Positions 1 through 64,000 of a DNA stretch of 64,000 bases are shown here, piece after piece. This DNA comes from Prorocentrum cordatum. Its lineage: Eukaryota > Sar > Dinophyceae > Prorocentrales > Prorocentraceae. The notes beneath the pieces were generated by a model. It was not told the origin of the DNA. It did not search any database and worked only from the letters and a program-made list of their open reading frames with translations. Positions within the stretch are counted from its first letter, which is position 1; every line of letters starts with the position of its first letter. The position numbers and the translations under genes were made by a program. The DNA lies in contig CAUYUJ010016065.1 in NCBI GenBank assembly GCA_963575745.1, positions 95,001 through 159,000 of the forward strand. Direction: 5' to 3'.

Positions 1-177
1 CTCTCGGCTCGGAGGCGATACAGCATCCCTCTTCTCAGCTCCTAAGCCATCCATCCATTCAGACCCTCTCCTCCCTCTTCTGGGGCCCAAACCCATCCAC
101 CCAACCCGCTCCAGGCCGTAGTTCTCGTTCAGAGGCCCTGTCACCAGCCCAAGTCCGGACGGGTCGCCGCGCAGCAC

Positions 178-1957
178 CCTGGATATAAAGTTTACCCTGT
201 CGAAGTGGTATATCAGATCCAGCTCGCACACGTTCTCGAAGCACGTGTCGAGCACCTGGACGAACACCTGGATCAGGTCGAGGATGCCCAGCTCGCTCTC
301 CGAGCTGTCGACCACGAAGATAAAGTACAGGGTGGCATAGTGCCTGTAGATGATCTTGTGATCGTCGTCCCACAGGCCCTGGTCGTCGTCCGCGAAGGCA
401 CAGGACAGCTCGTCGGATCGCCTGCTCACCGCCGAGAACAGCGCCTTCTGGGCCTGGGGGTCTCGATCAGCGGCGCGCGGGGGCGGAGGAGTGAGAAGGA
501 GGAGGCCTTATCAGAAGGTTCAAACGTCCCCCGGCCTTCTGACAGCTTCCCCGGAAGGCACACCAGAAGCCCCCGAGGCCGGAAGGGGGTCCGAGAAGCC
601 CCGCCCCCTTCTGAGAGAGCCTCCGCCCTCTCACCTCCCCCCCGGGCCCGCTGCCGAGAACGGGCTGGGGGATTGGCTCGGGCCCCTCCTCCTCCTCCTC
701 CTCCTCCTCCTCCTCCTCCTCCTCCTCCTCCTCCTCCTCCTCCTCCCTCCTCCTCCCTCCTCCTCCCCCCCCCTCCCCCTCCCCCCTCCCCCTCCCCCTC
801 CCCCTTCCCCTCCCCCTCCCCCTCCCCCTCCCCCTCCCCCTCCCTCCCCCTCCCCCTCCCCCCCCTCCCCCTCCCTCCTCCTCCCCCCCCCCCTCCTCCT
901 CCTCCTCCTCCTCCTCCTCCTCCTCCTCCTCCTCCTCCTCCTCCTCCTCTCTCCTCCTCCTCCTCCTCCTCCTCCTCCTCCTCCTCCTCCTCCTCCTCCT
1001 CCTCCTCCCCCTCGGGTCGCCCACGGCCCCGGGGGAAACCGCATCGGAGGTGCGTGCATCGCCAGTGAGCAACAGCAACAGGCTAATGATAACGAAGCCG
1101 CACGCTCCCCGGGGGCGGGGCGGGCAATGGGCGAGGCGTGGGCGATGGGGGGCGCGATGCCCCCGCTCCTGCACTAGTCCCTCTCCCCTTCCCCGGTCGG
1201 CGCCACTGACATGACAGACTCCACTGAAGGGGCCGGGGACACACGAGTAAGTACACGCGAATCCCAGGCTTCCACATACTTTCCCCTAGCATTTGATGGA
1301 TTCTCGTCTTCCCCACCACTGCCCATATCTTCCCAGATGTTCTTGGTGGTCGACGATTCATTGTGTCTGTGTTATTTCCCCTCCTGGTCCACTTGAAGTA
1401 ATCCCCTGACACCTCTGAGGCACCACCCTGGCCCGTGTCACGAACCGCGCCAAGCGGCGACAACCAGGGAAGCCACCGAAGGCTCAGACCACGTCAAAGA
1501 TGGGCCTGATCTGGATCGATGCGTGTGTATAGGTAGGGAGCCGCACGCGCATACACTCAGGTACCTGGGTCCTGTCCCACGGGGCTTCCCGAAACGCCAC
1601 AGCGAACGTATGGTGTAAACATTTCAAGCCGGTTCTCCAAACATAAACATGGTGGGCAGCCGAAACAGATCATAGTGGACGTGCTCCTGTCCACATTACC
1701 TCTCTTCTGCCAGACAGGCAAGGCGCGAGTCTGGCCCCTGGTTCCCGCATACACGTTCCAGGGTCAACCGCTGGCTCATCTAAGCGCAACGGCATCGCAT
1801 GTCTTGGAATGCACGCCACTCCTCATGTGAAACCCTACTGGCCGAACATGCTTGGGGACCCCGGGACCCGCTGCTGCTGGTCCACGGGAATCGGGTAGTA
1901 GAAGCGAGCCAGCCGGGGCTTGCCCAGGTTGTTGATGATCAGCGCAGCTTTGATCAT
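178..1957 (-). CDS. AP3S: AP-3 adaptor complex sigma subunit, two 5' exons; gene runs off the window
   Basis: Sigma subunit of AP-3, the cytosolic adaptor that sorts cargo from endosome/Golgi to lysosome-like organelles. Exon 1 (1957-1868) encodes 30 residues starting MIKAALIINNLGKPRL and ending VDQQQR; this is the canonical sigma-adaptin N-terminus and fixes the start codon. Exon 2 (453-178) adds 92 residues, including YRHYATLYF, DSSESELGILDLIQVF and CFENVCELDLIYHFD, the most conserved block of AP-3 sigma (SSESELGILDLIQ is characteristic of AP-3 rather than AP-1/2). The exons join in phase 0: donor cgg|gtccc after 1868, acceptor cccccag| before 453. Exon 2 probably ends near 178 at agg|gtgctg, since similarity stops there. 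The remaining C-terminal third must lie left of the window. No frame damage is seen, so the gene is probably functional. It is the only clear host gene here. Confidence 0.9.
686..1014. repeat. (CTC)n / CCCCCT microsatellite inside the intron
   Basis: Two nearly pure CTC tracts (686-750 and 893-1012) flank a C-rich block with CCCCCT hexamers (760-880). The long Pro, Leu, Ser, Glu and Arg ORFs here are translations of this repeat. Confidence 0.95.
1226..1387 (+). repeat. Dispersed repeat, copy 1 (intronic)
   Basis: It shares order and sequence with 24941-25104: both begin AAGGGGCC followed by GGACACAC and a tract with ACACG/ACACA, and both contain TCGACGATT(C/A)ATTGTGTCTGTGT followed by TTTCCCCTCCTG. 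It lies in an intron here. Its class is unknown. Confidence 0.6.
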
Positions 1958-1988
1958 ATGCCAGTGGAGCAGAAACAAGCATTCACAC

Positions 1989-2083
1989 AAACTTTCGGAG
2001 GTCCGCGCGGCTTTCGTGGATCGGCGCTGGACCCTCTTCACTGGCGCGCGGAGCGCGCCAGGGGCGGCGCCCAGAGGCGCCGC
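1989..2083 (-). repeat. Dispersed GC-rich repeat upstream of AP-3 sigma start, copy 1
   Basis: Shared with 22279-22375 and, more diverged, 48072-48172. On the minus strand it contains CCGCGCGGACCT and TGGCGCGCTCCGCGCGCCA-like palindromic blocks. It lies 32 bp upstream of the AP-3 sigma ATG, in the presumed leader or promoter. It could be a mobile repeat or a promoter-associated element. Confidence 0.55.
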
Positions 2084-2679
2084 CAGCGGGGGGCCCCAGG
2101 CGCCGAACCAAGAGATCCGCGAGGACCTCCGAAACTCACTGCGTGTGGCTCGGAGCAGGGCGAACTGAGTCAAAACCCGTCCCCGGACACCCCCCCGGGG
2201 TCCAAACGCACCAGTTTTCCGAGCTGCCTCCAGACGTAGCGACGAGGGCCCCCCCTCCCGAAGGCCAACTGCCGCTGTCTCGGCTCGCCCGCCTCTGCGT
2301 GCCGTGTTTCTGTTCCTCCTCTCTGTGCTCCGCCCGCGGTCACCGAAGCCGGCTTCCGCGCATGCGGTGACGGGTTCGGCTGCACGCAGGAGTGACCCTG
2401 GGCAAGAGTGACCCTTGGTGCATTGCTTCAGGGGGTCGCGGGGGAGGCCAAATCCGAGCTGTCCAAGCGCGCGAGCCCTTGCTCACGGGACCCCTGGAAA
2501 TGTTTGCTCTACTTATTTCTCAGGCGATGGCCGAGGCTACCCGGTTGGGGGAGGGGGTGGGGGAGGGGCCCGCAGATAACCTTACCCTTTTCGCTTAGGG
2601 CAGCCCCACGTATGCCCGCGCGCACCAGGCCAGGTTATTTGGGGCAACCGACAAGGTCAGGTTGTCCGAGTGGGCAGAT
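2084..2679. other. Intergenic, no gene seen
   Basis: GC-rich sequence without a conserved ORF. A short motif, cacgcaggagtgaccctggg (about 2384-2403), recurs loosely near 18060-18100. Confidence 0.5.
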
Positions 2680-2985
2680 GGAGGAGGAGAGGAGGAGGAG
2701 GAGGAAGAGGAGGAGGAGGAGGATAAGGAGGAGGTATAGGAGGAGGAGGAGTGGAGGAGGAGGAGGAGGAGGATGAGGAGGAGGAGGAGGAGGAGGAGGC
2801 AGATGAGAGGAGAGGAGGAGGAGGAGGAGGTAGGAGAGGAAGGAGGAGGAGGAGGATAAGGAGGAGGAATGGGAAGAGGAGGAGATGAGGAGAGGAGGGA
2901 GGCGGAGGAAGAGAGGAGGAGGGAGGAGGAGGAGAGATAGGAGGAGAGGAGGAGGAAGGAGGAGGGTGAGGAGGAGGAGGAGGGT
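2680..2985. repeat. Imperfect (GGA)n microsatellite
   Basis: Purine-only GGA/GAG tract with scattered T. The long Ser/Leu/Pro and Arg ORFs over it are repeat translations. Confidence 0.95.
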
Positions 2986-3126
2986 CTCCTGGGAGCTCGG
3001 GCGTCGCCCAGTGGGGGGGCGCCCGATGGGGGGGGCAGAGAGAGATGCACCCCGCGGGCCCGAAAGGCCCCCCTTCTGGGCCGTGATGGGGCGGCCCACA
3101 GGGGCTCCCCTCCTGCAGCCCTCACT

Positions 3127-3468
3127 TGATGGGCCTGTCTTCCACCACCGCCGCCAGAAGTTGGAGGGGGGAAGGAGGAGGACGAGGAGGAGGAGGACGA
3201 GAAGGAGAAAAGGGAGAGGAAAGAGGAGAGGAGGAGGGAGGAGGAGGAGGGGAGAAGGAGGAGAAGGAGAGGTAGTAAGGGGGATGAGGAGGCAGAAGGA
3301 GAGGAAGGAAGGGGGAGGAGTAGGAGGAGGAGGGGAGAAGGGAGGAGGAGGAGAGAGGAGGAGGAGAGGAGAGGAGGAGGAGGATGAGGAGAAGGAGAGA
3401 AGGAGGAGGAGGAGGAGACGGAGGAGGAGGAGGAGGAGGAGGAGGAGGGGAAGGAGAAGGAGGAGGAC
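3127..3468 (+). mobile_element. (GGA)n-cored TIR element, left end only
   Basis: The left TIR (TGATGGGCCTGTCTTCC followed by CACC repeats and AGTTGGAGGGGG) is joined to about 300 bp of imperfect GGA repeat. The right TIR is missing: the repeat ends at a (TTGACC)-like stretch near 3470. Same family as 13432-13600 and 47204-47400. Confidence 0.7.
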
Positions 3469-4269
3469 CTTGACCTTGACCTTGAATCACCATGAGCGCC
3501 ATCCTGGTCTGACTTGGCCGTGCACGATGTACGGTCATGCTACACAACAAAAGCTCCGTCGACAATGTGCTGATCACCTGTCTAAGGATATGGTGCGGTG
3601 AGCCTGCTCTAGCGGACTACCTCGATGGCTGGGCCTCGAGGTGACGGGACCTGTGCCCTACGGGACCGTGTCGATCCCAGGGCAAGTCCCCACAGTCGTC
3701 GACGCATGAGATGACAGTGGGAGGCATTCATTCAATCCCGCGGCACTGACGGTATGCTACACAAGGTCACTGAGACTGCGGTCCTGTGACCGTGAGCTCC
3801 TCGTGCAACTGAGAGTTATACCAGTCTCGTGCAAGAACATATGTGCGCTCACTCGACAACACGCTTCTATATATAGGCGTGCCAGGCATGACATTACGTG
3901 ATGCAAGAAAGTCTGTAATAATACGCAAACGAGAAGGCGCGCCTGCAACTGCGCGTGCAGGAAGAGGGACCTCCGAACTCAGAGGTCTAGTCCTGAAAAC
4001 AGCTCGGTTCGCCTGAGCCGTCAGAAGTGGGAGATCTGGTGTATTACCCTGCTCACGACAAACGCTGCGGGTAGCATCTTCAGCATGGCGCCGCTCATCA
4101 GCAGGAATACGACGAGAAGTACCATCCCAGAAGACAATATCACTGCAAGCCAAATCCTCCACCGAACTGCCGTCGGGTGCTCTCAAGGATCCCACAGACC
4201 TCGGCCTGTGAGAGCCAGAACGCGGCAGAGAGGCGAGAGGCGCCGCGGAAGAAGAAGCAGAAGACGCCG
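3469..4269. other. Low-information region 3' of minus-strand retroelement remnants
   Basis: A minus-strand open frame crosses 3767-4240, but I see no conserved motif in it. It may be 3' flank or decayed coding sequence of the ORF at 4270-5055. Confidence 0.3.
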
Positions 4270-5055
4270 CTAGCTCTCCATGCCCTCGAGCCACTCCTGC
4301 AACTCCCGCTCGAGGAAGGTCGGAGGTGCCTTGCCAACTTTCTTCACCGCGCCCTCCGTGCACTCGAAGGCTTTGTTCATCATGATGCGGAACTGCGGGT
4401 CGCGAAACGCGACAGCCACCTTCTTCATGCCCCGTTGGAAGACTTTCTCCACTCGACAATGCAGCACCAGGTCGCACTTCTGCTCCATCGGCCACTTGTC
4501 GTACTCCGCGAACGCCGTGTTCAGCTCCTTGTGCAACGGCTCGGGTATCGAAAATCCTGGCGTTCCTGGCTTGACGTCGGCGTAGGTCTTCGGAGCTCCA
4601 CCGAGTGAGTAGATGTGAGGTGGCCCGAGGTCGTTGTCTTTCTTGCCTTTCACGTGGTCGGCGTAGTTGCTCGTCTGTTCCTGCATTGCCAGCACGATGG
4701 GGCAAGTCTCCGCCAGAAGCCAAACGTCGTAAATGACGGCTTGAAGCTCGCGTATTTGTTGAGCGCTCCTGAGCGTTTGCCTCGACATCAGTCCGAGCAT
4801 GGTCTTCTCGCCGTGCTTGAGCGCCTTGACCTCCTTCAAACCTTGCTCCTTCTTCGCCTGGTCGGCGTCGGGTTGACGCCGGCGCACTTCGCGGCGAAAG
4901 CCGCCCTCTTGCTGCTCCTTCGCACCAAAGACGCCTGGCATCCACCAGGCAGGTAGATGTACGTGGATGTGCTCCTCGTGAGAGCACGAGGGCGGGCAAA
5001 GGGAGTGGGAGGTGAACAGTACGTATGTGCGTGAAGAGCTCGCTCGTGGAACCAA
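4270..5055 (-). CDS. Hypothetical protein fragment, retroelement-associated
   Basis: Open minus-strand frame of 261 codons whose last about 230 residues have a normal, non-repeat composition. It runs from an LPAWWMPGVFGAKE segment, through a helical stretch with RQTLRSAQQIRELQ, to a C-terminal part rich in charged residues ending FLERELQEWLEGMES. The first 30 residues (before about 4970) look non-coding, so the true start is unknown and the protein may continue from another frame upstream. It lies directly 3' of a LINE C-terminal remnant on the same strand. From general familiarity, ORFs of this look occur with dinoflagellate retroelements, but I do not recognise a named domain and assign no function. 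Confidence 0.45.
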   Translation of the reverse strand: MVPRASSSRTYVLFTSHSLCPPSCSHEEHIHVHLPAWWMPGVFGAKEQQEGGFRREVRRRQPDADQAKKEQGLKEVKALKHGEKTMLGLMSRQTLRSAQQIRELQAVIYDVWLLAETCPIVLAMQEQTSNYADHVKGKKDNDLGPPHIYSLGGAPKTYADVKPGTPGFSIPEPLHKELNTAFAEYDKWPMEQKCDLVLHCRVEKVFQRGMKKVAVAFRDPQFRIMMNKAFECTEGAVKKVGKAPPTFLERELQEWLEGMES

Positions 5056-5061
5056 AAGGGG

Positions 5062-5679
5062 CTACAGAGCATAGACCACATGTAAGTTGGTTGGCTGTTG
5101 TAAATCCCAGTTCATATGCGCTCTCCCCAATTGACATCTCCCCTGGGCATAAGCTCGCTTTAAGTGATGACGAGTACTAGCCACATCTCTGAATAGTGAA
5201 CAGCAATTCGGACACTGGTTGGTAATGACCCCTGAGTTCAAGACAGACCGAATCCCATTTGCAATAAGTTGCTGAAACGTAGGGAACCCAAGGGCGCACG
5301 GAGTACCTGTAGCATCTAGAATAGTACACTTATGTTGCTCAGCTCGTGTTTCTTGTTGACGAACCGTAACAGAGTTGAAAAACTTGTCAAACAAAGACGA
5401 GTTGGTAAATACTGCGGCCCGAAGGATACTGGGATCTACTGCTAAGATTTCGTGAGATGCATCAGAGTTGCACTTGAATAGCTCTATCCAGGAATCATCG
5501 GTGTCCCTCCAGACCTCAAAGAAGCTTTCCGTGCCGCTAATACCTCGGTAAAGCTCTAGGTCGTGTCGGAATTGAAGAAGCCATGGATTTGCTGTATTTC
5601 GTATTTGACCCGTGTCAGTAAGGGCTGGTTTTTCGTTGAGTATATGACCACAAAGTACAGCAATAGTTTGCGCGTGGGC
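5062..5679 (-). pseudogene. LINE ORF C-terminal remnant with zinc-finger tail
   Basis: The minus frame from about 5679 down to the stop at 5062 encodes about 200 non-repetitive residues. These end in a Cys/His-rich tail: a GTPCALGFPTFQQLIANGI segment, then QCPNCC-SLF, RHHLKRAYAQGRC. This C-x2-C plus H and terminal C pattern with the AYAQGRC ending resembles the tail after the reverse transcriptase in dinoflagellate non-LTR elements. No RT core is present. The upstream end is cut by a (GGA)n-TIR right end at 5680-5753, and the frame left of that junction (to 6168) is unrelated GC-rich sequence. It is interpreted as a 5'-truncated, dead LINE copy. Confidence 0.5.
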
Positions 5680-5753
5680 TGTGGAGGCGGAGGAGGAGGA
5701 GGACCCCCTCCCCCTCCAGCTTATGGTGATGGTGGTGGACAACAGGCCCATCA
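5680..5753 (-). mobile_element. (GGA)n-cored TIR element, right end only
   Basis: A short GGA tract, then CCCCCTCCCCCTCCAGCTTATGG and GGCCCATCA, the reverse complement of the left TIR at 13432. The left half is missing. Confidence 0.7.
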
Positions 5754-5964
5754 AATTGGATGGCCCCCCCATCACGCGACGCCCAAGAGAGCCCGCACCG
5801 TAGGTCTCTCCGACGCACAAGGTCACGCTTGCGCGTGGCCGGCCGGGGGTGCTCGCAGGACGCCCCTCGCGCCAGCACAGCGCCCAGCGGCCGGCGCTGC
5901 GCCCAGCTCGGCCGGGCTCGAGCCGGGGCGGGGGAGGAGCTCCGAGGTGCGACTGCCAGGGCTT

Positions 5965-6058
5965 GCCATCGCTCGGACGCCCGTGGTCCAAACGAGATGG
6001 TCCAGGCTTTTGCGGCGCCGGCGTCGACGAGCAAAAGTACACACGTCCGAGCGATGCC
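5965..6058 (+). mobile_element. MITE family 1 (GCCATCGCTCGGACG), copy 1, shortened
   Basis: Left end GCCATCGCTCGGACG, right end ACACGTCCGAGCGATGCC. At 94 bp it lacks about 30 bp of the interior found in the other three copies. Confidence 0.7.
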
Positions 6059-6758
6059 AACAGAGGCGAGCGAGAAGAGCAGGGAGACACGGGGTGCTCT
6101 GAGACCCTGTTGTCGCACGTGTTCCACCACGGGCGATCTAGCCCGATTTCAGACCCCAAGACCCTCACACATCGATCGGGCTCGAGAACGCCGCAGAAAG
6201 ATAGGGTCTAGGGTTCCTGTCGCGATGTTGTGTGATGATGTAATTCGTTTCTCAACGTCGGATCTCAGGGTACCCAGTCACCCTCGCGGCGCGATTATTT
6301 CGCGATGGAATGGGGTACGAAAATTTTCGCCCACCAGGGGCCCTCGTTTGGCCCTCTAGGGATCCGCGCTCTGAACAAACCACGAACTCGGATGTCTATG
6401 CACGGCAAGCTGCACGATGGCACCGATGGTATGGGCTCTGGGTTCTGTCACCGCGTGAGCCACGCGATCTTGCGCGACCTCCACCTTGGAGGTCCCACAA
6501 CAGTGCGGTGACAGACCGTGCTGCCACCTCGAAATCCGAAGGACTCTCGCCGCACCGTCCGTCGCCGCACCGTCTCGGGGATCTTGGAGGCCCCAACCGC
6601 CCGAGACAACCTCGGAGAGCGACCCGAATCCAAGGGGCGGTCACCCCGAGTCCCCTCTGGCTGACCACACGGTGTTCGCTCACTCAGAAGAGCAACCCGT
6701 GAAAAAAAACGACCTTCGGCATGTGGATTTAGGAGGCCGCGGGTGGACCAATTCCATC
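6059..6758. other. Intergenic, no gene seen
   Basis: No ORF with protein-like composition on either strand and no repeat that I could match elsewhere in the window. Confidence 0.5.
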
Positions 6759-7003
6759 GGGGATCTCCTGACCCGGGTCAATCCGGACCCAGGTCAGCAG
6801 GAAACCAAAGAACTGCAAGGCAGGAACATTAAACTGCAACGCAAGCCTTCGCAAACCCGGGTCAGCCAATCTGCGCGGCCGCCTCGCGGCCACGAGCGGC
6901 TCGCTAACCCGGGTCGGCCAGAGGGGATCTTCGCAGGATCCGGCAGGATCCGGTGTCCTGGCTGAGCCCCGTTTGCACTGACCCCCGCCTCAAGGCTCCC
7001 GAT
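6759..7003 (+). repeat. Dispersed repeat with ACCCGGGTCA motifs, copy 1
   Basis: About 240 bp with several GACCCGGGTCA-like palindromes and paired AGGATCC(G/T)GCAGGATCC. It matches 48912-49150 over its full length and 17917-18030 over its ends. Confidence 0.7.
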
Positions 7004-7380
7004 CCAAGCGCGCAGGCCAGTGCCGGGGAAGAGCCCCGTGGGCCCGCACCAAAAGGCCACTGCTGCTGAAGCCAATGGGCACCGATATACCGCTACTCCC
7101 CGGACCTCTCCTGGGGTGCGGCCTGGCCAGGACTTCCAGGCGAATCTGGCGGTGGCGGCGAGGGCCTCCCAGGCGGCCACGGAAGGCAAAATACGAGGTA
7201 AGGGCAGCGGTCATCCTTTTCCTCATCTGAACTCTGGCGAAGAGTCCAAGTGAACTTTGCTCCAAAACCGTAGGTGCAGTTCAGTAGCGCCGTCGTCCTT
7301 GGCGGACTCAAGCCAGAACCCAAAATGGGCTGCGGCATCGATCTGTTGCTGAATTTGGCGGCGCGCACAGGAGGGTATGG

Positions 7381-7503
7381 GGAGGGGGGAAGGCTTCTTA
7401 GAAGCACCCCTGCTTCTTAGAAGGCGCGGGCCTTGTCTACAAATGTAAGGCCGGCGCCTTCTAAGAAGCAGCCTCCTTCCAAGAAGCCTTCCTCCCTCCC
7501 CCT
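7381..7503. repeat. Hairpin repeat (CTTCTTAGAAGG), copy 1
   Basis: A long imperfect palindrome: arms 7381-7434 (GAAGGCTTCTTAGAAGC ... GCGCGGGCCTT) and 7447-7503 (AAGGCCGGCGCCTTC ... GAAGCCTTCCTCC), loop about 12 nt. It matches 23823-23940. It is probably a foldback/MITE-type element. Confidence 0.75.
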
Positions 7504-7913
7504 GCCCCCTCTGCGCGCCGCCGGTGGATGCAGACGCGATGGTGCCAGGAGTACCAGTTCGAATATGCCTACGAGACGGCGCCTCACGATGAAACCTTCC
7601 CATCAGCGCCCCTCAAACGGGGACTCCACAAACGGGTACTTTGGCCAGTGACCCAGCGAACCCAACCCTTCCCGATGTGGGCAAAGCTGCAATGCAAGAA
7701 AAAGGCCCTAAAGTGGCAACTTTCGGCAAAAATTCAAAGTACCCGTTAGTAAGTACCCGTTACGGTGCCGTTGATCCCACACGTGCGATGGGTGCCCGGA
7801 CTCTCCAGGATAGCTCGGGCCCGGGGTCGCTCCCTCCGGCCTGGGCCGCCGACGCGCGAACCGGCAGCCAGCCCTGGCTGCCCCCAGCCCCGATGACTCG
7901 GGAGCGGCTGCCT
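7504..7913. other. Intergenic, no gene seen
   Basis: GC-rich spacer between the hairpin repeat and a MITE. No conserved protein or RNA signal. Confidence 0.45.
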
Positions 7914-8040
7914 GCCACCGCTCGGGCGTCCACTCCCTGTGTTTTTGCTTCGGTTTCGTGCGTGGCGTTCTCGCCAAATGATCGAGGATGCTCCTCGATG
8001 GTCCTCGCCGAAGGAAAAGTGCCCACGTCCGAGCGATGCC
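7914..8040 (+). mobile_element. MITE family 1, copy 2
   Basis: 127 bp. The left end has decayed (GCCACCGCTCGGGCG); the right end ACGTCCGAGCGATGCC is intact. The interior shares CGCCAAATGATCGAGG and GGTCCTCGCCGAAGG with copies 3 and 4. Confidence 0.8.
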
Positions 8041-8689
8041 AAGGCTGACGTCCGAATTCTCAGTGTGGACTCTGGTCTGAGGTAATTAACTCCGGATTGA
8101 GCCCGCGAGGCACGAACCTGCAGTTACCACTGGCCACCCCAAGCTATGAGGACTCGGAGCTCTGAACCCAGACCCCCGACGTAATGATTTGTTCAGAACG
8201 TCGACCCCCAAAGGTCTTGAACTATTCCTAGGGACCGGTTTTGCATCCTGAGTCGTTGTTTGACTGTCCCGAGGTACAGTAAGGGCCCCCAAAGGCCGAA
8301 AAATCCGCCGACCCTGTCGGCGTGTGCGAGGGTCTGTCTGTTCAAGTCTTCGTCTCCGTCAGTCGTCGTCACCGTCGTCCCCTTTCCCTGCACCCTTCTC
8401 CTCACGCCTGTCAGCGACAGAAGAAAACTAGCAATGTCGTAATCGAATCGAGGAAGCCCCTTCCCTCTGATGCCTCCCCCGTCGGGGGGGCGGTCCTGGG
8501 TCAGATACGCATCTCCCGGGGGGGGGGGCTCCCTGGTCAGATACGCATCCCCCCCTAGGAATCCCGGGGCCACAAAAAGTACCAAGACAGGCCGAGAGTG
8601 GTCCAAGAGGTCAACGAGACGGCACAAGAGGGCCCCCAATCGCCAAACTATCGGTCCCAACGCTTTCACGCCCTCTAGGCTGCCCATGA
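8041..8689. other. Intergenic, no gene seen
   Basis: Contains a local duplication of CAGATACGCATC(C/T)CCC (8501-8555). No protein-like ORF. Confidence 0.4.
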
Positions 8690-9130
8690 GACTTCCAAGA
8701 CGATCCAACAGGCCTCCAAGAGCACTCCCGAGAGGGCCCCAAGAAGCAAAATTCTCTGTTGTGCCTTCAACGTTTGAAAGATTTGGGTGTTCTCGCTTTC
8801 TCCGCTTCCCGCCGCTCCAAGACGGCCGAACGGGCCCCCAAGATCGCCCCAAGACGGCCCAAGAGGCCCCCAAAAGAGCCCCGAAACGGCCCCAGAGGGC
8901 CCCACAGGCAGCCCGAAGCGCGCGCCTCCAAGGCGACCCCAGGGGCCCCCAAGACGGCTCCAGGAGCGAGCCCAGACGGGGGACCCGAACGGACAGCTCG
9001 AGCCTGCGGCCCCGAGAGAGGCTCCCGTGGAGGCCCCGAGAGGCCCCCGAGAAGAGGCCCCCGAGAGGCCCGCGAGGGGCCCCCCGGGGAGCCCGGAGGC
9101 CCCCGCCCGATGGGGCCCCCAAGGGGCCAC
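8690..9130. repeat. CCCCAAGAGG-type minisatellite, array 1
   Basis: Degenerate 9-12-bp units around CCCCAAGAGG/CCCGAGAGG. Related arrays lie at 16802-16945, 26216-26455, 49845-50060 and about 59940-60050. The long Gly/Arg/Pro ORFs over them are artefacts. Confidence 0.75.
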
Positions 9131-9161
9131 CGAGAGGGTCCCGAGAGGCCTCACCCAGCTC

Positions 9162-9287
9162 GCCATCGCTCGGACGTCCACTCCCTGTGCTTTTTGCCGG
9201 TCTCGTGCGTGGCTTGTTCGCCAAATGGTCGAGGATGCTCCTCGAGGGCCCTCGCCGAAGGAAACACGCACACGTCCGAGCGATGCC
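9162..9287 (+). mobile_element. MITE family 1, copy 3
   Basis: 126 bp with both ends intact: GCCATCGCTCGGACGT at the left and ACGTCCGAGCGATGCC at the right, a 16-bp TIR with one mismatch. Confidence 0.85.
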
Positions 9288-9378
9288 AAGCCAACTGTCG
9301 GGGCCTCGTAGGACCCTCGAGGAACAATTCCAATTGTCACCCTCGAGGCCTCTCAGGACCCTCTTAGGACCCTCGAGG

Positions 9379-9605
9379 ACTCCTCCTCCTCCTCATCCTC
9401 TTCCGCCTCCTCCTCCTTCCTCCTCCTCCTCCTCCTCCTCCTCCTCCTCCTCCTCCTCCCTCCTCCTCCTCCTCCTCCTCCTCCTCCTCCTCCTCCTCCT
9501 CCTCCTCCTCCTCCTCCTCCTCCTCCTCCTCCACCTTCTCTACACCTCCTCCTCCTTCTCCTCCTCCTCCTCCTCCTCCTCTTTCTCCTCCTCCTCCTCT
9601 TCCAC
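9379..9605. repeat. (CTC)n microsatellite
   Basis: CTC tract, purest at 9424-9530. Confidence 0.95.
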
Positions 9606-10208
9606 CTGCCTCCTGCGTCTGCCGTCCCATTATTCTCATTCGTTCTCCACCACCTCCCTCGTTCATCCTATCCCATCCTCCCGCCTCCTCCCGCCTTTAT
9701 CATTTATCATCATTCGTATCCCTCATCCTCCTCCTGCCACCTTTGTCCCACTCTGTCCTCCCCCCTCGTTTGCCCTCGTCATCCCTGCTCATATCACCTC
9801 TCCAGCATTTCCTCATGTCATTACTTTGACATCGACGGGCATGCTGAAGAAAACGCGTTCTGTCATCTGCCCGACGCGTCCCTCCTCATCCTCCTCCTCC
9901 TTTTCCTCCTCCTTCTCCTTCATCCTCCTCGTCCTCCTCCTGGCTCATCCTCTCTCACCATCCCTCCCACTCCCTCACCATGGCTTCCCTCTTCCTTATC
10001 GTCCAGTTCGTCCTCCAGTCTTACCTCTTCCTCCTCATGTTCCCCCGAGGGGCCAGCGGTGGTGAGAAGGTCGAGGAGGAAGGTGGAGGGAGGACGAGGA
10101 GAGAGGAGGATCCCCGCCCAGCACAAGGAACCACGCGGCGAAGGAGGAGGCGAGGTGCTCGGTGACGATGTGCACCTGGAGGGGGAGGGAGCGCGATGAG
10201 GGGGTGGG
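9606..10208. other. Pyrimidine-rich spacer, no gene seen
   Basis: CCT/CAT-rich low-complexity sequence between two CTC tracts. No conserved protein. Confidence 0.45.
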
Positions 10209-10354
10209 GTTCCTCCTCCTCCTCCTCCTCCTCCTCCTCCTCCTCCTCCTCTTCCTCCTCCTCCTCCTCCTCCTCCTCCTCCTCCTCCCGATGCTTCTCC
10301 TCCTCCTCCAACTCCAACTCCTCCTCCTCCTCCTCCTCCTCCTCCTCCTCCAGG
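10209..10354. repeat. (CTC)n microsatellite at the 5' border of a LINE fragment
   Basis: CTC tract broken by a short CTCCAACTC block (about 10306-10318). It abuts the first protein-like codons of the LINE fragment. Confidence 0.9.
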
Positions 10355-12489
10355 AAGTTTGCTCGTGCTTCTCGTCGTACCAGATTGCTGGGCGCCTGGA
10401 ACGAGCAGGGGCCCAAGCTGCGGGCTCATATGGACATCAGGTTCACGGTGATTTTGGTTCTCATCGTGTCGGTGTTCGGCGCAGGCTGGGTGCATCCATG
10501 GGCTCCAAGCAGAAAGGCCGCTGTCTGACAACATTGTTGGATTTGAAGTCCCCAGGAGCTGACCCGTTCGTGAAGTTTCCCAGGGACACCATGAAGCTCT
10601 GGCTCGACACGTGGTTTAGCGTTCCCGATCTTCGTCCGATGGTCCGTCAGGCTTGGCCTCAAGTTGTTAGATGCCTTCAGAATATTGTTCCGTCTCAGTT
10701 CTCTCGTCAGGTTCGTGGGCCCATGGGAGCCCTTATTGGGTACATGCTCGAGGTAGGGTGGACCCCCACGTCCCCCACAGAGTGGACCACCCCAGGTGAC
10801 GAAGGCGCTCATTGGATTTTCCCCGACAATGGTCTCACTGGTTTGGGAGACATATCTGAAGTACTAGACGAGTTTCAACAAGCGTTTCAAGATGCTGCGT
10901 GGGCGAAGGCCGCTCGGCATTACTGTGGTGAGGGTTCCGCCAATGGGATTGACAACACTAGTTATCGGCGTTTTATTCGGGGCCTTCAGAACAGTAAACA
11001 CGGGCATCGTTTAGCAGAGACAATGATCAATGTGGCGACAGGGGGTTTTTGGCCTCGGCAGAGAGTGGTCGACGAAACTGGACATCGTGTCAGCCCTGAA
11101 TGTCCGAGGTGTAAGGAACAACCCGAGACGCCACTGCATCGGATCTGACTTTGTCGCTGCAACAATGCCGAGCACAAAGCTTTCAAGCAGTCTGATTGTG
11201 TAGTACCTCGTGCTGTGTCTTGTGGCGACAGCGAGGCTTGCTTTTGGTTTCGTGGGCTCATCCCGCGAGCGTGGACGGCAGTACCTCCAGCCAGCTCTGA
11301 TCCCGATTGGGCCACAGTTGGAGGCAACGAGCCGCCCGAATTGAACGACACCACCTTGGGTGTAGGGTACATCGGAGACCCTGTCGTCATTTTCGGAGAT
11401 GCCTCTGGAGGTCCTGACGCTCGGGAGCCTGCTTTTCGCCGAGTTGGAGTTGCTGCTGTTACTTTAGCATCGTACGATCCCCCCGTGGTCCGAGCTGGAG
11501 TTTTAGGCCCTCTCCCTGGACGGAAGCAAACGGTTCCTCGAGGTGAACTCCATGGGCTCATGCTGGCCCTTCAGCACTCCGGAGGCCCCGTGATCTACGT
11601 CACGGACGCTTCGGGTGTTTTCGATGGTTGGTACAGTGGGCTTTACGATAGGCCCTCAGGGGATAATATGGTGGATTGGGATATGGTGCGTTCGATTATT
11701 CAGAGCACGAGGCGTGACACGTCACTTCTCTCCGTCCTCAAGGTCGACTCCCACCTCTCCCCCGCTCAGATCATCCAGAAGAATGTTCCGAGGTTCCTGG
11801 CAGTTGGCAACATAGTTGCCGACGAGCTCGCAGGGATGGCCGCAAAAAGATGCCGACTGGACAGCTCTCATCGAGCTCGCGTGGTGCGAGTTGAAAGGGA
11901 TGCCCTACTCGTCCGTCATCGTTTGTTGCGTGTCGCCCTGGAGGTTTTCAGCTCGGACTCTCAGGCACAGCGGCCGCGGCCTCGCGGCGCACGACGCGGT
12001 GGTGGCGGCCCCCAGGACGGGGACGTCGTGGAGCCGCCCCTGCCGCCTCCCCTCCCTCCCCCTCCCTCTCTTGCTGCTCTGTCTGTTTTCCACACTTCCC
12101 ACCGCCTCGGGCCGAATGGCCGCTGTTGTCTTCGGTGTCGGGGGTCTGCCTCGGTCGACACTGCCACTGAGTGGCGATCGTCCCCTTGTTTTGAACTCGT
12201 TCCTAGGAGCCCAGGTGTCTTGCATCTGCCCGCTGGTCAACCCTTGCATCTTTGTGGGGGCTGGGTGGGGCTGTCTCATAAGATGGCCTTTCACGTCAAT
12301 CTGGGGGTGTAGCATTGCACATCGTGTGGCTTCTTCTGTAACGAGCTCCTTTCTGAAAATCTCAAAGCGTCTTGCACTGGGCTGCTGAACCCCACCCGAA
12401 GAGAATATCTCAAACGGTTGAAGCGTGGTTTGTGGCCTAAGGCGCTCACCCGAGCTCAACAGGCAGCTCGAGTATCGGGTGGCAAGTGA
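10355..12489 (+). pseudogene. LINE ORF 3' fragment with RNase H domain, two in-frame stops
   Basis: One reading frame runs from about 10355 to the TGA at 12487-12489, broken only by TGA 11146-11148 and TAG 12310-12312. Upstream of the first stop the protein ends CPRCKEQPETPLHRI, the post-RT Cys/His motif of LINEs, where the next residue is normally Trp; TGG to TGA would explain the stop. From about 11380 an RNase H fold is visible: IFGDASGG (first Asp), VPRGELHGLMLAL (Glu), VIYVTDASGV (Asp) and GNIVADELAG (last Asp), all catalytic positions kept. The tail has further Cys pairs (RCCLRC; HCTSCGFFC after the TAG). No RT core is present, so the copy is 5'-truncated. CTC tracts lie at or near both borders (10209-10354, 12534-12723). 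Confidence 0.75.
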
Positions 12490-12533
12490 CCCTGGATATC
12501 ACCTCGTGATGGCGTCCACTCCACTCCACTCCA

Positions 12534-12723
12534 CTCCTCCTCCTCCTCCGCCTCCTCCGCCTCCTCCGCATCCTCCTCCACCTCCGCCTCCTCCTCCACC
12601 GCCTCATCCTCCTCCTCCTCCTCCTCCTCCTCCTCATCCTCCTCCTCCTCCTCCTCCTCCTCCTCCTCCTCCTCCTCCTCCTCCTCCTCCTCCTATGCCT
12701 CCTCTTCTTCCTCCTCCTCCAGC
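12534..12723. repeat. (CCT)n microsatellite just 3' of the LINE fragment
   Basis: Begins 45 bp after the LINE stop, preceded by (CCACT)n at 12516-12535. It could derive from the element's 3' end. Confidence 0.95.
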
Positions 12724-13281
12724 GTGCACCGAAGCACTGAGGCCCAGCGGCGAGGCGGGCCGGAGGGGGCCTCCTTCCCCTCGTTTGACTCGCCGTCGCC
12801 TATCAGCAAGGAAGGTGCCCATGATCCGTTGGTGGGGGACCCACACGTTGGGAGGGCCAACACCATCAGGGACAGGGGCGGCTCTGTAGGCAGGAGACTC
12901 CTCGTCGGACCTGAGGGGGCCGCCTTCCCTGCCCTCGCTCTGCTCGCCTCGCCTTCGCGCCCCCCCTCCCCTTTGCCCGCCACCCCCCTCCCTTGATAAG
13001 CAGTCCAAGGTACCCCTGATCCTTTGGGAGGGGACCTAACTTGGGAGGGCCAACGACATCAGGTATATATATATGTAGAGAGAGAGAGAGAGAGAGAGAA
13101 AGGGTGCTTCGTTGCAGCTGTCTCGGGCGGACCGCCAACCGTCCCGCCCTCGTGCTGCTCGCCCTGGCCGACGCCCCCCCGCCCCCTGGGCGACACCCGT
13201 GGGGGGCAACGAGAAGCAGCGGGCCCTCAGCAAGATGCCACAGCAACCTTACGCGGTGAATCTTACGCGGGCTCTCGTTGT
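12724..13281. other. Intergenic with TA/GA microsatellite
   Basis: A (TA)n(GA)n tract lies at 13061-13100. GGGACCTAACTTGGGAGGGCCAAC-type text near 13030 resembles 12838-12860 (GGGACCCACACGTTGGGAGG), suggesting a degenerate duplication of about 190 bp. No gene seen. Confidence 0.5.
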
Positions 13282-13427
13282 TCGATGATCCTCAGAACGT
13301 GTGTCAGCGCCGACGTGCGTTTGCCCACTGAGGCCCTTCATTACGACGAAGGCGATGCGATGATCGACTGGTCAGGTTGAACGGGGTAAACACACATTCG
13401 GCCAACACACGTCCTGAGGATCATCGA
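13282..13427. mobile_element. Short inverted-repeat element
   Basis: 146 bp. The left arm TCGATGATCCTCAGAACGTG and its inverted counterpart at the right (CACGTCCTGAGGATCATCGA) match at 19 of 20 positions; similarity continues inward with lower identity for about 25 bp. It abuts the next TIR element with a 4-bp gap. Confidence 0.7.
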
Positions 13428-13431
13428 GTTT

Positions 13432-13600
13432 TGATGGGCCTGTTTTCCACCACCACCACCATAAGTTGGAGGGGGAGGGGGTGCTCCGCCTCCTCCTCCT
13501 CCTCCTCCTCCTCCTCCTGCGCCTCCTCCTCCTCCTCCTCCTCCTCCTCCTCCTTCCCTCCTCCAACTTCTGGCAGTGGTGGTGGAAAACAGGCCCGTCA
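13432..13600. mobile_element. (CTC)n-cored TIR element, complete copy
   Basis: The left TIR TGATGGGCCTGTTTTCC..CATAAGTTGGAGG and the inverted right TIR (CCTCCAACTTCTGG..GGAAAACAGGCCCGTCA) are about 40 bp each and flank 80 bp of CTC repeat. No ORF, so it is non-autonomous. I found no convincing target duplication at this copy. Confidence 0.85.
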
Positions 13601-14302
13601 CGTGTTGATCGCCCCGCCTTCGACCCCCCCCCCATCTCCCCTTCCCTGCTTCAGCGTCTCGGCTGCACTACTCGGCCTCGGCCGCAGAGCGCCCCGCCGC
13701 GAGAGGGGATCCCGGGGGGCGGTGACGCCAGACGACCCGCTGCGCCGCCACGACGCGAGCCTGCCGCAGACCCGTGCGGGCGGGGCGGCGGGCGGCGGCC
13801 GATGGGCCTTCTCGCCGAGGACCTCCACGCCGATCAGCCGCACGATGCCCTCGCGCTGGGGGCGTCTGGACGAACGCGCGAAAGCCGCCCCCCTCGACCA
13901 GCCATAACTGGGGGGGCTGCGGTCCTTACCCCAATGGGGGGAACCCATCGCATGGACGATGTCTCGAGAGGGATGTCGAGATCGATGGGTCCCCCAGGGG
14001 GGTACGGACCGCAGCTTCCCCACTTGTGGCTGGCCTGCCCCCGCCACCCCCCACACGAGGAGCTTTGGGCCAACTAGACCGCGCGCGCGGGCCCGCCCCC
14101 CGCCCCTGCGGCAGCTGAGAATGGCCTCGCTTGCAGGGCGCCTACACGTGCGCACACTCGCCATCATCGCAAAATGTTGACCTGCAAAATCCACTGTCAT
14201 GGGGGGGCTGGGGTCGGCTTCCCGCTGATCACTGAACTCGAGGGGGCCCAGACGGTCGGACAAGAGGGGGGGATGACAAGTCCGCTCCAAACCCATCCTG
14301 AA
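13601..14302. other. Intergenic, no gene seen
   Basis: Holds an inverted-repeat pair: TGGGGGGGCTGCGGTCCTTAC (about 13909) against GGGGTACGGACCGCAGC (about 13996). The ORFs here lack protein-like conservation. Confidence 0.45.
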
Positions 14303-14471
14303 GTCGGGCCTGTCCCTCTGCAGGAGAACAGGAGGAACGTCCAAAAGTAGTCACAACACACAAAACAGCATGGGAACCAGTTTTTGACCATCTGCTTGGC
14401 CATATTTGTCTGTTGTTTGGCTGTTCTGAAGTCTTCGTCCACAATCCCCCTGCAAGGGGGACACGCCCGAC
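14303..14471 (-). mobile_element. AT-rich TIR element (GTCGGGC), copy a
   Basis: 169 bp. Ends GTCGGGCCTGTCCCTCTGCAGG and, inverted, GTCGGGCGTGTCCCCCTTGC. The interior is visibly AT-richer than the surroundings. The arm order is reversed relative to copies b-e. Confidence 0.75.
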
Positions 14472-14527
14472 CGAAACCAGTCCCTGGATCCCTCCCGAGG
14501 CCCTCCTGGTGCGGGCTGCCCTCACTG

Positions 14528-14652
14528 GCCATCGCTCGGACGTCCATTTCCTGTGCTTTTTTCTGTGTCGTGCGTGGTTTTTTCGCGAAATGATCAAGGA
14601 TGCTCCTCGATGGTCCTCGCCGAAGGGAAAATGCACACGTCCGAGCGATGCC
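14528..14652 (+). mobile_element. MITE family 1, copy 4
   Basis: 125 bp with intact ends. It lies 56 bp from a GTCGGGC element. Confidence 0.85.
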
Positions 14653-14785
14653 GAGCTCACGGCCTCCGCGCTTCTCGCACTGCCTCGCGCTCCCCCGGGG
14701 GGGGCCGGGGAGGCGGCCCCGAGGGAGGCCGCACAGGAGCCCCAAGCGAAAGCCTCGCCCCAGGGCCTCGAGCCCTCACAGTGAG

Positions 14786-15292
14786 GTTGGGCACGTCGCC
14801 CCTACAGGCCGATGTTGGACGAAATCTAAAAAAACCTAAAACATAAATCATCAAACATAAATCCAAGCATCTTCAAAACATCGTCACGTAGAGGGACAGG
14901 CCCGACTTAACCCTGAGGCCCCTCCCCGAACCCACAGGCAGAGGTCGGGCATGTCCCCCTACTAGCGGAGCTGTGACGAACAATTAAAAATACTCAATGC
15001 GCCAATAAATTTCAAAACAAATCTATAAAAAACTCGTCCCCAGACTATCCTTTGACTACTTTTGAACATTCCTCCTGTAGAGGGATAGGCCCGACTTCAC
15101 CCTATGGCCCCTCCCCGAACCCATAAGCTTAGGTCGGGCATGTCCTCCTAAAGGTGGAGCTTGGACGAAAAATCTAAAATACGCAAAAAATACCCCAAAA
15201 TGGTCAGAAATCAGAAATAGTCAAAAGAATCGTCCGCAGACTGTCTAAATAGTATTTTGGGATATTCCCCCTGTAGTGGGACACTCCCCGAC
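14786..15292 (+). mobile_element. Tandem array of three AT-rich GTCGGGC TIR elements (copies b, c, d)
   Basis: Copies at 14786-14906, 14944-15095 and 15133-15292. Each begins GTCGGGCATGTCC(C/T)CCT-like and ends with the inverse (..AGGGACAGGCCCGAC). The two 37-bp spacers are themselves homologous (..CCCCTCCCCGAACCCA..), so the true repeating unit is element plus spacer, about 189 bp. The interiors are rich in AAAA and AAAATAC words. Confidence 0.85.
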
Positions 15293-16077
15293 TTAACCAT
15301 AGGCATTCCTGATGGCCGGAACTGGCGCTGGGCCGCGTGAGCGTTTTCTTACTCGGCGTTTCGGCATCGAGCGAAGAGGGGGGGGCCTGGCTTAGGACCT
15401 CTGCTTAGCGCGACTGTTTGCAGCAGCGCGTCCAATGGGGGAGACCCCACCTGCTCGAAACAGGCGCCAAAAACAGACAAGATCTACTCCACGAGGGGGG
15501 GGGGACGGGGGGTGCGAGGGCCCGCGCCGATAAGCAAAACAATGAATAACAAAAAGATCACCTCGTGACCCCCAGGAGCATGTTACCGGGGACACCTCGA
15601 CAGCGGACGTTACCGGGGAGACCCCCCTCACTCACCTGGTGATGTCACCGTTCACGCTGGCGCTGGTTCGGAATTCCAGTTCCGCTGGTACGAATCGTGA
15701 CGTCCCCAGCCACTCGCCCCGCCCCTCCCCCAAGTAACGGCCGCTATTGCCAGGGGATAAGCAAAAACTGGTCCAAGCCTCATGCCCGTAGGCGCTCAGG
15801 GAGCGCAGCAGCGAGATCTCCCGCACCACGCTCGGCAGCAGCCCGTCGTCGGCGCCGGCATTGGCGCCGGCGAGGTCCACCGTGCGCAGCGTGACCTGGC
15901 GCGCCAGCGCCGCGACTCGAGGAGCTCGAGGTTGGGCGCACAGGGACATGCTGGTGCTGAACAACCCCCGTGGATGCGTACGCCCGAACCTACCATGTCA
16001 GAGTGAGAGGCCCGAACCGTCATTCACTGTCCCTGGGTACGTGGCTGAGGTGGGCTTCCGCGGTGCGGACTGATATT
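15293..16077. other. Intergenic, no gene seen
   Basis: GC-rich. Short duplicated CGTTACCGGGGA(C/G)AC words at 15583-15635. No protein-like ORF. Confidence 0.45.
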
Positions 16078-16372
16078 GCTATTGCTGCTGTTGCTGTTTT
16101 GTTTGCTGTTGTCGTTGTTGCTATCGTTGTGGTTGGTATTGTTGTTGTTGGCGGTGGTGTTGCTGTTGTTGATGCTGTTGTGGTTGTTATTGTTGTGGTT
16201 GGTGTGGTTGTTGTTATAGCTGTTGTTGTTGATGGTGGTGGTGGTGTCGTTGTTGATGTTGTTGTCGTTGTTGGTGTTGTGGTTGTTGCTGTCGTTGTGG
16301 TTGTTGTCGGTTTTGCTGTTGTTGCTGGTTGTTGCTGTTGTTTGTTGTGTTGTTTGTTGTTTGTTGTCGTCG
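16078..16372. repeat. (TTG)n microsatellite
   Basis: About 295 bp of imperfect GTT/TTG. The Val, Thr and Asn runs in its ORFs are repeat translations. Confidence 0.95.
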
Positions 16373-16375
16373 TCC

Positions 16376-16540
16376 CACCCGCGACCCGGCCCGCTACCCA
16401 CCCGCAACCCACCCGCGGCACACCCGCGACCCAACCCGCGACCCACCCCACGACCCGCCCGCGACCCGCCCGCGACCCGCCCGCGACTCGCCCGCGACCC
16501 ACCCGTGACCCACCCCGCGCCCGCCCCCTCACTCGTATCC
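16376..16540. repeat. CCCGCGACC(C/A) minisatellite
   Basis: About 15 units of 10-11 bp (ACCCGCGACC, CCCGCCCGCGA). Confidence 0.85.
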
Positions 16541-16557
16541 GCAACTCCGGGGTGCCA

Positions 16558-16720
16558 CATAATCCCACCAGCCCTTTAGGGCGTAAGTGGTTTAGGAAGT
16601 TTCCTCTTTTTCCTCTCCCACATCCCCTCCCACTGGGTCTGGACAGGGGGGTCCGCGAGCAGTTGGAGCGTCCAAGATGGCCTCGGCGAGGAAGCCAGAA
16701 TCAATGGTTCTACTGAGGCT
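16558..16720 (+). repeat. Dispersed repeat beginning AATCCCACCAGCCC, copy 1
   Basis: Begins ATAATCCCACCAGCCCTTTAGG and continues GGCGTAAGTGGTTTAG. Shared with 49428-49475 and, diverged, 26073-26210; copies 1 and 2 also share a C-rich CTGGGTCTG(G/A)AC block. Confidence 0.55.
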
Positions 16721-16801
16721 TTGGCCTGGCCACGTGGCCTCCTGGGAGGGGTGCTAATCGGAACCTCCCCCGTCTTTAATCGATCACCTCCCCCCCGAGA
16801 A

Positions 16802-16945
16802 AGGCTCCGAGGCTCCCAAGAGTGCCCCAAGAGGGCCCTATAAGGCGCCCAGAAGGCTCCAAGCTGCCCCCAAGATGCCCCCAAAATTGCCTTCAGGGGC
16901 CCCCAAAATGCCCCCAAGAGGCTCCCAATAGACCACCAACAGGCA
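16802..16945. repeat. CCCCAAGAGG minisatellite, array 2
   Basis: Follows the AATCCCACCAG repeat by about 80 bp, as it also does at 26 kb and 49 kb, so the two may belong to one element. Confidence 0.7.
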
Positions 16946-17916
16946 ACCAAGACGCCCCAAGAGGCCTCGGCGAGAAGGCCAAACATATGACTGATGTGAT
17001 CCAGGTCTTGGCCACATGTTGGCCTCCTGCTGTGGGGACTCGAATTAAGGAGCCCCCCTCTTCTGACCGATCTCCTCGAAGATGGTCCCAGGATGGCCCC
17101 CGAGGCTCACAAGGGGCACCACGGGGATTCCCTTGTTCCTTCTTGGACACGCGAACCTCTTCGTCTACAGCGCTACCTGCTACCAACAAGGTACTACGTG
17201 AACAGGAATATTCACAGTCTACTTCTACTCCAGCGCTGTGGCTTCGGAGAGTGATCGCTTCGGAGCGCGACGTCGCAGGGAGGGGAGAGGATGAGTGAGG
17301 AGGAGAGGAAGACAACTGGTCAGACTAAACTGAGCGAAGGGAGAAGGAGACGCAAGCCGAACGAATTCCGCCGCCAGGGAGCAGGAGGAGAAAACGCAAG
17401 CCGAACGAACTCCGCAGCTGGAGAGGAGGAAGAGGAAGGAAAGATGGAAGAGAAGGACGGAAGGGAAAGACGGGAGGGAAGGGCACGCGTCCCGCCCCCG
17501 AGGCCTGCTGCGGCAGCTCGCCCAGCAGCGTGCCGCGCGAGACCACGCCGCGGGACCTGCGGCCCGGCGGGGGGCAGGGCACGGACCTCCGGCGCCGAGC
17601 TCTCTCGCGGCGTCGCTCCTCCACGACGCCAGGGGGCCTCGAACTTGCCCAGACCCTCGCGTCGTGGACTGCGGGCCACTTGCTGGGACTTGGGACAAGG
17701 CCCACATCGAGGGGCGGAAGGGGCTCGGCGGTGCCTCGGCTCGGCGTGCGTCCCGCTGTTCTTTGGGGCGGCAGGCCCCCGCGGTGCTCCTCGAGACTCC
17801 GCCCGCGCGGACTCGCCTTGGCGATCGGGGCGGCCGGTCGAAGGAACGGGGCTCCAACAAGGGCTCGGTGCCTTGCACCGCTTTCAAAACGACGCGAGGA
17901 AGCCGGAGCACCGTCG
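16946..17916. other. Intergenic, no gene seen
   Basis: A duplicated GACGCAAGCCGAACGAA(T/C)TCCGC word (about 17350 and 17394) and GGAGGA-rich text. The open frames (up to 290 codons) lack any recognisable motif. Confidence 0.4.
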
Positions 17917-18030
17917 GGGATCTGCTGACCCGGGTCAATCCAGGCCCGGGTCGTGCAGCCCTGGCTCTGCAGGATCCTGGAAGAGTCGGCGCTGTGGCTG
18001 ACCCCTGTTCGCATCCGATTGACCCCCGAC
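17917..18030 (+). repeat. Dispersed ACCCGGGTCA repeat, partial copy
   Basis: Keeps the start (GGGGATCTGCTGACCCGGGTC) and the GGATCC(T)..GGCTGACCCCTGTT end of the family at 6759-7003; the middle is deleted. Confidence 0.6.
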
Positions 18031-18418
18031 GCCTGAGCCCCGACGCCGACGCGATCAGCTACACGCAGGAGAGACCCGTGGTAGGAGTGACCCTGGGTGA
18101 GCGGCTTGTGGGGGGCCCAAACACAAGCGCGCCAGACGCTGCTATCGCGTCGCGTTCGGCGACCTGGGGATCCCGGTGGGCCCGCACCAAAGGTCACTCT
18201 GGCGAAAGGTCACTCTTACGTGTAGTCGACGCGAGGAGTCCCGACACCGACGCGATTGGGCTGATCTGGCCGCCCAGGATGTGTCAACACTGCGAGCGCG
18301 CAGACTTTCTGATGGACCGCGCGCCCTGTGCGCTCCCGCGGCGCAGAGCCCCGCCCCCCCCACACCCCTCCGCCCCCGCCTCGCCAGGGGGAGAGGGGGG
18401 GCCAGCGGACATCCTGCC

Positions 18419-18525
18419 CCTCCTCCTCCTCCTCCTCCTCCTCCTCCTCCTCCTCCTCCTCCTCCTCCTCCTCCTCCTCCTCCTCCTCCTCCTCCTCCTC
18501 CTCCTCCTCCTCCTCCTCCTCCTCA
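18419..18525. repeat. Pure (CTC)n microsatellite
   Basis: About 35 uninterrupted CTC units. Confidence 0.98.
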
Positions 18526-19061
18526 TTGTATGCTTGGCTAACCTCATCCGAGGTCTGTGGCGTGCGTGAAAATGTGATGTAGACCGACGTGGCGCAGAGA
18601 TACAGCACCCGGCACGCGCCGCGGAACTTGGGGGGCACAAAAAACATGCGGCCAAGCGGGGGGAACCCGGAGTGGGCGCCCGCCAGGTGGAGGCTGAAGG
18701 TAAGTAAGTGAGTGTGCTGGCTGGCCGTGCGCAGCACTGGGGCTGCTACCCGCACGGCAAGCGAGAGAAAAACCGACAGGGGCAGTGTACGGCTGGCTAA
18801 AGTATGCAATCCTTAGGCTGCAACGCTTGTTTTCCTAATTGAGGGATGAAAATCGGCCCTACCCTGGGTTACCAGTGCGTGGTCTGTAAACCTCCTGGGA
18901 ACTCCCAAAGCCTAGAGCCGCCAGGACGCGGCACATCACGCAGGGTTTACCCTGTCAGCCCACAGGAGTTTCAGCGCACAACGCCTCGTAAACCAGGGTA
19001 GCGGCGTTTTGTTATGCCCTTGACCGAAGAAACGCTCCCTCCCGAACCCGAGAGCTCATGC
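18526..19061. other. Intergenic, no gene seen
   Basis: Unique-looking sequence of more moderate GC content. No protein or RNA signal recognised. Confidence 0.4.
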
Positions 19062-20190
19062 CAACCCACCCCCCAAGTCCGTATACCGTATCTGCAAACA
19101 TAAGGGAGCAGGTGCTCACAGTGGGTGCAGAAGGTTGGAAGGGCAGAGAAATACTAGTGGAGGAGGACTGGACGTCGCACTATGGCTTAGAGCAGCTGGC
19201 AGAGGGGTATGGGGCAAGCACTATAAGCGCAGCTGCCCCACTGTAACACAAGAGCTGGCTGGCAGGAAAGACGTGCGGCTGGAGCAGAGGTGCTAGTCTT
19301 CGCAACGGTGCAATCCTGGAGTTGCTACCCTTCTTGCGCTCGATCACTAAGGTGGCCAGGCCAACAGTGCGAGGACATCTATGCAGGAGCAAGTGTCGCG
19401 ACAGCCCGTTGCAATACATACGGTGTGAGTCTGGGCAAAAGGGCTGCTGATAAAAAAGCTGCGCATCATCGCCAAAGGTGCTGAGCAGGCTGGGGTGAGA
19501 TTCGCTGGTGCAAGGTGAGGGTCGGTAAATGTAGTTGAAGCTGAGACAAGGTAAGGAAGAGCCTGGAGGAACCACATCCTGCGTGTCAGGGGGGTCCCGA
19601 AAGGGAGGGGGAGGACAGGAGACGTCAACATGATCCTGGAGCTGCTGCCTTGTGGCAAGAACAATGCACGGCTGGGCTGTGACCCGTGTGTAATAGTAAA
19701 ACTTTCCCACCGCGCGATAATGCAAACAACTTCCCTACCCCCAAGTCCATAACTGCGGCGTAACGGAGCAGGTGCTACCAGTGGGTGCAGTAGTCTGGAG
19801 GTGCAGTAATACAATGGAGGTGGACTGGACGCTGCAGTATGGCCTGGAGCGGCTGGCAGAAGGGCGTGGGGCAGACAGCATAAGCGCTGCTGCCCACAAG
19901 AACTGGCTGTCAGAAGAGGCGTGCGGCTGGCACGAAAGGCGCGTATCTTAGCAAGTGTGCAGTCATGTGGCTGCGGCTGTACTTCTGCGTGGCTGGCGCG
20001 CAAGAAAAAGCCTCAACCCCCTCCCCCGAGCCCATACCTGCGAACGTAGCGGAGCAGGTGCAGACAGCGGGTGCTGTAGGCTGGAGGTGAGGTAAGACTA
20101 TGGAGGTGGACTGGACGCTGCCGTATGGCCTGGAGCGGCTGGCAGCATGGACTAGACCCTGCAATATGGACTGGACGCTGCAATATGGCC
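19062..20190 (+). repeat. Degenerate tandem repeats, three or more units
   Basis: Related blocks start near 19075, 19742 and 20028. Each has CCGTATACC/CCATACCTGC, GGAGCAGGTGCT(C/A), GTGGGTGCAG, then GTGGACTGGACGCTGC(A/C)GTATGGC and GAGCGGCTGGCAG. Spacings differ (about 670 and 285 bp). Element class unknown. Confidence 0.65.
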
Positions 20191-20208
20191 TGGACGCTGC
20201 CGTATCCG

Positions 20209-20705
20209 CCTCCTCCTCTTCCTCGTCCTCGTCCTCCTCCTCCTCCTCCTCTTCCTCCTCCTCCTCCTCATCCTCCTCCTCCTCCTCCCCCCCCCCCTCT
20301 CCCTCCCCCTCCCCGTCCCCCTCCACCTACTACTTACTCCTCCTCCTCATCCCCCCCTCCTCCTCCAGATCATCTCATCCTCCTCATCCTCCTCCTACTT
20401 CCCTCCTCCTCCTCCTCCTCCTCCTCCTCCTCCTCCCCTCCTCCTCCTCCTCATCCTCCTCCTCCTCTCCCCTCCCCATCCCCCTCCCTCCTCCTCCTCC
20501 TCCCCTCCTCCTCTTGTCAACGACCCTCCTCATCCTCCTCCTCCTCCTTCCTCCTCCTCCTCCTCCTCTCCCATCCTTCCCCTCCTCCTTCTCCTCCTTC
20601 TCCTCCTCCGTCTCCTCCTCCTCCTCCTCCTCCTCCTCCTCCTCCTCCTCCTGGTCCCCATCCTCCTCCTCCTCCTGCTGCTCCTCCTCCTCCTCTTATT
20701 ATTAT
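20209..20705. repeat. Long (TCC)n microsatellite
   Basis: Nearly 500 bp of TCC with C-rich and CAT-containing interruptions. Confidence 0.95.
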
Positions 20706-21194
20706 GCGTCTTATTCATAGTTGTCCTCCTCTCCGTTTTCTTCCTCCTCCTACAACACGCCCGTCGTACTGCCACGCCCACAGCTCGAAGAAAGGTTGCA
20801 TGACCTCGGGTCGAACAACGTGCCCCCAGAGGTCGAACTCGACGAAAAAAGCGCCAGTACTGGGTAAAATTCCCACCGTCGGCGACAGAACTGGGCCTGG
20901 GTCTGCGAAGAGAAAACTCCAAAGCGCAGTCTTAGGAAAGGCAAGGGGCTGTAAAATCTGGGAGCTACCGTGGCTCGGGTGGCATCACGCCACGAAACAA
21001 ATTTACACTCAGACACCCTTTGACGAACCTTGCATGTAACAACAAGAACGGCGGCGGTGCATAAGTCGCTAGCCCTCAGTAGTGATTTACACACCGCCAC
21101 CCATTCCCTGAGGCGCAGGGCCAGGAACAAGGAACAATCCATTGGAGGGTGTCCGTGTATATAGTGCTGTGGTTGACGACATCTCACCCCCTAC

Positions 21195-21402
21195 AGTCAA
21201 CCCGTAGAATAAGGATGCACGGTAAGGATACAAGGGCCTTGGAAGGCCATGTCGACACTTTGCGAGCGAGGCGCGGCCAGCGAAAGCGGCCAAGGATCAG
21301 TCAACCCGTAGAGTAAGATTGCGCGATAAGGATGCAAGGGCCTTGGAGGGCCATGTCGACACTCTGCGAGCGGGGCGCGGCTGGTGAGAGCGGCCAAGGA
21401 TG
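21195..21402 (+). repeat. 104-bp tandem duplication
   Basis: Two units beginning AGTCAACCCGTAGA at 21195 and 21299, each ending GCGGCCAAGGAT. A short third remnant follows (about 21403-21432). Confidence 0.85.
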
Positions 21403-21705
21403 GGCCGACGGGGAAGGATGCAAGGGCAACCTGGGAAAGTCGATAATCCTTAGTATGCGGGTTGACTGTAGTCCTCACCCCCCCCTTACGCAGGCGCAGG
21501 AGGAGGAGCAGGAGCAGGAGGAGGAGTGGAGAGGAGCGGGAGGAGCAGGAGGAGCAGGAGGAGCAGGCGGAGGAGGAGGGGCGAGCATGTTCCCCGCCCC
21601 AAGAAGGGGGTGGAGGCAACACTCCAGACCTCCTGAGGTTAGACGCCCCCGATCTGAGGGGCTGGTGCACTCCAAGACGCCCTCCGCCTTCTTGTAAACG
21701 GCGCC
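21403..21705. other. Intergenic with GGAGCA repeat
   Basis: (GGAGCAGGA)n-like text at 21497-21580. No gene seen. Confidence 0.5.
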
Positions 21706-22017
21706 CCTCCTGGCCCCCCGGACATCCGACGCCGCGGCTCGTTCACAGCGTGGCTCCCCGGAGGTCTGACCCCCCCCGGGGACCAGCCTGCCATCCTCTG
21801 CTGTCTGTTGGAGAAGGCGATCGGCTACAGAATCGATTCATATCCCTCAAAGTTGAACTTCCCTCCTGGCCCCCTAGACATCCGACGCCGTGGCTCGTTC
21901 ACAGCGTGGCTCCCCGAAGGTCTGACCCCCCCCTGGGGACTAGCCTGCCATCCTCTGCCGTCCGTTGGAGAAGGGGATCGGCTACGGAATCGATTCATGT
22001 ACCTCAAAGCTGAACTT
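21706..22017 (+). repeat. 156-bp tandem duplication
   Basis: Units start CCTCCTGGCCCCC at 21706 and 21862 and end AAAG(T/C)TGAACTTCC. About 90 percent identical by eye. Confidence 0.85.
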
Positions 22018-22278
22018 CCCCTCCCAGTGTACAAAGACTGGCATAGAATGCGCAGTAGATCAATGGAGCTGTCGACGTACACGCCGTACACTCGGCGGAA
22101 CATATGAATGTTGGGATAAATCGATTATGTTGCCGATCCCCTACTCGATCTTCTACGCCCCCAGACCAAAAATTGTCCCCTCCCGGATGCCCCCAGAGGA
22201 GCCGATCCCAACGTCGCTTCGTGCCTTGGGGACATGCGCCGCGACAGCTCCGCTAGAGAAAGAACAAACATGCATAAG

Positions 22279-22375
22279 CATAAACTGTCGCAGGTCCGCG
22301 CGGATTTCTTGGATCTGCGCTGGACCATCTCCCTGGCGCGCGGAGCGCGCCAGTGGCGGCGCCGGAGGCGTCGCC
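22279..22375 (-). repeat. Dispersed GC-rich repeat, copy 2
   Basis: Matches the AP-3 sigma upstream repeat (1989-2083), including GGCGCGCGGAGCGCGCCAG. On the minus strand a TTCTTTCTCTAG acceptor-like site and an ATG follow within about 60 bp (22265-22230), but no conserved protein follows. Confidence 0.6.
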
Positions 22376-23395
22376 AAGGGGGCCCAGCACCGATCCTAGC
22401 CATCCGCGCGGTTTTTTCGAAAATTTATGCCTCTGCAATGTGTCCTTCTTCGATCCAAGCTTTCCGAGCTGCGCCCAGCCTTGCCGACGAAGGGCCCCCC
22501 GAAAGCCAACTACAATTGTCTAATCGGGAGCGGCCAAGAGGGGGGTGTCCAAGAGGGGGGGTGCAAATCATGACCGGCGGCATGTGCGCGGCCCAGCGGG
22601 GGGGCCAGGGACGTAGTGAAATAAGAAGAGGCGCCATGAAATCTGGGGACAAATCATGGCCCCCGCCATGATATCCACCCCCCCCCTGGTCATCACTCAT
22701 CACCCCCCGCTTTGCCGCCCCCGATCTCAACTCGCCCTCATCTGATCGTCGTCGTCAGCGGCGCTGTTGCCGCCAGCCTCTGGCTCGGCCATAACTCGGC
22801 TCTCCGGCGGACATTCGAGACGATGCCCGCACCCCCGGAAGGCCCTCGGCGGGGCGCAGCTGACGGCAGGCATCCCGAGGCCATAGGACGCCGCGGAGAC
22901 ACCACGACAGCGCCCGAGGGAGGACAGCGAAGCTCGACCCCGAAGACCCCGGGCCTCGAGCCCGAAAACCCTGCCTCGCCTCGTGCCCTGGGGGGGTCGG
23001 GTCGGGCGAACGGGGGGGATAGCAAACGGGGGGGCTTGAGAATCAGCTCACGCAGCTGATTTTCCCGGCGCCTCCAGGCGCCGGAGGCGATTATGTATCG
23101 AGGAATGGGCCCTTCGGTGGGGCCGAAACCAGCTGCATGCAGCAGATTTCGTACCCCCCCCTTTCCCAATCCCTCCCTGTCGTCCAGCCCGAGCCTCGTG
23201 CCCCCGGGGGGGCCTGCGCCGCGATAGCTCCTCGCGGCGCACGAAGCGGCCGGCCAGGCCCAGGCGGGGGCCCGCGAGCGCCCACAGCGCCTTGGAGCGC
23301 CCAGCCGCGCGCCACGCGCGGCACACGGCCGCCGCGTGCGCGATGTCGCGGAGCTCGAGCAGGGACAGGCTCTCCTTGGAGCGAGGAGGAGCCAG
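22376..23395. other. Intergenic, no gene seen
   Basis: Inverted words CAAATCATGA(C)C and GGCGGCATG near 22563-22675. The open minus frame over 22738-23390 is without recognised motif. Confidence 0.4.
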
Positions 23396-23479
23396 GAGGA
23401 GGAGGAGGAGGAGGAGGAGGAGGAGGAGGAGGAGGAGGAGGAGGAGGGGGAGGAGGAGGGGGAGGAGGAGGAGGAGGAG

Positions 23480-23512
<33 letters not shown>

Positions 23513-23612
23513 GGAGGAGGAGGAAAAGGAGGAGGAGGAGGAGGCGTACGAGGAGGAGGAGGAGGAGGAGGAGGAGGAGGAGAAGGAGGAGGAGGCGGCG
23601 GAGAAGGGGGGG
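23396..23612. repeat. (GGA)n microsatellite
   Basis: GGA/GGGGGA tract with one GCGTAC interruption near 23545. Confidence 0.95.
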
Positions 23613-23822
23613 AGTTCGCCCCCCCGATCACATCCCGGCGGGGGACCGCCAGAACTCTGCGGACATCCCCGAGGAAACCGTAGCTGATCTCTGCAAATGT
23701 GGGCGAAACAGCGTGACGTGACCCGGGGGAGAGGGGGGAGGGAGAGGGCTAATCACGGCCGTCATCGCCAAGACCTTAAAAAAAAGCAGGCTCTTGGCGG
23801 TGTGCGCACAGGGAGGTAATCG

Positions 23823-23940
23823 GAGGGGGGAGGCTTCACAGAAGGAAGCTGCTTCTTTGAAGGCGCGGGCCTTCCATCTAAAGGCAAGGCCCGCGCCTTC
23901 TACGAAGCAGGGTGCTTCTAAGAAGCCTTCCCCCCTCCCC
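23823..23940. repeat. Hairpin repeat (CTTCTTAGAAGG), copy 2
   Basis: Arms 23823-23874 and 23885-23940, loop about 10 nt with ATCTAAAGG. Homologous to 7381-7503, including the GGCGCGGGCCTT core. Confidence 0.75.
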
Positions 23941-24048
23941 CTCCCCACTCTGCGCGTGGCCGATCTCCATAAAGGGGATCCAAACTTCTCGCGCCGCGCT
24001 GCGCGAGGCACGAGGCGCGACCGACTTCGCGCTCTCGCGCCTCCCCCG

Positions 24049-24262
24049 CGAGGAGGAGGAGGAGGAAAAGGAGGAGGAGGAGGAGGAGGAGGAGGAGGAG
24101 GAGGAGGGGGAGGTCACGCGGGTGCCCAGATCGCCCCGAACGGCGGCCGGAGAGAGCTGCGGGATCGAGGAGCGGGGGAGGGGAAGGAGGGCGAGGAGGA
24201 GGAGGGGGAGGAGGAGGAGGATCGAGGATCGAGGAGGATCGAGGAGGATCTGGGATGGAAGG
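24049..24262. repeat. (GGA)n tract grading into GAGGATC repeats
   Basis: GGA at 24049-24114, GC-rich break, then GGAGGA and GAGGATCGAGGATC at 24195-24256. Confidence 0.85.
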
Positions 24263-24496
24263 TTAGGATGCAACTGGGAGGTCTTCGACAGAACTATTCA
24301 GGGCAACGGGGCGCGATTCAGGGGCCGGTAAGCCGGATTGGCCACAATCAGGCCCAAGATTGAGAGCCGACTTGAGGCGGATTGAGCGGGATCCAGCCAG
24401 ATGAGGCGGGATCCTGCTGGACTTGGCCAGCTGCTTGTCGACGGCGGGTGTACCAGCGAAGATGCCGAACTGAAGCTCACAGGAGCTGCTTCCTAT

Positions 24497-24620
24497 GAGG
24501 ATCGAGGATCGAGGAGGAGCTCCGCCCGTCGTTGGGATCGAGAGAATCGCGAGGATCGAGAGGAGCGAGGAGATCGTCAAGGAGAGGATCGAGAGCATCG
24601 AGATTATCGAGGAGAAGGAT
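24497..24620. repeat. GGATCGAGA minisatellite
   Basis: Degenerate 6-12-bp units GATCGAG/GATCGAGAG; same word family as the end of the 24195-24262 tract. Confidence 0.75.
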
Positions 24621-24940
24621 CGAGACTCGAATTACCAGCCTGGAACATACCCCTATCCCTATGCTGGGTATCTCCTCGTCACGATGCCAATCTTGGGGGT
24701 TCCCTTATTTTTTAGGGCGAATCCCTAAGATTGTCATCGCCTTTTGGCGTGTCAATCTTAGGGATCGGGTTACGTTCGAGGCTGGCAATCGAAGCCCATA
24801 TGGCATTCGGCGCCGCCCAAAATCTCCGCGAGGGCGAGCTCGAGGAGAGCCCCGCGCTGCCCGGCCCAGCAGCAGGCCACCTGGCAGCAGCCCCCGAGCC
24901 GTGCCGCGGCCGGCGGGGGCGAAGGCCGGACGACGACACG

Positions 24941-25104
24941 GAAGGGGCCCCAGGACACACAAACAAATACACACAAATAAAAGAATTCCCCATGTTGTCC
25001 CATATTCTCTGGGTTTTTGTCTTCCCGCCCAATTCCCATATGTGCCTATATTTCCTGGGGGGGATCGACGATTAATTGTGTCTGTGTGTGTTTTCCCCTC
25101 CTGA
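24941..25104 (+). repeat. Dispersed repeat, copy 2
   Basis: Counterpart of the intronic repeat at 1226-1387; ends GTGTTTTCCCCTCCTGAG. Confidence 0.6.
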
Positions 25105-25324
25105 GACACATCCGGACGAGGATGCTGCCAATGGTTTGGGCGTCGGAGTCCTGAGCATCTTCCGAGGTTGGAGGGCTCAGGGTGACATCCTTACGGGCTC
25201 TTGGGCCTCGAAAAAATCGATGCGTCTCGTGATTCACCTTTTGCCGAGTCGAGCCTCGAAGACCAATTGAAGCGGCATTCCAGATTTCACTCTTTGCCCT
25301 CCACCCGAAGAAAGTGATCGGGAA

Positions 25325-25644
25325 TAGATGGCGTCAAAGGATCGCGCCGCATCATCGATGCATCGCCGATGCGTCGGCGATACGTCGGGCACGCTGGCCT
25401 GATCTAAGGAACGATAATTAAGGAACGAAACCCCTTTTGTTCCGAGTAAGTCTAGGAAGTCCGAAGGAACACCAAGGGGGGCTCGCCGCCAAGAAGGTAG
25501 CGGAACGCATGCAAGCCAAAGGAGCGACCGAGCCCCTTCTGCAAAGCAAATGTTCCTTATTCGAGCCGGACCCTGTAGATGGCGTCGAAGGATCGCGCCG
25601 CGTCGTCGATGCATCGCCGAGGCGTCGGTGATACATCGGGCACG
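25325..25644 (+). repeat. Direct duplication of a 69-bp block
   Basis: TAGATGGCGTC(A/G)AAGGATCG at 25325-25393 and again at 25576-25644, both ending TCGGGCACG. The 182-bp spacer is unique. Confidence 0.75.
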
Positions 25645-26215
25645 TCGGCGTGGAGAAAAACTCGGGCTCCACGTCGAGCCGCAGGTCGCCGATGCATGGG
25701 CCATGAGGCGCGGTCCTTGGACCCGACCTGCCCGGTCCGGACCCCGTCTGGGGGGCCTGGGACGGAACGCTGGATCGGGAACGAACGGGGCGCTTCTGGC
25801 CACGGCGAGCATCGGCCACGGATAGACTCCCAACCTTGATCTGAGGAACGGCCCGAAAACCCAAACCACCCCTGCGCCGACAAAAGCAGTCCTGATCTGC
25901 GGATGGAAACCAGTGCGGACGAGGACGCCCTGAGATCTGAGCGTTGTAGTTTGCACTCGCCTGGCGTGTCCGCCCGATTTCGGGCACGTGACCCTCACGG
26001 ATCGATCCTGCTCGAAATGTGCAGCAAAAAGACGGGGCACAGGTCCCCGGTCGTGATTCTTCGCGATGTTGCAATCCCACCAGCCTTCTGGGCGGAGGTG
26101 GTACAACGATTTGTTTTTTCTTCCTTCTTCCACAAAAACCCTCATTCCACCTTCCCCTGTCCCCTCCCTCTGGGTCTGAACGGGGGAGACGGATCCATTG
26201 GAGTCCGAGAGGGGC
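25645..26215. other. Intergenic, no gene seen
   Basis: Contains a diverged AATCCCACCAGCC repeat at 26073-26200. No protein-like ORF. Confidence 0.45.
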
Positions 26216-26455
26216 CCCCAAGGTGTAGCCCAAGAGAGCCCCAAGAGGGGTCCGAGAGGTGCCCCCAAGGCGGCCTCGAGCAAACCCAGGAGCGCCCCCA
26301 GGAGCGTCCCCCCGAGACGGCCCCAGGAGCCGGGCGAGTGAGCCCAAGCCCCGCTCTAGGTGGGCCGTGGAGCCCCAAGAGCGCCCCGAGAGGGCGCCAG
26401 GGCCGCCCCCGAGAGGGCCCCAAGAGGACCCCACGGAGGACCCCAGAGGCGTCCC
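26216..26455. repeat. CCCCAAGAGG minisatellite, array 3
   Basis: Ends 4 bp before the left TIR of the interrupted (GGA)n element. Confidence 0.7.
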
Positions 26456-26459
26456 AGAT

Positions 26460-26574
26460 TGATGGGCCAGTTTTCCACCACCACCACCATAAGTTGGAGG
26501 GGGGAAGGAGGAGGAGGAGGCGGAGGAGGAGGAGGAAGAGGAGGCTGAGGAGGAGGAGGCGGAGGAGGAGGAGG
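26460..26574 (+). mobile_element. (GGA)n-cored TIR element, left half (interrupted by the YR retrotransposon)
   Basis: Left TIR TGATGGGCCAGTTTTCC..AAGTTGGAGGGGGG and 70 bp of GGA repeat, then an abrupt junction GAGG|CGTCC with the A1 repeat. The matching right half is 19 kb away at 45656-45712. The flanks CAGAT (left) and CAAAT (right) look like a 5-bp target duplication with one change. Confidence 0.85.
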
Positions 26575-26718
26575 CGTCCTTTCTTAGGGGGCTGTGCGCT
26601 CGGGAAAGGGGTTTCTGCGGGTTCGCGGGATTCGGTTCGTCTCCCTTTCGGGCCCCTCGTGCGTTTTGCTGGATTCGGCTCGCGCGCAGGCGCCCTGTTC
26701 CAAGGGTCGGGGTCTAGC
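26575..26718 (+). repeat. Split direct repeat A1 (element 5' end)
   Basis: 144 bp starting CGTCCTTTCTTAGGGGGC and ending GTCGGGGTCTAGC. Identical to A2 except one T/C difference at 26612. Confidence 0.9.
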
Positions 26719-27759
26719 CGTCCCCGCGCTGCCGCCGGCTGCCCGTCGAGGCCCCTGGTCGACGGGCTCTTCTCCTGTCAGTTGTCCTAGCTGCCAAATG
26801 TCTCCGTTGCCAGCTACTCGTCGACACATCTGGTCGGCGCTCATTTATCCTGTCAGCTGTTCGGCTATGATCAGCGGTGCTAGCTTCAACACGTCTCACC
26901 TAACATCCCACGTTCCCTTCGGGCGTGTCCGCGGCACCTTCGCGACAGCTCACGCCGCGCCACTCGTGTCCTGGCACTTCGCCACTCCTTTTGAACAATC
27001 ACCCGTCGGTCCGAGGCGGCTGATCAGCGGTCCTGGCTGCACCACATCTCACTTCATCCAGTATTCCTTCGTTTTTTCCTTTCTGCTGATTTCTTTTTCA
27101 TTCCCACTTCTTCCTTCCATCCTGTTTCCCTTCACTCCCCCCTCCCCAGCTGGGGCTTCAATGAAGGGCACAACATGCAATATACCTAGAGGCGGCCATC
27201 TCTGCCAGACTCTGACAGACACGGCGAGCGACAGTCGGTCTCTTCCGCGCTGCGTCCTCGCCCTTCTTCTATCCTCACACGCACACACACACATGGCTGC
27301 CTCTCCTTACCCCTTGCTGCCCTCTCCCATTCAGGAGACGAGGATGAGGAGGTGGAGGAGAAAGGCGAGGGCGAGGCCTGCGAGCCTTGTCGGAAAATGA
27401 GCCCTGTGTCATCCGCGCTCGTGGCAGGCAATATTGGTGGCAAGCGTCCTGGTGGCAAGCATCCTGGTGGCACCCGCAACTGAGGGTTCCATCCGCACGA
27501 AGAGTTCACGGCGACACACGCTCTCCTCCGCACCTCGCCAGCGTGTCAGGATTCCCGTCGGAAGAGCAAGGTGCACGGCACGTATAGTGCCTTGAAGACA
27601 ATCGCGCTTCGGATCCCATCCTTGCCCCTCCCTCTCCTTTTCCCCCTGCATACACTGCCGCCCTCCCTTCCTCCCTTCAACCCTCCCATAAACCTCTGCC
27701 GCAGAATTCCTCGCAGCGCTGGCTCAAGCAACACGGGCCGACGATGGGCGCTCTCTTAG
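26719..27759 (+). other. 5' leader of the YR retrotransposon
   Basis: About 1 kb without a conserved protein. A 268-codon frame (26594-27400) crosses A1 and has no motif. (CA)n at 27281-27292. The RT frame opens after the TAG at 27757-27759. Confidence 0.5.
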
Positions 27760-29885
27760 CGGAGGTCCGATCTACAGGAATGGGAGGGCGTACCTGGCCT
27801 TCACCTGCGCTTCGATTTCCTGTCCGCGAATGGCGCGGACCCCGCCCTGCTGCATTCCTGGCGGCACGGGCACTCTCTCGGGGCGTCGCCTGTCGTGCCG
27901 AGGCAGGTGCGCAACCATCCTTCCGTCGCGTCCCAGCTCGCGTGGGCCGAACGCGAACGGGACCGCCTGGCTGAGTCGGGGAAAGTTTCCTTCTTCCCGG
28001 CTGATGCCCCTCCGCCCAAACACCTCAACGTCAACCCGCGCGGCTTAATCCTGAAGCCGCGCCCCGGGGCGGACGCCGAGGCCGACGAATCTGAGCGCTT
28101 CAAAGCGCGTTTAATCGTCGATTTGCGGCGGGGGGGCGTCAACGAGCGCATGCCAAACGCCGACGTCGCGTACGGCACGCTGGATCAGGCTGTGTCCCGC
28201 ATGTCCGCGGGTTCCTGGTTGTTCGTCCTCGACCTGCGCGATTGTTTTTTAATTGGCGTGTTTCCGACGCCGACTCGTGCGCCCTAGGCTTCCATTCCCC
28301 TGGCAGACGCCAGCTCGGGAAATACAATTATTTACCATTCGGCCTCAAGCCCGCGCCTGGCATCAACGACACCAATGTGAAGGAGATTTTAAGAATCCTC
28401 CGCTTACGTACCGAAGTTGACCATTTAGACTTCGTTGACGACTTGTTAGGCGCGGCGCCGGATGAACCCACGGCTTGGCAAAACCTGTGTCGAGCTGTCC
28501 GCTTCCTGTTGCGGCGCGGCATCCCAATCAGTGCCAAACCCAGCGGCATCCGAGCACCTGCACGCCGACAAACCTGGATCGGCTGGGTGTTCGATACCGT
28601 CGAATGCATTATCACCGTGCCGCCTGAGAAGACTGACCGCTGTCGCGAGTTGTGCGCTGCCGTTCTCGAGGCAGACCAACACCGCACGCTCCGCAGCAAA
28701 CATGTAGCATCGGCAGTAGGTTTGGCCTCGCACATCGCGGAGCTCCTTCCGCAGTTGCGGCGCCGGCTGCACCCTCTTTGGGCAGATTTTAATGCGTCGG
28801 GGGTGTATTCGGCGTGGCGTGCCATCCCCTTGGCCGACCCCCCGGTGACTCTCTCAGATCTCAGTCGCGCGGCCCTGGCGCACATCTGCTCGGCCTTATG
28901 TACGCCCCCGGTGCGTTCCTTGCACTGTGACGGCGGCCCTCTCAGCATGTGGGGCCACAAATCTCCCGAATTCGCTGATTGGGCGAACCTTGCCCGCAAA
29001 GGCGCAATCCGGGTCGTGGAGTGCGACGCCTCCAAAATGCACGGGTGGTCCTACCATCTGTGTTGGGGCAGCCGCGTTGTCGCCGATACGTGGCCTGACA
29101 ACTTCGAATCCCGGGAGGCGCAGCCCAATTCCTTGGAAATCAATTACAAGGAGTTGTGGGTTGCAGTCCAGTGCCTTCTCAGGGAGTCTTCTTGCTTAAA
29201 AGGTTGGCGAGTTTTTTTCAGGCTCGACAATTCCGCTGCCGTGCATTACGTTAATGTGCGCTACGGGCGGATACCTTCCCTCGAGTCTCTGGCGCATCGT
29301 TTTGAAAGCGCCGAGCGGGCAGCTCAATGTTGGGCTCTAGCCTTGCACACCCCTGGCAAGAGCAACGTCATTGCAGACGCGGGATCCCGGTCACTGGACT
29401 TCGCGCGTTCCTGGCGCGAGGATCAGCACAGGGACGCCGCACTTCGCAAGACCTTGTTTCAAGAGGTCGAATCCAGATGCGGCGTTCAGTTCACGCTGGA
29501 CTTGTTCGCAGATCGACTCGGCATGACGGCTCTCACCCACGAGTGGCGTTTTCCAGAACTTTCCGCTTTCGAGGCCGAACTGCGCGGCCACGCGGTGTGG
29601 GCACACCCACCGCGCGCGCTGCCCAAGGAGACTTTTCAATTTTTGAATGCCGCCATTGCTGTCAACGCAGACCTGCGCGTTGTCATCCTGTGCCCTGACG
29701 ACCCGGGAGCCCCGTGGTTCCGTCCGTCGTTGCTATCCAAGTGGCACAGAATCAGATCGTGGCCCGCCGGGTACGACCTTTTCCGATGGCCGTCCGATCG
29801 CGGCTTGTCGAAAGGCCCAGCGTCGGATCTTCCATACATCGTGCTTCAAAGCTGGCTTCCGAACCGCCGGAAGCGCAAGCGCTGA
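27760..29885 (+). pseudogene. Reverse transcriptase - RNase H - methyltransferase-like polyprotein of the YR element, one frameshift
   Basis: Frame 1 (27760-28250) holds the RT N-terminal motifs: NPRGLILKPR, FKARLIVDLR and WLFVLDLRDC with the first catalytic Asp. At the T6 run 28245-28250 the frame shifts by -1. The second frame (to 29885, 547 codons) gives YLPFGLKPAPG, the catalytic LDFVDDLLG (residues 62-70), then RNase H with Asp262 (ECDAS), Glu304 (NYKELW), Asp329 (RLDN) and Asp379 (VIADAGSR). The last 130 residues (LDLFADRLGM, WAHPPR, CPDDPGAPWFRP) match the DNA-methyltransferase-like domain that follows RNase H in DIRS-type elements. It would act on the element RNA during reverse transcription. 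No ATG was found at the 5' edge of the open frame, so the start is unknown. The frameshift is either an indel in the T run (damage or sequencing error) or recoding. Confidence 0.85.
28245..28251 (+). promoter_or_regulatory. Possible -1 frameshift site (T TTT TTA) in the RT gene
   Basis: In the incoming frame the codons are TTT TTA preceded by T, the canonical X XXY YYZ heptamer, and the downstream RT continues exactly in the -1 frame. A small stem GGCGT/ACGCC (28255-28271) follows 3 nt later. Position in the middle of the RT catalytic domain makes an indel at least as likely. Confidence 0.35.
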
Positions 29886-30190
29886 CAGAGCTACCTGTGC
29901 TCTTTCGCACCTACAAAAATACACATTGCATTGCACATGCTTCCCCAATCCCTCCACCCCCAATATGGCCCCCCGCCCCTGCCCGCTATTAGGGTGCATT
30001 GCTGGGATTTTATGACTGTCGACGGCCGGGACATCCCACATTTTCAATTTCTCGTTTCTTCACATGTCCCCTCCTTGCTCCCCAGACCGCCCATGCTTCG
30101 CGGATGCTCCGGGACGTTCTTATTTGCCGCATTTCGGTTCAGCTGGTCCATCAGCGGATCTGCCGATTGAACACCGCCACTGTCGCGGGG
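29886..30190 (+). other. Spacer between RT and gag-like genes
   Basis: 305 bp without a conserved ORF. Confidence 0.5.
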
Positions 30191-31251
30191 ATGGGGTCTC
30201 CAGTCAGCGAGGACCGCGTCAAGGCCCTCATTGACGAGGCGATTGCGGCAGCGTGCGCCCCGTCAGGTCCCATCCACGCAGCGGTGCTCGCCAGCATCAC
30301 CAAGGAGGTCGCCGCCGACGGAACCATCGGCGTCGCTGCGAGCAGCGCCGTCACGAGCAGCGAGCAGGCCTCTCGAGGGCAACCCGGATCCCGGAGTTCC
30401 AGGCCCAGGCAGACGCGGAGCTTCCGTTCGGTAAAGTGTTGCGCGACCGTGGCCCCGACCAGGTCAGGCGGGCGTGGTTTGCGATCATGGTGGACACCGA
30501 CCAGTTAGAGGAGTCTGTCACTGAGTCCCTCGCTGACCCGAAAGATCCCATGGCCACCATTTACGCTTTGCATGCCGCACACCCAGCTAATTCGGAGTTG
30601 TCCGCGCTGAAGAGCAGCGCAGCCCTGCGCCACGCGGCCCGGACCACTTGGAAGCAACTGCGCCTCCCCGAGCAGGGCGGGGGACCCGACCGGCTGCAAG
30701 TGCACTTGGGCGAGCGCGCAAAGAGTAGCGACCATGCCGTTCGCGCCTTGGCCCGGGCCATTTTGGCTCTCTACCATTTAATCGAGAAGCGCGCGACGGC
30801 CCTTGCAAGCAAGAAGAAGACGGCGCTGGCGAAACACGCTGCCCAGAAACTGGCCTTGATGCCGTGCGTATACGAATGCATCAAGAGTTTTAAGCGGCGA
30901 CGCATCAAGCCATCGGCCGCGGTAGCGCTGGACAGCGAGCTGTTGCTCCGTGACTTCGGACTCGATCTGATCCTGGGGCCCGTGGCCTTGGGGGCGAAAG
31001 CTGCGACCGGTCCCTCGGGCAGCGCCGGCGCCGGCGCCTCTGGGCAAGTGTCCGGGAGCTCACAGGCGCAGGCCCCGGAGCAGGGCAGGCCCAGCCGCGC
31101 TTCGGGTTTCGCCAAGCGGGAGAGGTCGCCGTCCCCAGCCGCAGTCGAGTCTTCCAAACGAACCGCCAAGAAGAAAGAAGCTGACGCTCTATTCTTCGAG
31201 CTGCACGTTTTTGCCATAAAGAACCCTGCTGGGAGCGTCACCGAGCTTACT
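30191..31251 (+). pseudogene. Gag-like protein, 5' part (interrupted by a DNA transposon)
   Basis: Starts MGSPVSEDRVKALIDEAI at 30191 in frame 2 and moves to frame 1 between about 30365 and 30395 (frameshift). It then runs open through a helical region (ALRHAARTTWKQLRL, CVYECIKSFKRRRIK) and a Ser/Gly/Lys-rich linker to codon ACT at 31249-31251, where the DNA transposon begins. The frame resumes at 42574 and ends in a Cys-rich tail. The combination of a charged helical body, basic linker and terminal zinc-binding tail suggests a nucleocapsid-type role, but I recognise no named capsid domain. It lies downstream of RT, not upstream as in most DIRS-like elements. Confidence 0.6.
31249..31251. repeat. 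3-bp target site duplication (ACT), left copy
   Basis: Partner at 42571-42573. ACT is a complete Thr codon of the gag-like frame on both sides. Confidence 0.8.
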
Positions 31252-31351
31252 AAGTACTTAGCTTAGTTCTACTGTGGTTAGTATCCACATACGCCAGTTA
31301 CGACATGAGGTTAGCGGCTGGAGGTTCTAAGGTGATTAAAATCACGATTGT

Positions 31352-31401
31352 AAGTAGGTTACGTAACTATGCTAAGCGGTTAGGTTGATTGTGCTAACTT
31401 G
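31352..31401 (+). repeat. Subterminal inverted motif, left
   Basis: AAGTAGGTTA..GCTAACTTG, inverted counterpart at 42299-42342; about 45-50 bp with only the ends matching. Confidence 0.45.
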
Positions 31402-31469
31402 TTTTTTTTTAAGTTAGCTGCCGCAGACTTTCAATATCGTCGTATCGTTTTTGTAGTCGCAGCCGCGGG

Positions 31470-31760
31470 GCGGCGGCGGGGGCGAAAGCCCTGCGAAGGT
31501 CCCGAAGGGCTCTCAGGAGGTCCCAAACTGAGCGGGTCTGCTGAGAGGCGCAGCCTCGACGATATGGGAAAAAGCAAGGCGGCGGGGGGGGCGAAAGCCC
31601 TACGAGGGTCCCGAGGAGCTCTCAGGAGGCCCCAAAGTGAGCGGGTCTGCGGGGAGGCGCAGCCTCGACGATATAGGAAAACGCAAAGCAACGGGGGGGG
31701 GCGGAAGCCCTACGTGGGTCCCAAAGGGCTCTCAGAAGGTCCCAGAGCGAGTCCAGGGCC
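31470..31760 (-). repeat. 110-bp tandem repeat in the transposon's subterminal region
   Basis: Three units with GG(C)GAAAGCCCTRCG at 31482, 31592 and 31702, each followed by GCTCTCAG(A/G)AGG; the first two also share GAGCGGGTCTGC and CAGCCTCGACGATAT. It lies 3' of the transposase gene. Subterminal repeats are typical transposase-binding regions in CACTA elements; here that is inference. Confidence 0.75.
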
Positions 31761-31885
31761 CCACATGGCTCCCATGGGCACCCCAGGAGGAGGAAGAGTC
31801 GGAGTAGGAAGGAGATGAGGAGAGATACAGAATGAGGAGCTCCCAAACACCCAATCGATTGTACATCAACTGGTCCCACATGCAA

Positions 31886-33925
31886 TCAGGTCCGAAGCCT
31901 CCCGCCTGCGTGCTTGAACTTCGGGGGCAGCAACACACGAGCCAGCTGCCCTACAGGGGCATCCTTATGCACGCACGGCTCCTGCAAACGAAACAGAGGC
32001 ACCAATGTGCCGTGACCCTGCACCTGGCACGTTGCAGATTCCCCACACGAACCCGCGAGTGGCCAGGGGGTCATGCAGCACCCCACCCACGCGTCGACTG
32101 TGCAGAAAAACTGTATTTTGCCAATCCACACGAGCCCGTCATCCCCAAGCACTGTGCAAACATCACCGTTCGAAACAACTCGGCCGCGTGCGTACGCCGA
32201 GGTCGCCATGAGAACGTTGTACCCCATGGCGAAAGGGAAAGCCTTCAAAAACGACGCCTTCGCATGGTTGCTTGGAGACTTTAAATTAATTAAATCGGGC
32301 TTGGCAAGATTGTGGCGACCTAGATCGTAGAGGTGCTGGACGGTAGCCTCTTCTAAAACAGAACGGTCGAAAGCCGTCAAACTGTGCCGTGGAGTCATCA
32401 CTCTCTTTAGCACGCGGTGCTTCCGCTCGTGCAGAAAAGTCGATATGATCATTCCGTGGAGCTGCAGCTGGCTCGGGATATGCAAATTGTAATGTTCTTT
32501 GGCCTTCCACAGCTTGAAACCGTAGGCTGCCTGGCGCAGCACAAGGTGCGCGTGGATTGCCCGCGCAAGCTCATCGGCCTGAACGTCGCCGCTGTTTGCC
32601 ATCTGCAGCAACTCCATCACGTGAGCAAGAGCAAGAAAGCTGGCCGACTCCTTGCCAAGGACCCCCTTCTTCATGACAACGCCGCGGACGTATTGGGCGA
32701 GCACTGGGCAGAGGGACAGATACTCAGACGCTGAGCCAGCGGGCGAGTGATCAGCGTGCTTGCGGAAAACTTGCCTGGCGTGAGCATATGCGTTTGGCCA
32801 GCGCCACAATTGCATGTACTGGTTGAGATACGCCCCCCCCAGCCCATGATCCGCGAGCCTTTCCTCAAACTCCGAAACCTCCTTGACTAGGGTGCCATCC
32901 ACGCAGTAGCAGTGCATCCAGTCGTAGCACCAGCAACTGGGGAGGTTGAAATCTACATCCTCGTCCTGGAGAAGCCCCGTCGGGATGTAGTTAAAGCCGA
33001 GCAGCGTTTCCATCTCCTGCACCTCAGCATTCGAGCCGTTGACCGACAACTCCCGCAATCTCCGCTGGATTGCCTTGACCCCTTCATCGGAGTGCAACTT
33101 GAAGGCTGCCACGTTGAGGCTCGTCGAGGGGATGAGAAAGCCAGTGGGGTCGGGCAGGTACGTGCTCTTGAACGCCGCAACGTTTTGGCACAACGCACAT
33201 ATCTTGAGCCCGCCCGACCCTTTGACGCCAGTCGAAAACTTATGGCCCCGCTCGTCTTGCACGAGCATGGCCATGCGCCCCGTCACGAGACGAGGGGCTG
33301 CCTCACCTGCGATCGACAAGGAGATGCCGTGTCGCAAATCGGGCCCAGTAGGCCCCCCGAAGAAGAACTTGACCGCGTACCGAAACAGCTCAGCCATTCC
33401 ACCAGGGAGCTCTGCGACGGTGTCTGACCTTGGCGCGCACACGGTATTCCACGCCAACTCGCAACTCAAGATCGGAAACCCGAACTCCTTCAAGGTCCAG
33501 TAGACGGCTTGGACCTTCCTGGTGTTGTGTGGCTGCAGCGCCTGTCTTGGTGTGATCTCGTCCGTGTATAACACGATGGAGACGTGGTTGTTAGACGTGT
33601 CCAGCACCCTCACCAATGCGGCGCGATACTCTTCGCTGGACTTGCACGCCGCCTCTAAGAACGCAAAGGGGTGCTGGAAGAACAGCTGGACAGGCGGGTC
33701 ACCGACCTTCTTGCTGGGAACACTCCGCCGTTGAACCAGCGATCCAAATGTCGTGCTCTGGAAAGCAATTGACTGCCTCGCCCGCCTCTGGCTGGAACTC
33801 GAAAACACAGTGGGGAGCATGCCGCCATCATCCCGAAGCTGCTTCAGAATGTGCTCTAACCCGCTGGCGCTCACGTGAGCGTCGCGGCCGAGGTGGGCAA
33901 GCTTAAGTTTCTTGGCCTCGGCCAT
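31886..33925 (-). CDS. Transposase-like protein (CACTA/Plavaka-type, 679 aa)
   Basis: Intact 680-codon frame. The frame is open 91 codons further upstream, but that part is GC-rich low-complexity, so I start at MAEAKKLKLAHLG (33925). Candidate DDE residues: Asp122 in VLYTDEITP, a CALC pair at 243-246 between the first two acidic positions, Asp335-x-x-His338 in CYDWMHCYCVDG, and Glu500 in FLHERKHRVLK. D, CxxC, DxxH and E in this order is the arrangement described for RNase H-fold transposases of the CACTA group. The region before Glu500 (WKAKEHYNLHIPSQLQLHG) resembles the KxH..H(I/L)P motif of Tnp2-like proteins. It would cut and join the element ends in the nucleus. The C-terminal about 120 residues are Cys-rich and unassigned. 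Family assignment is by motif pattern only. Confidence 0.65.
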   Translation of the reverse strand: MAEAKKLKLAHLGRDAHVSASGLEHILKQLRDDGGMLPTVFSSSSQRRARQSIAFQSTTFGSLVQRRSVPSKKVGDPPVQLFFQHPFAFLEAACKSSEEYRAALVRVLDTSNNHVSIVLYTDEITPRQALQPHNTRKVQAVYWTLKEFGFPILSCELAWNTVCAPRSDTVAELPGGMAELFRYAVKFFFGGPTGPDLRHGISLSIAGEAAPRLVTGRMAMLVQDERGHKFSTGVKGSGGLKICALCQNVAAFKSTYLPDPTGFLIPSTSLNVAAFKLHSDEGVKAIQRRLRELSVNGSNAEVQEMETLLGFNYIPTGLLQDEDVDFNLPSCWCYDWMHCYCVDGTLVKEVSEFEERLADHGLGGAYLNQYMQLWRWPNAYAHARQVFRKHADHSPAGSASEYLSLCPVLAQYVRGVVMKKGVLGKESASFLALAHVMELLQMANSGDVQADELARAIHAHLVLRQAAYGFKLWKAKEHYNLHIPSQLQLHGMIISTFLHERKHRVLKRVMTPRHSLTAFDRSVLEEATVQHLYDLGRHNLAKPDLINLKSPSNHAKASFLKAFPFAMGYNVLMATSAYARGRVVSNGDVCTVLGDDGLVWIGKIQFFCTVDAWVGCCMTPWPLAGSCGESATCQVQGHGTLVPLFRLQEPCVHKDAPVGQLARVLLPPKFKHAGGRLRT

Positions 33926-34198
33926 GCTGCTTGAGCCTGAACGGCGAACACGGGCAGGACGACCCATGCCACCCCGTCGGCTACACGCGGCCCCATCGGG
34001 CCTTGCAGCACGGCACCGCGCGACACATGTCTTCGTAACGGGCGCGACGCGCGCGCAACACGGCACCACGCAGCACCAGCCTTGCAGCACGGCACCGTGC
34101 GACACTTGTATTCGTGACGAGCGCGAAAAGCGCGCAACACGGCACCACACATCACCATTGCTTGATAATAGTAACAGGAGGTGTCGCAGAAAACTCAT

Positions 34199-34686
34199 AG
34201 GTTTAGCGAATGTTTCGCCGCATGTTTCGTTTGTGGTTCGTCTGCGTTTTTTGTTGTTTTTTACGTGCCTTCGCTGTTTGTTTGTGGGTGGTTATGTTGT
34301 GGCGTGCGTCGTTTAAGTTGGCGGCCTTTACATCGCGGGGGATATGATACATAGGCGGGGAGCCCGTACGATGATGAGGGGGAGGCTGGCGATGATGAGG
34401 GAGATATGCTAGGATGACGATGGTCGAGGTGTTGATGCTGACGGTGTCTTGCTATTCGCACTTGTGCAGGCTGGCGGTACATGAGCCAGCTGCGAGTTCT
34501 GTCTGTGCGCGCGTGCTACCACATGCTCGCGGGGGTGAGCCTCGTACCCTATGCACACCAAGCCCCGATGTGTGGCAGAGGAGGCTGCGACGTCGGCAGT
34601 GGCTATAGCCCACTGTCGGTCTGAGCAGAGGAAGCGGCAACGCAACGCCTTGCTTAAAGCGAGGCCAAGATAGCGAACTGTACATC
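34199..34686. other. Spacer between transposase and small ORF
   Basis: No conserved ORF; unique sequence. Confidence 0.5.
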
Positions 34687-35010
34687 CTACTTGGAGCCCG
34701 CATTGTTAACCTTTATCCACACCGCAGTCGCTGCCGCGAAAGCCTCGCGGGCGACGAGAACAGCATCGTGATCGGAGAGGCCCGCCCTGATGGCGTTCCT
34801 CTTGGCTGCGTCGTATGCCTTGCTGGTGTAGGCCCCACGAGTTTTACCCACGGCGTCCTTGGGCCTCAGGTAGTCGGAGTAGCTAACCGTGCGCTTCCCC
34901 TTCTTGGAGCCGCCTCGCATCGGGCGCGAGGAGGGCGAGGAGGCAGAGGGGGAGTGGGCGGGGCGAGGACGAGGAGGGGAGCCCCCCGTCCGGTCCACCT
35001 CCCCCTTCAT
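34687..35010 (-). CDS. Small basic protein of the nested transposon (107 aa)
   Basis: Begins MKGEVDRTGG, then a Pro/Ser-rich and Lys/Arg-rich segment (MRGGSKKGKRTVSYSDYLR), then a helical Ala-rich part (AYDAAKRNAIRAG, DAVLVAREAFAAATAVW). It is 27 bp downstream of the stop of the 457-residue ORF on the same strand, as in a compact gene set. No domain recognised. The conserved-looking helical half suggests a small DNA- or protein-binding accessory factor, but this is only inference from composition. Confidence 0.6.
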   Translation of the reverse strand: MKGEVDRTGGSPPRPRPAHSPSASSPSSRPMRGGSKKGKRTVSYSDYLRPKDAVGKTRGAYTSKAYDAAKRNAIRAGLSDHDAVLVAREAFAAATAVWIKVNNAGSK

Positions 35011-35037
35011 CGCCCCTCAGCCCTCCTCCTCACTACC

Positions 35038-36411
35038 TTAATCCTCATCCTCCTCCCCCTCCTCGTCGCAGCCGCCTGCAGGGGAAGCGGCTGCTGGCTT
35101 GCGGAGCGTGGCGGCCTTGGCAGGGGAAGCGGCTGCTGGCTTGCGGAGCGGGGAGGCCTTGGCCTTCGCCTTCTTGGCCTTCCCCTTGTCCCCCTTGGCC
35201 TTGGCCGCATTGGTCGCCGCCGCGGCGTCCTTGTCCCTGCCCCTCTTGGCCTTCGCGGCCGCCCTCATGTTCTGCTCCAACTGCTCGAGCTCGTCCTCGG
35301 CATCCATCTGATCGTCGCCGTCGAGCAGGTCGGCGCAACCGACCGCCGCGCCGTCCACCACAGTAGCTGGCGGTGCCACCTGGCTAGCCAAGCGCTGGCC
35401 GCCTGGCTGGGCGTAGGGCGCGGCCGCGCCGTGCTGGTTGGAGAAGAGGTTGGGCGAAAGCTGAATGCCGAACTGCTGGGCGAACGGCTGCATCGCTGCG
35501 AACGCGTTGCTGCCGAGCGCCTGGCTGGCCAGTCCCGCCAAGAGCTGCAGGGGGCAGTGCTGCGCCTGCTGCTGCCGCTGCTGCTGCTGCTGCGGAGGCG
35601 GCGGGAGGGCCAGCTGCATGGCTGGCGGCTGGTCAGCCGAACTAGCTGCCGCCGCTCTCCTATCCTTGAGAGGCGCCCCTGTGATCTGGCTGGACGTCTT
35701 CCTGCGGCACATCTTGACACCACTCATGTCGACGTCTGCTGGCACGACAACTGGCGGATCAGCGGCGTCGGGGTACGCGAACCTGTACTTGGCAGGGGTG
35801 AGGTCCGACGGCATCATGAAGTCCTTCTGGTGGCCATGAGGGTACGTCTTGCTCTTGTCGATGCTCTTGACGGCATCCTGCACCATGTCGCAGAGGGCAG
35901 CCTTCTTGGACCCAGGCACCTGACTCAAGTCCGAATAGGCGCAGGCGACGATGATGGCCGCAGCTGCCTTCAGGGTGCGCTCAGCAGGGCACGTGATGCC
36001 CATGCGCCACATGCGTGCGCCCAAGGTCTGGGCTTTCGCTCCCTCCGACATCATAGCGTTCTTCATCACGCTCCAGTCGGACGCCGTGAGGAAGTGGGAG
36101 AGGTCGGAGCAGTACTGCTGGCAGCGAGTGTGGCCAACCCTCTTGGCCAGCTCCTGGGCGGCGGCGGCGTCGTCGAGGGCCGTCGCCAGCATGAGCTTCT
36201 GGTCGGCCGACCACGGCCCACGGTTGATGTGCTCCGTCACTTGGGTGGCCACCGAAAGCGTAATCCCCGTGGACGAGCTGAAAGTCGCCAAAAGCGAGTT
36301 CGCTTGGGCCTGAAGCAAGACGGCCTCGGGCATGCCCGCTCCGACCTGGGTGTTTACGAAAGCCAGGCGCTGGGAGATGACCGAGCAGAGGCGCTCAGCC
36401 TCGAAGTCCAT
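35038..36411 (-). CDS. Accessory protein of the nested transposon (457 aa), NLS-like tail
   Basis: Intact frame starting MDFEAERLCSVISQRLAF. Residues 1-200 are a helical, Ala-rich globular part (RGPWSADQKLMLATALDD; FLTASDWSVMKNAMM). Then come a Pro/Gln-rich linker with Q5RQ3 near 280, an acidic stretch (DLLDGDDQMDAEDELEQLEQ), and a Lys/Ala/Pro-rich C-terminus with two copies of LRKPAAASP and a final acidic tail. The basic region looks like a nuclear-localisation or DNA-binding tail of histone-H1-like composition. Position between the small basic ORF and the 232-residue ORF, same strand, suggests shared expression. No named domain recognised. Confidence 0.65.
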   Translation of the reverse strand: MDFEAERLCSVISQRLAFVNTQVGAGMPEAVLLQAQANSLLATFSSSTGITLSVATQVTEHINRGPWSADQKLMLATALDDAAAAQELAKRVGHTRCQQYCSDLSHFLTASDWSVMKNAMMSEGAKAQTLGARMWRMGITCPAERTLKAAAAIIVACAYSDLSQVPGSKKAALCDMVQDAVKSIDKSKTYPHGHQKDFMMPSDLTPAKYRFAYPDAADPPVVVPADVDMSGVKMCRRKTSSQITGAPLKDRRAAAASSADQPPAMQLALPPPPQQQQQRQQQAQHCPLQLLAGLASQALGSNAFAAMQPFAQQFGIQLSPNLFSNQHGAAAPYAQPGGQRLASQVAPPATVVDGAAVGCADLLDGDDQMDAEDELEQLEQNMRAAAKAKRGRDKDAAAATNAAKAKGDKGKAKKAKAKASPLRKPAAASPAKAATLRKPAAASPAGGCDEEGEEDED

Positions 36412-36785
36412 ACTGCAGAGTGCGGTCGGGTCAACGGTCAGTCAGTGGGGAAGCCAAAACAACTTCTCTAAAACTGCTGCGGAGGTGAGCGGAGGCGAGT
36501 CGAGGTGAATGGACGGGGCGCGTGCGACCCGAAACCTACCAAAATATCCGGCCTGGGAGGCGGCCTGAGGGGCCCATCGGGCCCTTCCCCCGCCGTCCAC
36601 GGGCCACCAGTGCCTGTGTCACCCATGCGAAACGCAGTCGAAACAAACGCATCCGCAGCAGTGCGCACAGTCTGATGCCTCCCCCGAGCTCTCGCGCGAC
36701 CATCGCACGAGGCGATCTTTGATGGCCCCGAATGCGAGATCGGCCCCAAAATCGGAGTCTCATGGGCGCCCCCCCCCCCAGAAGC

Positions 36786-36945
36786 CTCATATGCACCAAC
36801 GCAGCTGGCTGCACTGGTGCATATGCACCAACGCGGCTGGCTGCACTGGTGCATCCCCTGGGGGGGTCTGCACATGCACCAACGCAGCTGGCTGCGCTGG
36901 TGCATATGCACCAATGCAGCCAGCTGCGTTGGTGCATATGGGGCT
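36786..36945. repeat. Palindromic repeats, unit ATGCACCAACGCAGCTGGC
   Basis: Four related units: three direct (near 36790, 36821, 36874) and one inverted (36905-36936, GCAGCCAGCTGCGTTGGTGCAT). Each unit starts TGCACCA and ends TGGTGCA, so it is itself a foldback. A G9/C10-type homopolymer sits at the left border. Confidence 0.8.
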
Positions 36946-37195
36946 TCGTCGCAGTCTACCTGAGATGTCTGGTGATATGCAGCGTGCTGACCTCCTCCCC
37001 TTCCTCCTGCCACCCCACCCCTGACGACTCGCACAGGCTCGTTTGGCGTGAATTCCCTCGTCAGCTGTCCGAGCCGCGTCCCCGTCGCAGGCACGAGCGA
37101 GCGGCTTACCCCGAGCCGTTCAAGACAGCACACGCGACTTGGGCAACGCATGCCGCCGAGGATGGCGCAGCGCTGCCTCTGCACGGGGCCCAGAC

Positions 37196-37894
37196 TCAGG
37201 CGCCGCCGACGGCCGCTGCCTCGAACTGCCCGCCGTGGTGCTGCTCGTAGAAGGCCTCCAGCTCCCTCGTGATGCGGTCCACGTGCTCCTGCGCGTTCCC
37301 ATCGGTTGGCACGTGGATGGACTTCTGCTTGTACTTCTTCGCCTTGGCATCGTAGTACTTCACCCTCAGCGCGTGCCTGCACGGAAGCCACTGCACGTGC
37401 TCGGACGAAAGGGCTGGCCTCACCTCGCCGACTTCGGTCACGGCTGGCTCCTTCGCAAGAAGTTCGAGCACGCTGCACGACAGCTCGACAGCCAGCTTGT
37501 CCCGATGGTGAGCGGTCGTGAGCACGTTGATCGTCACTGTAGTGCCGTCGGCCATGGGCGTCGTCACCTCCACGATCGGCGCGACGTCGTCGATCAACTC
37601 CTTGCGGGCTCGCTTAGGCGCGGGCTCCTCCCCCTCAGCGTCGCCAAGAGGATCGTTCCCACGGCCGACCTGGGTCATCAAGGAGTCGACCTTGTCGTTC
37701 CGAGCCTTCACGATCGCATCGACCATCCTGAACGAGCGGCCACACAGCTTGTGAAACTTGCTGTCCCTCTTGTCGCAGAAGGCGAATGTCGTGTTCTCCA
37801 CCGATATCGTCTTCGCGACCCAGCTGTTGTGCGGCGTTGGCGGGCTACCGTCAGACGACACGCACACGTAGCCAGCCTGGATGGACACTGGCAT
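37196..37894 (-). CDS. Hypothetical protein of the nested transposon (232 aa)
   Basis: Intact frame starting MPVSIQAGYVCVSSDG. The N-terminal half has TTFAFCDKRDSKFHKLCGRSF with two Cys and a His (possible metal site) and a helix FRMVDAIVKARNDKVDSL. The middle is acidic followed by KRARKE (possible nuclear signal), and the C-terminal half is strand-rich (VEVTTPMADGTTVTINVLT, ALRVKYYDAKAKKYKQKS). It is followed by the 457-residue ORF after a 780-bp gap containing the palindromic repeats. No family recognised; function unknown. Confidence 0.55.
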   Translation of the reverse strand: MPVSIQAGYVCVSSDGSPPTPHNSWVAKTISVENTTFAFCDKRDSKFHKLCGRSFRMVDAIVKARNDKVDSLMTQVGRGNDPLGDAEGEEPAPKRARKELIDDVAPIVEVTTPMADGTTVTINVLTTAHHRDKLAVELSCSVLELLAKEPAVTEVGEVRPALSSEHVQWLPCRHALRVKYYDAKAKKYKQKSIHVPTDGNAQEHVDRITRELEAFYEQHHGGQFEAAAVGGA

Positions 37895-38103
37895 CGGCGG
37901 CCTGCGTCAGTGCGTGGAGGCGTTCGCCTCGGGAGAAGAGGTGGAGCTGGCGCTTGAGCCCAAATTGGCTACGGGATGGATGGATGGATGGATGGAAAGG
38001 CCCGTAGGGGAGTGCACAGCACTAAATAATTAAGCAAAGCTTGAAATCACAAAACTTCATTCTAAGACAACCTCCGACGATGGCTTTTACGGCCAAATAC
38101 ACA

Positions 38104-38131
38104 GCGTCAATATGTTTAAACATATTGACGC
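38104..38131. repeat. 28-bp perfect palindrome
   Basis: GCGTCAATATGTTT followed by its exact reverse complement with no loop; ACACA/CTGTGT outside extends the symmetry imperfectly. Could bind a dimeric protein or form a cruciform. Confidence 0.85.
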
Positions 38132-38275
38132 TCTGTGTCTGGAACTTTAGCTGCTCAAGCGGCCCTACATCTCGAGCTCCCAAAGAAAGCCCGTTAGCAA
38201 ACATGTAGGACTCACTGGAGGGAACTAACAGACTTGGCCTGCTCCTAAAGTTGCTCTTCCGTGCTCGGTCGTCGT

Positions 38276-38305
<30 letters not shown>
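38276..38305. repeat. (GTC)n microsatellite
   Basis: About 10 GTC/CGT units within the transposon. Confidence 0.8.
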
Positions 38306-38308
<3 letters not shown>

Positions 38309-38404
38309 TCCGTCGCGATTTAGTTTTTTACTTAGCAGGTTCCCGTCGTAACAGGGGGGCAAAAGTGCTATGCTCGCATGCTACCCCAGCCGTTGTCGTC
38401 ATGT

Positions 38405-39117
38405 TCCTTCTCCTCCTCCTCCTCCTCCTCCTCCTCCTCCTCCTCCCCCTCCTTCTCCTCCTTCCTCCTCATCCTCCTCACCCTCCTTCTCCTCCTTCCT
38501 CCTCCTCCTCCTCCCCACTCCTCCACTGTGCTCGTCTCACCCCCAGCCAAGCGCCGAGCGAGCACCCCGCCCCAATGCGTGCCTTACCTTACCGTACCTC
38601 CTCCTCCTCCTCCTCCTCCTCCTCTCCCTCATCCTCCTCCTGCGGGGGCACGGCGCTGGGCGGTCCTGCGGCATCGCCTCGCTCTCGTCGAGACGGCGGG
38701 GGCCGCGGCCGCGGGGCGCTCCCCCCACCCCTCCTCCTCCTCCTCCTCATCCTCCTCCTCCTCCTCCTCCTCCGCCTCCTACTCCTCCCTTCCCCTCCTC
38801 CTCCTCCTCCTCCTCCTCCTCCTCCTCCTCCTTCTCCTCCCCCCTCCTCCTCCTCATCATCCTCATCATCATCGTCCTCCTCCTCTTTCCCCCTCCCCCT
38901 CGTCCTCCGCCTCCTCCACCCTCCCCCCCATCCTCCTCCCCCCATCCTCCTCCTCCCCCTCATCCTCCTCGTCATCCTCCGCCTCCTCCGCCCCCTCCCC
39001 CCTCCTCCTCCTCCTCCTCATCATCATCATCATCATCATCCTCTTCCTCCTCCTCCTCATCCTCCTCCTCCTCCCCCTCCTCCTTCTCCTCCTGCTCCTC
39101 CTCCTCCCCCGCCTTCC
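38405..39117. repeat. Long (TCC)n microsatellite inside the nested transposon
   Basis: Over 700 bp of TCC with a GC-rich break at 38518-38600 and 38640-38727, and CAT-rich stretches near 38850 and 39020. All long ORFs over it are artefacts. It inflates the element by about 0.7 kb. Confidence 0.95.
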
Positions 39118-39520
39118 CCTCGTGTGTTTGTTTTTTTTTCGGGCCTGGCATTTGTTTGACATTCTGTGTTTGCGGGTGTGTCTCTGTTGTGATTGTTGCG
39201 TGCTTGCGCGTGTGTTTTGTTTGTGTTTCGCTTTCCAGTTTAGCAAGTATGGCGATTTGCGCTTCTTGTCTTTCTTGGTGCTCGTGTCTCTTTGTGTGTG
39301 CGTGTGCGTGTGCGTGGCTGCGATCTGCGAAACTGTCGCCACTTTCGAGGGGTGCTGGTCCAACATAGAGGCTACACCTCGCCATCGCTGGGGGGCTGCG
39401 ACGCTTGTTTCACGCTGTCCTCGAAGCTGGTGCAGTCAGAGCACCAGCGATCACGAACCTGGTCACTTATGACTGGCACACCATGGCAGCAAACTCAAAC
39501 GTCCACTTGCCAACATGCAA

Positions 39521-40270
39521 TCAGCGCTTCGGCGCAGCACCCGCGTCGGGCCCCTTCTGGAAGAGCTCGCTGCCTTTCTCGATGGCCCTCGTGTTGGTCA
39601 TGGCAGGCAGCACGCACACGACATCGTCCTGGCGCTTGGACTCGGACTCGGCGCTCCACGTGCTCACCATCACCCTCACCGTGGACCACGCCACGTTCAC
39701 CTTCGCGGTGTCAGGGGTCGAGGGGATGCACCAGCAAGGCACGATGAACTGCGCCGTCTTCTCACCAGGCAGGGTCGTCTTCGGGAGCAGCCACATCTCG
39801 TGCTTGGCCTCTGGCATCTTGATGTTCACGGCAATCCCGTTCTGCGGCATCTTGGCGCCGTACCCGATGTTCGGGGTCAGCGGAATCAGTTCGAGTTGGC
39901 CCTTCGCATACCGCTTGTCGGCCACGACCTTCTTGCCAGACTTCGCGAACGTGATGGTCAGCTCAACCGTGGGGGCGTACTCCTTGTATGCGGAGTCGAG
40001 GGCCGCCCTGACGAAGGCCCGCTTGAGCTCGCTCATCACCTCCTTATTCAACAGCCCGATGGCCGCGCCACCCGTCACCTGCACGACAGTAGACTCTTCC
40101 TCGGAGATCACTTCGAAGTCGTCGACGAGCTTGCTGGCGGAAACCTGGAGCTCGTGTTCTGCCTTGCGCTTCTTGGCGACAGGGGTGCCGTCCTCCTTGA
40201 ACAGCCTTGTCAGCGGGGTGCCGTCGTCCAGCACCAGCTTGACCTCGCGAGGAGAGAGGCGCAAGAGGAA
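39521..40270 (-). CDS. Hypothetical protein of the nested transposon (about 250 aa)
   Basis: The frame extends to 40420, but its first about 50 codons run through a GGA/TCC repeat (40270-40335) and lack an ATG; the protein-like part begins near FLLRLSPREVKLVLDDG. Candidate ATGs at 40358 and 40347 lie in other frames, so the TCC repeat may have expanded and shifted the start. The body has KEDGTPVAKKRKAEHE (basic), EVISEEESTVVQVTGG, KEVMSELKRAFVRAAL and a strand-rich C-terminal half ending GPDAGAAPKR. The gene nearly abuts the stop of the 544-residue ORF. No domain recognised. Confidence 0.55.
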   Translation of the reverse strand, partial: FLLRLSPREVKLVLDDGTPLTRLFKEDGTPVAKKRKAEHELQVSASKLVDDFEVISEEESTVVQVTGGAAIGLLNKEVMSELKRAFVRAALDSAYKEYAPTVELTITFAKSGKKVVADKRYAKGQLELIPLTPNIGYGAKMPQNGIAVNIKMPEAKHEMWLLPKTTLPGEKTAQFIVPCWCIPSTPDTAKVNVAWSTVRVMVSTWSAESESKRQDDVVCVLPAMTNTRAIEKGSELFQKGPDAGAAPKR

Positions 40271-40361
40271 AGCAGAGGAGGAGTATGAGGAGGAGGAGGG
40301 GGAGGAGGGGGGTGAGGAGGAGGAGGAGTTAAGATGACAAGGGGCATAGCAGCAGCATCGG

Positions 40362-41996
40362 TCAAACCTTGTCCTCGCCGAGTTCCAAGATGACCCATGT
40401 GCCCTCCACGTTCGCGCCACTCCTGCCCTTGACCTTCGCCTTGAGCTCGAAGCCCTTGCTCTCCAGGATGTCGGTCTTCACGACGTGGCCAGACGAGCCC
40501 GAGCTCGAATCGTACTGCACCATGGCGGCCACGGCAATCTTTGGCTCGTCGGACACTGTCACTTGCCACGGGGGCTCCACGTGCGCCGCGGCGGGCCAGA
40601 CCTTGCGCACGTCATGGACGAACTGCTGCACCACGGAGTCTAAGTCGTCGAACTGCTTGCGTCCACGAGCTTTCTTGCCGTACGTCGCCATGACCATCCG
40701 CACGTCGAGCTCGCCAATCAGCCTGGCGAGCAGGTGGGCGTCCGTAACCTTGCAGCCCTCCTTCAGGTAGTGCACGGCCGAGCGATGCTTGGCCACGGCG
40801 TCGAAAGCCATGCTGCGAAGCTTCCCAGACTCCACGGCCTGAACGTCAGAGCTCGTGATGAGCCGAACGCCGCCGTCCCTCATGTACTGCTCTGGCGCAC
40901 CCAGGGACGCCTTCATGCACGCAGTGACCCACTCGGGGACCTGCGATAGCCGAGCCTTCCCCAATATACTGAAAGTGACCGAGCCCACGTCGCGAGTGTT
41001 GTCCCCCAAAGTTTTGGCGAACGCCTTCAGCTCTTGCAGGAACACTGGCGGGTTGCCTCCGCCGAAGTTCTGCACGCACGTGGCCATGGCATCGACCTGC
41101 CCCTTGAGGTACGGGCGCGTGCGCTCGATGTCCCGCACCACTGACGGCATCGTCGCATTGCCAAAGTGCGCGACCCTGATCATCTTTGCGTGAATCTGCA
41201 TCAGGGTCTGAACCTTGCTCTGCAAGCGATGCGATCCGTGCCCAATGTTGTGTGACTCGGACAGGAACGCTGCAAGGTCTGGCACCTCAGCGACAACTTC
41301 GGCTCGAATGACAATCCACGTGAGACCAGTCTCCATGGCCTCCTTGATGCTAGTGCACGCCCTGAACACCGCGTCCTGGCTAATGTACCCGTCCTCGTTA
41401 ACGAACTCCGTCTCGTAGCTCTTCGTGCAGTGCAAGATGCAGCGAAGGACCTGGTTGGTGTGGCTGCATGCGATGCTCAACATCTTCATAGTGTTCGAGA
41501 CCCTCGCCAAATAGCCCTCGCTCGATGCGACGAGCTCCTCGTTGAAGCGCACCTGCTTTGAGCCCTCGTCCCCGTTGCCAACCTCGATGGCCACTGGGTC
41601 CTTCACTTCGGACCAGCTCCAGCCAGACCGAATGATGATGCCTGCCAAGATGTGCACCTCGTGCCACTCCACTCCAATCCCGAATCGGTTGTCGGGGTGG
41701 ACCCCGACGTCGTCGGGTACAGCCGTCGCGCGGTAAGCCAGCCCTTTCTCCAGCAGCAGCTGCACCAACTTATCAGCTGCTGCTTTCTGCTGCTTGGCGC
41801 CCTGCTCATCAGCGTTCTGGCACTGGGCGATCACGGCCCTCAAGCCCTCCGCCAAGTCCGTGAGGACGGCCTGCAAACTCTGATGCATCGGCATTGAGCG
41901 CCGCAGAAGCCTTCCGAAGGCGAAAGCACTAGCTCGGCCCCGAACGGGGCGGCAGGGAGGGCCCGAAACGGCTTGAGCCAGTGCGGCTATGCTCAT
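40362..41996 (-). CDS. Large accessory protein of the nested transposon (544 aa)
   Basis: Intact frame. MSIAALAQAV at 41996 is the first start; MPMHQSLQAVLTDLAEGL (codon 35, 41894) is a plausible alternative because composition becomes protein-like there. Features: a helical N-terminus, a VGVHPDNRFGIGVEWHEVHIL segment, IACSHTNQVLRC, two further helical blocks around GHGSHRLQSKVQTLM and LKEGCKVTDAHLLARLIGEL, and a strand-rich C-terminal 100 residues. It is the first gene inside the right TIR, about 560 bp from the end. It has normal codon texture and no stops over 1.6 kb, so it was recently under selection. I recognise no named domain; a structural or DNA-binding role in transposition is a guess. 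Confidence 0.65.
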   Translation of the reverse strand: MSIAALAQAVSGPPCRPVRGRASAFAFGRLLRRSMPMHQSLQAVLTDLAEGLRAVIAQCQNADEQGAKQQKAAADKLVQLLLEKGLAYRATAVPDDVGVHPDNRFGIGVEWHEVHILAGIIIRSGWSWSEVKDPVAIEVGNGDEGSKQVRFNEELVASSEGYLARVSNTMKMLSIACSHTNQVLRCILHCTKSYETEFVNEDGYISQDAVFRACTSIKEAMETGLTWIVIRAEVVAEVPDLAAFLSESHNIGHGSHRLQSKVQTLMQIHAKMIRVAHFGNATMPSVVRDIERTRPYLKGQVDAMATCVQNFGGGNPPVFLQELKAFAKTLGDNTRDVGSVTFSILGKARLSQVPEWVTACMKASLGAPEQYMRDGGVRLITSSDVQAVESGKLRSMAFDAVAKHRSAVHYLKEGCKVTDAHLLARLIGELDVRMVMATYGKKARGRKQFDDLDSVVQQFVHDVRKVWPAAAHVEPPWQVTVSDEPKIAVAAMVQYDSSSGSSGHVVKTDILESKGFELKAKVKGRSGANVEGTWVILELGEDKV

Positions 41997-42298
41997 GGCT
42001 TTGTTTGCTTCTGCGCGTGATCAGTTGTGTATGTGTGTTGATGGTGCGTCCTGCTTTGCTTGGAGGTTTTGCCGCGTTTGCCGCATGCTCGTTTCTGCTG
42101 ACGCCGTTGCTCATGCGTTTGCTCATTGTTTGGTCATTGCTTATTTCTTGATGCGCGTGACTGAATATGTTGATGCATCTGCTTGTCTTTTTTTGTGTTC
42201 TGGGTGGGGGTGGGGGGGGGGCGTTGTTTCGGGAAGCCGAGCTGTATGCTCGAGATCGGGCTGGCGCGGGCGGGGAGCGCGTCCCCAACTTCGGTAAT

Positions 42299-42342
42299 CA
42301 AGTTAGCTAACCAACTTAAAACCGACATACCTAACCTACTTG
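42299..42342 (-). repeat. Subterminal inverted motif, right
   Basis: Inverse of 31352-31401; followed to 42570 by an AT-rich terminal zone with GGTTAG/CTAACC words. Confidence 0.45.
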
Positions 42343-42570
42343 TAACCATCATAGTAACTACATATAACTATCATACGATCCCAATTTGAAATCCACATGG
42401 GGTTAGGCTAACTAGGTTAGTAAAGCCCCGAACCGCCGAAGATGGATAGCCTCAGCGGCCTAAGTAGACGGGGCGCTTCATAATCACTTAGGTTGGATGT
42501 ATCCTGGGTAGGAAGGTTATAAGTACGTTATACCCACCTTATACCAAACATATAACAGGGCTATCTACTT

Positions 42571-42573
42571 ACT
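42571..42573. repeat. 3-bp target site duplication (ACT), right copy
   Basis: Partner of 31249-31251. Confidence 0.8.
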
Positions 42574-42837
42574 ATCCGCCATGACCCTCCCAGTGAAGCC
42601 CCTAAACACGAAGGCTGGCTTTCGGAAAAGTCCAAAACCAACCCGGCAGCAGTCAAGGCACTCATGTCCGAGGTGTGCCGCAATTGCTTGTACTCGAACC
42701 ATGGAGCGGTGAAGCATAATTTCACGACGTGCAAGTCCCTCGGCAACCGCTGCGCGCTCACTTGCCCAAAGCGCAAGGGGGCAGGCAGGGCCCAGGACGT
42801 CAAGCACTGGGCGGCGGACTGCCCCTACAGCCGCTGA
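42574..42837 (+). pseudogene. Gag-like protein, 3' part with Cys-rich tail
   Basis: Directly after the ACT duplication the frame of the upstream gag-like part resumes (phase preserved) for 87 codons to TGA 42835-42837. It starts IRHDPPSEAPKHEGWLSEKS and ends with CRNC, a middle group of three Cys (TTCKSLGNRCALTC) and a terminal HWAADCPYSR. The final H-x4-C resembles the second half of a retroviral-type zinc knuckle, supporting a nucleic-acid-binding tail. It is separated from the first part by the 11.3-kb transposon. Confidence 0.7.
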
Positions 42838-43660
42838 CGCACACGAGTCGGCGCCAGCCCCCGGTCAATGGACGCTCCGCTGGGTACATGCATGGTTCTG
42901 CACACGCGTTTCTTTTCTTCAGCGCCATTGTCCCGGGCGAGAGTTTTAATTGCGCCTGCCGGCAGAGCCCCTGCCAGGCCGTCCACGGCGCATGTCCTTT
43001 CTTTTCTTCCGCCGCGCGCCTGCGTCTCAAGCAGGCGCGCGCCCCGGGCCAGCCCCCGCGACCCAGTCCGAGGCCGCGCCCGGCGCCCTTGAAAAAAAAG
43101 AGCGCCAGTCGTCGCATCGCCGTCTGCTCCCCCCCTCACCCTGCTTTCTCTGCCCCTCGCCTGCCCCTCGCTTTCGCCCCTCCCGCTCCGCCCCCCCCCT
43201 TTCCTACGCAATCCCGCCCAGGGATCGTCGGCGGGCGCGGGTCGGCGGCCGCCGGGCACACGCGCCATGCGCATTAGTTACTGTTGGGGGGCAGAGAAAT
43301 CACCAGGGACCGGGGCCGCGGCCCTGGCGGCCTCATTCAACACAGTTGTGTAAAAAACCTACGATTGCTTCACTTTTCTGCCGCTCTGGCAGGGGAGAAA
43401 AACACTTTCTCGTCGCGCGTGGTTTACGGGATCCGCGCACCGTTGCCCATGAGCATTGCCGCGGCCACAATATCCCCGGGGGCCGCGCACGGCAGGGCCC
43501 AGGCGGCCCCCGACCGCCAAGAAAACGTGCCAAAAAAACGCACGATTGGCGCACTTGTTGCCCCCTGGCGGGGGGTAGAACACACCTTCGTCAACGCCCC
43601 CCCCCAGCCTGTTGGTCGACAGGGAATGGCCGCCGCGACCCAAAGCCTTCGGGGCTCGAG
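42838..43660 (+). other. Spacer between gag-like and recombinase genes
   Basis: GC-rich, no conserved protein. Two similar about 100-bp blocks (43321-43417 and 43497-43600) share GGC..CCTGGCGG/CCAGGCGG, AAAAAACC/AAAAAACG and ACGATTG(C/G) words: a decayed direct duplication, possibly promoter-related. Confidence 0.45.
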
Positions 43661-45044
43661 ATGAAGCGCGGCCCCGGACCGCCAGAGCCCGCGCGCCGCC
43701 AGCGCCTCGGCCCCGCCCGTTTGCACCGCGACGATTTCGATCGCCCCAGGCCGGCGGCCGACAGAGCGTCTTCCGACGGGCCTCGCGCTGCACCTTCGCA
43801 AGTATCCGCGGCGCCCCCGGGGGAGACCCGCCCCGGCGACGCGCGCTGGCGCCCTAGCACGTCAAACGGGGCTGTTGGGGCCCCCGCGCTGCAACACGAA
43901 CCACTTCGAGCCCCGCCGATGGACGCGCCAGGCGCGCGCCAGCTTCTGAGTGGGGGCCCCGACCTCTTGTCTTTAATTCGCGAGAGCACCTCTGTGGAAC
44001 AGGAGGCACATCGCAGCAGGGCCATATCAGCAATTGCCTCCAAGCACCCCTGGAGGAGAGCACAAAGAAGCGGTATTGCAGCTCCCTGCGTACTGCCGTA
44101 GATTCTTGCGAGAATTCCTCAGGGCTGCAACTTTTGCCGTGCGAATCCGACGTGAAATTCATGCTGCTGTTTGCCCAGATGGACGGCCGGTCGTGGTCAT
44201 CCGTTACGAATCCGCGCGCTGCAGTGCGGCGTTGGCACCAGCAGCGCAACTTGACATCGCAATTTGACAATGCATGGTCGGACCGGTCGGCCCAATTTCT
44301 GGAGAGGTCTGAAGAAGCGGGTCGACCATTCACGGTCACACGCAAAACGCCCCGTATCTCTCGAAGAATTGCGGTGTTACCAGAACGCACGCCTCAAAGC
44401 AGGCAGCCTGGCCGCTGTCCGGGACGTCGCTATAGCAGCCGTGTCTTTCTTCGGCGTCCGGAGGTGTTCCGAGACTCTCGCGCTCCGGCGTCGAGACATA
44501 TCTTTGCACGACAATTTCGTGTTTATTTCTGTCGCCCGGCAAAAGAACGACCCTTTCGGACATGGCATGGGGTGCCACATCCCAAAGATGGTCGACACCC
44601 CCAGCTTTTGCCCATGCCGCGTCCTGCGGGAATGGCTGGTGCAGCGGGACTCACGCTGGGTGGGGTTCCGACCCGGATGCGCCCGTGTTTTGCGCGACTC
44701 ATTTGGCGGAGCCCCGCCCCATGAATTGCGACTCCTTCCGCCGAAATCTTTCGCAGTTCTTTCAGACCGCCGCAGTGGGGACACACTCACTGCGAAAAGG
44801 CGGTGCTCACTGGTACAAGACAGTGTGCTGCTTGCCGGAAGAGTTGGTGCAGGCTCAGGGCGGCTGGTCGGCCCCTGAAACCATGCGAGCATTTTACGCT
44901 TGTTTCTCAGATTCAGAGAGGTGCGATCAGCTGTTACGCGCCGTGTCTACAGTTTCGAGTGGCGTGGCGGTCCCAGCCACCACTCATCATCATACGCGTG
45001 TTTCACCTATGCCTCTGTGGAGGCGCCTCACTGGGAGCTTGTGA
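43661..45044 (+). pseudogene. Tyrosine recombinase of the YR retrotransposon, three frameshifts
   Basis: Likely starts MKRGPGPPEP (43661), with a Pro/Arg-rich N-terminal extension. After a shift near 44050 the core-binding domain reads STKKRYCSSLR..FMLLFAQMDGRSW..AAVRRWHQQRN. After a second shift (44265-44300) comes FWRGLKKR..RPVSLEELRCYQ..VRDVAIAAVSFFGVRRCSE with the first catalytic Arg (about 44459). After a third (about 44690-44720) THSLRKGGAHWY supplies His/Arg (44784-44795), QGGWSAPETM the second His/Trp position, and RAFYACF the Tyr nucleophile (44895). All catalytic residues are present, in three frames. It would recombine the circular cDNA into the genome. Its stop lies 15 bp before B1. 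Confidence 0.85.
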
Positions 45045-45058
45045 AAACTCGTCTCCTC

Positions 45059-45255
45059 GGGGTTGCGCCTGTCCAGTGCTCCTGGCGGCCATTCCTGGGT
45101 CACCACGGACCTGGCCAGGCCGGCCTGCAGCTCCATGAGGCACCCCACACGAGGCATATGTTGCCAACGCAGGAAACACCGCCTTGGACTTGGAGGCAAA
45201 AACAGTTCCTTACCGATTCCTTCCCCCAGTCACGGGGCACCGAACAGGCAGAAGG
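45059..45255 (+). repeat. Split direct repeat B1
   Basis: 197 bp beginning GGGGTTGCGCCTGTCC and ending GAACAGGCAGAAGG; two mismatches to B2. Directly abuts A2, forming the B1A2 junction expected of the circular intermediate. Confidence 0.9.
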
Positions 45256-45399
45256 CGTCCTTTCTTAGGGGGCTGTGCGCTCGGGAAAGGGGCTTCTGCG
45301 GGTTCGCGGGATTCGGTTCGTCTCCCTTTCGGGCCCCTCGTGCGTTTTGCTGGATTCGGCTCGCGCGCAGGCGCCCTGTTCCAAGGGTCGGGGTCTAGC
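45256..45399 (+). repeat. Split direct repeat A2
   Basis: 144 bp, one mismatch to A1. A 59-bp unique segment (45400-45458) separates it from B2. Confidence 0.9.
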
Positions 45400-45458
45400 G
45401 CTCCCACCCCCCGCACCCTTTTTTCTTCCGTGCCTGCTGCAATCCGCTTCCCTTCGGG

Positions 45459-45655
45459 GGGGTTGCGCCTGTCCAGTGCTCCTGGCGGCCATTCCTGGGT
45501 CACCACGGACCTGGCCAGGCCGGCCTGCAGATCCATGAGGCACCCCACACGAGGCATATGTTGCCAACGCAGGAGACACCGCCTTGGACTTGGAGGCAAA
45601 AACAGTTCCTTACCGATTCCTTCCCCCAGTCACGGGGCACCGAACAGGCAGAAGG
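45459..45655 (+). repeat. Split direct repeat B2 (element 3' end)
   Basis: Copy of B1; its end GAAGG is fused directly to ACCCCCTCCCC of the (GGA)n-TIR element. Confidence 0.9.
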
Positions 45656-45712
45656 ACCCCCTCCCCCTCCAACTTGTGGTGGCGGTGGTGGTGGTGGAAA
45701 ACAGGCCCATCA
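45656..45712 (-). mobile_element. (GGA)n-cored TIR element, right half
   Basis: CCCCCTCCCCCTCCAACTTG..GGAAAACAGGCCCATCA, the inverse of the left TIR at 26460. Completes the element split by the YR retrotransposon. Confidence 0.85.
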
Positions 45713-46175
45713 CAAATGGCGCCAGGACGGCTCAAAAAGGCCTTCAAGAAGGCCTCCAATGGCCTCCCAAAGGCTCGCGGAGCGGAAACCTCCGCGAAGA
45801 GGCTTTAGGGTTGACTCGTCGGTGTCATCATCGTGCTCAATTCGTCTGGGTATCGTATCTGAGTGAACCGGTAGGGATACGTGAAGAGTCTAACTTGTTT
45901 TCGCAACGTCGGCACTCAGGATACTCAGGAAATCAGTAGGTACCGATATCGCTACTTCCCAGATCTCTCCCATGGTGCGTTCTGACCAGGATTTCGAAGC
46001 GAGTCCAGCGGTGGCGACGAGGGCCTCCGAGGAGGCCCAAGCAGGCGAAAACGAGGGCAAGGCAGCAGTTTCGGCACCGTGTCGTCCCTTGAGCTCAGGA
46101 TACGTCGGGACTCTCGGAGAGCCGTCGGACCAGAGCGCTCCAAGGGCGACTCATCCTCGTCCCAGGCCTCCTGAG
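45713..46175. other. Intergenic, no gene seen
   Basis: Short AAGAGGCCT(T/C)CAA words. No protein-like ORF. Confidence 0.45.
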
Positions 46176-46313
46176 TAGGCACTGGAGGAGGAGGAGGAGG
46201 AGGAGGAGGAGGAGGAGGAGAAAGGAGGCGGAGGAGGAGGAGGAGGAGGAGGAGGAGGAGGAGGAGGAGGAGGGGGAGGAGGCGGAGGAGGGGGAGAAGG
46301 AGGAGGAGGAGGC
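46176..46313. repeat. (GGA)n microsatellite
   Basis: Flanked on both sides by CTCCTGAGTAGG (46168 left, 46315 right), an apparent direct duplication around the tract. Confidence 0.9.
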
Positions 46314-47203
46314 CTCCTGAGTAGGGGCCTGGGCCACTCGGCAGGCCCCGGCGGCCTCCAGGCTGCAAGCCCGACAGGAGCAAAGGCCGTCCAGAAACAC
46401 CCATCCTCCAAACTCGAACCGCGAGATCCTCCAAATGCCTCGAACCTCGATGCTCGAACCTCGCCTCCAGCCTCGAGATCCTCGACCGGCGAGTCCAGAC
46501 ACCTCGAACCTCGATCCTCCAACCTCCGCGGACACGTCGCGGGACCCGTTCGGGCTGCACCAGCCACCGCGGACTGCTGCGAGAGTGACTGCGTCGCCTG
46601 CTGCGAGGAGGTCTCCGTGTCCTGGGTGCCAGTCCGCAGCCGCTTGTTGGATGGCCTTGGCACCTTGAGAAAGAGACACGGTGCGGAGGGGGATGGGCAC
46701 GGTGATGATGTCTAGGACGATGAGGACGAGGACGAAGACGAAGTCAGGAGAGCGAGGTCGAGGTCGAGGAAGTCGAGGACAAGGACGTGGAAGAGCATGA
46801 CAAGGGAGAGAACGAGGGCGAGGTCAGGGATCGATGTCTCTGAACGAAGTGGGCCGTCTTGAGGCCTCATGGGGCCTCCAGCTGCACATAATTGTTGGAA
46901 AGATGCGACGAGGAAGGAGCAGGAGCAGGAGCAAGAGCATAGCAAGGGTAGAAGGAGGAGAACAGTGAGAGCGATAGCGAGAACAGAGGGCAGAGGAAGA
47001 GAAGCAGAGCGAGAGAAGAAGCACATCTGTTTTTTATGCGAGGGAGCGAGGGGTTGTTTGTCTACCCTCGCTCCAGGGGGGATCCGACGGGGAGCCGAAT
47101 GACGAGCCAGGTCCCGACCTCACCAGGGCGGGCCAAGAGCCCTCCCTCCAGGCGAGGCCGACGAACGCCACGAGAACCGGCCCCGCGCCCAGAGAGCCCC
47201 ACA
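46314..47203. other. Intergenic, no gene seen
   Basis: CCTCGA(A/G)-rich words at 46380-46520 and GAGGACGAGGAC words at 46710-46790. No conserved ORF. Confidence 0.45.
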
Positions 47204-47400
47204 TGATCGGCCTGTTTTCCACCGCCACCACCATAAGTTGGAAGGGGGCAGGGAGGAGGAGGACGAGGAGGAGGAGGAGGAGCTGGAGGAGGAGGAGAAA
47301 GAGGAGGAGGAGGAGGAGGAGGAGGAGGAGGAGGAGGAGGAGGAGGAGGACCCCCTCCCCCTCCAACTTATGGGGGTGATGGTGGAACACAAGCCCATCG
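47204..47400. mobile_element. (GGA)n-cored TIR element, complete copy with target duplication
   Basis: Left TIR TGATCGGCCTGTTTTCC..CATAAGTTGGAAGGGGG; right TIR CCCCCTCCCCCTCCAACTTATGG..AAGCCCATCG; core about 100 bp of GGA. Flanked by CCACA on both sides (47199-47203, 47401-47405), a 5-bp target duplication. Confidence 0.9.
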
Positions 47401-48071
47401 CCACAGCCCAGGATATGGGGCCGTGGCCTGCCCCGATCCCCAGCGCGCGGGGTCCCCCCTGCTCTCCGCTGGAGCCTCGAGCTGTGCAACTCTCTGCTGC
47501 CTCACCTCTCATCGGCACTCTGCCGCGCCGCTGGGCCAGCGAGGAGGGCTGGAGGGAGGGAGGCAGGCGGTCGGAGGGCGAGGAGGAGCGCCCGGCTGAA
47601 GAGCAGCAGCGGAGCACGCACGTCGGAAGTCGGGGACCACGACGACAGTCGAAGAGAGGACCGCGAGGCTGGCGGCGGCGACGACGGCAACGACAACAAC
47701 GGCACCGACGACGACGACGAGGACGACGACATCAATCAACACGGTTTTTGGATTCGCGGGTCGAGAGCGCAGCTCTTCCGGTCGAAGCTAAGCGGGCCGC
47801 GCGAAGCTTGAATTAACAAAGAGGGGGGCAGAAGGAGGGGCCTCACGTCAAGGCCGGGAGGGGGCAAAGCCCCAGGATCAGGCGGTACCGAAGACGATGC
47901 GCTTGCAGAGGAACGCCTCGGACAGGAACCCGGCGGCGAAGCACCGGAGGAAGCAAAACGCTGCGGTTGGTGGTGCCGCCAACGGCGCGTCCAATGCACC
48001 AGCCTCACGTGGCGGCAGGAGGAGGCACGAGATCAACAACCACGGTCAGGCAAAAACGGCGAGGGCACCAA
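47401..48071. other. Intergenic, no gene seen
   Basis: (ACG/CGA)n-like text at 47695-47735. No conserved ORF. Confidence 0.45.
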
Positions 48072-48172
48072 TGTGCAGAGCTCCGCGCGGACTTGCTGGG
48101 TCTGCGCCGGGCACCCCCGCAGGGCGCCGCCCCCGGCGCGCGCCGCGCGCCAGGGGCGGTGCGGCGCCGACC
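48072..48172 (-). repeat. Dispersed GC-rich repeat, copy 3 (diverged)
   Basis: Shares CTCCGCGCGGACTTG, TCTGCGCCGGGCACC and CGCGCGCCAGGGGCGG with the AP-3 sigma upstream repeat. Confidence 0.45.
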
Positions 48173-48354
48173 CGAGAAGGCCGCGCGGCCCTGGGAACGC
48201 TTTTACAGTCCAGGCACGACCCATGATCAAAGAAAAAGTGGTTCGAGAACACGACCAGGTTCGCCAAATCCGCCGATCCGGCGTGTGAGTTTCTGAGAGC
48301 GTGGACTTGAGCTCGCTCAAGCTTCGGTCTGCCGGGGGGGGGGGGGCGCACGTT

Positions 48355-48437
48355 ATTTCAGACGTCATTTCCGACGTTTTTCGGTACACGGGGATATTCC
48401 CGACGTCATTTCCGACGTTTTTCGGTACCCGGGGACA
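48355..48437 (+). repeat. 44-bp tandem duplication
   Basis: GACGTCATTTCCGACGTTTT followed by TCGGTAC(A/C)CGGGGA, twice. Confidence 0.85.
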
Positions 48438-48911
48438 GGGGGGTATAGAAAACTCCACTTCCGGAGCCCCCCCAGATCGGCGGCACTGGCCGGAGGCCAG
48501 CCCAATACCAAACCAACATGTGTATACTGTGGAGAATAAAGAGCGTTCTACGGGCCGTGGGGAGGCAGATGTCATATCAGTACCGTGTGCTTCCGTTGGA
48601 GACGCCCACCCGACGCAAACATGTAGCACACGAGGCTTGCAGTATAACACATCGGTACCCGAGCGGTATGAGCCACAAACCACACTCCACGGAGCTTGTG
48701 CTGCAACAGTTCGGCGCGCGGTTCGCCCATGCGGGGCCGACGCTGACAGAATGGCATGTCCCGGTGGCTCAAGTGGTGCACTTGTTTGCATGTGTTGCTA
48801 CGAATTGTAGCCCCGTCGCGCGTCTGCAGAGCCCGAGGCCGCGGGTACGTAGAGCGCTGCGCGCTGTGGGCGATGATAAATCTGCGGTCCTCCTCGGCGG
48901 CCGCTTTGCTC
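48438..48911. other. Intergenic, unassigned open frame
   Basis: A plus-strand frame (48518-48976, 152 codons) has mixed composition (RRKHVAHEACSITHRYPSGM) but no recognisable motif. Not called as a gene. Confidence 0.35.
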
Positions 48912-49150
48912 GGGGTTCTGACCTGGGTCAATCCAGACCCGGGTCAGCAAGGAACCAAAAAAATGCAATGCAGTAACAAAAAACTGCAACGCAGGTCTTC
49001 GCAAACCTGGGTCAGATATGCGCGGCCGCCTCGCGGCAACGAGCGGCTCGCTAACCCGGGTCAGCCAAAGGGGGTCTTCGCAGGATCCTGCAGGATCCGG
49101 TGCCGTGGCTGAACCCTGTCTGCATTGACCCCCGTCTCGAGGCTCCCGAT
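48912..49150 (+). repeat. Dispersed ACCCGGGTCA repeat, copy 2
   Basis: Full-length match to 6759-7003, from CTGACC(T/C)GGGTCAATCC to GAGGCTCCCGAT. Confidence 0.75.
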
Positions 49151-49427
49151 TTGCTTCTTTTCCAGCCGCATCCGGGCGCAATTAGCCATGCCGCGTCCCA
49201 GCTGCTGCTATCCGACGCCTCGTGTATCCGAGGCTGTTGCAAAGCGTTTACACGATGGTTGCGGCCGAGTGAACTTTTAACTAAGAGGAAACTGCTGTTG
49301 TTGGCATTGTTGCCATCACCATGCGGGTCTCGACATGATGAGGATGCCGATCGAAACGACTCCTTTTTCGTGAACAGTGCGCGCACACGCGCCAGCTGCG
49401 CCACATGCGGACCTTCAGCGACTGCCA

Positions 49428-49475
49428 ATCCCACCAGCCCTTTGGGCGTGAGTGGTTTAGAGAGCTCTCCGTTTT
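49428..49475 (+). repeat. Dispersed AATCCCACCAGCCC repeat, copy 3
   Basis: CAATCCCACCAGCCCTTTGG followed by GCGTGAGTGGTTTAGAG; followed 370 bp later by a CCCCAAGAGG array. Confidence 0.6.
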
Positions 49476-49844
49476 CAACCCCCCTTCTTCCCCTTCGGGG
49501 AGGGGTTTACCCCTCCCCCTACCCCCTCCCCCCGGGCCTGGAGAGGGACCCCCGCGGGTGGTCAGAGGGGTCTTTTTCGACTCCTGGGAGGGCTAAAAAA
49601 CGACGACCCTCACGAGGATTCTGGCCCCGACGGGGGGACGGAGATAGGTCCCTCTCCTCTTCTTCCAAGCTAAAATCATTGATTTTACTACGGTTTTGGC
49701 CCCATTTTGGCCTCCTGAGGGGGCCGCGTTCATCTTCCTTCATAGCAAAATCATTGATGTTACGGAGGTTTTGGGCTCATTTTGTCCTTCTCAGGGGGCA
49801 GCGCTCCTTTGCGCTTCTGAGGAAGTCGCAAGAGCCCCCAAGAT
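49476..49844. other. Intergenic, no gene seen
   Basis: AAAATCATTGAT(T/G)TTAC(T/G) and TTTTGG(C/G)C words repeat at 49671 and 49745 (about 74-bp duplication). Confidence 0.5.
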
Positions 49845-50060
49845 GGCCCCCAAGAGGCCCTCCGGAGCCTCCCAAGAGGCCTCCAAGAGGCCCCCAAGAG
49901 GCCCCCAAGAGGCCCCAAGAGGCCCCCAAGAGGCCCCCAAGAGGCCCCCAAGAGGCCTCAAGAGGCCCCAAGAGGCCCCCAAGAGGCTCCCCAGAGGCCC
50001 CCAAGAGGCCCCCAAGAGGCCCCAAGAGGCTCCAAGAGGCCCCCAAGAGGCCCCACGAGG
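49845..50060. repeat. CCCCCAAGAGG minisatellite, array 4
   Basis: The most regular array, unit 10-11 bp. Confidence 0.9.
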
Positions 50061-50061
50061 A

Positions 50062-50335
50062 GCCCGAACGACTCACACCAGGACGAGGGGGTTGAACGAC
50101 TCACACCACGAAGAGCCCGAACGACTCACACCACAAGGAGGGGCCCGAACGACTCACACCAGGACGAGGGGCCCGAACAGCTCACACCACGAGAAGCCCG
50201 AACGACTCACACCAGGACGAAGAGCCCGAACGACTCACACCACGAAGAGCCCGAACGACTCACACCAGGAAGAAGGGCCCGAACGACTCACACCAGGACG
50301 AGAAACCCCAAACGACTCAAACCACGAGGAGCGCT
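50062..50335. repeat. GCCCGAACGACTCACACC minisatellite
   Basis: About ten units of 24-29 bp: GCCCGAACGACTCACACCA followed by CGA(A)GAA or GGACGAGG. Confidence 0.9.
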
Positions 50336-50948
50336 TTCTCTCCCTCCTCCTCCGCCTCGTCCTTCTCCCGCTCCCTTCACAAGGAGGATGTACAAGGAGG
50401 CGGGAGGAAGGAGGAACAGGGGAGATATGCGGGGCCAAGCGGACACACGCTTGAAAAACACGACTGTCGGCATGCTTCGCAAGAGTTGCTGTTGTGAGAT
50501 GGGCTGGTGGGGATACGCGAAGCGTAAAGAATTCAACTTGAAACAGTGAATCTTTGACTGGCAACTGGTTCGCTTGTATTCGGGGCTCCACACGATATGA
50601 TCGGCTGCGGAACGCTGTTCTGCTCGCGCTGCAAGAAAACCGCTGGCAAGCGACAAATTCCATGTGCATTTGAGGGTTCAACACGAAATGGCGGATTTGG
50701 GAAAACTCTGGTTTGCTCGCTGCGCTCGCGCGCGCGAGCCGCGGTAAATCAGAGCCCCAGCCGCAGAAAGGCCTACTGCACTTCGAAAGCAAAGCGCCCA
50801 AACCCAACAATTCCATTTGTAATCTGGGGTCCACCATGAGGTGGTCGATTGTAGAGCGCCACGATGTTCTCTCTGATCGCGCGCGCGAGCCGTGCCACAG
50901 GACAATCGACGGCAAATAAAACTCGACCTCGAATGAGTGGGAACACGA
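50336..50948. other. Intergenic, no gene seen
   Basis: Two related blocks around GATCGGCTGCGG(A)..CTGTTCTGCTCGCGC (50600) and GGTCGATTG..CTCTCTGATCGCGCGCGAG (50835-50890). No gene recognised. Confidence 0.4.
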
Positions 50949-51476
50949 CTGGGGGGGAAGGAGGAGGGGAGAGGAGGAGAGGAGGGGAGAGGAGGAGAGG
51001 AGGAGGAGGAGGAGGAGGAGGGGAGGAGGAGGAGGAGGAGAGGAGGAGGAGGAGGAGAGGAGGGGGAGGGGGGGGAGGGGAGGGGAGGGGAGGGAGGGGG
51101 AGGAGGGAGAGGACAAGAGAAGGCAGGGAGGCGGCTGGAACCCAGAGGGAGAGGCCGCAACAGAGGATGGAGAGGGGGCGCGGGGGAGGCGCGGCCGCCT
51201 CTCTTCCTCCACCTGTTCCTCCTCATTGTCCCTGCCCCTCCCCTCCTCCTCCTCTTTTCCCCTTCGATAGCCCTCTCTCCTCCTCCTCTCCTCCCCTCCC
51301 TTCCCCTCCCCTCCCTCCCCTCCCTCCCCTCCCTCCTCTCCTCCTCCTCCTCCTCCTCCTCCTCCTCCTCCTCCCCTCCTCCTCCTCCAATTTCTTGACC
51401 CTCTCCTCCTCCTCCTCCTGCTCCTCCCCTCCCCTCCCTCCTCCTTATTTTCCTGCCCCTCCCCTCCTCCTCTTTC
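50949..51476. repeat. Facing (GGA)n and (TCC)n microsatellites
   Basis: GGA/GGGGA at 50955-51112, then GC-rich spacer, then TCC/TCCCC at 51232-51476: inverted arms that could fold into a large hairpin. Confidence 0.85.
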
Positions 51477-51754
51477 CCCTTCGATCGCCCTCCCCTCCAC
51501 CTTCCCTTGCGGACCACGCGGCCTTTCCAACCAAACGTCTGGGCCGCGATCCCCCGCGCAGCATATCAATCCGGCACGCGCGCGCCGCGGCGCAAGATGG
51601 CGGGTCCAGGGCACCGCCGGAGGGGACACCCTCGGCGCAGCACCCTACCCCGCCACCTACGCAGGCAGACGCGCAACTGCGTCTCCAGTCTGGCTGGCGG
51701 CTGCAGCCCGCTGTCAATGCACTTCTGCCTCGAGTCGGGCACGCCGCAGTGACG

Positions 51755-52034
51755 GGCGCCTCAAAACATGGGAGAACCACCCGAACATGGGGGGGGGGGC
51801 ACCCGACCAGGGGGAGGGTCGCCCGACGATATGAAGGCCACCCAGCATGGGTGGAGCACCCCACCGTGGAAGTGTCGACCGGCCACGGGGGGTGGCCAAA
51901 GCATGGGGGGCTAATTACCCAAACTCGGGGGAGTCACCCGACTAACGGAGGGGTCACCCCAACCATGGGGGAATCGCCCGACCATGGGGGGGTCGGTCAC
52001 CCGACCATGGAGGGCCAACCGGTTATGGGGTCAG
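51755..52034. repeat. CACCCGACCATGGGGGGGT minisatellite, part 1
   Basis: Degenerate 20-28-bp units around CACCCGACCATGGGGG. Interrupted by the AT-rich TIR element at 52035-52188 and resumed at 52203. Confidence 0.8.
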
Positions 52035-52188
52035 GTCGGGCATGTCCCCCTACAGGCGGATTTGGGACGAAATATCAAAAATACGCAAAACAATCACCAA
52101 ACATAATCGAAAACTATCCAAAAAACTGTCCCCAGACTATTGTTCTACTATTTTTGAATATTCCCCCCTGTAGAGGGACAGGCCCGAC
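52035..52188 (+). mobile_element. AT-rich TIR element (GTCGGGC), copy e, inserted in a minisatellite
   Basis: 154 bp with GTCGGGCATGTCCCCCTACAGG at the left and ..TGTAGAGGGACAGGCCCGAC at the right (22-bp TIR, two mismatches), interior AT-rich. Best copy of the family. Confidence 0.9.
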
Positions 52189-52202
52189 GTAAGACTGCAC
52201 AT

Positions 52203-52372
52203 GGAGGGGTCACCCAACCACGGGGGAATCGCCCGACCATGGGGGGGTCACCCGACCATGGGGGGCCACCCGGCCGTGGGGATGCCACCCACACATGGGG
52301 CGGCCACCCAACCACGGAGGGTCACCTGACCACAGGTGCGTCGCCTGACCATGGATGGGCCACCCAGACCAC
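52203..52372. repeat. CACCCGACCATGGGGGGGT minisatellite, part 2
   Basis: Same units as 51755-52034. Confidence 0.8.
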
Positions 52373-52711
52373 GAGGAGGAGGAAGAGGAGGGACGAGGAC
52401 GAGGACGAGGAGGCAGGACGGGGAGAAGAACGAGGACGAGGAGGACACATGTAACCCAATACGCACCAAGTATTCCGCAGGACCTCTTCACAAGTCCCTG
52501 CAAGGAAAAGCTGAAGCAGTTTCGCGTGGGGGAGGCCCGCCGGCGTCAGTGATGAAGGGTGGTCGACGAATCTGAACATAGCTCGGGATAGCGCCGCGCT
52601 GCTTCCGCAAGTCCCTGGGACGCTGAGGGTATGTCAGAAGGCGTGCTCCAACGCCCTGGCGGGGCCCGTGGGGGTCTCAATCGATTCTAGGAGGACCGCG
52701 CGCGAACTGCG
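52373..52711. other. Intergenic, no gene seen
   Basis: GAGGACGAG-rich start, then unique sequence. Confidence 0.45.
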
Positions 52712-53218
52712 CTCAGGGGCCCTGGGCGGAGAGCCCCCCGTTGGGATCGTGACACGCGGGCGGGGGGGGCGTGCCGCAATGGGCGTGGAAGACGCGTGCG
52801 AACCCCGCCAATGGGGCCCTGGGCGGAGATCCCCCGTGGTGCCACGAGGCGCGCGTGGGCGCTGCCGCAGTGGGCGGGGGGGAGGCGCGCGCGAGCCCTG
52901 CCGCGGGGGCGCTGGGCGGAGCCCCCCGTGGGGGTCATGAGAGACGCTGGTGGGGGGCGTGGCGCAGAGGGCGGGGGAGACGCATGCAAGCCCCGCCAAT
53001 GGGGCCGTGGGCGCAGCCCCCTTCTGAACGCCCTGGGTGGGGTATCCAATGGGGCCACGACATGGGTGCGCCGTAATGGGTGGGGGAGACGCGGGCGAGG
53101 ACGGCCGGTGGGGCCCCTGGCAGGGCTCCTCCTGGGGGCACGACACGCGCAAGCGGCGTGCCTTCATGGGCGGGAAGGCACCTGCGAACCCTGCCACTGG
53201 GGCCCTGGGCGGAACGAC
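52712..53218. repeat. About 95-bp GC-rich tandem repeat
   Basis: Units begin GGGGCCCTGGGCGGA near 52715, 52812, 52906, 53000, 53113 (weak) and 53202, and carry CCCCGCCAATGGGGCC at their ends. Confidence 0.8.
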
Positions 53219-53771
53219 GGCGGGGCCGACGCCGTCGTCGTCGTCGTCGACGCTGTCGTCGTCGACGACGGCGTCGTCGTCCTCGTCCTGGCCTTCGGCC
53301 TCGTCCTTGACATCGTCCTTGATCCCGTCGCAGCCCCATCCGAGCCAGGGCGGGGCCGACGCCGTCGCAGTCGCTGTCGCCGTCGTCGTCGTGCTCGTCC
53401 TTGTCCTCGTCCTCGTCGCCATGACGTCCGAGCGACGGCGAGGTCGTCGTCGTCATCGTCGTCGTCGTCGTTGTCGTCGTCGTCGCCGTCGGCGTCGTCG
53501 TCGTCGTCACCGTCCTTCTCCTGCTCATCCTCGTCGTCGTCCTGTTCGCCGCCGCGTCCGAGCGACGGCGAGGATCCACGCCGTCGCTGTCGTCGTCGAC
53601 GTCGTCGTCGTCTCCTTCCTGCTCGTCCTCATCCTCGTCCTCGTCGCCGCCGCGTCCGAACAACGGCGGGGCCGACTCCGTCAACGTCGTCGTCATCGTC
53701 GTTACCGTCCTCGTCCTCGTCCTCATCCTCATAGCCGCCGCGTCCACGAGACGGCAGGGCCGACGCCGTCG

Positions 53772-53812
<41 letters not shown>

Positions 53813-54870
53813 CTTGTCCTCTTCCTTGCCCTTCTCGTCCTTCTCCTCATCCTCGTCGCCGTCCGCGTCCTTGTCCTCGGTCGCAATCGCCGTCGCAGAC
53901 GACATCGCCATCGCCGTCGTCGTCGCCGTCGTCCTCGTCGTCGTCGACGCCGCGTCCGACCGACGGCGGGGCCGACGCAGTTGACGTCTTCGTCCTTGTC
54001 ATCGTCGTGCACAGCCTCGTCGCCATCCTCGTCCTCGTCCTCGTCCTCGTAGCCGCCGCGTCCGAACGACTGTGGGTCTGATGCCGTCAGCGTCGTCATC
54101 GTCTTCACCGTCGTCGTCCTCGTCCTGGTCGTCCTTGTCGTCGTCGTCGTCGTCGTCGTCGTCGACGCCATTCGTCGTCGTCGCCGTCCTCGTCCTCGCC
54201 CTCGTCCTCGTCGCTGGCGCGTCCAAGCGACGTCGTCGTCGTCGTCGTTGCCGTCCTCGTCCTCGTCGTCGTCTTCATGCTCGTAATTAGCCGCCGCGTC
54301 CGAGCAACGGCAGGGCAGACGCCCTCGTCGTCGTCATCGTCGTCGTCGTCCTTGTCCTCGTCCTTGCCCTTCTCGTCGAGGTCCTCATCCTCGTCACCGT
54401 CCGCGCTCTTGATCCTTGTAGCCGTCGTCTTGTCGTCGCAGTCGCCGTCACAGTCGCCGTCCTCGTCATCGCTCCCGTCCTCGTACTCGTCCTCGTCGTC
54501 GTCGCCGCCGCGTCCGAGCAACGGCGGGGCCGACGCAGTTGTCGTTTTCGTCCTCGTCGTCGCCGTCCTCGACCTTGTCGCCGTCCTCGTCCTCGTCCTC
54601 GTCCTCGTCGGCGTCCTCATGCTCGTCGTCGGTGACGTCGCTGGTGCCGACGCCATCGCAGCCGCTGTCGCAGTCGCCGTCGCCGTCGTCGGCGTCCTCG
54701 GTCTCGTCCTCGTCCTCGTCGTCGTCGCCGCCGCGTCCGGACGACAGCGTGGCCGACGCGGTCGTCGCCTTCGTCCTCGTCGTCGGCGTCCTCAACTTCG
54801 TCGCCGTCCTGATCCTCGTCCTCGTCCTCGTCTCCGTAGCCGCCGCGTCCGACCGACGGCGGGGCCGACG

Positions 54871-54919
<49 letters not shown>

Positions 54920-55234
54920 TGTCCTCGTCGTCATCGTCGTCATCGTCGCCATCGTCGTCGTCGTGTCCGTCCTCCTCGTCCTCCTCGTCCTCCTCGTCCT
55001 CGTCGTCGTCGTCGCCATTCGTCGTCATCGTCACTGCCGTCGCAGTCGCCATTCGTCGTCGTCGTCGCCTTTCGCGTTGTCGTCGACGCCATTCGTCGTC
55101 GTCGTCGCCATTCGTCGTCGTCGACGCCATTCGTCGTCGTCGTCGTCGTAACCATTCGTCGTCCTCGTCCTCGTCGTCGCCATTCGTCGTCGTCGTGGTC
55201 ACCGCCGTCGTCGTCACCGCCGTCGTCGTCACCG

Positions 55235-55274
<40 letters not shown>

Positions 55275-56164
55275 GGTCGTCGTCGTCGTCGCCGTCGCCG
55301 TCGTCGTCGCCGTCGCCGCCTTCGTCGTCATTGTCGTCCCTGTGGTCGTCGTCGTGGTCACCGTCGTCGTCCTCATCCTCGTCCTCGTCCTCGTCGTCAT
55401 CGTCGTCATCGCCATTCGTCGTCGTCGTCCTCGTCGTCGTCGTCGACGCTAGTCGTCGTCGCCGTCGTCATTGTAACTAGTCGTCGGCGTCGTCGCCTTC
55501 GTCCTCATCGTCGTCGTCGCCCTCGCCATTCGTCGTCGTCGATCCGTCGTCGTCGTCGCCGTTGTCGCCGTCCTCCTCGTCGACGCCGTCGTCGTCCTCG
55601 TCCTCGTCGTCGTCGCCCTCGTCCCCGACCTCGTGGTCGTTGTCGTCGTCCTCGTTTTCGTCCCCGTCGGCGTCGTCGTCGACGCCATTCGTCATCGTCG
55701 CCGTCGTCGTCGTCGTCGCGGTCGTGCTCGTCGTCGCCGTCGTCGCCGTCGTCGCCCTCGTCCTCGTCCTAGTCGTCGTCGTCGCCATTCGTGGACGTCA
55801 CCATCGTCGTCGTCGCCGTCGTCCTCGTCGTCGCCGTCGTCCTCGTCCTCGTCGTCATCGTCATCCTCGTCGTCGTCGACGCCATTCGTCGTCGTCGTCG
55901 CAGTCTTGCTCGTCGTCGCCGTCGTCGTCCTCGTCCTCGTCGTCGTCGTCCTCGTCCCCCGTCCTCGTCGTCGTTGTCGTCGTCGTCGCCGTCGCCGTCG
56001 TCGCCGTCCTCGCCGTCGTCCTCGTCCTCGTCGTCGTCGTCCTCGTCGTCGTCGACGCCATTCGTCGTCTTCGTCGTTGTCGCAGTCGTGCTCGTCGTCG
56101 CCGTCGTCGTCCTGATCCTCGTCCTCGTCGTCGTCGTCGTCATCGGCACCATTCGACGCGGTCC

Positions 56165-56199
<35 letters not shown>

Positions 56200-56450
56200 C
56201 TAGTCGTCGCCGTCGTCGTCCTTGTCCTCGTCCTCGTCGTCGTCGCCGCCGCGTCCGGGTGTCGTCGTCGCCGTCGTCATCGTCGTCTCAGTCGTCCTGG
56301 TCGTCACCGTCGTCGCCGTCGTCCTCGTCCTGGTCGTTGTCGTCGTCGTCGACGCCATTCGTCGTCGTCGTCGCCGTCGTCGCCAATCGTCTTCGTCGTC
56401 GCCGTCGCCGTCGTCGTCCTCATCCTCGTCGTCGTCATCGTCGCCACCTT

Positions 56451-56482
<32 letters not shown>

Positions 56483-57975
56483 GTGGCCGTCGGCGTCCTC
56501 GTCTTCGCCGTCGGCGTCCTCGTCTTCGCCCTCATCCTCGTCGCCGTCGTCGACTCACCGTCGTACGCGTCATCGACGTCGTCGCCCTCGTCCCTGTCGT
56601 CGTCGTCATCGTCGGCGCCAGTCGTCGTCGACGTCGTTTTCGTCGTCGCCACTCCTCGTCGTCGCCCTCGTCCTAGGCGTCGTCGTCGACGCCATCCGTC
56701 GTCGTCGTCGTCGTCGCTATCGTCGCCGTTGTCCTCGTCCTCGTCGTCGGCATCGCCGTCGTCCTCGTCCTCGTCCTCATCGTCGATATCCTCGTCCTAG
56801 TCGTCGTCGTGCTTGTCGCCATGCGTCGTCGTCGTCGCCGTCGTCCATGTCTTTGCCGTCGTCGTCCTCGTCCTCGTCGTCGACGTCGTCATCGTCGTCG
56901 TTTCGTCGCCGTCGTCCTCGTCGTCGCCGTCGTCGCCGTCGTCGCCTTCGTCCTCGTCCTCGTCGTCGTCGTCGACGCCATTCGCCTTCGTCGTCGCCGT
57001 TGTCATCGCCGTCGTCGTCGTCGTTGTCGCCGTCGTCGTCCCCGTCCTCGTCCTCGTCGACCTCGTCCTCGTCGCCATTTCTCGTCGTCGTCACCATCGT
57101 CCTCGTCGTCGCCGTCGTCGCCGTCGTCGTCCTCGTCCTGGTTTTCGTCATCGCCGTCGTCGTCATCGTCGCCGTCGTCGTCGTCGTCGCCGTCGTCCTC
57201 CTCCCCGTCGTCGTCGTCGACGCCAGTCGTCGTCGTTGCCGTCGTCGTCGTCGTCCTCGTCGTCGTCGTCGCCGTCCTCGTCCTCGTCGTCGCCAGTCGT
57301 CGTCGTCGTCGTCGTCGACGCCATTCGCCGTCCTCGTCCTCGGCGTCGGCGTCGCCGTCGTCGCCATTCTTCGTCGTCGTCGCCGTCGTGGTCATCGTCG
57401 TCGCTGTGGTTGTCGTCGTGGTCACCGTCATCGTCCTCCTCCTTGTCCTCGTCCTCGTCGTCATCGTCGTCATCGCCATTCGTCGTCGTCGTCGTCGTCC
57501 CCGTCGCCGTCGTCGTCGTCGGCGCTAGTCGTCGTCGCCGTCGCCGTCGTCGTCGTCCTAGTCGTCGCCGTCGTCGCCTTCGTCCTCATCGTCGTCGTCG
57601 TCTTCGCCATTCGTCGTCGTCGATCCGTCGTCGTCGTCGTCGCCGTCGTCGCCGTCGTCGTCCTCGTCCTCGTCTTCGTCCTCGTCGTCGTCGTCGTCGC
57701 GGTCGTCCTCGTCGTCGCCGTCATTATCGTCTTCGTCGTCGTCGTCGACGCCATTCGTAGTCGTCGACGTCGTCGCCGCCGTCTTTGTCACCGTCGTCAT
57801 CATCGTCTTCGTCGTCCTCGTCCTCGTTATCGTCCTCGCCATTCGTCGTCGTCGTCGTCGAAGCCATTCGCCGTCTTAGTCATCGTCCTCGTCGTCGCCG
57901 CCGCCCGCGTCCGAGCGACGGTTGTGCTCACGCCGTCGCCGTCGTCGTCGTCGCCGTCGTCGTCGTCTCCCTCGC
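53219..57975. repeat. 4.75-kb (GTC)n array with interspersed higher-order motifs
   Basis: GTC/CTC trinucleotides throughout. In the left 1.7 kb a motif CCGCCGCGTCCGA..CGGCGGGGCCGACGCC recurs about every 80-220 bp (for example 53549, 53647, 53731, 53948, 54052, 54290, 54506, 54728, 54839). From about 55.0 kb another word, GACGCCATTCGTCGTCGTC, dominates. ORFs of up to 826 codons in all frames are Arg/Ser/Val/Thr/Asp repeats and not genes. Confidence 0.95.
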
Positions 57976-58720
57976 CGCCGCGCCCGAAAGCCGGCGGGGC
58001 GACGGCGGCGGCGCCTTGGAGGGCGTCTCGACGCCGGGGCGGTCGGCGGCGCCGCCGGGCCCGCCCGGCGAGGCGGCGCAGGGCGGTGCGGGCGTGGCCG
58101 TCGGCGTGGCGGCCTCGGGATGTCGCGCCGCGGCGGCGGGCGGCCCGCGGCGGCGGCGGGGCCGCCGGGCGATGGCGGCGACGGAGACCAGCACTGCCGT
58201 TGGGAGGCAGCTGCGGGCAGGCCCTCGCCGGAAGGATGATGGAGGACCTGGCAGGATTAGGCCGCGGATGAAACGCGATCGGGCCGGACTAAGCGGGAAT
58301 AGACTGGATCGAGCGGGATGAAGCTGGACCGAGTCAGGCCTCGGACCAGGGCAAGGTCGGAATTGTCGACGCTTCGCGTACCCCATCCAGCGGTCTAGTC
58401 GCGGCCCGACTAATGTTTGGACGGCTTTCGGCCCGCCTCGCGAGCCTGTTGACCAAAAAGTATCCCCACCCAGTGCGCAGCTTTTTCCCCCGGCGGTAAG
58501 TCCTGCCGTTCCCTGCGCGCGCGCCGGCAATTAGCTCCGCGACAAAAAAGTAACCCAATCAGTCTATTCCCCCGCCGCCCCAGCCTTGCGCATGAGGTCG
58601 CTGTAAGCCCCCCGACCCTGGACGCAGGTCTGCGGGCCTTTCCTTCGTCGTGGCCACCCCCTGGCCGCGCCAGAGGTCTGCCTGCTGGCCTCTCCCTATT
58701 TCGGGGATTGCCCCAGTTTG
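57976..58720. other. Intergenic, no gene seen
   Basis: Very CpG-rich to 58200. Two words with AAAAAGTA(T/A)CCC near 58455 and 58546. No conserved ORF. Confidence 0.45.
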
Positions 58721-59039
58721 GACGCCCGAAATGGGTACGGAAGGAATGGGTACAATGCCCCAACAGCAAATCTTGTCCCAAACCAGCAGCGGCCGCTGTT
58801 GGGCAGGCGGCCTGCTGTCTCGCATGGACACAGGCCGCGGCGGCGTGGACAGCGAATCCTGCTCAAAATGAGCAGGAACTGCTGTTGGGCATCGTACCCA
58901 TTCTTTCCGTACCCATGTCGGTCGTCCCGATTGGCCGAGGAGGAGGAGGAGGAGGAGGAAGAGGAGCAGGAGGAGGAGGAGATGGATGCCCTGCTGTTGG
59001 GCATCGCACCCATTCTTTCCGTGCCCATTTCGGGCGTCC
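58721..59039. repeat. 47-bp block repeated three times, one inverted
   Basis: GCTGTTGGGCATCGTACCC..CCATTTCGGGCGTCC at 58881-58926 and 58993-59039, and its inverse at 58721-58767. A (GGA)n tract (58938-58982) lies between the direct copies. Confidence 0.8.
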
Positions 59040-59621
59040 AGGCCCAGGGCTCCTGGGGGCCCGCGGCTCGCCCTGCGTCAGCCGCCTCCTTCCGCCCGGG
59101 GGTAAGACGGACCCCCGGTCCTCCCCCTCGCTGCCTCCCTTGGGGCCTGCTCGTGTCCCCAGGCGTTGCCTCCCGCCAACTCCTCGCTGGAGAGTCTGGC
59201 TTCCTCTCGCCGGCTCCTCGCACCATCTGGTCACCGGCGATCCGGATTATTTTCCGTCCAGCGCCCGCACGTCCGGCTCCTCCTCTTCTGGGCCGAGGGC
59301 TTCGACTGCTGCACGACGCCCAGGTGTTCGTCCTGGTGCTTGCGCTCTTCTGAGCGGCAATGAGGTTGGCCCGCTGCTTGTCTCTTCCACCGTCTTTCTC
59401 TTTTCTTTTCGCCCTTGTTCTTCTGTGCGTTAATTTAGGCCGTTGCTTCGACGCTTCGTTCTGACGGCGCCCGGCGTCTTCCGGTGCGCTTGCGATCAAA
59501 AAGTACCCCCACCAGCCCATCCAGAAAAGATGCCCAGGGAAGTTGAGGTGATCAGGGAAGCGGGGTAGAACGCAGAAGAACAAAGGGAGGGGAAGCCGTC
59601 CGATACCCCGAGAGGGGGAGG
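59040..59621. other. Intergenic, no gene seen
   Basis: No repeat or conserved ORF recognised. Confidence 0.4.
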
Positions 59622-59815
59622 ATGGTGGAGGAGAAGAAAGAGGAGGAGAAGGAGGAGGAGGAGGAGAAGGAGGAGGCGGAGAAGGGAGAGGAAGAGGAAG
59701 AGGAGAAGAAAGAGGAGGAGGAGGAGGTAAAGGAGGAGGAAGGCGAAGAGGAGGAAGGAGGAAGAGACAGTGGAGAAGGAGGAGGAGGAGGAAGAGGAGG
59801 AGAAGGGGCATCTTG
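59622..59815. repeat. (GGA)n microsatellite
   Basis: Faces the (TCC)n tract at 60065-60204, 250 bp away. Confidence 0.9.
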
Positions 59816-60064
59816 GCGAGCCCAGGGCCGTCTTTGAGCGTCTTGGGCTTCTCGGGGTTTCTCTTGAAGCTTCTTGGGGGTCCATTAGGAGCATCTTGGA
59901 ACAAGACGCTCCAAGAAGTCCATAGGGGCACCCAATACGGTTCGAGAGGCCCCTGGGACTGCCAAGAGACCCCCAAGACGCCCCAAGAGGACTCCCAAGA
60001 GGCTCTCGGGAGAGATCCGGAGAGACTCCGAGAGGCATCTAAGAGGCCTGTGGCCTTTCTTGTT

Positions 60065-60204
60065 CGCCTATTCCTCCTCCTTCCTCCTCCCTCCTCTCCA
60101 TCCTCCTCCTCCTCCTTCTGCTCCTCCTCCTTTTCCTCATCCCCCCTCTCCCTTCTCCTCCTCCTCCTCCTCCTCCTCCTCCTTCTCCTCCTTCTCCTTC
60201 TCCT
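60065..60204. repeat. (TCC)n microsatellite abutting the spliced leader
   Basis: Pyrimidine tract ending CTCCTTCTCCTTCTCCT directly before the leader sequence at 60205. Confidence 0.9.
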
Positions 60205-60226
60205 TCCGTAGCCATTTTGGCTCAAG
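60205..60226 (+). other. Relict dinoflagellate spliced-leader sequence
   Basis: The 22 bases match the conserved dinoflagellate leader (D-CCGTAGCC, then ATTTTGGCTCAAG) at every position, with T at the variable first base. In expressed genes the leader is added by trans-splicing from a separate RNA; finding it in the DNA at the head of an ORF-bearing segment indicates reverse transcription of a mature mRNA. It is not an SL-RNA gene as far as can be seen: no GT donor follows (next bases ATGCTATACC). Confidence 0.92.
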
Positions 60227-60374
60227 ATGCTATACCGCTAGTCCGCGGCAGGCAAGGCTGCTCAGCCTGGCATTGCTTTGTCGGCCTTCACGGTGGGATT
60301 TGGGCCCCCACACACAAACTTCCCGAGCCTGGGAGGACGCGCTGCGCCCGGCGTCCTTGGCGCAGCATCACGTC

Positions 60375-60678
60375 ATGCCGAAGTATCGCCCGTACACTGT
60401 GTGCGGTTCCTGCGGTGGTTGGGTCTACGACTGGACGCTGCAGCGTTCGGGCGGGTGGTGTGACAGGTGCGACGACACAGCCTCAAGAGTCCCAGGAGAC
60501 CCGCTTGGGGAAGCCGCCGTGGTGGTCACCTCGCCCTCCGACCACGCCTGAGCAGGAGTTGGAGGCACTGACCAAGAATCTCGAGACCAAGGCAGGCAGC
60601 TACAAGGTGGATGTCGACCTTCGGGCCCTGCAGGACTCCAAGGGCCAGGTGGAAAGCGCGCTGCCCAAGAAGCCGGAG

Positions 60679-60717
<39 letters not shown>

Positions 60718-61463
60718 GCAGTCCTTGGCGCTCAAGCAGGCAGTCAGCCCTCAGGAGCAGGCGCAGCAGGACCTGGACGTGAACGGCGGGCCCGCTGGCG
60801 GTGCAGAAGCGGCTGGCGGAGGCGCAGCAGGAGGGGGAGGAGGAGGAGGAGGAGGAGGAGGAGGAGGAGGAGGAGGAGGAGGAGGAGGAGTAGGAGCAGG
60901 AGGAGGAGAAGAAGGAGGAGGAGGAGGAGAAGGAGGAGGAGGAGGAGCAGGAGTAGGAGGAGGAGGAGGAGGGGGAGGAGGAGAAGGAGGACGAGGAGGA
61001 GGAGGAGAAGGAGGAGGAGGAGGAGGTCGAGGACGCGACAGCCCGACAGGTGGAAGAGGCCGAGGCTGCTCGTGTCAAGATCCTCGACGAGTGATGCGCC
61101 AAAGTCCAAGCCTGCCCCGCAGGCTGTCCCGCCAGATCATGCCTGGCAGGTCCCTGGGGTGGGCGAGGCGACGTTTGGGGGCATCCAGGACTGCCAGCCT
61201 GGTGACAGAGCTGCTCAAGCTCGAGGCGGACGTGCAGAGCCTGGCGGTCCTGGTCGGCAACGTGCACGCACAGTGCAAACGGTTCCACGAGCTGGCCAAG
61301 CGGGCGAAGGAGATGCAGAGGGAGTCACACTTGGAGGCGCAGCGCAGGAAGGTCTGTGAGGAGGCGACTGCCGCGGCAGTTCCTGGCTCACCGACAGCTG
61401 GCAAGCACGAGGAGAAGGCCCCCTACGGACAAGGGAGGTCATCCTCAGGCGGCGGCTGGTGAT
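60375..61463 (+). pseudogene. Zinc-ribbon and Glu-rich coiled-coil ORF of the LINE-type element
   Basis: ATG at 60375 opens MPKYRPYTVCGSCGGWVYDW..GGWCDRCDD, a two-CxxC zinc ribbon with the C-x2-C-G-G-W pattern. A frameshift near 60475 leads to PPTTPEQELEALTKNLETKAGSYKVDVD and KGQVESALPKKPETE, then (GA)n (60683-60711). In a further frame VQKRLAEAQQEGEEEE.. runs through 200 bp of GGA repeat read as GAG (poly-Glu with Gln, Lys, Gly) to VEDATARQVEEAEAARVKILDE and a stop (61091). A last helical segment TELLKLEADVQSLAVL..LAKRAKEMQRESHLEAQRRK lies in the frame ending 61462. It may bind RNA or DNA as an ORF1-like part. This copy is non-functional. Confidence 0.55.
60830..61031. repeat. (GGA)n tract within a coding region
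   Basis: Read in the coiled-coil frame it encodes Glu-rich sequence with Lys and Gln interruptions, so it probably grew from a genuine acidic coiled-coil. Confidence 0.85.
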
Positions 61464-61639
61464 GGCGCGGCAGCAGTGTGACGTAAGGCGGCGACGCTGC
61501 GGCGCCTCAGGGAGGAGCAGACGGCCAGGCTCCAGTCTGACTCCAGACGCCAGGCAGGTTCCTCACCCTCGTCGAGTGCGCCAGCAACGTCCCCTACAGC
61601 TACCAAGAAGGACGCGGACGCAGACGCGCACATGGGTGC

Positions 61640-61822
61640 GGAGGCTGCTGAACCTGATTAACGGATTTAGCGTAGCATTTGCCAGCATTACCACGTGCGG
61701 CCCGCTGGCCCGCAAGTAGCTCAACGAGTCTGGCAACAACATGGACGACCTTCTGATGTGCGAGACGCACGTTTCCGATAATGAGATTCCGCAGGTTCGT
61801 TCCACTTTGGCGTCCGATGGGT
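61640..61822 (+). pseudogene. EEP endonuclease N-terminal fragment
   Basis: One frame gives NLINGFSVAFASITTCGPLA, TAG stop (61717-61719), then MDDLLMCETHV..EIPQVRSTLASDG. ETH with the preceding hydrophobic strand corresponds to the second conserved motif (Glu) of exonuclease-endonuclease-phosphatase domains. The frame is the same as that of the downstream part at 62305. Confidence 0.5.
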
Positions 61823-62304
61823 AGAGATTGCAAATGGGGGGTTGTAGGTGGCGTAGGCTAGATTGTTACCAAGTCTGGTACCTGTTGTTGGATGTGCGGT
61901 GATGCTGGGGCATGTACATGCGAAGTGCGATGCTCTGTATGACTCAATGAGTAAAGCCGCCAAGTGTTGATCACATTGGTGCTTGTCCATCACGCAAGGC
62001 TGTGCGACGACTGCCTCTGCTAACGGTACGAGTGCTGTCGGGAAGTCCTGGTTACGACAATCTGTGTCGCTGTGTGGTTCAGCTGTGTCGCGAATACAGT
62101 ATCTCTGACAACTGTGCAAAATGATGATGTGGGGTCGATGTGGGAAAGTATGGTGATGGGATTGTAGCTCTTGCAGCTGGCGATTAGCGACGCTGCGAGT
62201 CCCGCGAAAGCCGTAGATCTGCCCGCTGTCCCTCCGAATGGCGTGGGCAAGAGTGCTTGTATTAGCAGTGGTGCGAGGCCCTGTCTAAGGAATGTGTAGT
62301 GTAG
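61823..62304 (+). other. Intervening segment splitting the endonuclease
   Basis: About 480 bp without coding signal. It begins GGGTAGAG and ends GTGTAG, so GT..AG ends exist, but the phases do not join correctly; it may be an insertion rather than an intron. Confidence 0.4.
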
Positions 62305-62790
62305 CACGGCAACTCAGGAGGCGAGTTCATCGCCATCAGGTCGCACATTGCGGCCACGGGCTACGACGAGAGCCTCAAGCAAGAAGGATACCGCGACCCG
62401 TGCTTCTCGGCGGCCACCCTACACTTGCGGGGGGGGGGTAACCTGGTGCTGAGTTTAGTCTACCTGGTCCCCAAGGAGGCCATGGGCGGCACCAACTGCA
62501 ACAGGATCCGTGCCCTGGCAGCCTTCGTGCAGTCTATCACGGGCCCTTGGGATATTTCGGCAGACTGGAACATCCCATTCCAGAAGATGCAGGATGCCAA
62601 CTTGTTGGACCGACTCGGGGGGGCCCTCCTGCGTCCGGATGTGGATATCACCTGTGACAAGGGGAAGTGCAGCCTCCTGGATTACGGTTTGGCGCGCAGT
62701 GCTGTTGCACATCGGCTGCGCTTTGAAGCAGTGCGGCAAGTACCTTGGAAAACCCATTGCATGTTACGGCTCCACCTGGATGGAGTGGCG
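62305..62790 (+). pseudogene. EEP endonuclease C-terminal part
   Basis: Frame 1 reads GGEFIAIRSHIAATGYDESL, LVLSLVYLVPKEAMGG.NCNRI, GPWDISADWNIPF (catalytic Asp/Asn), KCSLLDYGLARS (Asp) and VPWKTHCMLRLHL (terminal His). These are motifs 3-5 of the EEP fold used by LINEs to nick target DNA. The usual GDWN is ADWN here. After about 62780 the frame turns into low-complexity sequence while another frame takes over, so the copy is damaged. Confidence 0.65.
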
Positions 62791-64000
62791 CGACCGTGCC
62801 GGCACCGTTCGGCGGCCTTACCGAGGCCACTCTCATCTCCAGCTCGTGCGAAGAAAGCAGGCCGACACGCTGAGCAAGCGCAGTTTGAAGAAGAAGGTCG
62901 AGCACGACGAGAGGAGGATGGAGAAGCCAGAGCCGCACCTGCGGGAGGCTTACGAGCAAATCTACATGCAAGAGGACCAAAAGGAGAAGGACGTTCAGAC
63001 CGAGATCCCGCTAGACCTGCGGCAGCGCGTGTAATCCCTGGCGCAGCACCCGACGCACCCCACCGAGGAGACGAGGTGCAACGGCGCTCACTTACACCTC
63101 GCCATGCAGGACCAGTGAGAGGAGGATGCCACCATCACGGACATGTATGCCGACGGGGTCAGTAGTTGAGAAAACCATCCTCCAAGCCAGCGACTTTGAC
63201 GAGAATCAGCACCACCGATACATGGGCAGAGCAGCGGGCATGGGTGTCCGCAAAGCCAGAGCACGAGCTACGCCAGGAAGGTTGCACATGACGTACGCGG
63301 CGGCGGAGTACTGGGGCATCTGCACGAGCTCGGTGGCCAGGTACCACACGCTGAGGGTCAACAACTCGGACCCAAGGCAGCAGCGCCAGTGCCTGGCTGA
63401 GGTGCAGATGGAGATCGAGAGCCTGAAGGGCCTCAACCAGCAGTAGGTCATCGGAAAGAACGCCACGCAGCAGGAAAAGGGCCTGGCGTACGCGGAAGCC
63501 AAGCACCCGAGGAAGAGGAGCCCTGAGGAGGTGAAACAATACTTGGACACCATCGAGAGGTACAGTATTGGCGCGGCCGCAAGAAACCCTCGCAAAAAAC
63601 CGAACCCTGAAAACCCCCGCGCGAGGTACATCTGAGGGGAAACCCGGAGCACCCTGAACGCAGCAGCTTCTTCGACGGCTGCGGGAAGCCAACGCGCAGC
63701 GCGCGGAGCGAAGAAACCCAGGATACCCTTCCGAAACGTAAGTGGTTTCTTGATACGCGCCCCCACTGTACCACACAGTTGCCCATGCGGAGGGCATCAC
63801 CATCCAGCGCCAGATCTTCACGAAATGGGCGAAGCAGATGTAGTCGGTGAAGCCGGGGGCCCTCCACAGACACGCGAGGGAGAAGGCTGCGCCGACCTTC
63901 GAGCTGGCCACCACCCGCGAGCAGCAGCACGCGGACCTCGACGCGGTCACGGAGCACAAGGCGGCATTGTGGCAGAGCATTTGGACGGACCCCATGGAAA
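62791..64000 (+). pseudogene. Linker region between endonuclease and RT of the LINE-type element
   Basis: Protein-like segments occur in shifting frames: SKRSLKKKVEHDERRMEKPE..YEQIYMQEDQ (to 63034), VVEKTILQASDFDENQHHRY MGRAAG..MEIESLKGLNQQ stop (63162-63446) continuing VIGKNATQQEKGLAYAEAK..YLDTIERYSIG to about 63565, and from about 63777 VAHAEGITIQRQIFTKWAKQ, TAG, PGALHRHAREK..AALWQSIW at the window edge. The last segment resembles the helical region before the RT in LINE proteins. About 200 bp at 63570-63770 show no coding match. Confidence 0.45.

Follow-up and report, generated by a model that had tools for sequence, protein, structure and literature searches.

Gene content of the insert

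Within the window, that is, the whole 64,000-nucleotide stretch of Prorocentrum cordatum DNA that was analysed, an element of 11,319 bp occupies positions 31252-42570 between two copies of the trinucleotide ACT. Its named open reading frames (ORFs) all lie on the minus strand, in agreement with the co-orientation proposed in a sequence-only reading of the same DNA, which had counted six ORFs, five of them accessory to a transposase-like gene. Our comparison points instead to four genes, in the transcription order D, C, B, T, with three accessory genes (B, C and D) in place of five: the ORFs of 544 and about 250 residues are probably the exons of D, and those of 457 and 107 residues the exons of B, both pairs being assigned by homology to gene models.

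Gene D (39521..41894, minus strand) would encode 749 residues. The 749-aa protein P0010 matches both 41894-40365 (98%) and 40267-39524 (96%), and since it spans both ORFs (the second appears as 299 aa in the mechanical ORF list, from an upstream GTG start) we read them as a single gene. Removal of a GT-AG intron at 40367-40244, the best among the splice pairs tried, joins exon 1 (41894-40368) to exon 2 (40243-39521) and yields the 749-aa product; the intron has a CTC-rich tract ahead of its AG. Gene B (34687..36411, minus strand) was delimited by alignment and splice search: protein P0018 aligns to 36411-35233 (50%) and 34908-34690 (55%), and because it aligns to both ORFs these are taken as exon 1 (36411 to about 35200) and exon 2 (about 34902 to 34687) of one gene. 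The top-scoring B junctions use a GC donor, and the coordinates of the junction are approximate; GC donors are permitted in dinoflagellates according to PMC11453091 and PMC10666404. In the predicted B protein, a Q/P/K-rich linker stands between a conserved N-terminal region and a distinct C-terminal segment. Gene C is a 232-aa ORF (37196..37894, minus strand), and GC3 is 0.85 in C, 0.84 in B and 0.82 in exon 1 of D.

Gene T, the transposase (31886..33925, minus strand), would encode about 679 aa. Its mechanical ORF comprises 770 aa and runs to 34198; T has nine relatives, and the Met at 33925 is most likely the start, as this is where relatives begin in the alignment. A 79-bp tandem duplication (34000-34157) lies just upstream of the likely start, in an ORF extension that the relatives lack. 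Repeats are also found between the genes, namely a short CACCAACGCAGCTGGCTG-type unit that recurs both head-to-tail and inverted between B and C (36781-36947), an imperfect palindrome of 50 bp between C and D (38093-38142; -27.5 kcal/mol as RNA) in which the core of the stem pairs perfectly over 13 bp, and a long CCT array between D and C (38730-39107), with further tandem repeats elsewhere inside the element.

Borders and termini

The ACT duplication claimed earlier is present at 31249..31251 and 42571..42573, and so is a pair of 11-bp terminal inverted repeats (TIRs), AAGTACTTAGC at 31252..31262 on the plus strand and AAGTAGATAGC at 42560..42570 in minus-strand reading, giving termini of AAGTA..TACTT. 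These TIRs, which had been counted among the features that fix the borders, are imperfect (9/11 identical) and insufficient even with the duplication: a 700 x 650 grid at the ends holds 128 pairs with at least 9/11 identity, 4 of them with a 3-bp duplication (the element's own pair included), and of 200,000 pairs drawn at random from the window 177 reached 9/11, 2 of these with a 3-bp duplication. On their own, TIRs and duplication are not decisive for the borders.

The host reading frame brackets the insert. On the left, the frame runs into a stop at 31264, 12 bp past the border; on the right, it is closed by a stop at 42553-42555, which lies 15 bp within the element. With the flanks joined at a single ACT, the host frame stays open as far as a stop at 42835 and has, beyond the insert, a tail rich in Cys/His, which bears out the restoration of the host frame that had been claimed. 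The ends also differ from the interior in composition: the two ends, 450 bp in all, hold 11 copies of the motif GTTAG (either strand), five in the left subterminal block (31252..31421, 61% A+T) and six in the right (42291..42570, 58% A+T), vs 5 in the 10.1-kb interior (39% A+T), and none of 5000 first-order shuffles of the ends reached 11. The borders at 31252-42570 are therefore accepted on the frame brackets and the end-specific GTTAG repeats, TIRs with a duplication being too common, and the element is real. Just inside its left end lies a 109-bp tandem repeat of 2.6 copies (31469..31751).

The locus could alternatively combine two or more elements or reflect a chimeric assembly, with T and the left part belonging to one element and D, C and B to another, given that the CCT array and the other tandem repeats could join unrelated pieces. 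Yet the GTTAG-rich, AT-rich blocks stand at the two ends only, around one duplication and one restored frame, and we regard such a composite as very improbable.

The transposase and its classification

T displays D213, D315, C334-x2-C337, D426-x2-H429, H569-x3-H573 and E591. In an alignment of T and its relatives (10 sequences), D213 and D315 are found in 9/9 sequences with a letter at the site, C334, C337, H569 and H573 in 10/10, and E591 in 9/10, the exception, P0009, ending there. The resulting order D, D, C(2)C, H(3)H, E, which the relatives share, is that of the CACTA/Mirage/Chapaev/Transib (CMCT) clade of DDE transposases, with C(2)C and H(3-4)H between the second D and the E in all ten sequences. 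This clade (EnSpm/CACTA, Mirage, Chapaev, Transib, Plavaka, ESTA and Lanisha) is described as having the order D, D, C(2)C, H(3-4)H, E, duplications of 2-5 bp and, in most cases, CA..TG termini (PMC12730594). One of the T relatives, P0004 (40% identity), is from a data set that bears the label Pyramimonas.

The predicted model of T (mean pLDDT 69.9) matches the folds of RAG1, BbRAGL and Transib. The RAG1/Transib-fold part, delimited by motifs and predicted fold, would cover ORF residues 110-630 (32309..33871, minus strand), and the likeness of the predicted core to RAG1, to RAG-like proteins (TransibSU, BbRAGL) and to HzTransib spans ~400-465 residues, at sequence identities of 11-12% to the RAG1 rows and 8% to BbRAGL and HzTransib. 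RAG1, which cuts antibody genes and is itself counted in the CMCT clade, has its origin in a DNA transposon. The C-terminal residues 632-752 (31943..32305, minus strand) have a predicted fold like that of the BAH domains of ZMET2, BAHCC1, DNMT1 and ORC1 (identity 6-14%), none of these comparison proteins being a transposase; D679, C708 and W712 are identical in the seven of ten family members that reach this domain, W712 being a candidate cage residue only. T is thus apparently a RAG1-fold core fused to a BAH-like domain. Structure prediction and HMM searches of each ORF had been suggested as a check: the former gave T its two predicted folds, and the latter stayed at chance level for T, B, C and D. 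At E <= 10, the 10 T-family members had no Pfam match beyond five at chance level, in a search whose sensitivity is limited by the HMMER filters. No relative of T was found among solved-structure sequences, where the T profile retrieved only ribosomal L43 zinc ribbons (E 0.65-1.1).

Motif pattern and predicted fold together support T as a CMCT-clade transposase and bear out the transposase-like gene of the earlier reading. The element resembles the clade in its motif order, in its short duplication (ACT, one copy) and in the presence of extra genes, which some members have. It differs in its AAG..CTT ends (CA..TG, found in most cases, is not a defining feature), in lacking a Pfam match, in the BAH-like C-terminus and in accessory genes with no family assignment.

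Subterminal repeats characterise CACTA/EnSpm elements, and plant En/Spm encodes TnpA, which binds such repeats, and TnpD. The GTTAG clusters of the present element are alike in this respect, and B may be a helper by analogy, but CACTA or CAC..GTG ends are absent. Nor does the element have the TGT..ACA or CATCA..TGATG termini given for Plavaka (PMC12730594). Transib typically makes a 5-bp duplication, and TransibSU has a RAG2-like gene (PMC4411706); in contrast, the duplication here is 3 bp, RSS-like ends were not found and no RAG2-like gene was identified. Given these terminal differences, we do not file the element under CACTA/EnSpm, Plavaka or Transib, and describe it more broadly as a CMCT cut-and-paste transposon. 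Of the earlier description as CACTA/Plavaka-like, the clade-level motifs and the predicted RAG1/Transib fold hold up, and the Plavaka part, with no Pfam match and the wrong termini, is unsupported. Fungal EnSpm and Plavaka elements already carry an extra conserved gene, TET/JBP (PMC12730594), as TransibSU carries its RAG2-like gene, and we therefore see a variant within the known CMCT type rather than a new type.

A classical CACTA/EnSpm or Plavaka element with ordinary divergence and TnpA-like accessory genes would equally show the 3-bp duplication, the subterminal repeats and the CMCT motif pattern. We nevertheless consider it unlikely, as CACTA, CATCA or TGT termini are absent and Transposase_21, DUF4218 and Plavaka Pfam models match 0/10 T-family members at E <= 10 (with sensitivity limited by the HMMER filters). 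Among the titles and abstract openings listed for dinoflagellate CACTA, Plavaka, EnSpm or other DNA transposons and for RAG1, Transib and BAH, from a body of literature without preprints and with few subscription journals, neither the element nor a BAH transposase is described. To our knowledge, the CMCT clade is poorly sampled in protists.

Partner genes, proposed mechanism and insertion site

D has seven relatives, five P. cordatum proteins and two others, and the five lie on contigs of 453,558, 693,484, 958,297, 325,655 and 280,603 bp. They include near-identical copies (98% and 94% identity, the best relatives) as well as old ones (44-53%). B has at least four relatives, two of them from P. 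cordatum, where their contigs measure 325,655 and 280,603 bp; both contig sizes are also found for D. Among the matches listed, 3/5 of the D contigs are without B, which says little because low-complexity words swamped the B search, which was capped at 8000 candidates. For the two shared contig sizes the identities are congruent (D 50% and 44%, B 51% and 50%), and, if equal size means the same contig, the odds of two random B matches falling on the five D contigs are ~4 in ten million, these contigs making up 2.71 Mb of the P. cordatum assembly of 4150 Mb (PMC10666404). B and D thus look co-inherited. Another B relative, P0017 (256 aa, 98%), also bears the data-set label Pyramimonas, which would be most simply explained by cross-contamination with Prorocentrum, and P0020 (on a 207,011-bp contig) matches B at 22% in the alignment.

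These relatives bear on whether the transposon is a simpler one, made of T only, with B, C and D as captured host passengers and the B-D pair elsewhere as a host locus. Linkage of B and D to T is seen in this copy only, none of the seven D and four B matches is named as a transposon, and a co-oriented B-D pair is unremarkable in itself in a genome where unidirectional genes predominate and dispersed duplicates account for 64.8% of genes (PMC10666404). Against this, D occurs in both near-identical and old copies on five contigs, B and D appear to stay together at ~50% divergence, and all four genes between the termini point the same way. Host genes captured once, which the sequence-only reading had named as grounds for refutation, are disfavoured for B and D by the congruent identities and shared contig sizes, with the reservation on linkage to T just given, and we judge the passenger explanation quite unlikely.

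Other origins for the accessory genes were examined and set aside. As host enzymes, B, C and D gave chance-level matches only in Pfam and NCBIfam. C had no relative in a scan of IMG/VR viral contigs, the sole relative scan made for it, and against solved-structure sequences C and the D profile had matches only at E 0.38-1.4; the predicted model of D (pLDDT 46.6) was too poor for a fold search. For a viral origin, IMG/VR scans with the T and D profiles, C, P0005 and P0009 yielded no confirmed relative, the only match to B was to a contig (L001) whose ORFs read as tailed phage and is regarded as spurious, and a BFVD fold search was without match at E <= 0.001. No T or D relative was confirmed in prokaryote genome contigs.

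Taken together, it is likely that the locus holds an autonomous CMCT cut-and-paste transposon with four co-oriented genes, whose RAG1-fold transposase bears a BAH-like domain, inserted in an ORF of a retroelement-like locus. In such an element, T would recognise the TIRs and the GTTAG subterminal repeats, either by itself or assisted by B; like TnpA in En/Spm, B may act as a DNA-binding helper and bind the latter. T would then cut both ends by RAG1/Transib-type DDE chemistry and join them to the target with a 3-bp stagger, producing the ACT duplication. The BAH domain might dock on a chromatin protein and so bias target choice or relieve silencing, and D would serve the element, possibly by regulating transposition or silencing. 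Trans-splicing is usual in dinoflagellates, and D, C, B and T may form one precursor trimmed in this way.

Bulk DNA in dinoflagellates is not packed by nucleosomes, of which the nucleus has very few. We tentatively raise the possibility, with rather less than even confidence, of a dinoflagellate lineage in which a RAG1-fold transposase with a chromatin-reading BAH domain and two or three dedicated, co-inherited partners form a multi-subunit transpososome adapted to dinoflagellate chromatin. If so, it would offer a test case for helper recruitment and target choice by RAG1-fold transposases in a nucleosome-poor nucleus, and would give names to families B and D, annotated in P. cordatum as 'unnamed protein product' (seven proteins over five contig sizes).

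The host ORF split by the transposon starts at 30253, and the target region (27895-31251 and 42574-45044) has the look of a retroelement. It contains a reverse transcriptase ORF (RVT_1, E 2.5e-4), the split ORF with its Cys/His-rich tail and a further ORF that matches tyrosine recombinases below threshold (XerC, E 0.087), three features from which the target is possibly a DIRS-like retroelement. G+C of the window, about 0.6, agrees with the 59.7% of the P. cordatum genome (PMC10666404). A GTC-type trinucleotide array of 4.6 kb with strong base skew lies at 53376-57967, and many more CCT/GGA arrays are spread across the window.
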